A stretch of 64,000 nt of DNA from Owenia fusiformis (lineage: Eukaryota > Annelida > Polychaeta > Sabellida > Oweniidae): positions 89,505 to 153,504 of the forward strand of contig CAIIXF020000014.1 in NCBI GenBank assembly GCA_903813345.2, in the 5' to 3' direction. A program made the translations under genes and the position numbers. Shown here piece after piece: positions 1-64,000 of the stretch. The notes under the pieces were generated by a model. That model saw only the letters and a list, made by a program, of their open reading frames with translations, did no database searches and had not been told where the DNA came from. The stretch's first letter is position 1, and every line of letters starts with the position of its first letter.

Positions 1-2408
1 GGGAAATAAGGTCAAATTTTTATCTAGGTCAAGGGTCAAGAACTAGGTCAAATCAAGGTCAAAGCAACATTCTGTCAATTATCTTCGTTGTTGTTTGTCG
101 TAACTACTTCATCTTAGTTTCTACATGTAGCTTAGAAAAAAACAAATCGAGAATGTGCCATCCGTTTTTTGATTACTCTTAGCGATTTTGAGATATGGCG
201 TCCTGAAAGTAGGTCAAAACCAAAAAGTTCTCCAAATTTAACATATGAGCTATGAAATAAGGGTAGATTTTTCTCAGGAATCCGAATCTGCAAACCAAAT
301 TTTGATCCGACTTCCCGTTCGGAAGTTATGGCGTTTTAAAAGTTCAAAAATCGCTAAATTTGGTGCCCATGTTAAGTCAATGGGAAAAAAGATTTTTTTG
401 AAGTGAAAAATACGAAATATAGACTGAGTTCAGCTAAATATAATGAAAGCTTTTAAAAGAAAGGGACCTCATAAGCAATCTAGCTTCAAAATTTGGACAC
501 CAAAATGCCAAGGTCAAAATCTAGGTCAAATTCAAAGTTTTTCCTTATTTTTGCGATTCTGACACAACAGATTAATTATATTCTTCGAAATTTTGTATAC
601 ATGTAGCTAAGAGTCTGCTAATAGTGTTAGCCTTTTGCCGTCAGAAAGTATTTTGCCCCATTTTTGAGATATGGTGTCCGAAAAGTATGTCAAAATAAAA
701 AATTCTCAAAATTTGACGTTTGAGTTATGAATTAAGTATAGAATTTTCTCAGGAATCCGAATCTGCAAACCAGATTTCGATCCGACTTCCGGTTTGGAAG
801 TTATGGCGTGTCCGAAAAGTAGGTCAAAATAAAAAGTTTCCAAATTTAACGTATGAGCTATGAATTAAGGATAGAATTTTCTCTGGAATCCAAATCTGCA
901 AACCAAATTTCGATCCGACTTCCGGTTCGGAAGTTATGGCGTTTTGAAAGCTCAAAAATCGCTAAATTTGGTGCCCCATGTTATGTCAATGGGAAAAAAT
1001 ATTTTTTTGAAGTGTAAAATACGAGATATAGACTAAGTACAGCTAAACATAATGGAAGCTCATAAAAGAAGGGGACCTCAAAACCTTCTAATCTTGAAAA
1101 TTTGGACAACAAAATGCCTAGGTCAAAATCTAGGTCAAATTCAAAGCTTTTCCTTATTTTTGCGATTCTGACACTACACTTTAATTATATTCTTCGAAAT
1201 TGTGTAAACATGTAGCCAAGAGTGTGCTAATAGTGTTAGCCTTTTGCCGTCAAAAAGTATTTTGACCCACTTTTGAGATATGGTGTCCCAAAAGTAGGTC
1301 AAAATAAAAAAATCTTCAAATGTAACGTATGAGTTATGAATAAGGGGTAGAATTTTATCAGGAATCCGAATCTGCAAATCAAATTTTGATTCGACCTCCT
1401 GTTCGGAAGTTATGGTGTTTTGAAAGCTCAAAAATCGCTAAATTTGCTGCCCCATGTTATGTCAATGGGAAAAAAGATTTTTTTGAAGTGTAAAATACGA
1501 GATATAGACTGAGTACAGCTTAATATAATGAAAGCCTATTAAAGAAGGGGACCTCGAAGGCTACTTAGCTCCAAAATTTGGACACCAAAATGCCTAGGTC
1601 AAAATCTAGGTCAAATTTATAGTTTTCCCTTATTTTTGCGATTCTGACACTATATTTAAATGATTTGCTTTAAAATTTTGTATACAGGTAGCAAAGAGTA
1701 TGCTAATAGTGTTAGCATTTTGCCGTCAGAAAGTATTTTGACCCACTTTTGAGATATGGTGTCCGAAAAGTAGGCCAAAGTTAAAAGTTTTCCAAATTTA
1801 ACGTATGAGTTATGAATTAAGGGTAGAATTTTCTCAGAAATCTAGATCTGCAAACCAAATTTCGATCTGACTACTTGTTCTGAAGTTATGGCGTTTTGAA
1901 AAAATCGCTAAATTTGGTGCCCAATGTTAAATCAATGGGACCGAATAATTTTTTGAAGTATAAAAATACGAGATATAGAATGAGTACAGCTAAACATAAT
2001 GAAAGCCCATAGAAGAAGGGGACCTCAAAAGCTACTTTCCTTCAAAGTTTGGACACCAAAATACCTAGTTCAAAATCTAGGTCAAATTCATAGTTTTTTT
2101 TATTTTGCGATTCTGACACTACACTTCAATGATATTCTCCGAAATTTTGTAAACTTGTAGCAAAGAGTGTGCTAATAATGTTAACATTTTGCCGTCAATA
2201 AGTTTTTGACCCACTTTTGAGATATGGTGTCCGAAATGTAGGTCAAAATAGAAAAGTTCTCCAATTTTAAAGTATGAGTTATGAATTAGGGGTAGAATTT
2301 CCTCAGGAATCTGGATCTGAAATTAAAATTGCAATCCGACCCCCGGTTTAGATTCTACGCCATTTTGAAGTTTGAAATTCAAATATACTTTCAAAAATTC
2401 CTGCATAC

Positions 2409-2640
2409 CCTACTTTACCTCTCTACCTTCTCAGCTACTTATTTGACTACTTACTCAATTACTTAATTAGTTATTACTTCCTTAGCAACTTACTCAGCTA
2501 CTAACTCAGGTACTTACTCAGCTACTTACTCAGCTACCTATTCAGCTTTTTACCAAGTTACTTACTCAGCTACTTACTCAACTACTACTAAGGTACTTAC
2601 TCAGCTAATTACTCAGTTACTTACTCAGCTCTTTACTGAT
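2409..2640 (+). repeat. Tail satellite, 12-bp TACTTACTCAGC type (E1)
   Basis: Degenerate tandem copies of a 12-bp unit (tacttactcagc/tacctactcagc) with interspersed variants such as tactactaaggt. It lies just before the element terminus, as in E4, E5, E7, E8, E9 and E12 to E15. Confidence 0.85.
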
Positions 2641-2669
2641 CTATCTAGGTCAAATAAATCTGGAGTCTT

Positions 2670-2700
2670 AAATTGAACTTGTTCAATTTCACAAATCTAG
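2670..2700 (+). other. Element 3' terminus: hairpin plus CTAG (type example)
   Basis: A perfect 9-bp stem (aaattgaac paired with gttcaattt, loop TT) is followed 7 bases later by CTAG and then T. ATCTGGAGTC lies directly upstream. The same terminus ends at 4370, 5785, 7661, 9402, 10893, 13262, 15543, 18389, 20277, 23047, 25265, 28078, 35013, 37379, 40352, 42234, 44363, 46014, 48569 and 51560, with loops TT, TTC or TTT. Helitrons are known to end in a short hairpin followed by CTRR and to insert next to T, so the match is suggestive but not proof. Confidence 0.7.
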
Positions 2701-2704
2701 TTAT

Positions 2705-2914
2705 TAGACTCCAGATGAAAATCTGGAGTCTATTGCTTTCGTCAGTTTTCTTTATTATTAGACTCCAGATGAAAATCTGGAGTCTATTGCTTTTGCCAGT
2801 TTTCTTTATTATTATTATTATTATTATTAGACTCCAGATGTCAATCTGGAGTCTATTGTTTTTGCCAGTATTCTTCTTCTTCTTATTAGACTCCAGATGT
2901 CAATCTGGAGTCTA
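2705..2914 (+). repeat. Cluster of four 12-bp-stem mini-hairpins
   Basis: Stem-loops at 2705-2732, 2759-2786, 2828-2855 and 2887-2914. Each pairs tagactccagat with atctggagtcta around a 4-base loop (GAAA in the first two, GTCA in the last two). Each is followed by attg-ttttgccagt and a variable ATT or CTT run, so hairpin plus tail forms a tandem mini-unit. The stem arm atctggagtct also occurs just before every element terminus. Confidence 0.8.
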
Positions 2915-4050
2915 TTGTTTTTGCCAGTATTCTTCTTCTTCTTATTATTTTTCTTTAAGAGTTTTTTCAATAACTATAAGGTATCCAGTAAAGATCATAA
3001 TACAGTATATTTAGGTTCAGTATCTAGTTGGTGGGAAATTGGGTCAAATTTTTATCTAGGTCAAAGGTCAAGAACTAGGTCAAATCCAGTACTTTGTCAC
3101 TTTTTTCGATTTTCTCAGTCGTCCTTCAATATTTTCGATCCGGGTTTTTTTTCATTGTGTTCCTCATAAAAAAGTAGTATCAAAAAACTCGATTTAGATT
3201 TTTGATATCTCGAACCGATTTCGAGATATCAGTGTCCGAAGACGAGGTCCAAAAAAAAATTCTCCGAATCAAATGTCCAGGATATTAGTCTTATAGGAAA
3301 TTTTCTCAGGATTCCGAATCTGAAAACCAAATTTTGATTGGACTTTCGGTTCTGAAGTTATGGCGTTTTGAAAGCTCAAAAATCGCTAAATTTGGTGCCC
3401 ATGTTAAGTCAATGGGAAAAAATATTTTTTTGAAGTGAAAAATACGAAATATAGACTGAGTTCAGCTTAATATAATGATAGTTTTTAAAAAAATGGGACC
3501 TCAAAAGCCATCTAGTTTCAAAATTTGGACCCCAAAATGCCTAGGTCAAAATCTAGGTCAAATTCAAGGTTTTTCCTTATTTTTGCGATTCTGACACTAC
3601 AGATTAATTATATTCTTCGAAATTTTGTATACATGTAGACAAGAGTGTGCTAATAGTGTTAGCCTTTTGCCGTCAGGAAGTATTTTGCCCCACTTTTGAG
3701 ATATGGTGTCCAAAAAGTAGGTTAAAATAAAAAATTCTCCAAATTTAACGTTTGAGTTATGAAGTAAGTATAGAATTTTCTCAGGAATCCGAATCTACAA
3801 ACCAAATTTCGATCCGACTTCAGGTTCAGAAGTTATGACGTGTCCGAAAAGTAGGTCAAAATAAAAATTTGCCAAATGTCACGTATGAGTTATGAATTAG
3901 GGGTAGAATTTTGTCAGGAATCCGAATCTTTAAATCAAATTTCGATTTGACTTCTGGTTCGGAAGTTATGGCGTTTTGAAATTTCGGAAAATCGATCTGA
4001 TGGTATCCTGATAGAAAGTCAAGAGTAGAGAACAAAATATTGAAAAATTC

Positions 4051-4313
4051 ATCCATCCTTCCTATCTGATCTTACCCTATCCTATCCTATCCTTCCTATC
4101 TATCCTTCCTTCGTATCATTTCCTTCCTATCCTTCCTATCCTCTCCTATCATATCCTTTCTTCCTATTCTGTTCTATCCTATCCTTCTTTCTTATTCTAT
4201 CCTATCGTTCCTTCCTATTCTATCCTATCCTACCTTCCTATTTTATCCATCCATCTTTTTCTGGATGACTCAGCTTATTTTGGATGACTCGGCTTATTCT
4301 GGATGACTCGGCT
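4051..4313 (+). repeat. Tail satellite, CTATC/CTTCC type (E2)
   Basis: Degenerate pyrimidine-rich tandem repeat of ctatc/cttcc units (4051-4255), followed by three copies of a ggatgactcggcttattct-like unit of about 19 bp (4261-4313). Confidence 0.8.
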
Positions 4314-4370
4314 AAAAAAAGTCTAGATCTGGAGTCTGAAATTGAACTTCGTTCAATTTCCAAAGTCTAG

Positions 4371-5785
4371 TTATTATTTTTCTTTAAGAGTTTTTTCAAT
4401 AACTATAAGGTTTTCAGTAAAGTCAGTCATTTGGTCAATTTAGGTCCAGAATCTAGTTCCTCGGAAATTGGGTCAAATTTTTATCTAGGTCAAAGGTCAA
4501 GAACTAGGTCAAATTCAGTACTTTGTCACTTTTTTCGATTTTCTCGGTCGTCCTTCAATATTTTCGATCCGGGTTTTTTTCATTGTGTTCCTTATAAAAA
4601 AGTAGGAAAGCTAGGGTCGATTTAGTTTTTTGATATCTCAAACCGATTTCGAGATATCAGTGTCCGAAAACGAGGTCCAAAAAAAAATTCTCAAAATCAA
4701 ATGTCCAGGATAATAGTCTTATAGGAAATGTTCTCAGGATTCCGAATCTGAAAACCAAATTCGAATCAGACTTGCGGTTCGGAAGTTATGGCGTTTTGAA
4801 AACTCAAAAATCGCTAAATTTGGTGCCCATGTTAAGTCAATGGGAAAAAAGATTTTTTTGAAGTGAAAAATACAGAATATAGACTGAGTTCAGCTTCATA
4901 TAATCAAAGCCTTTAAAGGAAGGGGACCTCAAAAGCCATCTAGCTTGAAAATTTGGACACCAAAATGCCTAGGTCAAAATCTAGGTCAAATTCATGGGTT
5001 TACCTTATTTTTTCGATTCTGACACTACACTCTAATTATATTCTTCGAAATTATGTATACATGTAGCCAAGAATATGCTAATAGTGTGAGCCTTTTGCCG
5101 TCAGAAAGTATTTTGACCCACTTTTGAGATATGGTGTCCGAAAAGTAGGTCAAAATAAAAAGTTCTCCAAATTTAATATATGAGTTATGAATTAAGGGGA
5201 GAATTTTGTCAGAAATCCGAATCTGCAAACCAAATTTCGATCCGACTTCCGGTTCGGAAGTTATGGCGTGTCCGAAAAGTAGGTCAAAATAAAAAATCTC
5301 CAAATTAAACGTATGAGTTATGAATTAGGGGTAGAATTTTGTCAGGAATCCGAATCTGCAAACCAAATTTCGATCTGACATCCGGTTCGGAAGTTATGGC
5401 GTTTTGAAATTTCGAGAAAAATCGATCTGATGGTATCCTGATAGGAAGTCAAGAGTAGAGAAGAAAATATTGAAAAATTCATCCATCCTTCCTATCTGAT
5501 CCTATCCTATCCTTCCTATCTATCCTTCCTTCGTATCTTTTCCTTCCTATCCTTCCTATCCTATCCTATCCTTTCTTTCTATTCTATTCTATCCTATCCT
5601 TCTTTCTTATTCTATCCTATCGTTCTTTCCTATTCTATCCTATCCTACCTTCCTATTTTATTTATCCATCTTTTTCTGGATGACTCAGCTTATTCTGGAT
5701 GACTCGGCTTATTCTGGATGACTCGGCTAAAAAAAGTCTAGATCTGGAGTCTGAAATTGAACTTCGTTCAATTTCCAAAATCTAG
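4371..5785 (+). mobile_element. E3: concatemer element, CTATC tail
   Basis: Head of the tttaagagttttttcaa type without a mini-hairpin. A perfect DR1 lies at 4487-4499. The diverged head monomer contains the dyad gatatctc/gagatatc (4632-4639 and 4651-4658). One full monomer has its anchor near 5127 and a partial one follows near 5266. The satellite tail is 5481-5728, the hairpin 5754-5774 and CTAG 5782-5785. Short open frames here are repeat shadows. Confidence 0.6.
5481..5728 (+). repeat. Tail satellite, CTATC/CTTCC type (E3)
   Basis: CTATC/CTTCC units to about 5673, then three ggatgactcggctt-type units to 5728. Similar in layout to the E2 tail. Confidence 0.8.
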
Positions 5786-7661
5786 TTATTATTCTTCTTC
5801 CTCCTTCCCAGATTTCTCACCAACTAGAAGAGCTTACTTTAAGCTGCTTACATGATTAACTAGGGAATGTATCTGGCTTTCTGGGAAATTAGGTCAAATT
5901 TTTATCTAGGTCAAAGGTCAAGAACTAGGTCAAATCCAGTACTTTGTCACTTTTTTCAATTTTCTCGGTCGTCCTTCAATATTTTCAATCCGGGTTTTTT
6001 TCATTGTGTTCCTCATAAAAAAGTAGGGGAAAACAGGTCAATTTAGTTTTTTGATATCTCAAACCGATTTCGAGATATCAGTGTCCGAAAACGAGGTCCA
6101 AAAAAAAGTTCTCCCAATTCAATGTCCACGCTACTGGTCTTGTAGGAAATTTTCTCAGGATTCCGAATCTGAAAACCAAATTTCGATCCGACTTCCGGTT
6201 CGGAAGTTATATCGTTTTGAAAGCTCAAAAATCGCTAAATTTGGTGCCCATGTTAAGTCAATGGGAAAAAAGATTTTTTTGAAGTGAAAAATACGAAATA
6301 TAGACTGAGTTCAGCTAAATATAATGGAAGCTTTTAAAAGAAGGGGACCTCAAAAGCCATCTAGCTTAAAAATTTGGACACAAAAATGCCAAGGTCAAAA
6401 TCTAGGTCAAATTCAAAGTTTTTCCTTATTTTTGCGATTCTGACACTACACTTTAATTATATTCTTCGAAATCGTGTATACATGTAGCCAAGAGTGTGCT
6501 AATAGTGTTAGCCTTTTGCCGTCAGGCAGTATTTTGACCCACTTTTGAGATATGGTGTCCCAAAAGTAGGTCAAAATAAAAAAATCTTCAAATTTAACTT
6601 ATGAGTTATGAATCAGGGGTAGAATTTTGTCAGGAATCCGAATCTGCAAACCATATTTCGATCCGACTTCCGGTTCGGAAGTTATGGCGTGTCCAAAAAG
6701 TAGGTCAAAATAAAAAAATTCTAAATTTATCGTATGAGTTATGAATTAGGGGTAGAATTTTATCAGGAATCCGAATCTGCAAACCAAATTTCGATTCGAC
6801 ATCTTGTTCAGAAGTTATGATGTTTTGAAAGCTCAAAAATCGCTAAATTTGGTGCCCCATGTTAAATCAATGGGACCGAATAATTTTTTGAAGTGTAAAA
6901 ATACAAGATATAGAATGAGTACAGCTAAACATAATGAAAGCCCATAAAAGAAGGGGACCTCAAAAGCTACTTTCCTTCAAAATTTGGACACCAAAATACC
7001 TAGTTCAAAATCTAGGTCAAATTCTTAGTTTTTTCTTATTTTTGCAATTCGGACACTACACTTCAATGATATTCTTCGAAATTTTGTATACATGTAGCAA
7101 AGAGTGTGCTTATAATGCTAACTTTTTGCCGTCAAGAAGTTTTTAGGCCCACTTTTGAGATCTGGTGATCGAAATGTAGGTCAAAATAAAAAGTTCTCCA
7201 AATTTAACGTATGAGTTATGAATTAGGGGCATAATTTCCTAAGGAATCCGGATCTGAAATTAAAATTGCAATCCTACCCCCAGTTAAGCCATTTTGAAGT
7301 TTAAAATTCGCACTTGCCAGAATTCACGATGCAGATTGATCAAATAAACTTTCAAAAATTCCTACATGCCCTACTTTACCTCCCTACCTACTCAGCTACT
7401 TATTTGACTACTTACTCAATTGCTTAATTAGTTATTACTTACTTAGCTACTCACTCAGCTACTAACTCAGGTACTTACTCAGCTACTTACTCAGCTACCT
7501 ACTCAGCTTTTTACCCAGTTACTTACTCAGCTACTTACTCAACTACTACTAAGGTACTTACTCAGCTAATTACTCAGTTACTTACTCAGCTCTTTACTGA
7601 TCTATCTAGGTAAAATAAATCTGGAGTCTTAAATTGAACTTGTTCAATTTCACAAATCTAG
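5786..7661 (+). mobile_element. E4: concatemer element, TACTCAGC tail
   Basis: Head of the type cccagatttctcaccaacta preceded by a short ATT/CTT run, with a perfect DR1 at 5908-5920. Anchors lie near 6070 (diverged head monomer), 6548, 6690 (partial) and 7157. The satellite tail is 7371-7600, the hairpin 7631-7650 and CTAG 7658-7661. Confidence 0.6.
7371..7600 (+). repeat. Tail satellite, 12-bp TACTTACTCAGC type (E4)
   Basis: Degenerate 12-bp tandem units in nearly the same order of variants as the E1 tail, so the tails descend from one array rather than arising independently. Confidence 0.85.
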
Positions 7662-9402
7662 TTATTCTTCCTCCTTCCCAGATTTCTCACCAACTAGAAG
7701 AGCTTACTTTAAGTTGCTTACATGATCAACTAGGGAATGTATCTGGGATGATGGGAAATTAGGTCAATTTTTTATCTAGGTCAAAGGTCAAGAACTAGGT
7801 CAAATCTTGCATTTTCAACATTCTATCAATTATCTTCGTCATTATTTATGGGAACAACTTTGTATTTTTTTCATGATGTAGCTTAGAAACAGCTCTTTCA
7901 TGAGTGTGCCAACAGATTTTTGATTACTCTTATCGATTTTGAGATATGGCGTCCGAAAAGTAGGTCAGAACAGCAAGTTCTCCAAACTCAACATATGGAT
8001 TATGAAATAAGTGTAGAATTTTCTCAGGAATCTGAATCTGCAAACCAAATTTCGATCGAACTTCCGGTTCGGAAGTTATGGCGTTTTGAAAGCTTAAAAA
8101 TAGCTAAATTTGTGCCCCATGTTAAGTCAATGGGAAAAAATATTTTTTTGAAGTGTAATATACGAGATATAGACTGAGTACAGCTTAATATAATGATAGC
8201 CCTTAAAAGAAGGGGACCTAAAAAGCCTACTAGCTTCAAAATCTGGACAACAAAATGCCTAGGTCAAAATCTAGGTCAAATTCATAGTTTTTCCTTATTT
8301 TTGCGATTCTGGCACTACACTTTTAGGATTTGCTTCAAAATTTTGTATACAGGTAGCAAAGAGTGTGCTAATAGTGAGAGCCTTTTGCCGTCAGAAAGTA
8401 TTTTGACCCACTTTTGAGATATGGTGTCCGAAAAGTAGGTCAAAATAAAAAATTCTCCAAATTTTACATATGAGTTATGAATTAAGATAAGAATTTTCTC
8501 AGGAATCCGAATCTGCAAACCAAATTTCGATCCGACTTCCGGTTCCAAAGTTATGGCGTGTCCGAAAAGTAGGTCAAAATAAAAATTCGCCAAATTTAAC
8601 GTATGAGTTATGAATAAGGGGTAGAATTTTGTCAGGAATCCGAATCTTTAAATCAAATTTCGATCCGACTTCCGATTTGAAAGTTATGGCGTTTTGAAAT
8701 TTCGAGAAAAATCGATCTGATGTTATCCTGATAGAAAGTCAAGGAAAAAAGATTTTTTTTGAAGTGTAAAATACGAGATATAGATTGAGTACAGCTTAAG
8801 ATAATGAATTCCTATAAAAGAAGGGGACCTCAAAAGCTACCTAGTTTCAATATTTGGACACCAAAATACCTAGGTCAAAATCTAGGTCAAATTCATAGTT
8901 TTTCCTTATTTTTGCGATTCTGGCACTACACTTTTAGGATTTGCTTCAAAATTTTGTATACAGGTAGCAAAGAGTGTGCTAATAGTGTTAGCCTTTTGCC
9001 GTCAGAGAGTATTTTGACCCACTTTTGAGATATGGTGTCCGTAAAGTAGGTCAAAATAAAATGAGTTATGAATTAAGGGTAGAATTTTCTCAGGAATCCA
9101 AATCTGCAAACCAAATTTCAATCCGACTTCCGGTCAAAAATTCCTACTTACCTACCTACTTACCTACTCTGCTACCTACTTAGCTACCTACTCAGCTACC
9201 TACTCAGCTACTTACCCAGCTACCTACTCAGCTACTTACTCAGCTACCTGCTCAGCTGCTTACTCAGCTACCTACTCAGCTACTTACTCAATTACTTAAT
9301 CATCTACTTACTCAGCTTCCTACTCAGTTACTTACTCAGCTCTTTACTCAAGTAAATCAATCTGGAGTCTTAAATTGAACTTTGTTCAATTTACAAATCT
9401 AG
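7662..9402 (+). mobile_element. E5: concatemer element, TACTCAGC tail
   Basis: Head of the cccagatttctcaccaacta type, with a perfect DR1 at 7778-7790. Anchors lie near 7931, 8420, 8560 (partial) and 9029. The last monomer has lost about 20 bases near 9060, where ggtcaaaataaa runs directly into atgagttatg. The satellite tail is 9144-9350, with a more regular pattern than in E1 or E4. The hairpin is 9372-9392 and CTAG 9399-9402. Confidence 0.6.
9144..9350 (+). repeat. Tail satellite, 12-bp TACTTACTCAGC type (E5)
   Basis: More regular version of the 12-bp satellite (tacctactcagc, tacttactcagc). The same sub-type is found in E15, not in E1 or E4. Confidence 0.85.
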
Positions 9403-9406
9403 TTAT

Positions 9407-9484
9407 TAGACTCCAGATGAAAATCTGGAGTCTATTGCTTTTGCCAGTTTTCTTTATTAGACTCCAGATGAAATCTGGAGTCTA
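9407..9484 (+). repeat. Two 12-bp-stem mini-hairpins
   Basis: Stem-loops at 9407-9434 (loop GAAA) and 9458-9484 (loop GAA). The 12-bp stem is intact in both although the loop length changed. Confidence 0.8.
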
Positions 9485-10632
9485 TTGTTTTCGTCAGTTT
9501 TCTTATTCTTATTATTATTATTCTTATTATTATTCTAAACCAGTTTTCTCAATAACCATAAGGTTTTCAGTAAAGTCAGTCATTTGGTCAATTTAGGTCC
9601 AGAATCTAGTTCCTCGGAAATTGGGTCAATTTTTTATCTAGGTCGAAGGTCAAGAACTAGGTCAAATCCAGTACTTTGTCACTTTTTTCAATTTTCTCGG
9701 TCGTCCTTCAATATTTTTGATCCAGGTTTTTTTCATTGTGTTCCTTATAAAAAAGTAGGAAACCTAGGGTCGATTTAGTTTTTTGATATCTCAAACCGAT
9801 TTCGAGATATCAGTGTCCGAAAACGAGGTCCAAACAAAAGTTCTCCGAATCAAATGTCCAGGATATTAGTCTTATAGGGAATTTTCTCAGGATTCCAAAT
9901 CTGAAAACGAAATTTCGATCCGACTTCCGGTTCGGAAGTAATGGCGTTTTGAAAACTCAAAAATCGCTAAATTTGATGCCCATGTTAAGTCAATGGGAAA
10001 AAATATTTTTTTGAAGTGAAAAATACGGATTATAGACTGAGTTCAGCTTCATATTATCAAAGCCTTTAAAAGAAGGGGACCTCAAAAGCTATCTAGCTTC
10101 AAAATTTGGACACCGAAATGCCTAGGTCAAAATCTAGGTCAAATTCATAGGTTTTCCTTATCTTTTCGATTCTGATACTACACTTTGATTATATTCTTCG
10201 AAATTGTGTATACATGTAGTTAAGAATATGCTAATAGTGTTAGCCTTTTGCCGTCAGAAAGTATTTTGACCCACTTTTGAGATATGGTGTCCGAAAAGTA
10301 GGTCAAAATAAAAATTTCTCCAAATTTAATATATGAGTTATGAATTAAAAGTAGAATTCTGTCAGGAATCCGGATCTGCAAACCAAATTTCGATCCGACT
10401 TCTCGTTCGGAAGTTATGGCGTGTCCGAAAAGTAGGTCAAAATAAAAAATCTCCAAATTTAACGTATGAGTTATGAATTAGGGGTAGAATTTTGTCAGGA
10501 ATCCGAATCTGCAAACCAAATTTCGATATTACTTCCGGTTAGGAAGTAATAGCGTTTTGAAATTTTGAGAAAAATCGATCTGATGGTATCCTGATAGAAA
10601 GTCAAGAGTAGAGAAGAAAATATTGAAAAATT

Positions 10633-10838
10633 CATCCATCCTTCCTATCCTTCCTATCCTATCCTATCCTATCCTATCCTTTCTTCCTATTCTATTCTAT
10701 GCTATCCTTCTTTCTTTTTCTATCCTATCGTTCTTTCCTATTCTGTCCTATCCTACCTTCCTATTTTATTTATCCATCTCTCTCTAGATGACTTAGCTTA
10801 TTCTGGATGACTCGGCTTATTCTGGATGACTCGGCTAA
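10633..10838 (+). repeat. Tail satellite, CTATC/CTTCC type (E6)
   Basis: Shorter than the E2 and E3 copies: CTATC/CTTCC units to about 10784, then gactcggctt-type units. Confidence 0.8.
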
Positions 10839-10893
10839 AAAATGTCTAGATCTGGAGTCTGAAATTGAACTTCGTTCAATTTCCAAAATCTAG

Positions 10894-13262
10894 TTATTAT
10901 TATTCTTTCAGAATCTTCCTCCTTCCCAGATTTCTCACCAACTAGAATAGTTTACTTTAAGCTGCTTACATGATCAACTAGGCAAAGTACCTGGGTTCAT
11001 GGGAAATTAGGTCAAATTTTTATCTAGGTCAAAGGTCAAGAACTAGGTCAAATTAAGGTCAAATCAATATTCTGTCAATTATCTTCGTCGTTGTTTATCG
11101 TAACTCCTAAATCTTTTTTTCATCATGTAGCTTAGAAAAAGCCAAAGCAAAAATATGACATTAGATTTTTGATTACGCTTACCGATTTTGAAATATGGCG
11201 TCCAGAAAGTAGGTCAAAATGAAAAGTTCTCCAAATGTAACATCTGAGTTATGAATTAAGTGTAGAATTTTCTCAGGAATCTAAATCTGCAAACCAAATT
11301 TCGATCCGACTTCCGGTTCGGAAGTTATGGCGTTTTGAAAACTCAAAAATCGCTAAATTTGGTGCCCATGTTAAGTCAATGGGAAAAAAGATTTTTTTGA
11401 AGTGAAAAATACGGAATATAGACTGAGTTCAGCTTCACATAATCAAAGCCTTTAAAAGAAGGGGACCTCAAAAGCCATCTAGCTTCAAAATTTGGACACC
11501 AAAATGCCTAGGTCAAAATCTAGGTCAAATTCATAGGTTTTCCTTATTTTTCGATTCTGACACTACACTTTAATTATATTCTTCGAAATTGTGTATACAT
11601 GTAGCCAAGAGTGTGCTAATAGCGTTAGCCTTTTGCCGTCAGAAACTATTTTGACCCACTTTTGAGATATGGTGTCCGAAATATAGGTCAAAATAAAAGG
11701 TTCTCCAAATTTAATGTTTGAGTTATGAATTAAGAGTAGAATTTTCCAAGAAATCCGAATCTGCAAACCAAATTTCGATCCGACTTCCGGTTCCGAAGTT
11801 ATGGCGTGTCCAAAAAGTAGGTCAAAATAAAAATTCGCCAAATTTAACGTATGAGTTATGAATTAGAGGTAGAATTTTGTCAGGAATCCGAATCTGCAAA
11901 CCAAATTTCGATCCGACTTCCCGTTTGAAAGTTATGGCGTTTTGAAATTTCGAGAAAAATCGATCTGATGTTATCCTGATTGAAAGTCAAGGAAAAAATA
12001 TTTTTTTGAAGTGTAAAATACAAGATATAGACTAAGCACAGCTAAACATAATGGAAGCCCATAAAAGAAAGGGACCACAAGACCTTCTTTTCATAAAAAT
12101 TTGGACACCAAAATGCCTAGGTCAAAATCTAGGTCAAATTCAAAGTTTTTCCTTATTTTTGCGATTCTGACACTACAGATTAATTATATTCTTCGAAAAT
12201 TTGTATACATGTAGCCAATAGTGTGCTTATAGTGTTAGCCTTTTGCCGTCAGAAAGTATTTTGACCCACTTTTGAGATATGGTGTCCGAAAAGTAGGTCA
12301 AACTTAAAAGTTCTCCAAATTTAACGTATGAGTTATGAATTAAGGGTAGAATTTTCTCAGAAATCCAAATCTGCAAACCAAATTTCAATCCGACTTTTGG
12401 TTTAGAATTTATGTCGTTTTGAGATCTCAAAAATCCCTAAATTTGGTGCCCCATGTTAAATCAATGGGACCGAATAATTTTTTGAAGTGTAAAAATACGA
12501 GATAAAGAATGAGTACAGCTAAACATAATGAAAGCCCATAGAAGAAGGGGACCTCAAAAGCTACTTTCCTTCAAAGTTTGGACACCAAAATACCTAGTTC
12601 AAAATCTAGGTCAAATTCATAGTTTTTTTTTTATTTTGCGATTCTGACACTACACTTCAATGATATTCTCCGAAATTTTGTAACCTCGTAGCAAAGAGTG
12701 TGCTTATAATGTAACATTTTGCCGTCAATAAGTTTTTTGACCCACTTTTGAGATATGGTGTCCGAAATGTAGGTCAAAATAAAAAAATCTCCAATTTTAA
12801 AGTATGAGTTATGAATTAGGGGTAGAATTTCCTCAGGAATCCGGATCTGAAATTAAAATTGCAATCCGACCCCCGGTTTAGATTCTACGCCATTTTGAAG
12901 TTTGAAATTCGCACTTGCCAGTATTCACGATGCAGATTGATCAAATATACTTTCAAAAATTCCTGCATACCCTACTTTACCTCTCTACCTACTCAGCTAC
13001 TTATTTGACTACTAACTCAATTACTTAATTAGTTATTACTTACTTAGCAACTTACTCAGCTACTAACTCAGATACTTACTCAGCTACTTACTCAGCTACC
13101 TACTCAGCTTTTTACTCAGTTACTTACTCAGCTACTTACTCAACTACTACTAAGGTACTTACTCAGCTAATTACTCAGTTACTTACTCAGCTCTTTACTG
13201 ATCTATCTAGGTAAAATAAATCTGGAGTCTTAAATTGAACTTGTTCAATTTCACAAATCTAG
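10894..13262 (+). mobile_element. E7: concatemer element, TACTCAGC tail
   Basis: Head of the cccagatttctcaccaacta type, with a perfect DR1 at 11026-11038. Anchors lie near 11188, 11664, 11806 (partial), 12278 and 12750. The satellite tail is 12972-13202, the hairpin 13232-13251 and CTAG 13259-13262. Confidence 0.6.
12972..13202 (+). repeat. Tail satellite, 12-bp TACTTACTCAGC type (E7)
   Basis: Same order of 12-bp variants as the E1, E8 and E9 tails. Confidence 0.85.
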
Positions 13263-13272
13263 TTATTATTAT

Positions 13273-13300
13273 TAGACTCCAGATGAAAATCTGGAGTCTA
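13273..13300 (+). repeat. Single 12-bp-stem mini-hairpin
   Basis: tagactccagat paired with atctggagtcta, loop GAAA, flanked by ATT repeats on both sides. Confidence 0.8.
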
Positions 13301-15251
13301 TTGCTTTTGCCAGTTTTCTTTATTATTATTCTTTCAGAATCTTCCTCCTTCCCAGATTTCTCACCAACTAGAAGAGCTTACTTTAAGCTGCTTACATGAT
13401 TAACTAGGGAATGTATCTGGGATGATGGGAAATTAGGTCAAATTTTTATCTAGGTCGAAGGTCAAGAACTAGGTCAAATCCAGTACTTTGTCACTTTTTC
13501 CCATTATCTCGGTCGTCCTTCAATATTTTTGATCCTGGTTTTTTTCATTGTGTTCCTCATAAAAAAGTAGAAAACCTAGAGTCGATTTAGTTTTTTGGTA
13601 TCTCAAACCGATTTCGAGATATCAGTGTCCGAAAACGAGGTCCAAAAAATATTTCACCGAATCCAATGTCCAGGATATCAGTCTTATAGGAAATTTTCTC
13701 AGGATTCCGAATCTGAAAACCAAATTTCGATCTGACTTCCGGTTCAGAAGTTATTGCGTTTTGAAAATTCAAAAATCGCTAAATTTGGTGCCCCATGTTA
13801 ATTCAATGGGAAAAAATATTTTTTTGAAGTGTAAAATACGAGATATAGACTAAGCACAGCTAAACATAATGGAAGCCCATAAAAGAAAGGGACCACAAGA
13901 CCTTCTTTTCATAAAAATTTGGACACCAAAATGCCTAGGTCAAAATCTAGGTCAAATTCAAAGTTTTTCCTTATTTTTGCGATTCTGACACTACAGATTA
14001 ATTATATTCTTCGAAAATTTGTATACATGTAGCCAAGAGTGTGCTAATAGTGTTAGCCTTTTGCCGTCAGGAGGTATTTTGACCCACTTTTGAGATATGG
14101 TGTCCGAAAAGTAGGTCAAACTAAAAAGTTCTCCAAATTTAACGTATGAGTTATGAATTAAGGGTAGAATTTTCTCAGGAATCCAAATCTGCAAACCAAA
14201 TTTCAATCCGACTTTTGGTTTGGAATTTATGTCGTTTTGATAGCTCAAAAATCGCTAAATTTGGTGCCCCATGTTATGGCAATGGGAAAAAAGATGTTTT
14301 GAAGTGTAAAATACAAGATATAGACTGAGTACAGCTTAATATAATGAAAGCCTATTAAAGAAGGGGACCTCAAAGGCTACTTAGCTCCAAAATTTGGACA
14401 CCAAAATGCCTAGGTCAAAATCTAGGTCAAATTTATAGTTTTCCCTTATTTTTGCGATTCTGACACTATATTTAAATGATTTGCTTTAAAATTTTGTATA
14501 CAGGTAGCAAAGAGTATGCTTATAGTGTTAGCGTTTTGCCGTCAGAAAGTATTTTGACCCACTTTTGAGATATGGTGTCCAAAAAGTAGGCCAAAGTAAA
14601 AAGTTTTCCAAATTTAACGTATGAGTTATGAATTAAGGGTAGAATTTTCTCAGAAATCTAGATCTGTAAACCAAATTTCGATCCGACTACTTGTTCTGAA
14701 GTTTAGGCGTTTTGAGATCTCAAAAATCGCTAAATTTGGTGCCCCATGTTAAATCAATGGGACCGAATATTTTTTTGAAGTGTAAAAATACGAGATAAAG
14801 AATGAGTACAGCTAAACATAATGAAAGCCCATAGAAGAAGGGGACCTCAAAAGCTACTTTCCTTCAAAGTTTGGACACCAAAATACCTAGTTCAAAATCT
14901 AGGTCAAATTCATAGTTTTTTTTTATTTTGCGATTCTGACACTACATATCAATGATATTCTCCGAAATTTTGTATACTTGTAGCAAAGGGTGTGCTAATA
15001 ATGTAACATTTTGCCGTCAATAAGTTTTTGACCCACTTTTGAGATATGGTGTCCGAAATGTAGGTCAAAATAAAAAATCTCCAATTTTAAAGTATGAGTT
15101 ATGAATTAGGGGTAGAATTTCCTCAGGAATCCGGATCTGAAATTAAAATTGCAATCCGACCTCCGGTTTAGATTCTACGCCATTTTGAAGTTTGAAATTC
15201 GCACTTGCCAGTATTCACCTATTCAATATACTTTCAAAAATTCCTGCATAC

Positions 15252-15482
15252 CCTACTTTACCTATCTACCTACTCAGCTACTTATTTGACTACTTACTCA
15301 ATTACTTAATTAGTTATTACTTACTTAGCAACTTACTCAGCTACTAACTCAGGTACTTACTCAGCTACTTACTCAGCTACCTACTCAGCTTTTTACTCAG
15401 TTACTTACTCAGCTACTTACTCAACTACTACTAAGGTACTTACTCAGCTAATTACTCAGTTACTTACTCAGCTCTTTACTGA
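15252..15482 (+). repeat. Tail satellite, 12-bp TACTTACTCAGC type (E8)
   Basis: Degenerate 12-bp units in the same variant order as E7 and E12. Confidence 0.85.
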
Positions 15483-15543
15483 TCTATCTAGGTCAAATAA
15501 ATCTGGAGTCTTAAATTGAACTTGTTCAATTTCACAAATCTAG

Positions 15544-18389
15544 TTATTATTATTCTTTCAGAATCTTCCTCCTTCCCAGATTTCTCACCAACTAAAAGAA
15601 TTTACTTTAAGCTGCTTACATGATCAACTAGGGGCAGTACCTGGGATGATGGGAAATTAGGTCAAATTTTTATCTAGGTCAAGGGTCAAGAACTAGGTCA
15701 AATCAAGGTCAAATCAACATTCTGTCAATTATCTTCGTTGTTGTTTGTCGTAAATACTTCATCTTAGTTTCTACATGTAGCTTAGAAAAAAACAAATCGA
15801 GAGTGTGCCATCCGTTTTTTGATTACTCTTAGCGATTTTGAGATATGGCGTCCTGAAAGTAGGTCAAAACCAAAAAGTTCTCCAGATTTAACATATGAGC
15901 TATGAAATAAGGGTAGAATTTTCTCAGGAATCCGAATCTGCAAACCAAATTTTGATCCGACTTCCCGTTCGGAAGTTATGGCGTTTTGAAAGCTCAAAAA
16001 TCGCTAAATTTGGTGCCCCATGTAAAGTCAATGGGAAAAAAGATTTTTTTGAAGTGAAAAATACGAAACATAGACTGAGTTCAGCTAAATATAATGAAAG
16101 CTTTTAAAAGAAGGGGACCTCATAAGCCATCTAGCTTCAAAATTTGGACACCAAAATGCCTAGGTCAAAATCTAGGTCAAATTCAAAGTTTTTCCTTATT
16201 TTTGCGATTCTGACACAACAGATTAATTATATTCTTCGAAATTTTGTATACATGTAGCTAAGAATCTGCTCATAGTGTTAGCCTTTTGCCGTCAGAAAGT
16301 ATTTTGCCCCATTTTTGAGATATGGTGTCCGAAAAGTAGGTCAAAATAAAAAATTCTCAAAATTTGACGTTTGAGTTATGAATTAAGTATAGAATTTTCT
16401 CAGGAATCCGAATCTGCAAACCAAATTTCGATCCGACTTCCGGTTTGGAAGTTATGGCGTGTCCGAAAAGTAGGTCAAAATAAAAAATTTCCAAATTTAA
16501 CGTATGAGCTATGAATTAAGGATAGAATTTTCTCTGGAATCCAAATCTGCAAACCAAATTTCGATCCGACTTCCGGTTCGGAAGTTATGGCGTTTTGAAA
16601 GCTCAAAAATCGCTAAATTTGGTGCCCCATGTTATGTCAATGGGAAAAAATATTTTTTTGAAGTGTAAAATACGAGATATAGACTAAGTACAGCTAAACA
16701 TAATGGAAGCCCATAAAAGAAGGGGACCTCAAAACCTTCTAATTTTGAAAATTTGGACAACAAAATGCCTAGGTCAAAATCTAGGTCAAATTCAAAGTTT
16801 TTCCTTATTTTTGCGATTCTGACACTACACTTTAATTATATTCTTCGAAATTGTGTATACATGTAGCCAAGAGTGTGCTAATAGTGTTAGCCTTTTGCCG
16901 TCAAAAAGTATTTTGACCCACTTTTGAGATATGGTGTCCCAAAAGTAGGTCAAAATAAAAAAATCTTCAAATGTAACGTATGAGTTATGAATAAGGGGTA
17001 GAATTTTATCAGGAATCCGAATCTGCAAATCAAATTTTGATTCGACCTCCTGTTCGGAAGTTATGGTGTTTTGAAAGCTCAAAAATCGCTAAATTTGCTG
17101 CCCCATGTTATGTCAATGGGAAAAAAGATTTTATTGAAGTGTAAAATACGAAATATAGACTGAGTACAGCTTAATATAATGAAAGCCTATTAAAGAAGGG
17201 GACCTCGAAGGCTACTTAGCTCCAAAATTTGGACACCAAAATGCCTAGGTCAAAATCAAGGTCAAATTTATAGTTTTCCCTTATTATTGCGATTCTGACA
17301 CTATATTTAAATGATTTGCTTTAAAATTCTGTATACAGGTAGCAAAGAGTATGCTAATAGTGTTAGTGTTTTGCCGTCAAAAAGTATTTTGACCCACTTT
17401 TGAGATATGGTGTCCGAAAAGTTGGCCAAAGTTAAAAGTTTTCCAAATTTAACGTATGAGTTATGAATTAAGGGTAGAATTTTCTCAGAAATCTAGATCT
17501 GCAAACCAAATTTCGATCCGACTACTTGTTCTGAAGTTATGGCGTTTTGAAATCTCAAAAATCGCTAAATTTGGTGCCCCATGTTAAATCAATGGGACCG
17601 AATAATTTTTTGAAGTATAAAAATACGAGATATAGAATGAGTACAGCTAAACATAATGAAAGCCCATAGAAGAAGGGGACCTCAAAAGCTACTTTCCTTC
17701 AAAGTTTGGACACCAAAATACCTAGTTCAAAATCTAGGTCAAATTCATATTTTTTTTTATTTTGCGATTCTGACACTACACTTCAATGATATTCTCCGAA
17801 ATTTTGTAAACTTGTAGCAAAGAGTGTGCTAATAATGTTAACATTTTGCCGTCAATAAGTTTTTTGACCCACTTTTGAGATATGGTGTCCGAAATGTAGG
17901 TCAAAATAAAAAGTTCTCCAATTTTAAAGTATGAGTTATGACTTAGGGGTAGAATTTCCTCAGGAATCTGGATCTGAAATTAAAATTGCAATCAGACCCC
18001 CGGTTTAGATTCTACGCCATTTTGAAGTTTGAAATTCGCACTTGCCAGTATTCACGATGCAGATTGATCAAATATACTTTCAAAAATTCCTGCATACCCT
18101 ACTTTACCTCTCTACCTACTCAGCTACTTATTTGACTACTTACTCAATTACTTAATTAGTTATTACTTCCTTAGCAACTTACTCAGCTACTAACTCAGGT
18201 ACTTACTCAGCTACTTACTCAGCTACCTACTCAGCTTTTTACTCAGTTACTTACTCAGCTACTTACTCAACTACTACTAAGGTACTTACTCAGCTAATTA
18301 CTCAGTTACTTACTCAGCTCTTTACTGATCTATCTAGGTCAAATAAATCTGGAGTCTTAAATTGAACTTGTTCAATTTCACAAATCTAG
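15544..18389 (+). mobile_element. E9: concatemer element, TACTCAGC tail
   Basis: Head of the cccagatttctcaccaacta type with AGGTCA-A-GGGTCA. Anchors lie near 15840, 16318, 16460 (partial), 16928, 17403 and 17879, making it one of the longest elements without an insertion. The satellite tail is 18098-18329, the hairpin 18359-18378 and CTAG 18386-18389. It is a near-copy of E1 (offset 15651), E13 (offset 9721-9722) and E14 (offset 12535), and gives the empty site for the 790-bp insertion in E14. Confidence 0.6.
18098..18329 (+). repeat. Tail satellite, 12-bp TACTTACTCAGC type (E9)
   Basis: Degenerate 12-bp units in the same variant order as the E1 tail. Confidence 0.85.
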
Positions 18390-20277
18390 TTATTCTTTTT
18401 TCTTCCTCCTCACCAAATTTCTCGTCAACTATAACAGCTTACTTAATCCAACTTACATGGTTAACTTAGGACTGTATCCGGCTTTCTGGGAAATTAGGTC
18501 AAATTTTTATCTAGGTCAAAGGTCAAGAACTAGGTCAAATCCAGTACTTTGTCACCTTTTCCCATTATCTCGGTCGTCCTTCAATATTTTTGATCCTGGT
18601 TTTTTTCATTGTGTTCCTCATGAAAAAGTAGAAAACCTAGGGTCGATTTAGTTTTTTGGTATCTCAAACCGATTTCGAGATATCAGTGTCCGAAAACGAG
18701 GTCCAAAACAAATTTCTCCGAATCCAATGCCCAGGATATCAGTCTTATAGGGAATTCTCTCAGGATTCCGAATCTGAAAACCAAATTTTGATCTGACTTC
18801 CGGTTCCGAAGTTATGGCGTTTTGAAAATTCAAAAATCGCTAAATTTGGTGCCCCATGTTAATTCAATGGGAAAATATATTTTTTTGAAGTGTAAAATAC
18901 GAGATATAGACTAAGCACAGCTAAACATAATGGAAGCCCATGAAAGAAAGGGACCACAAGACCTTCTTTAAATAAAAATTTGGACACCAAAATGCCTAGG
19001 TCAAAATCTAGGTCAAATTCAAAGTTTTTCCTTATTTTTGCGATTCTGACACTACAGATTAATTACATTCTTCGAAATTTTGTATACATGTAGCCAAGAG
19101 TGTGCTAATAGTGTTAGCCTTTTGCCGTCAGAAAGTATTTTGACCCACTTTTGAAATATGGTGTCCGAAAAGTAGGTCAAACTAAAAATTCTCCAAATTT
19201 AACGTATGAGTTATGAATTAAGAGTAGAATTTTCTCAGGAATCCAAATCTGCAAACCAAATTTCAATCCGACTCTTGGTTTGGAAGTTATATTGTTTTGA
19301 AAGCTCAAAAATCGCTAAATTTGGTGCCCCATGTTATGGCAATGGGAAAAAAGATTATTTTGAAGTGCAAAATACGAGATAAAGACTGAATACAGCTTTA
19401 CATAATGAAAGCCTATAAAAGAAAGGGACCTCAAAAGCTAGCTAGCTTCACAATTTGGTCACCAAAATGCCTAGGTCAAAATCTAGGTCAAATTTATAGT
19501 TTTAACTTATTTTTGCGATTCTGACACTACACTTTAATTATTTGCTTCAAAATTTTGTATACAGGTAGCAAAGAGTGTGCTAATAGTGATAGCCTTTTGC
19601 CGTCAGAAAGTATTTTGACCCACTTTTGAGATATAGTGTCTGAAAAGTAGGTCAACATGAAAGTTTCTCCAAATTTAACGTATGAGTTATGAATTAAGGG
19701 TAGAATTTTCTCAGGAATCCGAATCTGCAAATCAAATTTCAATCTGACACCCGGTTTGGAAGTAATGGCGTTTTGAAAAATTAAAAAATTGGTATTTTGA
19801 TATCCCATGTTATGTCAATTATCTTTGTCACTATTCGTCGTTACTCCTTTATCTTTTTTTTCATCATGTAGCTTAAAGACAGTCCTTTCATTATTGTAAC
19901 TGTCTTTTTTGATTACTCGATTTTGAGGAATGGCGTCCGGAAAGTAGGTCAACATAAAAAGTTCTCAAAATTCAATGTATGAGTTACGACACAAACGTAG
20001 AATTTTCTCAGAAATTTGAATCTGCAAACCAAATTTCGACCCAAATTCTGGTTAGATAGTTATAGCTGTTTGAAGTCTCGAAAAGTCGATATTATGATAT
20101 CCCCATGTTAAGCCAATGTAGACGAAGATAAGCTACTTAAGAGTTGTCTAAATGTCTGTATTCTAGATGACTCAGCTTATTCTGAATGGCTCAGATTACA
20201 GTATTTTGGATGACTCAGCTTAAAAAAACTTTTAAATCTGGAGTCTTAAATTGAACTTGTTCAATTTACATGTCTAG
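18390..20277 (+). mobile_element. E10: mosaic concatemer element, GACTCAGC tail
   Basis: The head is distinct (ctcaccaaatttctcgtcaa), with a perfect DR1 at 18513-18525. The first two monomers (anchors near 18676 and 19153) resemble E8. Later sequence (anchor near 19628, and a diverged block near 19931) resembles E16 and E19. This looks like recombination between element types. The tail is only about 60 bp of ggatgactcagctt-like units (20161-20222). The hairpin is 20248-20267 and CTAG 20274-20277. The next unit is the 723-bp element, not another E element. Confidence 0.55.
20161..20222 (+). repeat. Tail satellite, GGATGACTCAGCTTA type (E10)
   Basis: Three degenerate copies of a unit containing gactcagctta; one reads ggctcagatta. 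The same tail type occurs in E16 and E18 to E21. Confidence 0.75.
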
Positions 20278-21000
20278 TGATTTTTGCTTTCGTATGTGCA
20301 AAAAGCAAAAATCCTCCTCACACACGTTCTCGCCAACGAGAGATATTTGGATAAATCTACTCATACACGTTGTTAGGGGGCTAGGCGTAGTTGGTGGGAA
20401 ATTAGGTCAAATCCTTATCTGGGTCAAAGGTCGAAATCTAGGTCGAAATCTGCATTTCCGCTATTTCGGCCTCTCGAGCCTCCTTAAGAAGTCAGAATCG
20501 GAGGAAAACTAGCTGGTCGGAAAGACAGTTTTCCGAGCGTTAAAAAAACAGTGAACCAAATTTCAATCCGACCATTAGTTATCGAGATATACGCGTTTGA
20601 AGTTCGCGTACGGGCCACCGTTGCCGTATATCTAGACGACACCTGGTATACTATACACGATGTATACGTATCTCTGCGAACAACAGACATTTGAAAGAAA
20701 ATAGGCCCGGACGATGACTAGAGCATTTCTAAAACAACGTTTCCCTTCGTCCAACTAACGATTGCGGAATGTAGAACGACACGTACGCTGCTCGAATCTA
20801 CGTCGAAAGCTCTATATGGACGTCTGGAAGGCCTCTTTTTTGAAGGACTATTTTTTGACCTCGACGGATCCGCGAAGCACGAGCCAGGCATTCTCCCCAA
20901 CTACCTCCCTAGATTCCCCGACCTTTAATCGACCATTATAGGCCCTCAGAGCGTCCGTAGAGCCATTTCCCTCTATACGCGTATGGGCAAATCCTATTAT
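20278..21000 (+). mobile_element. Single copy of the 717-bp family (723 bp)
   Basis: Starts with a 12-bp-stem hairpin (gatttttgcttt/aaagcaaaaatc) directly after a CTAG terminus and ends in aaatcctattat directly before a mini-hairpin. It differs from the array units by about 6 extra bases near 20649-20665 and by ctatatgg for ctgtatgg near 20815. It carries A at the site that alternates G/A in the array. It shares the ggtcaaa block and a caaatttcaatccga block with the E elements but is visibly richer in CpG. Short open frames on both strands have no recognisable domain. Confidence 0.75.
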
Positions 21001-21253
21001 TAGACTCCAGATGAAAATCTGGAGTCTATTGCTTTCGTCAGTTTTCTTTATTATTATTAGACTCCAGATTGAAAATCTGGAGTCTATTGTTTTTGCCTGT
21101 TTTCTTTATTATTAGACTCCAGATGAAAATCTGGAGTCTATTGCTTTCGTCAGTTTTCTTTATTATTATTATTATTAGACTCCAGATGAAAATCTGGAGT
21201 CTATTGCTTTTGCCAGTTTTCTTATTAGACTCCAGATGTCAATCTGGAGTCTA
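21001..21253 (+). repeat. Cluster of five 12-bp-stem mini-hairpins
   Basis: Stem-loops at 21001-21028 (GAAA), 21058-21086 (TGAAA), 21113-21140 (GAAA), 21176-21203 (GAAA) and 21226-21253 (GTCA). Stems are identical and only the loops and ATT spacers vary. This is the largest such cluster in the window. Confidence 0.8.
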
Positions 21254-22739
21254 TTGTTTTTGCCAGTATTCTTATTCTTCTTATTCTTCTTATTATTCTT
21301 TTTGAGTTTTTTCAATAACTATAAGGTATCCAGTAAAGACCATAATACAGTTTATTTAGGTTTAGTATCTAGTTGGTGGGAAATTGGGTCAAATTTTTAT
21401 CTAGGTCAAAGGTCAAGAACTAGGTCAAATCCAGTACTTTGTCACTTTTTTCGATTTTCTCGGTCGTCCTTCAATATTTTTGATCCGGGTTTTTTTCATT
21501 GTGTTCCTCATAAAAAAGTAGAAAATCTAGGGTGCTTTAGTTTTTTTAGTATCTCAAACCGATTTCGAGATATCAGTGTCCGAAAACGAGGTCCAAAAAA
21601 AAGTTCTCCGAATCCAATGTCCAAGATATCAATCTTATAGGAGATTTTCTCAGGATTCCAAATCTGAAAACCAAATTTCGATCTGACTTCCGGTTCAGAA
21701 GTTATGGCGTTTTGAAAATTCAAAAATCGCTAAATTTGGTGCCCCATGTTAATTCAATGGGAAAAAATATTTTTTTGAAGTGTAAAATACGAGATACAGA
21801 CTAAGCACAGCTAAACATAATGGAAGCCCATAAAAGAAAGGGAACTCAAAACCTTCTTTTCATAAAAATTTGGACACCAAAATGCCTAGGTCAAAATCTA
21901 GGTCAAATTCAAAGTTTTTCCTTATTTTTGCGATTCTGACACTACAGATTAATTATATTCTTCGAAATTTTGTATACATGTAGCTAAGAGTGTGCTAATA
22001 GTGTTAGCCTTTTGCCGTCAGAAAGTATTTTGCCCCACTTTTGAGATATGGTGTCCGAAAAGTAGGTCAAAATAAAAAATTCTCCAAATTTAACGTTTGA
22101 GTTATGAATTTAGTATAGAATTTTCTCAGGAATCCGAATCTGCAAATCAAATTTCGATCCGACTTCCTGTTCGGAAGTTATGACATTTTGAAAGTTCAAA
22201 AATCACTAAATTTGGTGCCCCATGTTATGTCAATGGGAAAAAATATTTTTTTGAAGTGTAAAATTCGAGATATAGACTAAGTACAGCTTCAATAATGAAA
22301 GCCTATGAAAGAAGGGGACCTCGAAGGCTACCTAACTTCAAAATTTGGACACCAAATTCCCTAGGTCAAAATCTAGGTCAAATTCATAGTTTTTCCTTAT
22401 TTTTGCGATTCTGACACTATGTTTAAATGATTTGCTTCAAAATTTTGTATACAGGTAGGAAAGAGTGTGCTAATAGTGTTAGCGTTTTGCCGTCAGAAAG
22501 TATTTCGACCCACTTTTGAGATATGGTGTCCGAAAAGTAGGTCAAAATAAAAAGTTCTCCAAATTTAGCATATGAGTTATGAATTAAGGGTAGAATTTTC
22601 TCAGGAATCCGAGTCTGCAAACCAAATTTCCATCCGACTTCCGATTCGAAAGTTATGGCGTTTTGAAATTTCGAGAAAAATCGATCTGATGGGAGCCTGA
22701 TAGAAAATCAAGAGTAGAGAAGAAAATATTGAAAAATGC

Positions 22740-22990
22740 ATCCATCCTTCCTTTGTGAAACTATCGTATCCTTCTTATCTACCTTTCCTTCGTATCCTCT
22801 CCTTCCTATTCTATTCCTTCTTTATATTCTATTCTATCATTCTTTCCTATTCTATCCTATCGTTCCTTCCTATTCTAGCCTATCCTTCCTTCCTTTTCAT
22901 CCATCCATCCATCTTTTTCTGGATGACTCAGCTTATTTTGGATGACTCAGCTTATTTTGGATGACTCGGCTTATTCTGGATGACTCCGCT
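22740..22990 (+). repeat. Tail satellite, CTATC/CTTCC type (E11)
   Basis: Pyrimidine-rich ttcc/ctatc units to about 22916, then four ggatgactc-type units (one more than in E2, E3, E6 and E17). Serine/leucine/phenylalanine-rich open frames here are low-complexity artefacts. Confidence 0.8.
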
Positions 22991-23047
22991 AAAAAAAGTC
23001 TAGATCTGGAGTCTGAAATTGAACTTCGTTCAATTTCCAAAGTCTAG

Positions 23048-25265
23048 TTATTATTCTTTCTTCCTCTTCCTCCTTACAAGATTTCTCACCAACTAGAAGA
23101 GCTAACTTTAAGCTGCTTACACGATCAACTAGGGAATGTATCTGGGATGATGGGAAATTAGGTCAAATTTTTATCTAGGTCAAAGGTCAAGAACTAGGTC
23201 AAATCCAGTACTTTGTCACTTTTTCCCATTATCTCGGTCGTCCTTCAATATTTTTGATCCTGGTTTTTTTCATTGTGTTCCTCATAAAAAAGTAGAAAAC
23301 CTAGGGTCGATTTAGTTTTTTGGTATCTCAAACCGATTTCGAGATATCAGTGTCCGAAAACGAGGTCCAAAACAAATTTCACCGAATCCAATGTCCAGGA
23401 TATTAGTCTTATAGGAAATTTTCTCAGGATTCCGAATCCGAAAACGAAATTTTGATCTGACTTCCGGTTCAGAAGTTAAGGCGTTTTGAAAATTCAAAAA
23501 TCGCTAAATTTGGTGCCCCATGTTAATTCAATGGGAAAAAATATTTTTTTGAAGTGTAAAATACGAGATATAGACTAAGCACAGCTAAACATAATGGAAG
23601 CCCATAAAAGAAAGGGACCACAAGACCTTCTTTTCATAAAAATTTGGACACCAAAATGCCTAGGTCAAAATCTAGGTCAAATTCAAAGTTTTTCCTTAAT
23701 TTTGCGATTCTGACACTACAGATTATTTATATTCTTCGAAATTTTGTATACATGTAGCCAAGAGTGTGCTAATAGTGTTAGCCTTTTGCCGTCAGAAAGT
23801 ATTTTGACCCACTTTTGAGATATGGTGTCCGAAAAGTAGGTCAAACTAAAAAGTTCTCCAAATTTAACGTATGAGCTATGAATTAAGGGTAGAATTTTCT
23901 CAGGAATCCAAATCTGCAAACCAAATTTCAATCCGACTTTTGGTCTGGAATTTATGTCGTTTTGATAGCTCAAAAATCGCTAAATTTGGTGCCCCATGTT
24001 ATGGCAATGGGAAAAAAGATTTTTTTGAAGTGTAAAATACAAGATATAGACTGAGTACAGCTTAATATAATGAAAGCTATTAAAGAAGGGGACCTCAAAG
24101 GCTACTTAGCTCCAAAATTTAGACACCAAAATGCCTAGGTCAAAATCTAGGTCAAATTTATAGTTTTCCCTTATTTTTGCGATTCTGACACTATATTTAA
24201 ATGATTTGCTTTAAAATGTTGTATACAGGTAGCAAAGAGTATGCTAATAGTGTTAGCGTTTTGCCGTCAGAAAGTATTTCGACCCACTTTTGAGATATGG
24301 TGTCCAAAAAGTAGGCCAAAGTAAAAAGTTTTCCAAATTTAACGTATGAGTTATGAATTAAGGGTAGAATTTTCTCAGAAATCTAGATCTGCAAACCAAA
24401 TTTCGGTCCGACTACTTGTTCTGAAGTTATGGCGTTTTGAGATCTCAAAAATCGCTAAATTTGGTGCCCCATGTTAAATCAAAGGGACCAAATAATTTTT
24501 TGAAGTGTAAAAATACGAGATAAAGAATGAGTACAGCTAAACATAATGAAAGCCCATAGAAGAAGGGGACCTCAAAAGCTACTTTCCTTCAAAGTTTGGA
24601 CACCAAAATACCTAGTTCAAAATCTAGGTCAAATTCATAGTTTTTTTTTATTTTGCGATTCTGACACTACACTTCAATGATATTCTCCGAAATTTTGTAT
24701 ACTTGTAGCAAAGAGTGTGCTTATAATGTAACATTTTGCCGTCAATAAGTTTTTTGACCCACTTTTGAGATATGGTGTCCGAAATGTAGGTCAAAATAAA
24801 AAAATCTCCAATTTTAAAGTATGAGTTATGAATTAGGGGTAGAATTTCCTCAGGAATCCGGATCTGAAATTAAAATTGGTTTAGATTCTACGCCATTTTG
24901 AAGTTTGAAATTCGCACTTGCCAGTATTCACGATGCAGATTGATCAAATATACTTTCAAAAATTCCTGCATACCCTACTTTACCTCTCTACCTACTCAGC
25001 TACTTATTTGACTACTTACTCAATTACTTAATTAGTTATTACTTACTAAGCATCTTACTCAGCTACTAACTCAGGTACTTACTCAGCTACTTACTCAGCT
25101 ACCTACTCAGCTTTTTACTCAGTTACTTACTCAGCTACTAACTCAACTACTACTAAGGTACTTACTCAGCTAATTACTCAGTTACTTACTCAGCTCTTTA
25201 CTGATCTATCTAGGTCAAATAAATCTGGAGTCTTAAATTGAACTTGTTCAATTTCACAAATCTAG
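23048..25265 (+). mobile_element. E12: concatemer element, TACTCAGC tail
   Basis: Head of the type acaagatttctcaccaacta, with a perfect DR1 at 23177-23189. Anchors lie near 23341, 23818, 24294 and 24771. It is closely similar to E8 over its whole length, but has a small deletion near 24879 (aaaattggtttag) that removes the caatccgac block. The satellite tail is 24974-25204, the hairpin 25235-25254 and CTAG 25262-25265. Confidence 0.6.
24974..25204 (+). repeat. Tail satellite, 12-bp TACTTACTCAGC type (E12)
   Basis: Degenerate 12-bp units in the same variant order as E8. Confidence 0.85.
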
Positions 25266-28078
25266 TTATTATTATTCTTTCAGAATCTTCCTCCTTCCCA
25301 GATTTCTCACCAACTAAAAGAATTTACTTTAAGCTGCTTACATGATCAACTAGGGGCAGTACCTGGGATGATGGGAAATTAGGTCAAATTTTTATCTAGG
25401 TCAAGGGTCAAGAACTAGGTCAAATCAAGGTCAAATCAACATTCTGTCAATTATCTTCGTTGTTGTTTGTCGTAACTACTTCATCTTAGTTTCTACATGT
25501 AGCTTAGAAAAAAACAAATCGAGTGTGTGCCATCCGTTTTTTGATTACTCTTAGCGATTTTGAGATATGGCGTCCTGAAAGTAGGTCAAAACCAAAAAGT
25601 TCTCCAAATTTAACATATGAGCTATGAAATAAGGGTAGAATTTTCTCAGGAATCCGAATCTGCAAACCAAATTTTGATCCGACTTCCCGTTCGGAAGTTA
25701 TGGCGTTTTGAAAGCTCAAAAATCGCTAAATTTGGTGCCCATGTTAAGTCAATGGGAAAAAACATTTTTTTGAAGTGAAAAATACGAAATATAGACTGAG
25801 TTCAGCTAAATATAATGAAAGCTTTTAAAAGAAGGGGACCTCATAAGCCATCTAGCTTCAAAATTTGGACACCAAAATGCCTAGGTCAAAATCTAGGTCA
25901 AATTCAAAGTTTTTCCTTATTTTTGCGATTCTGACACAACAGATTAATTATATTCTTCGAAATTTTGTATACATGTAGCTAAGAGTCTGCTAATAGTGTT
26001 AGCCTTTTGCCGTCAGAAAGTATTTTGCCCCATTTTTGAGATATGGTGTCCAAAAAGTAGGTCAAAATAAAAAATTCTCAAAATTTGACGTTTGAGTTAT
26101 GAATTAAGTATAGAATTTTCTCAGGAATCCGAATCTGTAAACCAAATTTCGATCCGACTTCCGGTTTGGAAGTTATGGCGTGTCCGAAAAGTAGGTCAAA
26201 ATAGAAATTCACCAAATTTAACGTATGAGCTATGAATTAAGAATAGAATTTTCTCTGGAATTCAAATCTGCAAACCAAATTTCGATCCGACTTCCGGTTC
26301 GGAAGTTATGGTGTTTTGAAAGCTCAAAAATCGCTAAATTTGGTGCCCCATGTTATGTCAATGGGAAAAAATATTTTTTTGAAGTGTAAAATACGAGATA
26401 TAGACTAAGTACAGCTAAACATAATGGAAGCCCATAAAAGAAGGGGACCTCAAAACCTTCTAATTTTGAAAATTTGGACAACAAAATGCCTAGGTCAAAA
26501 TCTAGGTCAAATTCAAAGCTTTTCCTTATTTTTGCGATTCTGACACTACACTTTAATTATATTCTTCGAAATTGTGTATACATGTAGCCAAGAGTGTGCT
26601 AATAGTGTTAGCCTTTTGCCGTCAAAAAGTATTTTGACCCACTTTTGAGATATGCTGTCCCAAAAGTAGGTCAAAATAAAAAAATCTTCAAATGTAACGT
26701 ATGAGTTATGAATAAGGGGTAGAATTTTATCAGGAATCCGAATCTGCAAATCAAATTTTGATTCGACCTCCTGTTCGGAAGTTATGGTGTTTTGAAAGCT
26801 CAAAAATCGCTAAATTTGCTGCCCCATGTTATGTCAATGGGAAAAAAGATTTTTTTGAAGTGTAAAATAAGAGATATAGACTGAGTACAGCTTAATATAA
26901 TGAAAGCCTATTAAAGAAGGGGACCTCGAAGGCTACTTAGCTCCAAAATTTGGACACCAAAATGCCTAGGTCAAAATCTAGGTCAAATTTATAGTTTTCC
27001 CTTATTTTTGCGATTCTGACACTATATTTAAATGATTTGCTTTAAAATTTTGTATACAGGTAGCAAAGAGTGTTTTGCCGTCAGAAAGTATTTTGACCCA
27101 CTTTTGAGATATGGTGTCCGAAAAGTAGGCCAAAGTTAAAAGTTTTCCAAATTTAACGTATGAGTTATGAATTAAGGGTAGAATTTTCTCAGAAATCTAG
27201 ATCTGCAAACCAATTTTCGATCCGACTACTTGTTCTGAAGTTATGGCGTTTTGAAATCTCAAAAATCGCTAAATTTGGTGCCCCATATTAAATCAATGGG
27301 ACCGAATAATTTTTTGAAGTATAAAAATACGAGATAAAGAATGAGTACAGCTAAACATAATGAAAGCCCATAGAAGAAGGGGACCTCAAAAGCTACTTTC
27401 CTTCAAAGTTTGGACACCAAAATACCTAGTTCAAAATCTAGGTCAAATTCATAGTTTTTTTTATTTTGCGATTCTGACACTACACTTCAATGATATTCTA
27501 CGAAATTTTGTAAACTTGTAGCAAAGAGTGTGCTAATAATGTTAACATTTTGCCGTCAATAAGTTTTTTGACCCACTTTTGAGATATGGTGTCCGAAATG
27601 TAGGTCAAAATAAAAAGTTCTCCAATTTTAAAGTATGATTTATGAATTAGGGGTAGAATTTTCTGAAATTAAAATTGCAATCCGACCCCCGGTTTAGATT
27701 CTACGCCATTTTGAAGTTTGAAATTCGCACTTGCCAGTATTCACGATGCAGATTGATCAAATATACTTTCAAAAATTCCTGCATACCCTACTTTACCTCT
27801 CTACCTTCTCAGCTACTTATTTGACTACTTACTCAATTACTTAATTAGTTATTACTTCCTTAGCAACTTACTCAGCTACTAACTCAGGTACTTACTCAGC
27901 TACTTACTCAGCTACCTACTCAGCTTTTTACTCAGTTACTTACTCAGCTACTTACTCAACTACTACTAAGGTACTTACTCAGCTAATTACTCAGTTACTT
28001 ACTCAGCTCTTTACTGATCTATCTAGGTCAAATAAATCTGGAGTCTTAAATTGAACTTGTTCAATTTCACAAATCTAG
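25266..28078 (+). mobile_element. E13: concatemer element, TACTCAGC tail
   Basis: A near-copy of E9 and of E14, the latter directly downstream at an offset of 2813 bp. Anchors lie near 25562, 26039, 26181 (partial), 26650, 27108 and 27590. Two private deletions are visible: about 20 bases near 27071 (the tatgctaatagtgttagc block is lost) and about 16 bases near 27661. The satellite tail is 27788-28018, the hairpin 28048-28067 and CTAG 28075-28078. Confidence 0.6.
27788..28018 (+). repeat. Tail satellite, 12-bp TACTTACTCAGC type (E13)
   Basis: Degenerate 12-bp units in the same variant order as E9. Confidence 0.85.
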
Positions 28079-30104
28079 TTATTATTATTCTTTCAGAATC
28101 TTCCTCCTTCCCAGATTTCTCACCAACTAAAAGAATTTACTTTAAGCTGCTTACATGATCAACTAGGGGCAGTACCTGGGATGATGGGAAATTAGGTCAA
28201 ATTTTTATCTAGGTCAAGGGTCAAGAACTAGGTCAAATCAAGGTCAAATCAACATTCTGTCAATTATCTTCGTTGTTGTTTATCGTAACTACTTCATCTT
28301 AGTTTCTACATGTAGCTTAGAAAAAAACAAATCGAGAGTGTGCCATCCGTTTTTTGATTACTCTTAGCGATTTTGAGATATGGCGTCCTGAAAGTAGGTC
28401 AAAACCAAAAAGTTCTCCAAATTTAACATATGAGCTATGATATAAGGGTAGAATTTTCTCAGGAATCCGAATCTGCAAACCAAATTTTGATCCGACTTCC
28501 CGTTCGGAAGTTATGGCGTTTTGAAAGCTCAAAAATCGCTAAATTTGGTGCCCATGTTAAGTCAATGGGAAAAAAGATTTTTTTGAAGTGAAAAATACGA
28601 AATATAGACTGAGTTCAGCTAAATATAACGAAAGCTTTTAAAAGAAGGGGACCTCACAAGCCATCTAGCTTGAAAATTTGGACACCAAAATGCCTAGGTC
28701 AAAATCTAGGTCAAATTCAAAGTTTTTCCTTATTTTTGCGATTCTGACACAACAGATTAATTATATTCTTCGAAATTTTGTATACATGTAGCTAAGAGTC
28801 TGCTAATAGTGTTAGCCTTTTGCCGTCAGAAAGTATTTTGCCCCATTTTTGAGATATGGTGTCCGAAAAGTAGGTCAAAATAAATTTTTTTCAAAATTTG
28901 ACATTTGAGTTATGAATTAAGTATAGAATTTTCTCAGGAATCCGAATCTGCAAACCAAATTTCGATCCGACTTCCGGTTTGGAAGTTATGGCGTGTCCGA
29001 AAAGTAGGTCAAAATAAAAAGTTTCCAAATTTAACGTATGAGCTATGAATTAAGGATAGAATTTTCTCTGGAATCCAAATCTGCAAACCAAATTTCGATC
29101 CGACTTCTGGTTCGGAAGTTATGGCGTTTTGAAAGCTCAAAAATCGCTAAATTTGGTGCCCCATGTTATGTCAATGGGAAAAAATATTTTTTTGAAGTGT
29201 AAAATACGAGATATAGACTAAGTACAGCTAAACATAATGGAAGCCCATAAAAGAAGGGGACCTCAAAACCTTCTAATTTTGAAAATGTGGACAACAAAAT
29301 GCCTAGGTCAAAATCTAGGTCAAATTCAAAGCTTTTCCTTATTTTTGCGATTCTGACACTACACTTTAATTATATTCTTCGAAATTGTGTATACATGTAG
29401 CCAAGAGTGTGCTTATAGTGTTAGCCTTTTGCCGTCAAAAAGTATTTTGACCCACTTTTGAGATATGGTGTCCCAAAAGTAGGTCAAAATAAAAAAAATC
29501 TTCAAATGTAACGTATGAGTTATGAATAAGGGGTAGAATTTTATCAGGAATCCGAATCTGCAAATCAAATTTTGATTTGACCTCCTGTTCGGAAGTTATG
29601 GTGTTTTGAAAGCTCAAAAATCGCTAAATTTGCTGCCCCATGTTATGTCAATGGGAAAAAAGATTTTTTTGAAGTGTAAAATACGAGATATAGACTGAGT
29701 ACAGCTTAATATAATGAAAGCCTATTAAAGAAGGGGACCTCGAAGGCTACTTAGCTCCAAAATTTGGACACCAAAATGCCTAGGTCAAAATCTAGGTCAA
29801 ATTTATAGTTTTCCCTTATTTTTGCGATTCTGACACTATATTTAAATGATTTGCTTTAAGATTTTGTATACAGGTAGCAAAGAGTATGCTAATAGTGTTA
29901 GCGTTTTGCCGTCAAAAAGTATTTTGACACACCTTTGAGATATGGTGTCCGAAAAGTAGGCCAAAGTTAAAAGTTTTCCAAATTTAACGTATGAGTTATG
30001 AATTAAGGGTAGAATTTTCTCAGAAATCTAGATCTGCAAACCAAATTTCGATCCGACTACTTGTTCTGAAGTTATGGCGTTTTGAAATCTCAAAAATCGC
30101 TAAA

Positions 30105-30894
30105 GGACCTTATACACCCTCCATTGGGATCTCCCTATGGGAAAAAAATAATTCATCTGATTTTTCAAAATGAGTATTCTGCTTCAATTATTACATTTAT
30201 ATGCACACTAGTATCTTGTTGACCTATATTCAGCACTGTATTGATGTACAGGCCTCTTATTAGGGTCATAATTCAATCATGAAGTGTAGAGGCATAGATT
30301 CCAAACCAGGAAGTATTTTTGTGTCTGTCAAAATCCATTTACATCCTACGCATCCCTGCATCTTATCCAAATATGTTACTACATAATGAAATATAATAGT
30401 ATAATCTTTGGTTTTACAAACTTGTGTGATATTTGATAAGTGTAAAAGTTGTTTTTGGAGCATTTTTCTATAGCCATTTTGTAGGGAAAAAAATGATGAA
30501 AAAATGTACAATCTTTTAATTTTAAGTATGACCTGAATCGATTGCAAACTTCATATTTGCACATTTGATGAGATAAACCATTTGTGTCGTAATGTGAAAT
30601 TATTAAGTTTGCAATCGATTCAGGTCATAGTGTATTTTTGGTATTTCTGTGATAATCAATGGAAACGAATGGCCTCTATTGGGATCTGCTGATATCCTCA
30701 TGTTAAGTCAATGGTGCACAGCCCCATGTAAGTCAATACAACCTTACTGAACAAAATGATCCCTTTCTCAGCTTATGTGTGTCCGAGCACTTTAATATTT
30801 TCCAAAGTATTATATGACATTTTATTCTTCATGTTACACCTACGAATGATTCATTTTCACCATAGGGATATTTGCCAATAATTGCACCTTGTCC
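30105..30894. mobile_element. 790-bp non-autonomous insertion with degenerate inverted ends
   Basis: Comparison with E9 shows a clean insertion between gctaaa and tttggtg with no target duplication. The ends read GGAC...GTCC. The motif tccctatgg (30132-30140) recurs inverted (30860-30868) at almost the same distance from the other end, as do attgg (30123-30127) and ccaat (30875-30879), so the ends form degenerate terminal inverted repeats. A perfect 25-bp dyad lies inside (30527-30551 and 30605-30629). No transposase is present; open frames of 61 and 93 residues on the minus strand match nothing I recognise. The superfamily is undetermined. Confidence 0.6.
30527..30629. repeat. Perfect 25-bp inverted repeat inside the 790-bp insertion
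   Basis: Arms 30527-30551 and 30605-30629 (core acctgaatcgattgcaaac) with a 53-bp spacer. Perfect pairing over 25 bases is much stronger than any other dyad in this insertion. Confidence 0.85.
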
Positions 30895-31288
30895 TTTGGT
30901 GCCCAATGTTAAATCAATGGGACCGAATAATTTTTTGAAGTATAAAAATACGAGATATAGAATGAATACAGCTAAACATAATGAAAGCCCATAGAAGAAG
31001 GGGACCTCAAAAGCTGCTTTCCTTCAAAGTTTGGACACCAAAATACCTAGTTCAAAATCTAGGTCAAATTCATAGTTTTTTTTAATTTTGCGATTCTGAC
31101 ACTACACTTCAATGATATTCTCCGAAATTTTGTATACTTGTAGCAAAGAGTGTGCTAATAATGTTAACATTTTGTCGTCAATAAGTTTTTTGACCCACTT
31201 TTGAGATATGGTGTCCGAAATGTAGGTCAAAATAAAAAGTTCCCCAATTTTAAAGTATGAGTTATGAATTAGGGGTAGAATTTCCTCA

Positions 31289-31298
31289 GGAATCTGGA
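31289..31298. other. Target-site duplication, left copy of foldback element
   Basis: ggaatctgga, matching the right copy at 34587-34596 (ggaatccgga) at 9 of 10 bases. Confidence 0.75.
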
Positions 31299-31343
31299 GG
31301 GTGTCTACAAAACTAAGACCTAAGACCTACAAAACTAAGACCC

Positions 31344-31970
31344 CCACGTAATAAAACTAAGACCCTGTTATAAAACTAAGACCCCCACGTTATAAAACTA
31401 AGACCCTGTTATAAAACTAAGACCCCCCACGTAATAAAACTAAGACCCTGTTATAAAACTAAGACCCTCCACGTAATAAAACTAAGACCCTGTTATAAAA
31501 CTAAGACCCCCCACGTAATAAAACTAAGACCCTGTTATAAAACTAAGACCCCCTACGTTATAAAACTAAGACCCTGTTATAATACTAAGACCCCCCACGT
31601 AATAAAACTAAGACCCTGTTATAAAACTAAGACCCCCCACGTTATAAAACTAAGACCCTGTTATAAAACTAAGACCCCCCACGTAATAAAACTAAGACCC
31701 TGTTATAAAACTAAGACCCCCCACGTAATAAAACTAAGACCCTGTTATAAAACTAAGACCCTCCACGTAATAAAACTAAGACCCTGTTATAAAACTAAGA
31801 CCCCCCACGTTATAAAACTAAGACCCTGTTATAAAACTAAGACCCCCACGTTATAAAACTAAGACACTGTTACAAAACTAAGACCCCCACGTAATAAAAC
31901 TAAGACACTGTTACAAAACTAAGACCCCCACGTAATAAAACTAAGACCCTGTTATAAAACTAAGACCCCC
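31344..31970 (+). repeat. Left arm array of foldback element, about 15 units of 42 bp
   Basis: Each unit alternates two half-repeats that share taaaactaagaccc, one ending ctgtta and the other ending cccacgtaa or cccacgtta. Copy-to-copy changes are few: the number of C, and taa versus tta. Confidence 0.9.
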
Positions 31971-31973
31971 CAG

Positions 31974-32223
31974 AATATTTTGAATTTTTCAGAAAATGTG
32001 TCCAACATATTGCTCTAAATGATAGGAGCTTTGAAATTTTGATTAAATTTCTAGAAATAGTCTAGAGAAAAAATGAAAAAAAAAATGAAAAAAATGATTT
32101 GAAAAGAGGTCTATTTTCCTTTTTCTGACCACAATTTTTGTTTCAGACAATTTTTCTTATTTTCAAAGCTCCTATCATTTGAAGCAATATATTGGGCATA
32201 TTTTCTGAAAAAATCAAAATATT
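31974..32223. repeat. Inner inverted repeat of foldback element
   Basis: Arms 31974-32036 and 32161-32223 pair imperfectly; the core gataggagctttgaaa is perfect, with a 124-bp spacer. The left arm directly abuts the left array. The right arm is followed by about 380 bases of single-copy sequence before the right array. Confidence 0.8.
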
Positions 32224-32606
32224 ATGTTCAGTGACCTTACCGATACCCTTACTTTTAACTTTTTTTAGTCACATTTTCAGAGGGCTGAAAAACCATTTCA
32301 GCATGGTTAGGGTCATTTTGACATGACCATTGTGATCCTGGTCATGTAAATGATAAATGGGAGTAGTAAAAATGACTGAAGATCAAAGCAGAACTCTGCT
32401 ATCTTAGTTCAAAAAATCTAAAATCACATGGTTTTTTCATTTCCTGTTTGGTGTAAATTTCGAATAACTTCTCCAAGACCTTAAGCTTATCTTTATATCT
32501 ATATCTATAAGACTATCTTTTGTAGAATCTGTATGTTACTGGGGAACACATGTGCCAGAGGCAAGACTACCTCGCGAGCAGAGCAAGGCACGGTGATTGA
32601 TTCTTA
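32224..32606. other. Single-copy centre of foldback element
   Basis: About 380 bases not repeated elsewhere in the window, with no credible open frame or RNA gene. It may be a remnant of an internal region of a longer relative, but nothing in it identifies one. Confidence 0.5.
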
Positions 32607-34560
32607 GTTTTATAACAGGGTCTTAGTTTTACAACGTGGGGGGTCTTAGTTTTATAACAGGGTCTTAGTTTTATAACGTGGGGGGTCTTAGTTTTATAAC
32701 AGGGTCTTAGTTTTATTACGTGGGGGGTCTTAGTTTTATAACAGGGTCTTAGTTTTATAACGTGGGGGGTCTTAGTTTTATAACAGGGTCTTAGTTTTAT
32801 TACGTGGAGGGTCTTAGTTTTATAACAGGGTCTTAATTTTATTACGTGGGGGGTCTTAGTTTTATAACAGGGTCTTAGTTTTATTACGTGGGGGGTCTTA
32901 GTTTTATAACAGGGTCTTAGTTTTATAACGTGGGGGGTCTTAGTTTTATAACGTGGGGGGTCTTAGTTTTATAACAGGGTCTTAGTTTTATTACGTGGGG
33001 GGTCTTAGTTTTATAACAGGGTCTTAGTTTTATAACGTGGGGGTCTTAGTTTTATAACAGGGTCTTAGTTTTATTACGTGGAGGGTCTTAGTTTTATAAC
33101 AGGGTCTTAGTTTTATTACGTGGGGGGTCTTAGTTTTATAACAGGGTCTTAGTTTTATTACGTGGGGGGTCTTAGTTTTATAACAGGGTCTTAGTTTTAT
33201 AACGTGGGGGGTCTTAGTTTTATAACAGGGTCTTAGTTTTATTACGTGGAGGGTCTTAGTTTTATTACGTGGAGGGTCTTAGTTTTATAACAGGGTCTTA
33301 GTTTTATAACGTGGGGGGTCTTAGTTTTATAACAGGGTCTTAGTTTTATTACGTGGGGGGTCTTAGTATTATAACAGGGTCTTAGTTTTATAACGTAGGG
33401 GGTCTTAGTTTTATAACAGGGTCTTAGTTTTATTACGTGGGGGGTCTTAGTTTTATAACAGGGTCTTAGTTTTATTACGTGGAGGGTCTTAGTTTTATAA
33501 CAGGGTCTTAGTTTTATTACGTGGGGGGTCTTAGTTTTATAACAGGGTCTTAGTTTTATAACGTGGGGGGTCTTAGTTTTATAACAGGGTCTTAGTTTTA
33601 TTACGTGGAGGGTCTTAGTTTTATAACAGGGTCCTAGTTTTATTACGTGGGGGGTCTTAGTTTTATAACAGGGTCTTAGTTTTATTACATGTGGGGTCTT
33701 AGTTTTATAACAGGGTCTTAGTTTTATAACGTGGGGGGTCTTAGTTTTATAACGTGGGGGGTCTTAGTTTTATAACAGGGTCTTAGTTTTATAACGTGGG
33801 GGGTCTTAGTTTTATAACAGGGTCTTAGTTTTATTACGTGGGGGGTCTTAGTTTTATAATAGGGTCTTAGTTTTATTACGTGGGGGGGTCTTAGTTTTAT
33901 AACAGGGTCTTAGTTTTATAACGTGGGGGGTCTTAGTTTTATAACAGGGTCTTAGTTTTATTACGTGGGGGGTCTTAGTTTTATAACAGGGTCTTAGTTT
34001 TATAACGTGAGGGGTCTTAGTTTTATAACAGGGTCTTAGTTTTATTACGTGGGGGGTCTTAGTTTTATAACAGGGTCTTAGTTTTATAACGTGGGGGGTC
34101 TTAGTTTTATAACAGGGTCTTAGTTTTATTACGTGGGGGGGGGGTCTTAGTTTTATAACAGGGTCTTAGTTTTATAACGTGGGGGGTCTTAGTTTTATAA
34201 CAGGGTCTTAGTTTTATTACACGGGGGGTCTTAGTTTTATAACAGGGTCTTAGTTTTATAACGTGGGGGGTCTTAGTTTTATAACAGGGTCTTAGTTTTA
34301 TAACGTGGGGGGTCTTAGTTTTATAACAGGGTCTTAGTTTTATAACGTGGGGGGTCTTAGTTTTATTACGTGGGCGGTCTTAGTTTTATAACAGGGTCTT
34401 AGTTTTATAACGTGGGGGTCTTAGTTTTATAACAGGGTCTTAGTTTTATTACATGGGGGGTCTTAGTTTTATAACAGGGTCTTAGTCTTATAACGTGGGG
34501 GGTCTTAGTTTTATAACAGGGTCTTAGTTTTATTACGTGGGGGGTCTTAGTTTCGTAGGT
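32607..34560 (-). repeat. Right arm array of foldback element, about 46 units of 42 bp
   Basis: The reverse complement of the left-arm repeat, about three times longer. Half-units are occasionally doubled (near 32925-32960, 33241-33285, 33719-33760 and 34340-34380), as expected from slippage or unequal exchange. Confidence 0.9.
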
Positions 34561-34586
34561 CTTAGGTCTTAGTTTTGTAGACACCC

Positions 34587-34596
34587 GGAATCCGGA
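34587..34596. other. Target-site duplication, right copy of foldback element
   Basis: ggaatccgga. Sister elements have either ggaatctgga or ggaatccgga here, so the single mismatch may be a post-insertion change. Confidence 0.75.
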
Positions 34597-34721
34597 TCTG
34601 AAATCAAAATTGCAATCCGACCCCCGGTTTAGATTCTACGCCATTTTGAAGTTTGAAATTCGCACTTGCCAGTATTCACGATGCAGATTGATCAAATATA
34701 CTTTCAAAAATTCCTGCATAC

Positions 34722-34953
34722 CCTACTTTACCTCTCTACCTACTCAGCTACTTATTTGACTACTTACTCAACTACTTAATTAGTTATTTCTTACTTAGCA
34801 ACTTACTCAGCTACTAACTCAGGTACTTACTCAGCTACTTACTCAGCTACCTACTCAGCTTTTTACTCAGTTACTTACTCAGCTACTTACTCAACGACTA
34901 CTAAGGTACTTACTCAGCTAATTACTCAGTTACTTACTCAGCTCTTTACTGAT
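34722..34953 (+). repeat. Tail satellite, 12-bp TACTTACTCAGC type (E14)
   Basis: Degenerate 12-bp units in the same variant order as E9 and E13. Confidence 0.85.
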
Positions 34954-35013
34954 CAATCTAGGTCAAATAAATCTGGAGTCTTAAATTGAACTTGTTCAAT
35001 TTCACAAATCTAG

Positions 35014-37379
35014 TTATTCTTTCTTTCTTTCCGTACACGTTTTCTCAGCAACTAGAAGAACTTACTTTAACCTACTTACATGGCTAACATAGCCCATCGA
35101 CCTAGTTTCTGGGAAATTAGGTCAACTTTTTATCTAGGTCAAAGGTTAAGAACTAGGTCAAATCTTACATTTTTAACATTCTGTCAATTATCTTCGTCAT
35201 TATTTATCGAAACACCTCTATGTACATCTCATTGTGTAGCTTAGAAAAAAACAAATCGAGATTGTGCCATCCGTTTTTTCATTACTCTTACCGATTTTGA
35301 GATATGGCGTCCGGAAAGTAGGTCAAACTAAAAAGTTAGCCAAATTTAACATATGAGCTATGAAATAAGTGTAGAATTTTCTCAGGAATCTGAATATGCA
35401 AACCAAATTTCGATCCGACTTCCGGTTCGGAAGTTATGGCGTTTTGAAAACTCCAAAATCGCTAAATTTGGTGCCCATGTTAAGTCAATGGGAAAAAAGA
35501 ATTTTTTGAAGTGAAAAATACGGAATATAGACTGAGTTCAGCTTCACATAATCAAAGCCTTTATAAGAAGGGGACCTCAAAAGCCATCTAGCTTCAAAAT
35601 TTGGACACCAAAATGCCTAGGTCAAAATCTAGGTCAAATTCATAGGTTTTCCTTATTTTTTCGATTCTGACACTACACTTTAATTATATTCTTCGAAATT
35701 GTGTATACATGTAGCCAAGAGTGTGCTAATAGCGTTAGCCTTTTGCCGTCAGAAAGTATTTTGACCCACTTTTGAGATATGGTGTCCGAAAAGTAGGTCA
35801 AAATAAAAAGTTCTCCAAATTTAATGTTTGAGTTATGAATTAAGAGTAGAATTTTCCTAGAAATCCGAATCTGCAAACCAAATTTCGACCCGACTTCCGG
35901 TTCCGAAGTTATGGCGTGTCCAAAAAGTAGGTCAAAATAAAAATTCGCCAAATTTAACGTATGAGTTATGAATTAGGGGTAGAATTTTGTCAGGAATCCG
36001 AATCTGCAAACCAAATTTCGATCCCACTTCTTGTTTGAAAGTTATGGCGTTTTGAAATTTCGAGAAAAAACGATCTGATGTTATCCTGATAGAAAGTCAA
36101 GGAAAAAAGATTTTTTTGAAGTGTAAAATACGAGATATAGATTGAGTACAGCTTAAGATAATGAATTCCTCTAAAAGAAGGGGACCTCAAAAGCTACCTA
36201 GTTTCAATATTTGGACACCAAAATGCCTAGGTCAAAATCTAGGTCAAATTCATAGTTTTTCCTTATTTTTGCGATTCTTGCACTACACTTTTAGGATTTG
36301 CTTCAAAATTTTGTATACAGGTAGCAAAGAGTGTGCTAATAGTGGTAGCCTTTTGCCGTCAGAGAGTATTTTGACCCACTTTTGAGATATGGTGTCCGAA
36401 AAGTAGGTCAAAATAAAAAATTCTCCAAATTTAACATATGAGTTATGAATTAAGAGTAGAATTTTCTCGGGAATCCGAATCTGCAAACCAAATTTCGATC
36501 CGACTTCCGGTTCCAAAGTTATGGCGTGTCCGAAAAGTAGGTCAAAATAAAAATTCGCCAAATTTAACGTATGAGTTATGAATTAGGGGTAAAATTTTGT
36601 CAGGAATCCGAATCATTAAATCAAATTTCGATCCGACTTCCGGTTCGGAAGTTATGGCGTTTTGAAATTTCGGAAAATCGATCTGATGGTATCCTGATAG
36701 AAGGTCAAGGAAAAAAGATTTTTTTGAAGTGTAAAATACGAGATATAGATTGAGTACAGCTTAAGATAATGAATTCCGATAAAAGAAGGGGACCTCAAAA
36801 GCTACCTAGTTTCAATATTTGGACACCAAAATGCCTAGGTCAAAATCTAGGTCAAATTCATAGTTTTTCCTTATTTTTTCGTTTCTGGCACTACACTTTT
36901 AGGATTTGCTTCAATATTTTGTATACAGGTAGCAAAGAGTGTGCTTATAGTGAGAGCCTTTTGCCATCAGAAAGTATTTTGACCCACTTTTGAGATATGG
37001 TGTTCGTAAAGTAGGTCAAAATAAAAAGTTCTCATAATTTAACTTATGAGTTATGAATTAAGGGTAGAATTTTCTCATGAATCCAAATCTGCAAACCAAA
37101 TTTCAATCCGACTTCCGGTCAAAAATTCCTACTTACTTACCTACTCGGCTACCTACTTAGCTACCTACTCAGCTACCTACTCAGCTACTTACTCAGCTAC
37201 CTACTCAGCTACTTACTCAGCTACCTGCTCAGCTGCTTACTCAGCTACCTACTCAGCTACTTACTCAATTACTTAATCATCTACTTACTCAGCTTCCTAC
37301 TCAGTTACTTACTCAACTCTTTACTCAAGTAAATCAATCTGGAGTCTTAAATTGAACTTTGTTCAATTTACCAATCTAG
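35014..37379 (+). mobile_element. E15: mosaic concatemer element, TACTCAGC tail
   Basis: The head is of the type cgttttctcagcaactagaa, otherwise seen with GACTCAGC tails, but the tail is the regular TACTCAGC sub-type of E5. The DR1 copy has one mismatch (AGGTCAAAGGTTA). Anchors lie near 35299, 35777, 35917 (partial), 36388, 36527 (partial) and 36997, and it is the only element with two partial monomers. The satellite tail is 37129-37328, the hairpin 37349-37369 and CTAG 37376-37379. A copy of the 717-bp family follows. Confidence 0.55.
37129..37328 (+). repeat. Tail satellite, 12-bp TACTTACTCAGC type (E15)
   Basis: Very regular 12-bp units like those in E5. The repetitive Tyr-Ser-Ala-Thr frame it encodes is an artefact of 12 being divisible by three. 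Confidence 0.85.
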
Positions 37380-38109
37380 TGATTTTTGCTTTTGTATGTG
37401 CAAAAGCAAAAATCCTTCTAACCACACGTTCTCATCAACGAGAGATATTTGGATAAATCTACTCATACACGTTGTTAGGGGGCTAGGCGTAGTTGCTCGG
37501 AAATTAGGTCAAATCCTTATCTGGGTCAAAGGTCGAAATCTAGGTCGAAATCTAGGTCGAAATCTGCATTTCCGCTATTTCGGCCTCTAGAGCCTCCTTA
37601 AGAAGTCAGAATCGGAGGAAAACTAGCTGGTCGGAAAGACAGTTTTCCGAGCATTAAAAAAACAGTGAACCAAATTGAAATCCGACCATTAGTTATCGAG
37701 ATATACGCGTTTGAAGTTCGCGTACGGGCCACCGTTGCCGTATATCTAGACGACACCTGGTATACACTTGGTATACGTATCTCTGCGAACAACAGACATT
37801 TGAAAGAAAATAGGCCCGAACGATGACTAGAGCATTTCTAAAACAACGATTCCCTTCGTCAAACTAACGATTGCGGAATGTAGAACGACGCGTACGCTGC
37901 TCGAATCTACGTCGAAAGCTCTATATAGACGTCTGGAAGGCCTATTTTTTGAAGGACTATTTTTTGACCTCGACGGATCCGCGAAGCACGAGCCAGGCAT
38001 TCTCCCCAACTACCTCCCTAGATTCTCCGTCCTTTAATCGACCATTATAGGCCCTCAGAGCGTCCGTAGAGCCATTTCCCTCTATACGCGTATGGCCAAA
38101 TCCTATTAT
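37380..38109 (+). mobile_element. Single copy of the 717-bp family (730 bp)
   Basis: The most diverged copy of the family. It has an extra 12-bp aatctaggtcga unit near 37540-37562, lacks part of the tatacaccatgtatac dyad, and has scattered substitutions (ctatatagac for ctgtatggac). It carries A at the array's alternating site. The boundaries match the copy at 20278-21000: CTAG on the left and a mini-hairpin on the right. Confidence 0.75.
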
Positions 38110-38298
38110 TAGACTCCAGATGAAAATCTGGAGTCTATTGCTTTTGCCAGTTTTCTTATTAGACTCCAGATGAAAATCTGGAGTCTATTGCTTTTGCCAG
38201 TTTTCTTATTATTATTATTAGACTCCAGATGAAAATCTGGAGTCTATTGCTTTTGCCAGTTTTCTTTATTAGACTCCAGATTGAAAATCTGGAGTCTA
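38110..38298 (+). repeat. Cluster of four 12-bp-stem mini-hairpins
   Basis: Stem-loops at 38110-38137, 38160-38187, 38219-38246 (all GAAA loops) and 38270-38298 (TGAAA loop), separated by attgcttttgccagttttct and ATT runs. Confidence 0.8.
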
Positions 38299-40235
38299 TT
38301 GCTTTTGCCAGTTTTCTTATTATTATTATTCTTTCTTTGCGCGTTTTCTCAGCAACTAGAGGGACTTTCTGAAATCTGCTTACATGGTTAAATAGGTAAT
38401 GAGACCTAGTTTCTGGGAAATTAGGTCAAATTTTTATCTAGGTCAAAGGTCAAAATCTAGGTCAAATTATCATTTTGTCAATTATCTCTGTCATTTTTCA
38501 ATATTTTTTCAAAATTTTTTTTTCAACGTGTAGCCAAGAAAAAGACGATTCGACGATGAGTAATCAATTTTTTGATTACTTTTACCGATTTTGAGATATT
38601 GCGTCCGGAAAGTAGGTCGAACGAAAAAGTTCTCCAAATTCAACGTATGAGTTATGAAATAAGTGTAAAATTTCCTCAGGAATCTAAATCTGCAAACCAA
38701 ATTTCGATCTGACTTCCGGTTCGGAAGCTATAGCGTTTTGAAATTGCTAAATTTGGTGCCCATGTAAAGCCAATGGGAAAAAAGACTTTTTCGAAGTGTA
38801 AAATACAAGATATAGACTGAGCACAGCTTAACATAATGAATGCCCATAAAAGAAGGGGACCTCAAAAGCTACCTAGCTTCAAAATTTGGACACCAAAATG
38901 CCTAGGTCAAAATCTAGGTCAAATTCATAGTTTTTCCTTATTTTTGCGAATCTGGCACTACACTTTTAGGATTTGCTTCAAAATTTTGTATACAGGTAGC
39001 AAAGAGTGTGCTAATAGTGAGAGCCTTTTGCCGTCAGAAAGTATTTTGACCCACTTTTGAGATATGGTGTCCGTAAAGTAGGTCAAAATAAAAATTTCTC
39101 ATAATTTAACTTATGAGTTATGAATTAAGGGTAGAATTTTCTCAGGAATCCGAATCTGCAAACCAAATTTCAATCCGACTACCGGTTCGAAAGTTATGGC
39201 GTTTTGAAAGCTCAAAAATCACGAAATTTGTGTCCAATGTTAAGTCAATGGGAAAAAATATTTTTTTGAAGTGTAAAATACGAGATATAGACTGCGTATA
39301 GCTTAGCATAATGAATGCCTGCACAAGAAGGGGACCTCAAAAGCTACCTAGCATCAAAATTTGGACACCAAAATGCCTAGGTCAAAATCTAGGTCAAATT
39401 CATAGTTTTTCCTTATTTTTGCGATTCTGACACTACACTTTAATAATTTACTTCAAAATTTTGTATACAGGTAGCAAAGAGTGTGCTAATAGTGTGAGCC
39501 TTTTGCCGTCAGAAAGTATTTTGACCCACTTTTGAGATATGGTGTCCGAAAAGTAGGTCAAAATAAAAAGTTCTCCAAATTTAACATGTGAGCCATGAAT
39601 TAAGGGTAGAATTTTCCCAGGAATCCGAATGTGTAAACCAAATTTCAATCCGACTTTCGGTTCGGAAGTTATGGCGTTTTGAAAGCTCAAAAATCGCTAA
39701 ATTTGGTGCCCTATGTTATGTCAATGAGAAAAAATATTTTTTTGAAGTGTAAAATACCAGATATAAACTGAGTACAGCTTAACATTCTGAAAGCCTATAA
39801 AAGAAGGAGACCTCGAAGGCTATCTAGCTTTAAAATTTGGACACCAAAATGCCTAGGTCAAAATCTAGGTCAAATTCGTAGTTTTTCCTTATTTTTGCGA
39901 TTCTGACATTACACTTTAATGATTTGCTTCGAAGTTTTGTATACAGGTAGCAAAGAGTGGGCTTATAGTGTTAGCCTTCTGCCGTCAGAAAGTATTTTGA
40001 CCCACTTTTGAGATATGGTGTCTGAAAAGTAGGTCAAAATAAAAAGTTCTCCAAATTTAACGTATGAGTTATGAATTAAGGGTAGAATTTTCTCAGGAAT
40101 CAGAATCTTTAAACCAAATTTCGATCCAACTTCTGATTAGAAAGTTATAGCGGTTTGAAGTCTCGAAAAGTCGATATGATGATATCCCCATGTTAAGCCA
40201 ATGGAGTGGAAGATAACATCGTCTAAATGTCTATA

Positions 40236-40296
40236 TTCTAGCTGACTCAGCTTATTCTGCATGACTCAGCTTACAGTTTTTCGGATGACTCACCTT
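40236..40296 (+). repeat. Tail satellite, GGATGACTCAGCTTA type (E16)
   Basis: Three degenerate gactcagctta-type units; the last reads gactcacctta. Confidence 0.75.
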
Positions 40297-40365
40297 AAAA
40301 AAAGTTTGAAATCTGGAGTCTTAAATTGAACTTGTTCAATTTACATGTCTAGTTATTATTATTAT

Positions 40366-40447
40366 TAGACTCCAGATTGAAAATCTGGAGTCTATTGCTT
40401 TTGCCAGTTTTCTTATTATTAGACTCCAGATGTCAATCTGGAGTCTA
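40366..40447 (+). repeat. Two 12-bp-stem mini-hairpins
   Basis: Stem-loops at 40366-40394 (loop TGAAA) and 40420-40447 (loop GTCA). The GTCA copy is the last before the head, as in E2 and E11. Confidence 0.8.
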
Positions 40448-41930
40448 TTGTTTTTGCCAGTATTCTTCTTCTTCTTCTTATTATTTTTCTTTAAGAGTTT
40501 TTTCAATAACTATAAGGTATCCAGTAAAGACCATTATACAGTTCATTTAGGTTCAGTATCTAGTTGGTGGGAAATTGGGTCAAATTTTTATCTAGGTCAA
40601 AGGTCAAGAACTAGGTCAAATCCAGTACTTTGTCACTTTTTTCGATTTTCTCGGTCGTCCTTCAATATTTTTGATCCGGGTTTTTTTCATTGTGTTCCTC
40701 ATAAAAAAGTAGAAAATCTAGGGTCGATTTAGTTTTTTGGTATCTCAAACCAATTTCGAGATATCAGTGTCCGAAAACGAGGTCCAAAAAAAAGTTCTCC
40801 GAATCCAATGTCCAGGATATCAGTCTTATAGGAGATTTTCTCAGGATTCCGAATCTGAAAACCAAATTTCGATTTGACTTCCTGTTCAGAAGTTATGGCG
40901 TTTTGAAAATTCAAAAATCGCTAAATTTGGTACCCCATGTTAATTCAATGGGAAAAAATATTTTTTTGAAGTGTAAAATACGAGATACAGACTAAGCACA
41001 GCTAAACATAATGGAAGCCCATAAAAGAAAGGGACCTCAAAACCTTCTTTTCATAAAAATTTGGACACCAAAATGCCTAGGTCAAAATCTAGGTCAAATT
41101 CAAAGTTTTTCCTTATTTTTGCGATTCTGACACTACAGATTAATTATATTCTTCAAAATTTTGTATACATGTAGCCAAGAGTGTGCTAATAGTGTTAGCC
41201 TTTTGCCGTCAGAAAGTATTTTGCCCCACTTTTGAAATATGGTGTCCGAAAAGTAGGTCAAAATAAAAAATTCTCCAAATTTAACGTTTGAGTTATGAAT
41301 TAAGTATAGAATTTTCTCAGAAATCCGAATCTGCAAATCAAATTTCGATCCGACTTCCTGTTCGGAAGTTATGACATTTTGAAAGCTCAAAAATCGCTAA
41401 ATTTTGTGCCCCATGTTATGTCAATGGGAAAAAAGATTTTTTTGAAGTGTAAAATTCGAGATATAGACTAAGTACAGCTTAAAATAATGAAAGCCTATGA
41501 AAGAAAGGGACCTCGAAGGCTACCTAACTTCAAAATTTGGACACCAAAATCCCCAGGTCAAAATCTAGGTCAAATTCATAGTTTTTCCTTATTTTTGCGA
41601 TTCTGACACTATGTTTAAAAGATTTGCTTCAAAATTTTGTATACAGGTAGGAAAAAGTGTGCTAATAGTGTCAGCCTTTTGCCGTCAGAAAGTATTTCTA
41701 CCCACTTTTGAGATATGGTGTCCGAAAAGTAGGTCAAAATAAAAAGTTCTCCAAATTTAGCATATGAGTTATGAATTAAGGGTAGAATTTTTTCAGGAAT
41801 CCGAGTCTGCAAACCAAATTTCGATCCGACTTCCGATTCGAAAGTTATGGCGTTTTGAAATTTCGAGAAAAATCGATCTGATGGTATCCTGATAGAAAGT
41901 CAAGAGTAGAGAAGAAAATATTGAAAAATG

Positions 41931-42177
41931 CATCCATCCTTCCTTTGTGATCCTATCGTATCCTTCTTATCTACCTTTCCTTCATATCCTCTCCTTCCTA
42001 TCCTTCCTATTCTATTCCTTCTTCATATTCTATTCTATCATTCTTTCCTATTCTATCCTATCGTTCCTTCCTATTCTAGCCTATCCTTCCTTCCTTTTTC
42101 ATCCATCCATCCATCCATCTTTTTCTGGATGACTCAGCTTATTTTGGATGACTCGGCTTATTCTGGATGACTCGGCC
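41931..42177 (+). repeat. Tail satellite, CTATC/CTTCC type (E17)
   Basis: Pyrimidine-rich units to about 42120, then three ggatgactc-type units. Nearly the same as the E11 tail apart from repeat-number changes. Confidence 0.8.
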
Positions 42178-42241
42178 AAAAAAAGTCTAGATCTGGAGTC
42201 TGAAATTGAACTTCGTTCAATTTCCAAAGTCTAGTTATTAT

Positions 42242-42270
42242 TAGACTCCAGATTGAAAATCTGGAGTCTA
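42242..42270 (+). repeat. Single 12-bp-stem mini-hairpin
   Basis: tagactccagat paired with atctggagtcta, loop TGAAA, within an ATT microsatellite. Confidence 0.8.
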
Positions 42271-44245
42271 TTGCTTTTGCCAGTTTTATTATTATTATTA
42301 TTATTATTCTTTCCGAACCAGTTTTCTCAGCAACTAGAAGGGCTTACTTAAATCTGCTAACATAGTCAACTAGGTAATGATACCTAGTTTCTGGGAAATT
42401 ATGTCAAATGATTATCTAGGTCAAAGGTCAAGAACTAGGTCAAATCGTGGGTTTTCACTATTTTACAAGTTTTCTCAGTCGTCCTTCGGTATTTTTGCTC
42501 CTGGTTTTTTTCATCATGTTCCTTAGATAAAAAGCTAATTCCGTAAGGCAAATCGTTTTTTGATTACTCTTACCGATTTTGAGAAATGACGTCCGAAAAG
42601 TAGGTCAGAACATAAAAAGTTCTCCAAATTCAACGTGTGAATAATCAAATAAGTGTAGAATTATCTCAGGAATCCGAATCTGCAAACCAAATTTCGATCC
42701 GACTTCCGGTTCGGAAGAAATAGCGTTTCGAAATCTCAAAAATCGCTAAATTTGGTGCCCATGTTAAGTCAATGGGAAAAAAGATTTTTTTGAAGTGATA
42801 AATACGAAATATAGACTTAGCTCAGCTTAATATAATGAATGCCTATAAAAGAAGGGGACCTCAAAAGTTATATAGCTTCAAAATTTGGACACCAAAATGC
42901 CTAGGTCAAAATCTAGGTCAAATTTATAGTTTTTCCTTATTTTTACGATTCTGACACTACACTTTAATAATTTGCTTCAAAATTTTGCATACATGTAGCA
43001 AAGAGTGTGCTAATAGTGTTAGCCTTTTGCCGTCAGAAAGTATTTTGACCCACTTTTGAGATATGGTGTCCAAAATGTAGGTCAAAATAAAAAGTTCTCA
43101 AAATTTAACGTATGAGTTATGAATTAAGGGTAGAATTTTCTCAGGAATCCAAATCTGCAAACCAAATTTCAATCCGACTATTGGTTCGGAAGTTATGGCG
43201 TTTTGAAAGCTAAAAAATCGCTAAATTTGGTGCCCCATGTTATGGCAATGGGAAAAAAGATTTTTTTGAAGTGTAAAATACGAGATATAGACTGAGTACA
43301 GCTTCACACAATGAAAGCCTACAAAAGAAACGGACCTCAAAAGCTATCTAGCTTCAAAATTTGGACACCAAAATGCCTAGGGTCAATATCTAGGTCATAT
43401 TCATAGTTTTACCTTATTTTTGCGATTCTGACATTACACTTTAATGATTTGCTTTGAAATTTTGTATACATGTAGCAAAGAGTGTGCTAATAGTGTTAGC
43501 CTTTTGCCGTCAGGAAGTATTTTGACCCACTTTTGAGATATGGTGTCCGTAAAGTAGGTCTAAATTGAAATTTCTCATAATTTAACTTATGAGTTATGAA
43601 TTAAGGGTAGAATTTTCTCAGGAATCCGAATCTGCAAACCAAATTTCAATCCGACTTTTCGTTGGGAAGTTATGGCGTTTTGAAAGCTCAAAAATCGCTA
43701 ATTTTGGTGCCCAATGTTATGTCAATGAGAAAAAATATTTTTTTGAAGTGTATAATTCCAGATAAAGACTGAGTACAGCTTAAGATTCTGAAAGTCTATA
43801 AAAGAAGGGGACCTCGAAGGCTATCTAGCTTTAAAATTTGGACACCAAAATCCCTAGGTCAAAATCTAGGTCAAATACATAGTTTTTCCTTATTTTTGCG
43901 ATTCTGGCACTACACTTTTAGGATTTGCTTCAAAATTTTGTATACAGGTAGCAAAGAGTGGGCTAATAGTGTTAGCCTTTTGCCGTCAGAGAGTATTTTG
44001 ACCCACTTTTGAGATATGGTGTCCGAAAAGTAGGTAAAAATAAAAAATTCTCCAAATTTTACATATGAGTTATGAATTAAGAGTAGAATTTTCTCAGGAA
44101 TCCGAATCTGCAAACCAATTTTCGATCAAACTTCTGGTTAGATAGTAATAGCGGTTTGAAGTCTCGAAAAGTCGATATGATGATATCCCCATGTCATGCA
44201 TATGGAGTCGAAGATAACATTCTTAAGAGTTGTCTAAATGTCTAT

Positions 44246-44309
44246 ATTCTAGCTGACTCAGCTTAAAGTGAATGACTCAGCTTACAAGTAATTGGATGAC
44301 TCAGCTTAA
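44246..44309 (+). repeat. Tail satellite, GGATGACTCAGCTTA type (E18)
   Basis: Three degenerate units around gactcagctta. Confidence 0.75.
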
Positions 44310-44370
44310 AACAAGTCTTAAATCTGGAGTCTTAAATTGAACTTGTTCAATTTACATGTCTAGTTATTAT

Positions 44371-44397
44371 TAGACTCCAGATTTCATCTGGAGTCTA
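44371..44397 (+). repeat. Single 12-bp-stem mini-hairpin
   Basis: The 12-bp stem is intact; the loop is TTC, the fifth loop sequence seen around the same stem. Confidence 0.8.
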
Positions 44398-45897
44398 TTG
44401 CTTTTGCCAGTTTTCTTATTATTATTATTATTATTTTTCTTTCCGAACCAGTTTTCTCAGCAACTAGAAGGACTTACTTAAATCTGTTAACACAGTCAAC
44501 TGGGTAATGAGACCTAGTTTCTGGGAAATTAGGTCAAATGTTTATCTAGGTCAAAGGTCAAAAACTAGGTCAAATCGTTACTTTTCACTATTTTACGAGT
44601 TTTCTCAGTCGTCCTTCGGTAATTTCGCTCCGGTTTTTTTTCATCATGTTCCTTAGAAAAAAGCTAATTCCGAAAGGCAAACCGTTTTTTGATTACTCTT
44701 ACCGATTTTGAGATATGGCGTCCGAAAAGTAGGTCAGAACATAAAAAGTTCTCCAAAATCAACGTGTGAATTATCAAATAAGTGTAGAATTATCTCAGGA
44801 ATCCGAATCTGCAAACAAAATTTCGATCCGACTTCCGGTTCGGAAGTTATGGCGTTTTGAAATCTCAAAAATCGCTAAATTTGGCGCCCATGTTAAGTCA
44901 ATGGGGAAAAAGACTTTTTCGAAGTGTAAAATACAAGATATAGACTGAGTACAGCTTAACATAATGAATGCCTTAAAAAGAAAGGGACCTCAAAAGCTAC
45001 ATAGCTTCAAAATTTGGACACCAAAATGCCTAGGTCAAAATCTAGGTCAAATTCATAGTTTTCCTTATTTTTACGATTCTGACACTACACTTGAATAATT
45101 TGCTTCAAAATTTTGTATACAGATAGCAAAGAGTGTGTTAATAGTGTGAGCCTTTTGCCGTCAGAAAGTATTTTGACCCACTTTTGAGATATGGTGTCCG
45201 AAAAGTAGGTCAAAATAAAAAGTTCTCCAAATTTAACATATGAGCTATGAATTAAGAGTAGAATTTTCCCAGGAATCCGAATCTGCAAACCAAATTTCAA
45301 TCCGACTATCGGTTCGGAAGTTATGGCGTTTTGAAATCTCAAAAATCGCTAAATTTGGTGCCCCATGTTATGTCAATGAGAAAAAAGATTTTTTTGAAGT
45401 GTAAAATACCAGATATAAACTGAGTACAGCTTAACATTCTGAAAGCCTTTAAAAGAAGGGGACCTCGAAGGCTATCTCGCTTTAAAATTTGGACACCAAA
45501 ATGCCTAGGTCAAAATGTAAGTCAAATTCATAGTTTTTCCTTATTTTTGCGATTCTGACATTACACTTTAATGATTTGCTTCGAAATTTTGTATACAGGT
45601 ACCAAAGAGTGTGCTCATAGTGTAAGCCTTTTGCCGTCACAAAGTATTTTGACCCACTTTTGAGATATGGTGTCTGAAAAGCAGGTCAAAATAAAAAGTT
45701 CTCCAAATTTAACGTATGAGTTATGAATTAAGGGTAGAATTTTTTCAGGAATCAGAATCTTTAAACCAAATTTCGATCCAACTTCTGATTAGATAGTTAT
45801 AGCGGTTTGAAGTCTCGAAAAGTCGATATGATGATATCCCCATGTTAAGCCAATGTAGTCGAAGATAACATTCTTAAGAGTTGTCTAAATGTCTATA

Positions 45898-45960
45898 TTC
45901 TAGCTGACTCAGCTTATTCTGAATGACTCAGCTTACAAGTATTTGGATGACTCAGCTTAA
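45898..45960 (+). repeat. Tail satellite, GGATGACTCAGCTTA type (E19)
   Basis: Three degenerate units around gactcagctta. Confidence 0.75.
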
Positions 45961-46014
45961 AAAAAGTATTAAATCTGGAGTCTTAAATTGAACTTGTTCA
46001 ATTTACATGTCTAG

Positions 46015-48569
46015 TTATTCTTTCTTTCTGCGTTTTCTCAGCAACTAGAGGGACTTCCTAAAATCTGCTAACATAGTCAACTAGGTAATGAGTTCTAGTT
46101 TCTGGGAAATTAGGTCAAGTGTTTATCTAGGTCAAAGGTCAAGAACTAGGTCAAATCGTCTCTTTTTGCTATTTCACAAGTTTTCTCAGTCGTCCTTTGG
46201 TATTTTCGCTCCGGTTTTTTTTCATCATGTTCCTTAGAAAAAAAGCTAATTCCGTAAGGCAAACCGTTTTTTGATTACTCTTACCGATTTTGAGATATGG
46301 CGTCCGAAAAGTAGGTCAGAACATAAAAACTTCTCCAAATTCAACGTGTGAATTATCAAATAAGTGTAGAATTATCTCAGGAATCCGAATCTGCAAACAA
46401 AATTTTGATCCGACTTCCGGTTCGGAAGTTATAGCGTTTTGAAATCTCAAAAATCGCTAAATTTGGTGCCCATGTTAAGTCAATGGGAAAAAAGGCTTTT
46501 TCGAAGTGTAAAATACAAGATATAGACTGAGTTCAGCTTAACATATTGAATGCCTATAAAAGAAGGGGACATCAAAAGCTACATAGCTTCGAAATTTGGA
46601 CACCAAAATGCCTAGGTCAAAATCTAGGTCAAATTCATAGTTTTTCCTTATTTTTGCGATTCTGGCACTACACTTTTAGGATTTGCTTCAAAATTTTGTA
46701 TACAGGTAGCAAAGAGTGTGCTAATAGTGAGAGCCTTTTGCCGTCAGAAAGTATTTTGACCCACTTTTGAGATATGGTGTCCGTAAAGTAGGTCAAAATA
46801 AAAATTTCTCATAGTTTAACTTACGAGTTATGAATTAAGGGTAGAATTTTCTCAGGAATCCGAATCTGCAAACTAAATTTCAATCCGACTTTTCGTTGGG
46901 AAGTTATGGCGTTTTGAAAGCTCAAAAATCGCTAATTTTGGTGCCCCATGTTATGTCAATGAGAAAAAAGATTTTTTTGAAGTGTAAAATACCAGATAAA
47001 GACTGAGTACAGCTTAAGATTCTGAAAGTCTATAAAAGAAGGGGACCTCGAAGGCTATCTAGCTTTAAAATTTGGACACCAAAATCCCTAGGTCAAAATC
47101 TAGGTCAAATACATAGTTTTTCCTTATTTTTGCGATTCTGGCACTACACTTTTAGGATTTGCTTCAAACTTTTGTATACAGGTAGCAAAGAGTGGGCTTA
47201 TAGTGTTAGCCTTTTGCCGTCAGAGAGTATTTTGACCCACTTTTGAGATATGGTGTCCGAAAAGTAGGTCAAAATAAAAAATTCTCCAAATTTTACATAT
47301 GAGTTATGAATTAAGAGTAGAATTTTCTCAGGAATCCGAATCTGCAAACCAAATTTCGATCCGACTTCCGGTTCCAAAGTTATGGCGTGTCCGAAAAGTA
47401 GGTCAAAATAAAAATTCGCCAAATTTAACGTATGAGTTATGAATAAGGGGTAGAATTTTGTCAGGAATCCGAATCTTTAAATCAAATTTCGATCCGACTT
47501 CCGGTTTGAAAGTTATGGCGTTTTGAAATTTCGAGAAAAATCGATCTGATGTTATCCTGTTATCCTGAAGTCAAGGGAAAAAGATTTTTTGAAGTGTAAA
47601 ATACGAGATATAGATTGAGTACAGCTTAAGATAATGAATTCCTATAAAAGAAAGGGACCTCAAAAGCTACCTAGTTTCAATATTTGGACACCAAAATGCC
47701 TAGGTCAAAATCTAGGTCAAATTCATAGTTTTTCCTTATTTTTGCGATTCTGGCACTACACTTTTAGGATTTGCTTCAAAATTTTGTATACAGGTAGCAA
47801 AGAGTGTGCTAATAGTGTTAGCCTTTTGCCGTCAGAGAGTATTTTGACCCACCTCCGACTTTCTGTTTGAAAGTTATAGCGTTTTGAAAGCTCAAAAATT
47901 GCTAAATTTGGTGCCCCATGTTATGTCAATAGGGAAAAAGATTTTTTTGAAGTCTAAAAGACCAGATATAGACTGAGTACAGCTTAACATTCTGAAAGCC
48001 TTTAAAAGAAGGGGACCTCGAAGGCTATCTAGCTTTAAAATTTGGACACCAAAATGCCAAGGTCAAAATCTAGGGCAAATTCATAATTTTCCTTATTTTG
48101 GCGATTCTGACATTACACTTTAATGATTTGCTTCGAAATTTTGTATACAGGTAGCAAAGAGTGTGCTTATAGTGATAGCCTTTTGCCGTCAGAAAGTATT
48201 TTGACCCACTTTTGAGATATGGTGTCCAAAAAGTAGGTCAAAATAAAAAAATCTCCAAATTTAATGTATGAGTTATGAATTAAGGGTAGAATTTTATCAG
48301 GAGTCCGAATCTTTAAACCAAAATACAATCTAACTTCTGGTTAGATAGTTATAGCGGTTTGAAGTCTCGAAAAGTCGATATGATGATATCCCCATGTTAA
48401 GCCAATGGAGTCGAAGATAAAAAATGGAGAGTTGTCTAAATGTCTTAATTCTAGCTGACTCGATCAGCTTATTCTGGATGACTCAGCTTACAAGTATTCT
48501 GGATGACTCAGCTTAAAAAAAAATTAAATCTGGAGTCTTAAATTGAACTTGTTCAATTTACATGTCTAG
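46015..48569 (+). mobile_element. E20: concatemer element with internal deletion, GACTCAGC tail
   Basis: Head of the gcgttttctcagcaactaga type with no mini-hairpin and a perfect DR1 at 46129-46141. Anchors lie near 46292, 46769, 47247, 47390 (partial) and 48208. Near 47851 the sequence jumps from ttttgacccac to ctccgactt, deleting roughly 140 bases of a monomer including its anchor. The tail is 48450-48516, the hairpin 48540-48559 and CTAG 48566-48569. Confidence 0.6.
48450..48516 (+). repeat. Tail satellite, GGATGACTCAGCTTA type (E20)
   Basis: Three degenerate units; the first contains an extra gatc (gactcgatcagctt). Confidence 0.75.
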
Positions 48570-50000
48570 TTATTATTCTTCTTCTTCTTCCTCCTTCCCA
48601 GATTTCTCACCAACTAGAAGAGCTTACTTTAAGCTGCTTACATGATTAACTAGGGAATGTATCTGGCTTTCTGGGAAATGAGGTCAAATTTTTATCTAGG
48701 TCAAAGGTCAAGAACTAGGTCAAATCCAGTACTTTGTCACTTTTTCCCATTATCTCGGTCGTCCTTCAATATTTTTGATCCTGGTTTTTTTCATTGTGTT
48801 CCTCATAAAAAAGTAGAAAACCTAGGGTCGATTTAGTTTTTTGGTATCTCAAACCGATTTCGAGATATCAGTGTCCGAAAACGAGGTCCAAAAAAAATTT
48901 CACCGAATCCAATGTCCAGGATATCAGTCTTATGGGAAATCTTCTCAGGATTCCGAATATGAAAACCGAATTTCGATCTGACTACCGGTTCAGAAGTTAT
49001 GGCGTTTTGAAAATTCAAAAATCGCTAAATTTGGTGCCCCATGTTAATTCAATGGGAAAAAATATTTTTTTGAAGTGTAAAATACGAGATATAGACTAAG
49101 CACAGCTAAACATAATGGAAGCCCATAAAAGAAAGGGACCACAAGACCTTCTTTTCATAAAAATTTGGACACCAAAATGCCTAGGTCAAAATCTAGGTCA
49201 AATTCAAAGTTTTTCCTTATTTTTGCAATTCTGACACTACAGATTAATTATATTCTTCGAAAATTTGTGTACATGTAGCCAAGAGTGTGCTTATAGTGTT
49301 AGCCTTTTGCCGTCAGGAAGTATTTTGACCCACTTTTGAGATATGGTGTCCGAAAAGTAGGTCAAACTAAAAAGTTCTCCAAATTTAACGTATGAGTTAT
49401 GAATTAAGGGTAGAATTTTCTCAGGAATCCAAATCTGCAAACTAAATTTCAATCCGGCTTTTGGTTTGGAATTTATGTCGTTTTGATAGCTCAAAAATCG
49501 CTAAATTTGGTGCCTATGTTATGGCAATGGGAAAAAAGATTTTTTTGAAGTGTAAAATACAAGATATAGACTGAGTACAGCTTAATTTAATGAAAGCCTA
49601 TTAAAGAAGGGGACCTCTAAGGCTACTTAGCTCCAAAATTTGGACACCAAAATGCCTAGGTCAAAATCTAGGTCAAATTTATAGTTTTCCCTTATTTTTG
49701 CGATTCTGACACTATATTTAAATGATTTGCTTTAAAATTTTGTATACAGGTAGCAAAGAGTATGCTAAAAGTGTTAGCGTTTTGCCGTCAGAAAGTATTT
49801 TGACCCACTTTTGAGATATGGTGTCCAAAAAGTAGGCCAAAGTAAAAAGTTTTCCAAAATTAACGTATGAGTTATGAATTAAGGGTAGAATTTTCTCAGA
49901 AATCTAGATCTGCAAACCAAATTTCGATCCGACTACTTGTTCTGAAGTTATGGCGTTTTGAGATCTCAAAAATCGCTAAATTTGGTGCCCCATGTTAAAT

Positions 50001-50500
50001 NNNNNNNNNNNNNNNNNNNNNNNNNNNNNNNNNNNNNNNNNNNNNNNNNNNNNNNNNNNNNNNNNNNNNNNNNNNNNNNNNNNNNNNNNNNNNNNNNNNN
50101 NNNNNNNNNNNNNNNNNNNNNNNNNNNNNNNNNNNNNNNNNNNNNNNNNNNNNNNNNNNNNNNNNNNNNNNNNNNNNNNNNNNNNNNNNNNNNNNNNNNN
50201 NNNNNNNNNNNNNNNNNNNNNNNNNNNNNNNNNNNNNNNNNNNNNNNNNNNNNNNNNNNNNNNNNNNNNNNNNNNNNNNNNNNNNNNNNNNNNNNNNNNN
50301 NNNNNNNNNNNNNNNNNNNNNNNNNNNNNNNNNNNNNNNNNNNNNNNNNNNNNNNNNNNNNNNNNNNNNNNNNNNNNNNNNNNNNNNNNNNNNNNNNNNN
50401 NNNNNNNNNNNNNNNNNNNNNNNNNNNNNNNNNNNNNNNNNNNNNNNNNNNNNNNNNNNNNNNNNNNNNNNNNNNNNNNNNNNNNNNNNNNNNNNNNNNN
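50001..50500. other. Assembly gap (500 N)
   Basis: Exactly 500 N. The round length suggests a placeholder. Open frames read through it are meaningless. Confidence 0.98.
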
Positions 50501-51444
50501 GCTTAACATAATGAATGCTTATAAAAGAAGGGGACCTCAAAAGCTACATAGCTTCAAAATTTGGACACCAAAATGCCTAGGTCAAAATCTAGGTCAAATT
50601 CATAGTTTTTCCTTATTTTTACGATTCTGACACTACACTTTAATAATTTACTTCAAAATTTTGTTTACAGGTAGCGAAGAGTGTGCTAATAGTGTTAGCC
50701 TTTTGCCGTCAGAAAGTATTTTAACCCACTTTTGAGATATGGTGTCCGAAAAGTAGGTCAAAATAAATAGTTCTCCAAATTTAACATATGAGCTATGAAT
50801 TAAGGGTAGAATTTTCCCAGAAATCCGAATCTGCAAACCAAATTTCAATCCGACTTTCGGTTCAGAAGTTATGGCGTTTTGAAAGCTCAAAAATCGCTAA
50901 ATTTGGTGCCCCATGTTATGTCAATGAGAAAAAAGATTTTTTTGAAGTGTAAAATACCAGATATAAACTGAGTACAGCTTAACATTCTGAAAGCCTATAA
51001 AAGAAGGGGACCTCGAAGGCTATCTAGCTTTAGAATTTGGACACCAAAATGCCTAGTTCAAAATCTAGGTCAAATTCATAGTTTTTCTTTATTTTTGCGA
51101 TTCTGACATTACACTTTAATGATTTGCTTCGAAATTTTGTATACAGGTAGCAAAGAGTGTGCTTATAGTGTTAGCTTCTGCCGTCAGAAAGTATTTTGAC
51201 CCACTTTTGAGATATGGTGTCTGAAAAGTAGGTCAAAATAAAAAGTTCTCCAAACTTAACGTATGAGTTATGAATTTAGGGTAGAATTTTCTCAGAAATC
51301 AGAATCTTTAAACCAAATTTCGATCCAACTTCTGATTAGATAGTTATAGCGGTTTGAAGTCTCGAAAAGTCGATATGATGATATCCCCATGTTAAGCCAA
51401 TGGAGTCGAAGATAACATTCTTAAGAGTTGTCTAAATGTCTATA

Positions 51445-51505
51445 TTCTAGCCGACTCAGCTTATTCTGAATGACTGAGCTACTAGTATTTGGATGACTCA
51501 GCTTA
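51445..51505 (+). repeat. Tail satellite, GGATGACTCAGCTTA type (E21)
   Basis: Three degenerate units; one reads gactgagcta. Confidence 0.75.
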
Positions 51506-51560
51506 AAAAAAGTTTGAAATCTGGAGTCTTAAATTGAACTTGTTCAATTTACATGTCTAG

Positions 51561-54500
51561 TGATTTTTGCTTTCGTATGTGCAAAAAGCAAAAATCCTCC
51601 TCACACACGTTCTCGCCAACGAGAGATATTTGGATAAATCTACTCATACACGTTGTTAGGGGGCTAGGCGTAGTTGGTGGGAAATTAGGTCAAATCCTTA
51701 TCTGGGTCAAAGGTCGAAATCTAGGTCGAAATCTGCATTTCCGCTATTTCGGCCTCTCGAGCCTCCTTAAGAAGTCAGAATCGGAGGAAAACTAGCTGGT
51801 CGGAAAGACAGTTTTCCGAGCGTTAAAAAAACAGTGAACCAAATTTCAATCCGACCATTAGTTATCGAGATATACGCGTTTGAAGTTCGCGTACGGGCCA
51901 CCGTTGCCGTATATCTAGACGACACCTGGTATACACCATGTATACGTATCTCTGCGAACAACAGACATTTGAAAGAAAATAGGCCCGGACGATGACTAGA
52001 GCATTTCTAAAACAACGTTTCCCTTCGTCCAACTGACGATTGCGGAATGTAGAACGACACGTACGCTGCTCGAATCTACGTCGAAAGCTCTGTATGGACG
52101 TCTGGAAGGCCTCTTTTTTGAAGGACTATTTTTTGACCTCGACGGATCCGCGAAGCACGAGCCAGGCATTCTCCCCAACTACCTCCCTAGATTCCCCGAC
52201 CTTTAATCGACCATTATAGGCCCTCAGAGCGTCCGTAGAGCCATTTCCCTCTATACGCGTATGGGCAAATCCTATTATGATTTTTGCTTTCGTATGTGCA
52301 AAAAGCAAAAATCCTCCTCACACACGTTCTCGCCAACGAGAGATATTTGGATAAATCTACTCATACACGTTGTTAGGGGGCTAGGCGTAGTTGGTGGGAA
52401 ATTAGGTCAAATCCTTATCTGGGTCAAAGGTCGAAATCTAGGTCGAAATCTGCATTTCCGCTATTTCGGCCTCTCGAGCCTCCTTAAGAAGTCAGAATCG
52501 GAGGAAAACTAGCTGGTCGGAAAGACAGTTTTCCGAGCGTTAAAAAAACAGTGAACCAAATTTCAATCCGACCATTAGTTATCGAGATATACGCGTTTGA
52601 AGTTCGCGTACGGGCCACCGTTGCCGTATATCTAGACGACACCTGGTATACACCATGTATACGTATCTCTGCGAACAACAGACATTTGAAAGAAAATAGG
52701 CCCGGACGATGACTAGAGCATTTCTAAAACAACGTTTCCCTTCGTCCAACTAACGATTGCGGAATGTAGAACGACACGTACGCTGCTCGAATCTACGTCG
52801 AAAGCTCTGTATGGACGTCTGGAAGGCCTCTTTTTTGAAGGACTATTTTTTGACCTCGACGGATCCGCGAAGCACGAGCCAGGCATTCTCCCCAACTACC
52901 TCCCTAGATTCCCCGACCTTTAATCGACCATTATAGGCCCTCAGAGCGTCCGTAGAGCCATTTCCCTCTATACGCGTATGGGCAAATCCTATTATGATTT
53001 TTGCTTTCGTATGTGCAAAAAGCAAAAATCCTCCTCACACACGTTCTCGCCAACGAGAGATATTTGGATAAATCTACTCATACACGTTGTTAGGGGGCTA
53101 GGCGTAGTTGGTGGGAAATTAGGTCAAATCCTTATCTGGGTCAAAGGTCGAAATCTAGGTCGAAATCTGCATTTCCGCTATTTCGGCCTCTCGAGCCTCC
53201 TTAAGAAGTCAGAATCGGAGGAAAACTAGCTGGTCGGAAAGACAGTTTTCCGAGCGTTAAAAAAACAGTGAACCAAATTTCAATCCGACCATTAGTTATC
53301 GAGATATACGCGTTTGAAGTTCGCGTACGGGCCACCGTTGCCGTATATCTAGACGACACCTGGTATACACCATGTATACGTATCTCTGCGAACAACAGAC
53401 ATTTGAAAGAAAATAGGCCCGGACGATGACTAGAGCATTTCTAAAACAACGTTTCCCTTCGTCCAACTGACGATTGCGGAATGTAGAACGACACGTACGC
53501 TGCTCGAATCTACGTCGAAAGCTCTGTATGGACGTCTGGAAGGCCTCTTTTTTGAAGGACTATTTTTTGACCTCGACGGATCCGCGAAGCACGAGCCAGG
53601 CATTCTCCCCAACTACCTCCCTAGATTCCCCGACCTTTAATCGACCATTATAGGCCCTCAGAGCGTCCGTAGAGCCATTTCCCTCTATACGCGTATGGGC
53701 AAATCCTATTATGATTTTTGCTTTCGTATGTGCAAAAAGCAAAAATCCTCCTCACACACGTTCTCGCCAACGAGAGATATTTGGATAAATCTACTCATAC
53801 ACGTTGTTAGGGGGCTAGGCGTAGTTGGTGGGAAATTAGGTCAAATCCTTATCTGGGTCAAAGGTCGAAATCTAGGTCGAAATCTGCATTTCCGCTATTT
53901 CGGCCTCTCGAGCCTCCTTAAGAAGTCAGAATCGGAGGAAAACTAGCTGGTCGGAAAGACAGTTTTCCGAGCGTTAAAAAAACAGTGAACCAAATTTCAA
54001 TCCGACCATTAGTTATCGAGATATACGCGTTTGAAGTTCGCGTACGGGCCACCGTTGCCGTATATCTAGACGACACCTGGTATACACCATGTATACGTAT
54101 CTCTGCGAACAACAGACATTTGAAAGAAAATAGGCCCGGACGATGACTAGAGCATTTCTAAAACAACGTTTCCCTTCGTCCAACTAACGATTGCGGAATG
54201 TAGAACGACACGTACGCTGCTCGAATCTACGTCGAAAGCTCTGTATGGACGTCTGGAAGGCCTCTTTTTTGAAGGACTATTTTTTGACCTCGACGGATCC
54301 GCGAAGCACGAGCCAGGCATTCTCCCCAACTACCTCCCTAGATTCCCCGACCTTTAATCGACCATTATAGGCCCTCAGAGCGTCCGTAGAGCCATTTCCC
54401 TCTATACGCGTATGGGCAAATCCTATTATGATTTTTGCTTTCGTATGTGCAAAAAGCAAAAATCCTCCTCACACACGTTCTCGCCAACGAGAGATATTTG

Positions 54501-57500
54501 GATAAATCTACTCATACACGTTGTTAGGGGGCTAGGCGTAGTTGGTGGGAAATTAGGTCAAATCCTTATCTGGGTCAAAGGTCGAAATCTAGGTCGAAAT
54601 CTGCATTTCCGCTATTTCGGCCTCTCGAGCCTCCTTAAGAAGTCAGAATCGGAGGAAAACTAGCTGGTCGGAAAGACAGTTTTCCGAGCGTTAAAAAAAC
54701 AGTGAACCAAATTTCAATCCGACCATTAGTTATCGAGATATACGCGTTTGAAGTTCGCGTACGGGCCACCGTTGCCGTATATCTAGACGACACCTGGTAT
54801 ACACCATGTATACGTATCTCTGCGAACAACAGACATTTGAAAGAAAATAGGCCCGGACGATGACTAGAGCATTTCTAAAACAACGTTTCCCTTCGTCCAA
54901 CTGACGATTGCGGAATGTAGAACGACACGTACGCTGCTCGAATCTACGTCGAAAGCTCTGTATGGACGTCTGGAAGGCCTCTTTTTTGAAGGACTATTTT
55001 TTGACCTCGACGGATCCGCGAAGCACGAGCCAGGCATTCTCCCCAACTACCTCCCTAGATTCCCCGACCTTTAATCGACCATTATAGGCCCTCAGAGCGT
55101 CCGTAGAGCCATTTCCCTCTATACGCGTATGGGCAAATCCTATTATGATTTTTGCTTTCGTATGTGCAAAAAGCAAAAATCCTCCTCACACACGTTCTCG
55201 CCAACGAGAGATATTTGGATAAATCTACTCATACACGTTGTTAGGGGGCTAGGCGTAGTTGGTGGGAAATTAGGTCAAATCCTTATCTGGGTCAAAGGTC
55301 GAAATCTAGGTCGAAATCTGCATTTCCGCTATTTCGGCCTCTCGAGCCTCCTTAAGAAGTCAGAATCGGAGGAAAACTAGCTGGTCGGAAAGACAGTTTT
55401 CCGAGCGTTAAAAAAACAGTGAACCAAATTTCAATCCGACCATTAGTTATCGAGATATACGCGTTTGAAGTTCGCGTACGGGCCACCGTTGCCGTATATC
55501 TAGACGACACCTGGTATACACCATGTATACGTATCTCTGCGAACAACAGACATTTGAAAGAAAATAGGCCCGGACGATGACTAGAGCATTTCTAAAACAA
55601 CGTTTCCCTTCGTCCAACTAACGATTGCGGAATGTAGAACGACACGTACGCTGCTCGAATCTACGTCGAAAGCTCTGTATGGACGTCTGGAAGGCCTCTT
55701 TTTTGAAGGACTATTTTTTGACCTCGACGGATCCGCGAAGCACGAGCCAGGCATTCTCCCCAACTACCTCCCTAGATTCCCCGACCTTTAATCGACCATT
55801 ATAGGCCCTCAGAGCGTCCGTAGAGCCATTTCCCTCTATACGCGTATGGGCAAATCCTATTATGATTTTTGCTTTCGTATGTGCAAAAAGCAAAAATCCT
55901 CCTCACACACGTTCTCGCCAACGAGAGATATTTGGATAAATCTACTCATACACGTTGTTAGGGGGCTAGGCGTAGTTGGTGGGAAATTAGGTCAAATCCT
56001 TATCTGGGTCAAAGGTCGAAATCTAGGTCGAAATCTGCATTTCCGCTATTTCGGCCTCTCGAGCCTCCTTAAGAAGTCAGAATCGGAGGAAAACTAGCTG
56101 GTCGGAAAGACAGTTTTCCGAGCGTTAAAAAAACAGTGAACCAAATTTCAATCCGACCATTAGTTATCGAGATATACGCGTTTGAAGTTCGCGTACGGGC
56201 CACCGTTGCCGTATATCTAGACGACACCTGGTATACACCATGTATACGTATCTCTGCGAACAACAGACATTTGAAAGAAAATAGGCCCGGACGATGACTA
56301 GAGCATTTCTAAAACAACGTTTCCCTTCGTCCAACTGACGATTGCGGAATGTAGAACGACACGTACGCTGCTCGAATCTACGTCGAAAGCTCTGTATGGA
56401 CGTCTGGAAGGCCTCTTTTTTGAAGGACTATTTTTTGACCTCGACGGATCCGCGAAGCACGAGCCAGGCATTCTCCCCAACTACCTCCCTAGATTCCCCG
56501 ACCTTTAATCGACCATTATAGGCCCTCAGAGCGTCCGTAGAGCCATTTCCCTCTATACGCGTATGGGCAAATCCTATTATGATTTTTGCTTTCGTATGTG
56601 CAAAAAGCAAAAATCCTCCTCACACACGTTCTCGCCAACGAGAGATATTTGGATAAATCTACTCATACACGTTGTTAGGGGGCTAGGCGTAGTTGGTGGG
56701 AAATTAGGTCAAATCCTTATCTGGGTCAAAGGTCGAAATCTAGGTCGAAATCTGCATTTCCGCTATTTCGGCCTCTCGAGCCTCCTTAAGAAGTCAGAAT
56801 CGGAGGAAAACTAGCTGGTCGGAAAGACAGTTTTCCGAGCGTTAAAAAAACAGTGAACCAAATTTCAATCCGACCATTAGTTATCGAGATATACGCGTTT
56901 GAAGTTCGCGTACGGGCCACCGTTGCCGTATATCTAGACGACACCTGGTATACACCATGTATACGTATCTCTGCGAACAACAGACATTTGAAAGAAAATA
57001 GGCCCGGACGATGACTAGAGCATTTCTAAAACAACGTTTCCCTTCGTCCAACTAACGATTGCGGAATGTAGAACGACACGTACGCTGCTCGAATCTACGT
57101 CGAAAGCTCTGTATGGACGTCTGGAAGGCCTCTTTTTTGAAGGACTATTTTTTGACCTCGACGGATCCGCGAAGCACGAGCCAGGCATTCTCCCCAACTA
57201 CCTCCCTAGATTCCCCGACCTTTAATCGACCATTATAGGCCCTCAGAGCGTCCGTAGAGCCATTTCCCTCTATACGCGTATGGGCAAATCCTATTATGAT
57301 TTTTGCTTTCGTATGTGCAAAAAGCAAAAATCCTCCTCACACACGTTCTCGCCAACGAGAGATATTTGGATAAATCTACTCATACACGTTGTTAGGGGGC
57401 TAGGCGTAGTTGGTGGGAAATTAGGTCAAATCCTTATCTGGGTCAAAGGTCGAAATCTAGGTCGAAATCTGCATTTCCGCTATTTCGGCCTCTCGAGCCT

Positions 57501-60500
57501 CCTTAAGAAGTCAGAATCGGAGGAAAACTAGCTGGTCGGAAAGACAGTTTTCCGAGCGTTAAAAAAACAGTGAACCAAATTTCAATCCGACCATTAGTTA
57601 TCGAGATATACGCGTTTGAAGTTCGCGTACGGGCCACCGTTGCCGTATATCTAGACGACACCTGGTATACACCATGTATACGTATCTCTGCGAACAACAG
57701 ACATTTGAAAGAAAATAGGCCCGGACGATGACTAGAGCATTTCTAAAACAACGTTTCCCTTCGTCCAACTGACGATTGCGGAATGTAGAACGACACGTAC
57801 GCTGCTCGAATCTACGTCGAAAGCTCTGTATGGACGTCTGGAAGGCCTCTTTTTTGAAGGACTATTTTTTGACCTCGACGGATCCGCGAAGCACGAGCCA
57901 GGCATTCTCCCCAACTACCTCCCTAGATTCCCCGACCTTTAATCGACCATTATAGGCCCTCAGAGCGTCCGTAGAGCCATTTCCCTCTATACGCGTATGG
58001 GCAAATCCTATTATGATTTTTGCTTTCGTATGTGCAAAAAGCAAAAATCCTCCTCACACACGTTCTCGCCAACGAGAGATATTTGGATAAATCTACTCAT
58101 ACACGTTGTTAGGGGGCTAGGCGTAGTTGGTGGGAAATTAGGTCAAATCCTTATCTGGGTCAAAGGTCGAAATCTAGGTCGAAATCTGCATTTCCGCTAT
58201 TTCGGCCTCTCGAGCCTCCTTAAGAAGTCAGAATCGGAGGAAAACTAGCTGGTCGGAAAGACAGTTTTCCGAGCGTTAAAAAAACAGTGAACCAAATTTC
58301 AATCCGACCATTAGTTATCGAGATATACGCGTTTGAAGTTCGCGTACGGGCCACCGTTGCCGTATATCTAGACGACACCTGGTATACACCATGTATACGT
58401 ATCTCTGCGAACAACAGACATTTGAAAGAAAATAGGCCCGGACGATGACTAGAGCATTTCTAAAACAACGTTTCCCTTCGTCCAACTAACGATTGCGGAA
58501 TGTAGAACGACACGTACGCTGCTCGAATCTACGTCGAAAGCTCTGTATGGACGTCTGGAAGGCCTCTTTTTTGAAGGACTATTTTTTGACCTCGACGGAT
58601 CCGCGAAGCACGAGCCAGGCATTCTCCCCAACTACCTCCCTAGATTCCCCGACCTTTAATCGACCATTATAGGCCCTCAGAGCGTCCGTAGAGCCATTTC
58701 CCTCTATACGCGTATGGGCAAATCCTATTATGATTTTTGCTTTCGTATGTGCAAAAAGCAAAAATCCTCCTCACACACGTTCTCGCCAACGAGAGATATT
58801 TGGATAAATCTACTCATACACGTTGTTAGGGGGCTAGGCGTAGTTGGTGGGAAATTAGGTCAAATCCTTATCTGGGTCAAAGGTCGAAATCTAGGTCGAA
58901 ATCTGCATTTCCGCTATTTCGGCCTCTCGAGCCTCCTTAAGAAGTCAGAATCGGAGGAAAACTAGCTGGTCGGAAAGACAGTTTTCCGAGCGTTAAAAAA
59001 ACAGTGAACCAAATTTCAATCCGACCATTAGTTATCGAGATATACGCGTTTGAAGTTCGCGTACGGGCCACCGTTGCCGTATATCTAGACGACACCTGGT
59101 ATACACCATGTATACGTATCTCTGCGAACAACAGACATTTGAAAGAAAATAGGCCCGGACGATGACTAGAGCATTTCTAAAACAACGTTTCCCTTCGTCC
59201 AACTGACGATTGCGGAATGTAGAACGACACGTACGCTGCTCGAATCTACGTCGAAAGCTCTGTATGGACGTCTGGAAGGCCTCTTTTTTGAAGGACTATT
59301 TTTTGACCTCGACGGATCCGCGAAGCACGAGCCAGGCATTCTCCCCAACTACCTCCCTAGATTCCCCGACCTTTAATCGACCATTATAGGCCCTCAGAGC
59401 GTCCGTAGAGCCATTTCCCTCTATACGCGTATGGGCAAATCCTATTATGATTTTTGCTTTCGTATGTGCAAAAAGCAAAAATCCTCCTCACACACGTTCT
59501 CGCCAACGAGAGATATTTGGATAAATCTACTCATACACGTTGTTAGGGGGCTAGGCGTAGTTGGTGGGAAATTAGGTCAAATCCTTATCTGGGTCAAAGG
59601 TCGAAATCTAGGTCGAAATCTGCATTTCCGCTATTTCGGCCTCTCGAGCCTCCTTAAGAAGTCAGAATCGGAGGAAAACTAGCTGGTCGGAAAGACAGTT
59701 TTCCGAGCGTTAAAAAAACAGTGAACCAAATTTCAATCCGACCATTAGTTATCGAGATATACGCGTTTGAAGTTCGCGTACGGGCCACCGTTGCCGTATA
59801 TCTAGACGACACCTGGTATACACCATGTATACGTATCTCTGCGAACAACAGACATTTGAAAGAAAATAGGCCCGGACGATGACTAGAGCATTTCTAAAAC
59901 AACGTTTCCCTTCGTCCAACTAACGATTGCGGAATGTAGAACGACACGTACGCTGCTCGAATCTACGTCGAAAGCTCTGTATGGACGTCTGGAAGGCCTC
60001 TTTTTTGAAGGACTATTTTTTGACCTCGACGGATCCGCGAAGCACGAGCCAGGCATTCTCCCCAACTACCTCCCTAGATTCCCCGACCTTTAATCGACCA
60101 TTATAGGCCCTCAGAGCGTCCGTAGAGCCATTTCCCTCTATACGCGTATGGGCAAATCCTATTATGATTTTTGCTTTCGTATGTGCAAAAAGCAAAAATC
60201 CTCCTCACACACGTTCTCGCCAACGAGAGATATTTGGATAAATCTACTCATACACGTTGTTAGGGGGCTAGGCGTAGTTGGTGGGAAATTAGGTCAAATC
60301 CTTATCTGGGTCAAAGGTCGAAATCTAGGTCGAAATCTGCATTTCCGCTATTTCGGCCTCTCGAGCCTCCTTAAGAAGTCAGAATCGGAGGAAAACTAGC
60401 TGGTCGGAAAGACAGTTTTCCGAGCGTTAAAAAAACAGTGAACCAAATTTCAATCCGACCATTAGTTATCGAGATATACGCGTTTGAAGTTCGCGTACGG

Positions 60501-63500
60501 GCCACCGTTGCCGTATATCTAGACGACACCTGGTATACACCATGTATACGTATCTCTGCGAACAACAGACATTTGAAAGAAAATAGGCCCGGACGATGAC
60601 TAGAGCATTTCTAAAACAACGTTTCCCTTCGTCCAACTGACGATTGCGGAATGTAGAACGACACGTACGCTGCTCGAATCTACGTCGAAAGCTCTGTATG
60701 GACGTCTGGAAGGCCTCTTTTTTGAAGGACTATTTTTTGACCTCGACGGATCCGCGAAGCACGAGCCAGGCATTCTCCCCAACTACCTCCCTAGATTCCC
60801 CGACCTTTAATCGACCATTATAGGCCCTCAGAGCGTCCGTAGAGCCATTTCCCTCTATACGCGTATGGGCAAATCCTATTATGATTTTTGCTTTCGTATG
60901 TGCAAAAAGCAAAAATCCTCCTCACACACGTTCTCGCCAACGAGAGATATTTGGATAAATCTACTCATACACGTTGTTAGGGGGCTAGGCGTAGTTGGTG
61001 GGAAATTAGGTCAAATCCTTATCTGGGTCAAAGGTCGAAATCTAGGTCGAAATCTGCATTTCCGCTATTTCGGCCTCTCGAGCCTCCTTAAGAAGTCAGA
61101 ATCGGAGGAAAACTAGCTGGTCGGAAAGACAGTTTTCCGAGCGTTAAAAAAACAGTGAACCAAATTTCAATCCGACCATTAGTTATCGAGATATACGCGT
61201 TTGAAGTTCGCGTACGGGCCACCGTTGCCGTATATCTAGACGACACCTGGTATACACCATGTATACGTATCTCTGCGAACAACAGACATTTGAAAGAAAA
61301 TAGGCCCGGACGATGACTAGAGCATTTCTAAAACAACGTTTCCCTTCGTCCAACTAACGATTGCGGAATGTAGAACGACACGTACGCTGCTCGAATCTAC
61401 GTCGAAAGCTCTGTATGGACGTCTGGAAGGCCTCTTTTTTGAAGGACTATTTTTTGACCTCGACGGATCCGCGAAGCACGAGCCAGGCATTCTCCCCAAC
61501 TACCTCCCTAGATTCCCCGACCTTTAATCGACCATTATAGGCCCTCAGAGCGTCCGTAGAGCCATTTCCCTCTATACGCGTATGGGCAAATCCTATTATG
61601 ATTTTTGCTTTCGTATGTGCAAAAAGCAAAAATCCTCCTCACACACGTTCTCGCCAACGAGAGATATTTGGATAAATCTACTCATACACGTTGTTAGGGG
61701 GCTAGGCGTAGTTGGTGGGAAATTAGGTCAAATCCTTATCTGGGTCAAAGGTCGAAATCTAGGTCGAAATCTGCATTTCCGCTATTTCGGCCTCTCGAGC
61801 CTCCTTAAGAAGTCAGAATCGGAGGAAAACTAGCTGGTCGGAAAGACAGTTTTCCGAGCGTTAAAAAAACAGTGAACCAAATTTCAATCCGACCATTAGT
61901 TATCGAGATATACGCGTTTGAAGTTCGCGTACGGGCCACCGTTGCCGTATATCTAGACGACACCTGGTATACACCATGTATACGTATCTCTGCGAACAAC
62001 AGACATTTGAAAGAAAATAGGCCCGGACGATGACTAGAGCATTTCTAAAACAACGTTTCCCTTCGTCCAACTGACGATTGCGGAATGTAGAACGACACGT
62101 ACGCTGCTCGAATCTACGTCGAAAGCTCTGTATGGACGTCTGGAAGGCCTCTTTTTTGAAGGACTATTTTTTGACCTCGACGGATCCGCGAAGCACGAGC
62201 CAGGCATTCTCCCCAACTACCTCCCTAGATTCCCCGACCTTTAATCGACCATTATAGGCCCTCAGAGCGTCCGTAGAGCCATTTCCCTCTATACGCGTAT
62301 GGGCAAATCCTATTATGATTTTTGCTTTCGTATGTGCAAAAAGCAAAAATCCTCCTCACACACGTTCTCGCCAACGAGAGATATTTGGATAAATCTACTC
62401 ATACACGTTGTTAGGGGGCTAGGCGTAGTTGGTGGGAAATTAGGTCAAATCCTTATCTGGGTCAAAGGTCGAAATCTAGGTCGAAATCTGCATTTCCGCT
62501 ATTTCGGCCTCTCGAGCCTCCTTAAGAAGTCAGAATCGGAGGAAAACTAGCTGGTCGGAAAGACAGTTTTCCGAGCGTTAAAAAAACAGTGAACCAAATT
62601 TCAATCCGACCATTAGTTATCGAGATATACGCGTTTGAAGTTCGCGTACGGGCCACCGTTGCCGTATATCTAGACGACACCTGGTATACACCATGTATAC
62701 GTATCTCTGCGAACAACAGACATTTGAAAGAAAATAGGCCCGGACGATGACTAGAGCATTTCTAAAACAACGTTTCCCTTCGTCCAACTAACGATTGCGG
62801 AATGTAGAACGACACGTACGCTGCTCGAATCTACGTCGAAAGCTCTGTATGGACGTCTGGAAGGCCTCTTTTTTGAAGGACTATTTTTTGACCTCGACGG
62901 ATCCGCGAAGCACGAGCCAGGCATTCTCCCCAACTACCTCCCTAGATTCCCCGACCTTTAATCGACCATTATAGGCCCTCAGAGCGTCCGTAGAGCCATT
63001 TCCCTCTATACGCGTATGGGCAAATCCTATTATGATTTTTGCTTTCGTATGTGCAAAAAGCAAAAATCCTCCTCACACACGTTCTCGCCAACGAGAGATA
63101 TTTGGATAAATCTACTCATACACGTTGTTAGGGGGCTAGGCGTAGTTGGTGGGAAATTAGGTCAAATCCTTATCTGGGTCAAAGGTCGAAATCTAGGTCG
63201 AAATCTGCATTTCCGCTATTTCGGCCTCTCGAGCCTCCTTAAGAAGTCAGAATCGGAGGAAAACTAGCTGGTCGGAAAGACAGTTTTCCGAGCGTTAAAA
63301 AAACAGTGAACCAAATTTCAATCCGACCATTAGTTATCGAGATATACGCGTTTGAAGTTCGCGTACGGGCCACCGTTGCCGTATATCTAGACGACACCTG
63401 GTATACACCATGTATACGTATCTCTGCGAACAACAGACATTTGAAAGAAAATAGGCCCGGACGATGACTAGAGCATTTCTAAAACAACGTTTCCCTTCGT

Positions 63501-64000
63501 CCAACTGACGATTGCGGAATGTAGAACGACACGTACGCTGCTCGAATCTACGTCGAAAGCTCTGTATGGACGTCTGGAAGGCCTCTTTTTTGAAGGACTA
63601 TTTTTTGACCTCGACGGATCCGCGAAGCACGAGCCAGGCATTCTCCCCAACTACCTCCCTAGATTCCCCGACCTTTAATCGACCATTATAGGCCCTCAGA
63701 GCGTCCGTAGAGCCATTTCCCTCTATACGCGTATGGGCAAATCCTATTATGATTTTTGCTTTCGTATGTGCAAAAAGCAAAAATCCTCCTCACACACGTT
63801 CTCGCCAACGAGAGATATTTGGATAAATCTACTCATACACGTTGTTAGGGGGCTAGGCGTAGTTGGTGGGAAATTAGGTCAAATCCTTATCTGGGTCAAA
63901 GGTCGAAATCTAGGTCGAAATCTGCATTTCCGCTATTTCGGCCTCTCGAGCCTCCTTAAGAAGTCAGAATCGGAGGAAAACTAGCTGGTCGGAAAGACAG
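51561..64000 (+). repeat. Tandem array of 717-bp units (17 full, one partial), 1434-bp dimer
   Basis: Units start at 51561 and every 717 bases after it (52278, 52995, 53712 and so on to 63033); the last, from 63750, is cut by the window end. As far as I can compare by eye the units are identical except for unit position 475, which is G in odd units and A in even ones without exception over 17 units. Each unit begins with a 12-bp-stem hairpin, contains several more dyads and ends aaatcctatta. Four short frames (83, 64, 60 and 60 residues) recur in nearly every unit, but they have no recognisable domain and no sign of coding constraint. Confidence 0.95.
51562..51596 (+). other. Unit-start hairpin of the 717-bp family (type example)
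   Basis: Perfect 12-bp stem, gatttttgcttt (51562-51573) with aaagcaaaaatc (51585-51596), and an 11-base loop. It is repeated at the start of every array unit and is analogous in position to the E-element mini-hairpins. Confidence 0.85.

What the first reader, a model, noticed from the sequence alone, without database searches (positions are those of the whole stretch)
51561..64000. Strictly alternating single-base variant reveals a 1434-bp dimeric higher-order satellite
Seen: unit position 475 (52035, 52752, 53469 and so on) reads G, A, G, A through all 17 full units, while no other difference is visible. Random mutation with unit-by-unit exchange would not keep perfect alternation. It implies that a G-A dimer was amplified as a block, very recently or under strong homogenisation. 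An assembler looping through a two-unit path would give the same pattern.
Basis: partly seen in the sequence, partly recalled or inferred. Interest (0 to 1): 0.75.

Follow-up and report, generated by a model that had tools for sequence, protein, structure and literature searches.

The report
Clonal repeat arrays beside Helentron-like elements
A 717-letter DNA block is repeated many times with almost no differences, and in this array two versions of it alternate perfectly, as if the array had been printed in one go from a two-block template next to a rolling-circle type of jumping element.

Summary
Unit position 475 alternates G/A through all 17 full units in the window and on to 28 units outside it, where a 500-N gap cuts the array; no other base differs. 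The 717-bp unit is not a free-standing satellite: about 1,000 copies are counted, nearly all accounted for by arrays between the 3' end of one HINE-like (non-autonomous Helentron) element and the 5' end of the next. It is collinear with the HINE 5' region but lacks a HINE 3' end. Thirty-four of 44 paired multi-copy arrays are exact multiples of one unit length. Of 13 complete arrays of at least 4 units read, 6 repeat one variant and 2 an alternating pair. The G/A dimer recurs perfectly in a 26-unit array with different flanks; an unrelated array alternates 714/717-bp units with one slip. Simulated stepwise unequal exchange gave perfect alternation in 0 of 20,000 runs. Best reading: recent bulk copying from one- or two-unit templates, plausibly rolling-circle. 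Copy number, read support and the rolling-circle step are untested.

The parts
51561..64000 (+). 717-bp tandem array (17 full units + 251 bp here; continues outside the window to 27 full units + 581 bp, then an N gap)
52035..52035 (+). first of the alternating sites (unit position 475): G in odd units, A in even units, every 717 bases
51562..51596 (+). terminal hairpin at the 5' end of each unit: GATTTTTGCTTT, 11-nt loop, AAAGCAAAAATC (repeated in every unit)
51595..51884 (+). part of the unit (about positions 35-324) collinear with the 5' body of the HINE-like superunit
   Evidence: weak-scheme score 54.5-62.0 with four superunits; maximum 36.0 in 100 shuffles each
51518..51560 (+). 3' end of the upstream HINE-like element: 3' subTIR ATCTGGAGTCT, palindrome AAATTGAAC-TT-GTTCAATTT, then ACATGTCTAG; the array starts at the next base
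50501..51517 (+). remainder of that upstream element (475-bp core repeats, 19-bp repeat), cut by the assembly gap
50001..50500 (.). 500-N run; with the N run at C14:161005 it encloses a piece of exactly 21,000 bp
20278..20999 (+). single copy of the unit (722 bp, 5-bp insertion) between the same element ends
37380..38108 (+). single copy of the unit (729 bp, 12-bp insertion) between the same element ends
21001..21027 (+). 5' end of the downstream element: AGACTCCAGAT-GAAA-ATCTGGAGTCT hairpin (5' subTIR plus inverted repeat), directly after the single unit
1..50000 (+). tandem chain of HINE-like superunits (475-bp core repeats, 12- or 19-bp repeats, 3' palindrome + CTAG, 5' hairpins); 18 of the 20 superunit 3' ends found here have no 717 unit

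Best explanation
Shown: the 717-bp unit is a module at the junction between two HINE-like (non-autonomous Helentron) elements. It begins exactly after the CTAG 3' end of one and ends exactly before the TTAGACTCC 5' end of the next. It resembles a HINE 5' part that lacks a 3' end. Inferred: arrays arise by bulk copying of one template into many head-to-tail units, most simply rolling-circle replication of a small circle, followed by placement or exchange at the HINE 3' end. A one-unit template gives a uniform array; a two-unit template carrying one new mutation gives the perfect G/A alternation seen here. Arrays then age by point mutation, occasional slips and fusion with other arrays by ordinary homologous exchange. 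The bulk-copying step is better supported than the rolling-circle step.
For: Exact ends: 34 of 44 paired multi-copy arrays are exact multiples of 714, 717 or 722 bp; about 0.2 expected by chance. Few or no free units: 999 exact unit starts genome-wide against 68 element-to-unit starts and 819 internal junctions, total 887; the shortfall of 112 fits the 113 junctions of six C3:18.25-18.36 Mb arrays, which should miss the junction pattern by a second mismatch (inferred from their starts and ends). Clonality: of 13 complete arrays of at least 4 units read, 6 are single-variant (35, 21, 14, 10, 9 and 7 units), 2 are dimeric (C333, C6a), 2 have one deviant unit and 3 are mixed; C14 is a further dimeric array, gap-cut. 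First units of 13 arrays or single copies with 717-bp units differ by 1.8% on average. A and B differ by one base in 717, so pairing cannot tell even from odd register; simulated stepwise unequal exchange gave 0 perfect arrays in 5 x 4,000 runs. Module-like spread: the same dimer array sits beside different elements on C14 and C333, whose upstream elements match at only 83-88%; on C7, 21 and 10 identical units sit between elements 92.7% (left) and 87.4% (right) alike. The genome has Helentron-type frames; 23 of 58 Helitron_like_N matches lie in uninterrupted frames over 3,000 aa, and one locus carries helicase and endonuclease domains.
Against: No reads, so copy number and alternation rest on one assembly; this scaffold is unplaced and looks like re-cut pieces. 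Homologous exchange certainly acts too: C6a has one slip, and C12b fuses two array types through a hybrid unit. Exchange through the conserved HINE ends could move arrays between elements without any circle. Three of 13 complete arrays (C213, C7b, C12b) are mixed, and in C213 and C6c the deviant units lie at an array edge, as slow homogenisation predicts. C147 holds a unit truncated at about position 360, so not every copy is whole. No autonomous Helentron with the same subTIR was found beside the one Rep frame read (C291), and no empty site or circle was looked for or seen.
Confidence: 0.55

Rival explanations
1. Unequal sister-chromatid exchange or replication slippage between chromosomal units, in even register only, built and homogenised the array.
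For: One phase slip in C6a and a hybrid unit joining two array types in C12b show that homologous exchange happens. Exchange in register keeps integer copy numbers and fixed ends. C12b contains a short ABABAB block. C213 and C6c have their deviant units at an edge.
Against: With units differing by one base nothing enforces even register; 0 of 20,000 simulated arrays stayed perfectly alternating (a growth-only model). In 8 of 13 complete arrays the edge units are the same as the inner ones.
Confidence: 0.25
2. Assembly artefact: the assembler walked a two-unit cycle, or polishing made units identical, so alternation and copy number are invented.
For: The array ends in an N gap; the piece is exactly 21,000 bp, and C333, C107, C85, C213 and C147 are exactly 22,000, 29,000, 33,000, 103,000 and 118,000 bp (C291 and C123 are not round). 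No reads were available.
Against: A second complete array (C333) keeps the alternation with both flanks present. C6a carries a slip, and C213, C7b and C12b keep private variants, so consensus calling did not erase all differences. Neighbouring 475-bp repeats stay about 81-88% alike.
Confidence: 0.15
3. C14 and C333 are two alleles or two assemblies of one array, so the dimer was amplified once at one place and nothing moved. This does not exclude the best explanation; it only removes one of its two examples of spread.
For: Same private G, same phase and same first unit. The non-repeat flank of C333 has no near-identical copy in the assembly (of 9 matches one is itself and 8 are 69-73% paralogues on C7).
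Against: The upstream elements are of different types (12-bp against 19-bp repeat) and match at only 83-88%. C7 shows the same identity-without-flanks pattern at two places in one contig.
Confidence: 0.35

Closest known systems
HINE / DINE-1-like elements (non-autonomous Helentrons) with central satellite-like arrays, e.g. Cg_HINE of Crassostrea gigas (PMC7492417, passages read) and HINE-Mo / DINE-1 (PMC4067079, passages read)
   Same: The superunit has 5' subTIR plus complementary inverted repeat, core tandem repeats, microsatellite-like repeats, 3' subTIR and a palindrome close to the 3' end; satellite-like arrays are bound to the element.
   Different: The oyster arrays have monomers of about 140-180 bp, on average up to 5 and at most 29 per array, 8.5-21% diverse within a cluster. 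Here the monomer is 717 bp, arrays reach 35 units among those read and 47 by coordinates, 8 of 13 complete ones are clonal or dimeric, and they lie between two elements rather than inside one.
Tandem arrays of truncated Helitrons with many 5' ends and one 3' end, explained by rolling-circle replication without terminator (Xiong et al. 2016, known here only through the review PMC12628747, passages read)
   Same: Many copies of an element 5' part, head to tail, upstream of one element that has the 3' end.
   Different: The 717 unit has its own 5' hairpin, different from that of the neighbouring HINE. Strict dimeric templates are not mentioned in the passages read.
Higher-order repeats of satellite DNA, as in human alpha satellite (abstract openings in the listing; otherwise recalled)
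   Same: A multimer of near-identical monomers is itself the amplified unit.
   Different: Short arrays, array-private dimers differing by 1 base or by 3 bp + 1 base, dispersed in TE context, with no link to centromeres tested.

Membership tests
HINE (Helentron-associated interspersed element), for the superunit flanking the array | 5' subTIR within a few nt of the 5' end with a complementary inverted repeat close by | tested here: met
   Six 5' boundaries with DNA that does not match the superunit read TTAGACTCCAGAT-(4-5 nt)-ATCTGGAGTCT (hairpin).
HINE (Helentron-associated interspersed element), for the superunit flanking the array | 3' subTIR (inverted copy of the 5' subTIR) and a palindrome near the 3' end | tested here: met
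   ATCTGGAGTCT ends 31 nt and palindrome AAATTGAAC..GTTCAATTT ends about 10 nt before the CTAG end; PMC4067079 gives about 38-60 and 8-35 bp for mite HINEs. 2,989 copies of the 3' motif, at most 1 mismatch, genome-wide.
HINE (Helentron-associated interspersed element), for the superunit flanking the array | Central tandem repeats and microsatellite-like repeats | tested here: met
   475-bp core repeats and 12-, 19- or 5-bp repeats.
HINE (Helentron-associated interspersed element), for the superunit flanking the array | Insertion at TT (or T-rich) without long target duplication | tested here: inconclusive
   An A precedes TTAGACTCC in 6 of 6 left boundaries; TTAT follows CTAG in 3 of 3 right boundaries. 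No empty site was examined, so the exact cut is open.
HINE (Helentron-associated interspersed element), for the superunit flanking the array | Autonomous Helentron partner sharing the termini | tested here: inconclusive
   Helentron-type proteins (Helitron_like_N, PIF1, Exo_endo_phos) exist, but in the one locus read (C291:9801-37800) the only such 3' end is that of the superunit itself.
HINE, for the 717-bp unit itself | Own 3' subTIR and 3' terminal structure matching its 5' hairpin | tested here: not met
   The unit has a 5' hairpin and HINE-like 5' body, but no second AAAGCAAAAATC even with 3 substitutions, no ATCTGGAGTCT with 2, and no CTAG end. It is therefore not filed as a HINE, only as related to a HINE 5' part.
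Higher-order satellite (HOR) | A multimer repeats with far higher identity than the monomers within it, over many copies | tested here: met
   13 full G-A dimers plus most of a 14th on C14 and 13 on C333, all identical between dimers. Monomers within the dimer differ by only one base, so this is the mildest form.
Rolling-circle amplified Helitron array | Circular intermediate or rolling-circle product | not testable with these tools
   No reads, no circle sequencing; inferred only from array structure.

The most novel reading that the evidence does not exclude
The arrays are direct footprints of rolling-circle replication by a recently active Helentron system: each array is one replication product, its repeat unit recording whether the template circle held one or two 717-bp units, placed site-specifically at the 3' end of HINE elements. 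Alternating dimers would then be a readable mark of dimeric transposition circles in a genome.
Probability: 0.35. Interest if true: 0.75.

Novelty: new variant of a known kind. Interest (0 to 1): 0.52.

Why it matters
How long, uniform satellite arrays start is an open question; the usual model is slow unequal exchange. Here dozens of arrays of one unit in one genome, many with their own diagnostic variants and with the same fixed ends, let the models be told apart. One-step copying predicts clonal or strictly periodic arrays from edge to edge; stepwise exchange predicts mixed arrays with divergent edges. Eight of 13 complete arrays read fit one-step copying (one of them with a slip) and the others show later change. 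If confirmed with reads, this would tie satellite birth to rolling-circle transposons in a testable system.

Tried and rejected
rDNA, 5S, snRNA or tRNA array: no tRNA and no Rfam family at gathering score in the whole window. Protein-coding unit: all six frames of the unit carry stops. Telomere motifs, tried to place the organism: no exact (TTTAGGG)3 and no exact (TTAGG)5 in the genome; TTAGGG was not tried and the organism was not identified. Canonical Helitron reading of the superunit: considered because of the palindrome plus CTAG with T following; set aside for HINE because of the two subTIRs and the 5' inverted repeat, while the target site is left open. Idea that the Rep/helicase genes on array-bearing contigs belong to the same element: on C291 the superunit is truncated at about 15,475 and no shared terminus was found up to 37,800, so not claimed. 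Search for an allele of the C333 flank: only 69-73% paralogues on C7. One search used a mistyped pattern and its result is not used.

Limits of the counts. One search printed 16 arrays or single copies from 12 regions; one search added C12b, C11b and C333 whole and parts of C147 and C123; the other arrays are known only from start and end coordinates. In one search starts and ends were paired by nearest neighbour: 66 of 68 starts paired, 2 starts (C14, C497) and 4 ends unpaired. One search shows that one pair is wrong: the C147 pair of 46,802 bp (about 65 units) is a single unit, then superunits with a truncated unit, then another array whose start escaped the pattern. It is among the 10 non-exact multi-copy rows; others of those 10 that I did not read whole (C30, C123, C324, C507, one on C3) may be interrupted too, so the total of 840 units is rough. 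In one search the within-array difference was computed only between units of equal length, so it hides the 714/717 difference of C6a and single-insertion units.

Full report
Observation. The window ends in an exact 717-bp tandem repeat starting at 51561, with 17 full units and 251 bp of an 18th. Neighbouring units differ at one base only, unit position 475, which reads G,A,G,A...,G. The window lies on an unplaced 185,687-bp scaffold (C14) of a 498-Mb assembly, by its size and content eukaryotic. Reading on, the pattern continues through 27 full units and 581 bp of a 28th, then meets a 500-N run. An exact search for the G version finds 14 sites here, all 1,434 bp apart, and 13 on contig C333 with the same spacing; there is no other in the genome. 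Random order would give such perfection with probability 5e-8 for 14 G and 13 A.

The unit is a module, not a free satellite. At all 11 sites the unit or array starts exactly after ..CAATTTACATGTCTAG (or a close variant), and at the 10 whose right end is not in a gap it ends exactly before TTAGACTCCAGAT..; the five regions agree. Searches for these two junctions list 68 starts and 70 ends; pairing nearest ends gives 66 rows, 22 single copies and 44 longer. Of the 44, 34 are exact multiples of 714, 717 or 722 bp, against about 0.2 expected by chance, the longest exact one 47 units (C22, coordinates only). The other 10 include arrays with mixed unit lengths (C6a, C6c, C12b, C11b) and at least one wrong pair: on C147 a single unit, superunits with a unit truncated at about position 360, and a further array were paired as one. 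The first 18 bases of the unit occur 999 times. Starts (68) and internal junctions (819) make 887; the missing 112 fit the 113 junctions of six C3:18.25-18.36 Mb arrays (119 units), which by their starts and ends should differ from the junction pattern at two bases. So few if any units lie elsewhere; this accounting is an inference from counts, not a reading of every copy.

What flanks it. The flanking DNA is a superunit of about 1.4-3 kb, longer where something is inserted, repeated head to tail through the window. Its 5' end, seen at six boundaries with DNA that does not match the superunit, is TTAGACTCCAGAT-(4-5 nt)-ATCTGGAGTCT; its 3' end is ATCTGGAGTCT, palindrome AAATTGAAC..GTTCAATTT and about 10 more nt ending CTAG, followed by TTAT in three of three right boundaries. 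Inside are 475-bp core repeats and 12-, 19- or 5-bp repeats. This is the layout described for HINE/DINE-1 elements, non-autonomous Helentrons (passages of PMC4067079, and PMC7492417). The 3' motif occurs 2,989 times with at most one mismatch; the 100 places listed (all on C1) include isolated copies and clusters. The genome also has Helentron-type proteins: 58 Helitron_like_N matches, 23 in uninterrupted frames above 3,000 aa; the one I looked at (C291) carries PIF1 helicase and Exo_endo_phos domains, in two frames. I did not find the superunit's termini on that Rep-bearing locus, so the partner is unproven.

The 717 unit starts with its own hairpin (GATTTTTGCTTT..AAAGCAAAAATC). From about position 35 to 208 (two of four superunits) or 324-336 (the other two) it is collinear with the superunit's 5' body: weak-scheme local scores are 54.5-62.0 against a maximum of 36.0 in 100 shuffles per comparison. 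It shows no second copy of its hairpin arm, no superunit subTIR and no CTAG end. It therefore looks like the 5' part of a related element without the 3' part.

Clonal arrays. Thirteen complete arrays of at least 4 units were read. Single variant, 6: C6d (35 units of 722 bp), two on C7 (21 and 10), C1 (14), C9 (9) and C3 (7). Dimeric, 2: C333 (26, perfect ABAB) and C6a (18, ABABABABABAABABABA, where A is 714 bp with a 3-bp deletion and a substitution and B is 717 bp). One deviant unit, 2: C6c (12, the last unit) and C11b (8, the seventh). Mixed, 3: C213 (ABCDDDD), C7b (ABCC) and C12b (AABABABCDEFFFFFFFF). C14, cut by the gap, is dimeric and perfect; C107 has two different units; of C147 4 whole units (all alike) and of C123 6 (the sixth deviant) were compared. 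First units of 13 arrays or single copies with 717-bp units differ by 1.8% on average. So arrays are far more uniform inside than between. Against one-step copying, the deviant units of C213 and C6c lie at an edge, where slow homogenisation would leave them.

Spread without flanks. C14 and C333 hold the same private dimer, in the same phase, but their upstream elements are of different types (19-bp and 12-bp repeat) and match at only 83-88%. On C7 two arrays with all 31 units identical lie about 3.9 kb apart, between elements that are 92.7% alike on the left and 87.4% on the right. Arrays thus appear to have been copied into place as modules, or exchanged through the short conserved element ends; the data do not separate these. 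C14 and C333 might also be alleles: the non-repeat flank of C333 has only 69-73% paralogues elsewhere.

Mechanism. Growth from A-B to 26 units by unequal exchange at random register gave 0 perfectly alternating arrays in 4,000 runs at each of five maximum shifts. The model is simple (growth only, one exchange at a time); even-register exchange alone would keep the phase, but a one-base difference in 717 gives pairing no means to choose it. A single copying event from a two-unit template explains the alternation, and the same event from one unit explains the uniform arrays. Rolling-circle replication is the obvious candidate, because Helitrons replicate that way and because arrays with many 5' ends and one 3' end have been attributed to it (Xiong et al. 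2016 as reported in the review PMC12628747). This step is inference. Exchange between arrays is also shown: unit D of C12b is a hybrid switching type between unit positions 287 and 362. With no private mutation in 53 full units of the dimer (38,001 bp), the amplification is at most about 26,000 generations old at an assumed rate of 3e-9 per site and generation (the rate is recalled, not measured here), if nothing homogenised the arrays since.

Assembly. Pieces of exactly 21,000 bp (C14:140005-161004), 22,000, 29,000, 33,000, 103,000 and 118,000 bp and 500-N gaps suggest re-cut Hi-C scaffolding pieces (the inference about the software is recalled; C14 as a whole, C291 and C123 are not round). 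Copy numbers are therefore uncertain. Against a pure artefact: the complete C333 array, the slip in C6a, the retained private variants in C213, C7b and C12b, and the 81-88% alike 475-bp repeats next door.

Known and new. Satellite-like arrays in HINEs are known, and rolling-circle origin of Helitron arrays has been proposed. Seven paper searches ran (I saw listings with abstract openings, and passages of three papers). None of the titles, abstract openings or passages I saw describes strictly alternating dimer arrays or array-by-array clonality at HINE junctions. Most subscription papers are not in that library, so this is not a claim of absence from print.

Checking. 

Noticed in passing
31331-31972 (+) and 32602-34553 (-): Two arrays of a 42-bp repeat in opposite orientation (about 16 and 47 motif matches) flank a 629-bp centre, like a foldback element; a second such pair lies just after the gap on the same scaffold (about C14:161511-164789).
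   Followed up: no
G000, e.g. C13, C515, C505, C3:71448: 58 Helitron_like_N matches, 23 in uninterrupted frames above 3,000 aa, several clustered on the same contigs (C13, C515): apparently a recently active, very large Helentron family.
   Followed up: partly
G000:C12:34860395-34873275: An 18-unit array made of two unit types joined by a hybrid unit: a recorded exchange between arrays.
   Followed up: yes
L033 (C147:67701-77600): A single unit, a unit truncated at about position 360 and the start of another array lie within about 6 kb, separated by superunits; the array start has a changed junction.
   Followed up: partly
50001-50500 and the scaffold around it: The scaffold piece with the array is exactly 21,000 bp between two 500-N gaps, and the superunits after the second gap run in the opposite orientation, so neighbours across the gaps may not be true neighbours.
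   Followed up: partly
L024:1-685 (C333): The non-repeat flank of the second dimer array looks like granulin-coding DNA (judged by eye, not scanned), with 69-73% paralogues in a cluster at C7:1.698-1.704 Mb.
   Followed up: partly
G000 contigs C291, C324, C505, C507, C213 and C5:12.37-12.41 Mb: Where a Rep frame lies within about 70 kb of a 717 copy, the Rep strand is opposite to the 717 strand in all six cases that I found by comparing the lists; unexplained and possibly chance.
   Followed up: partly
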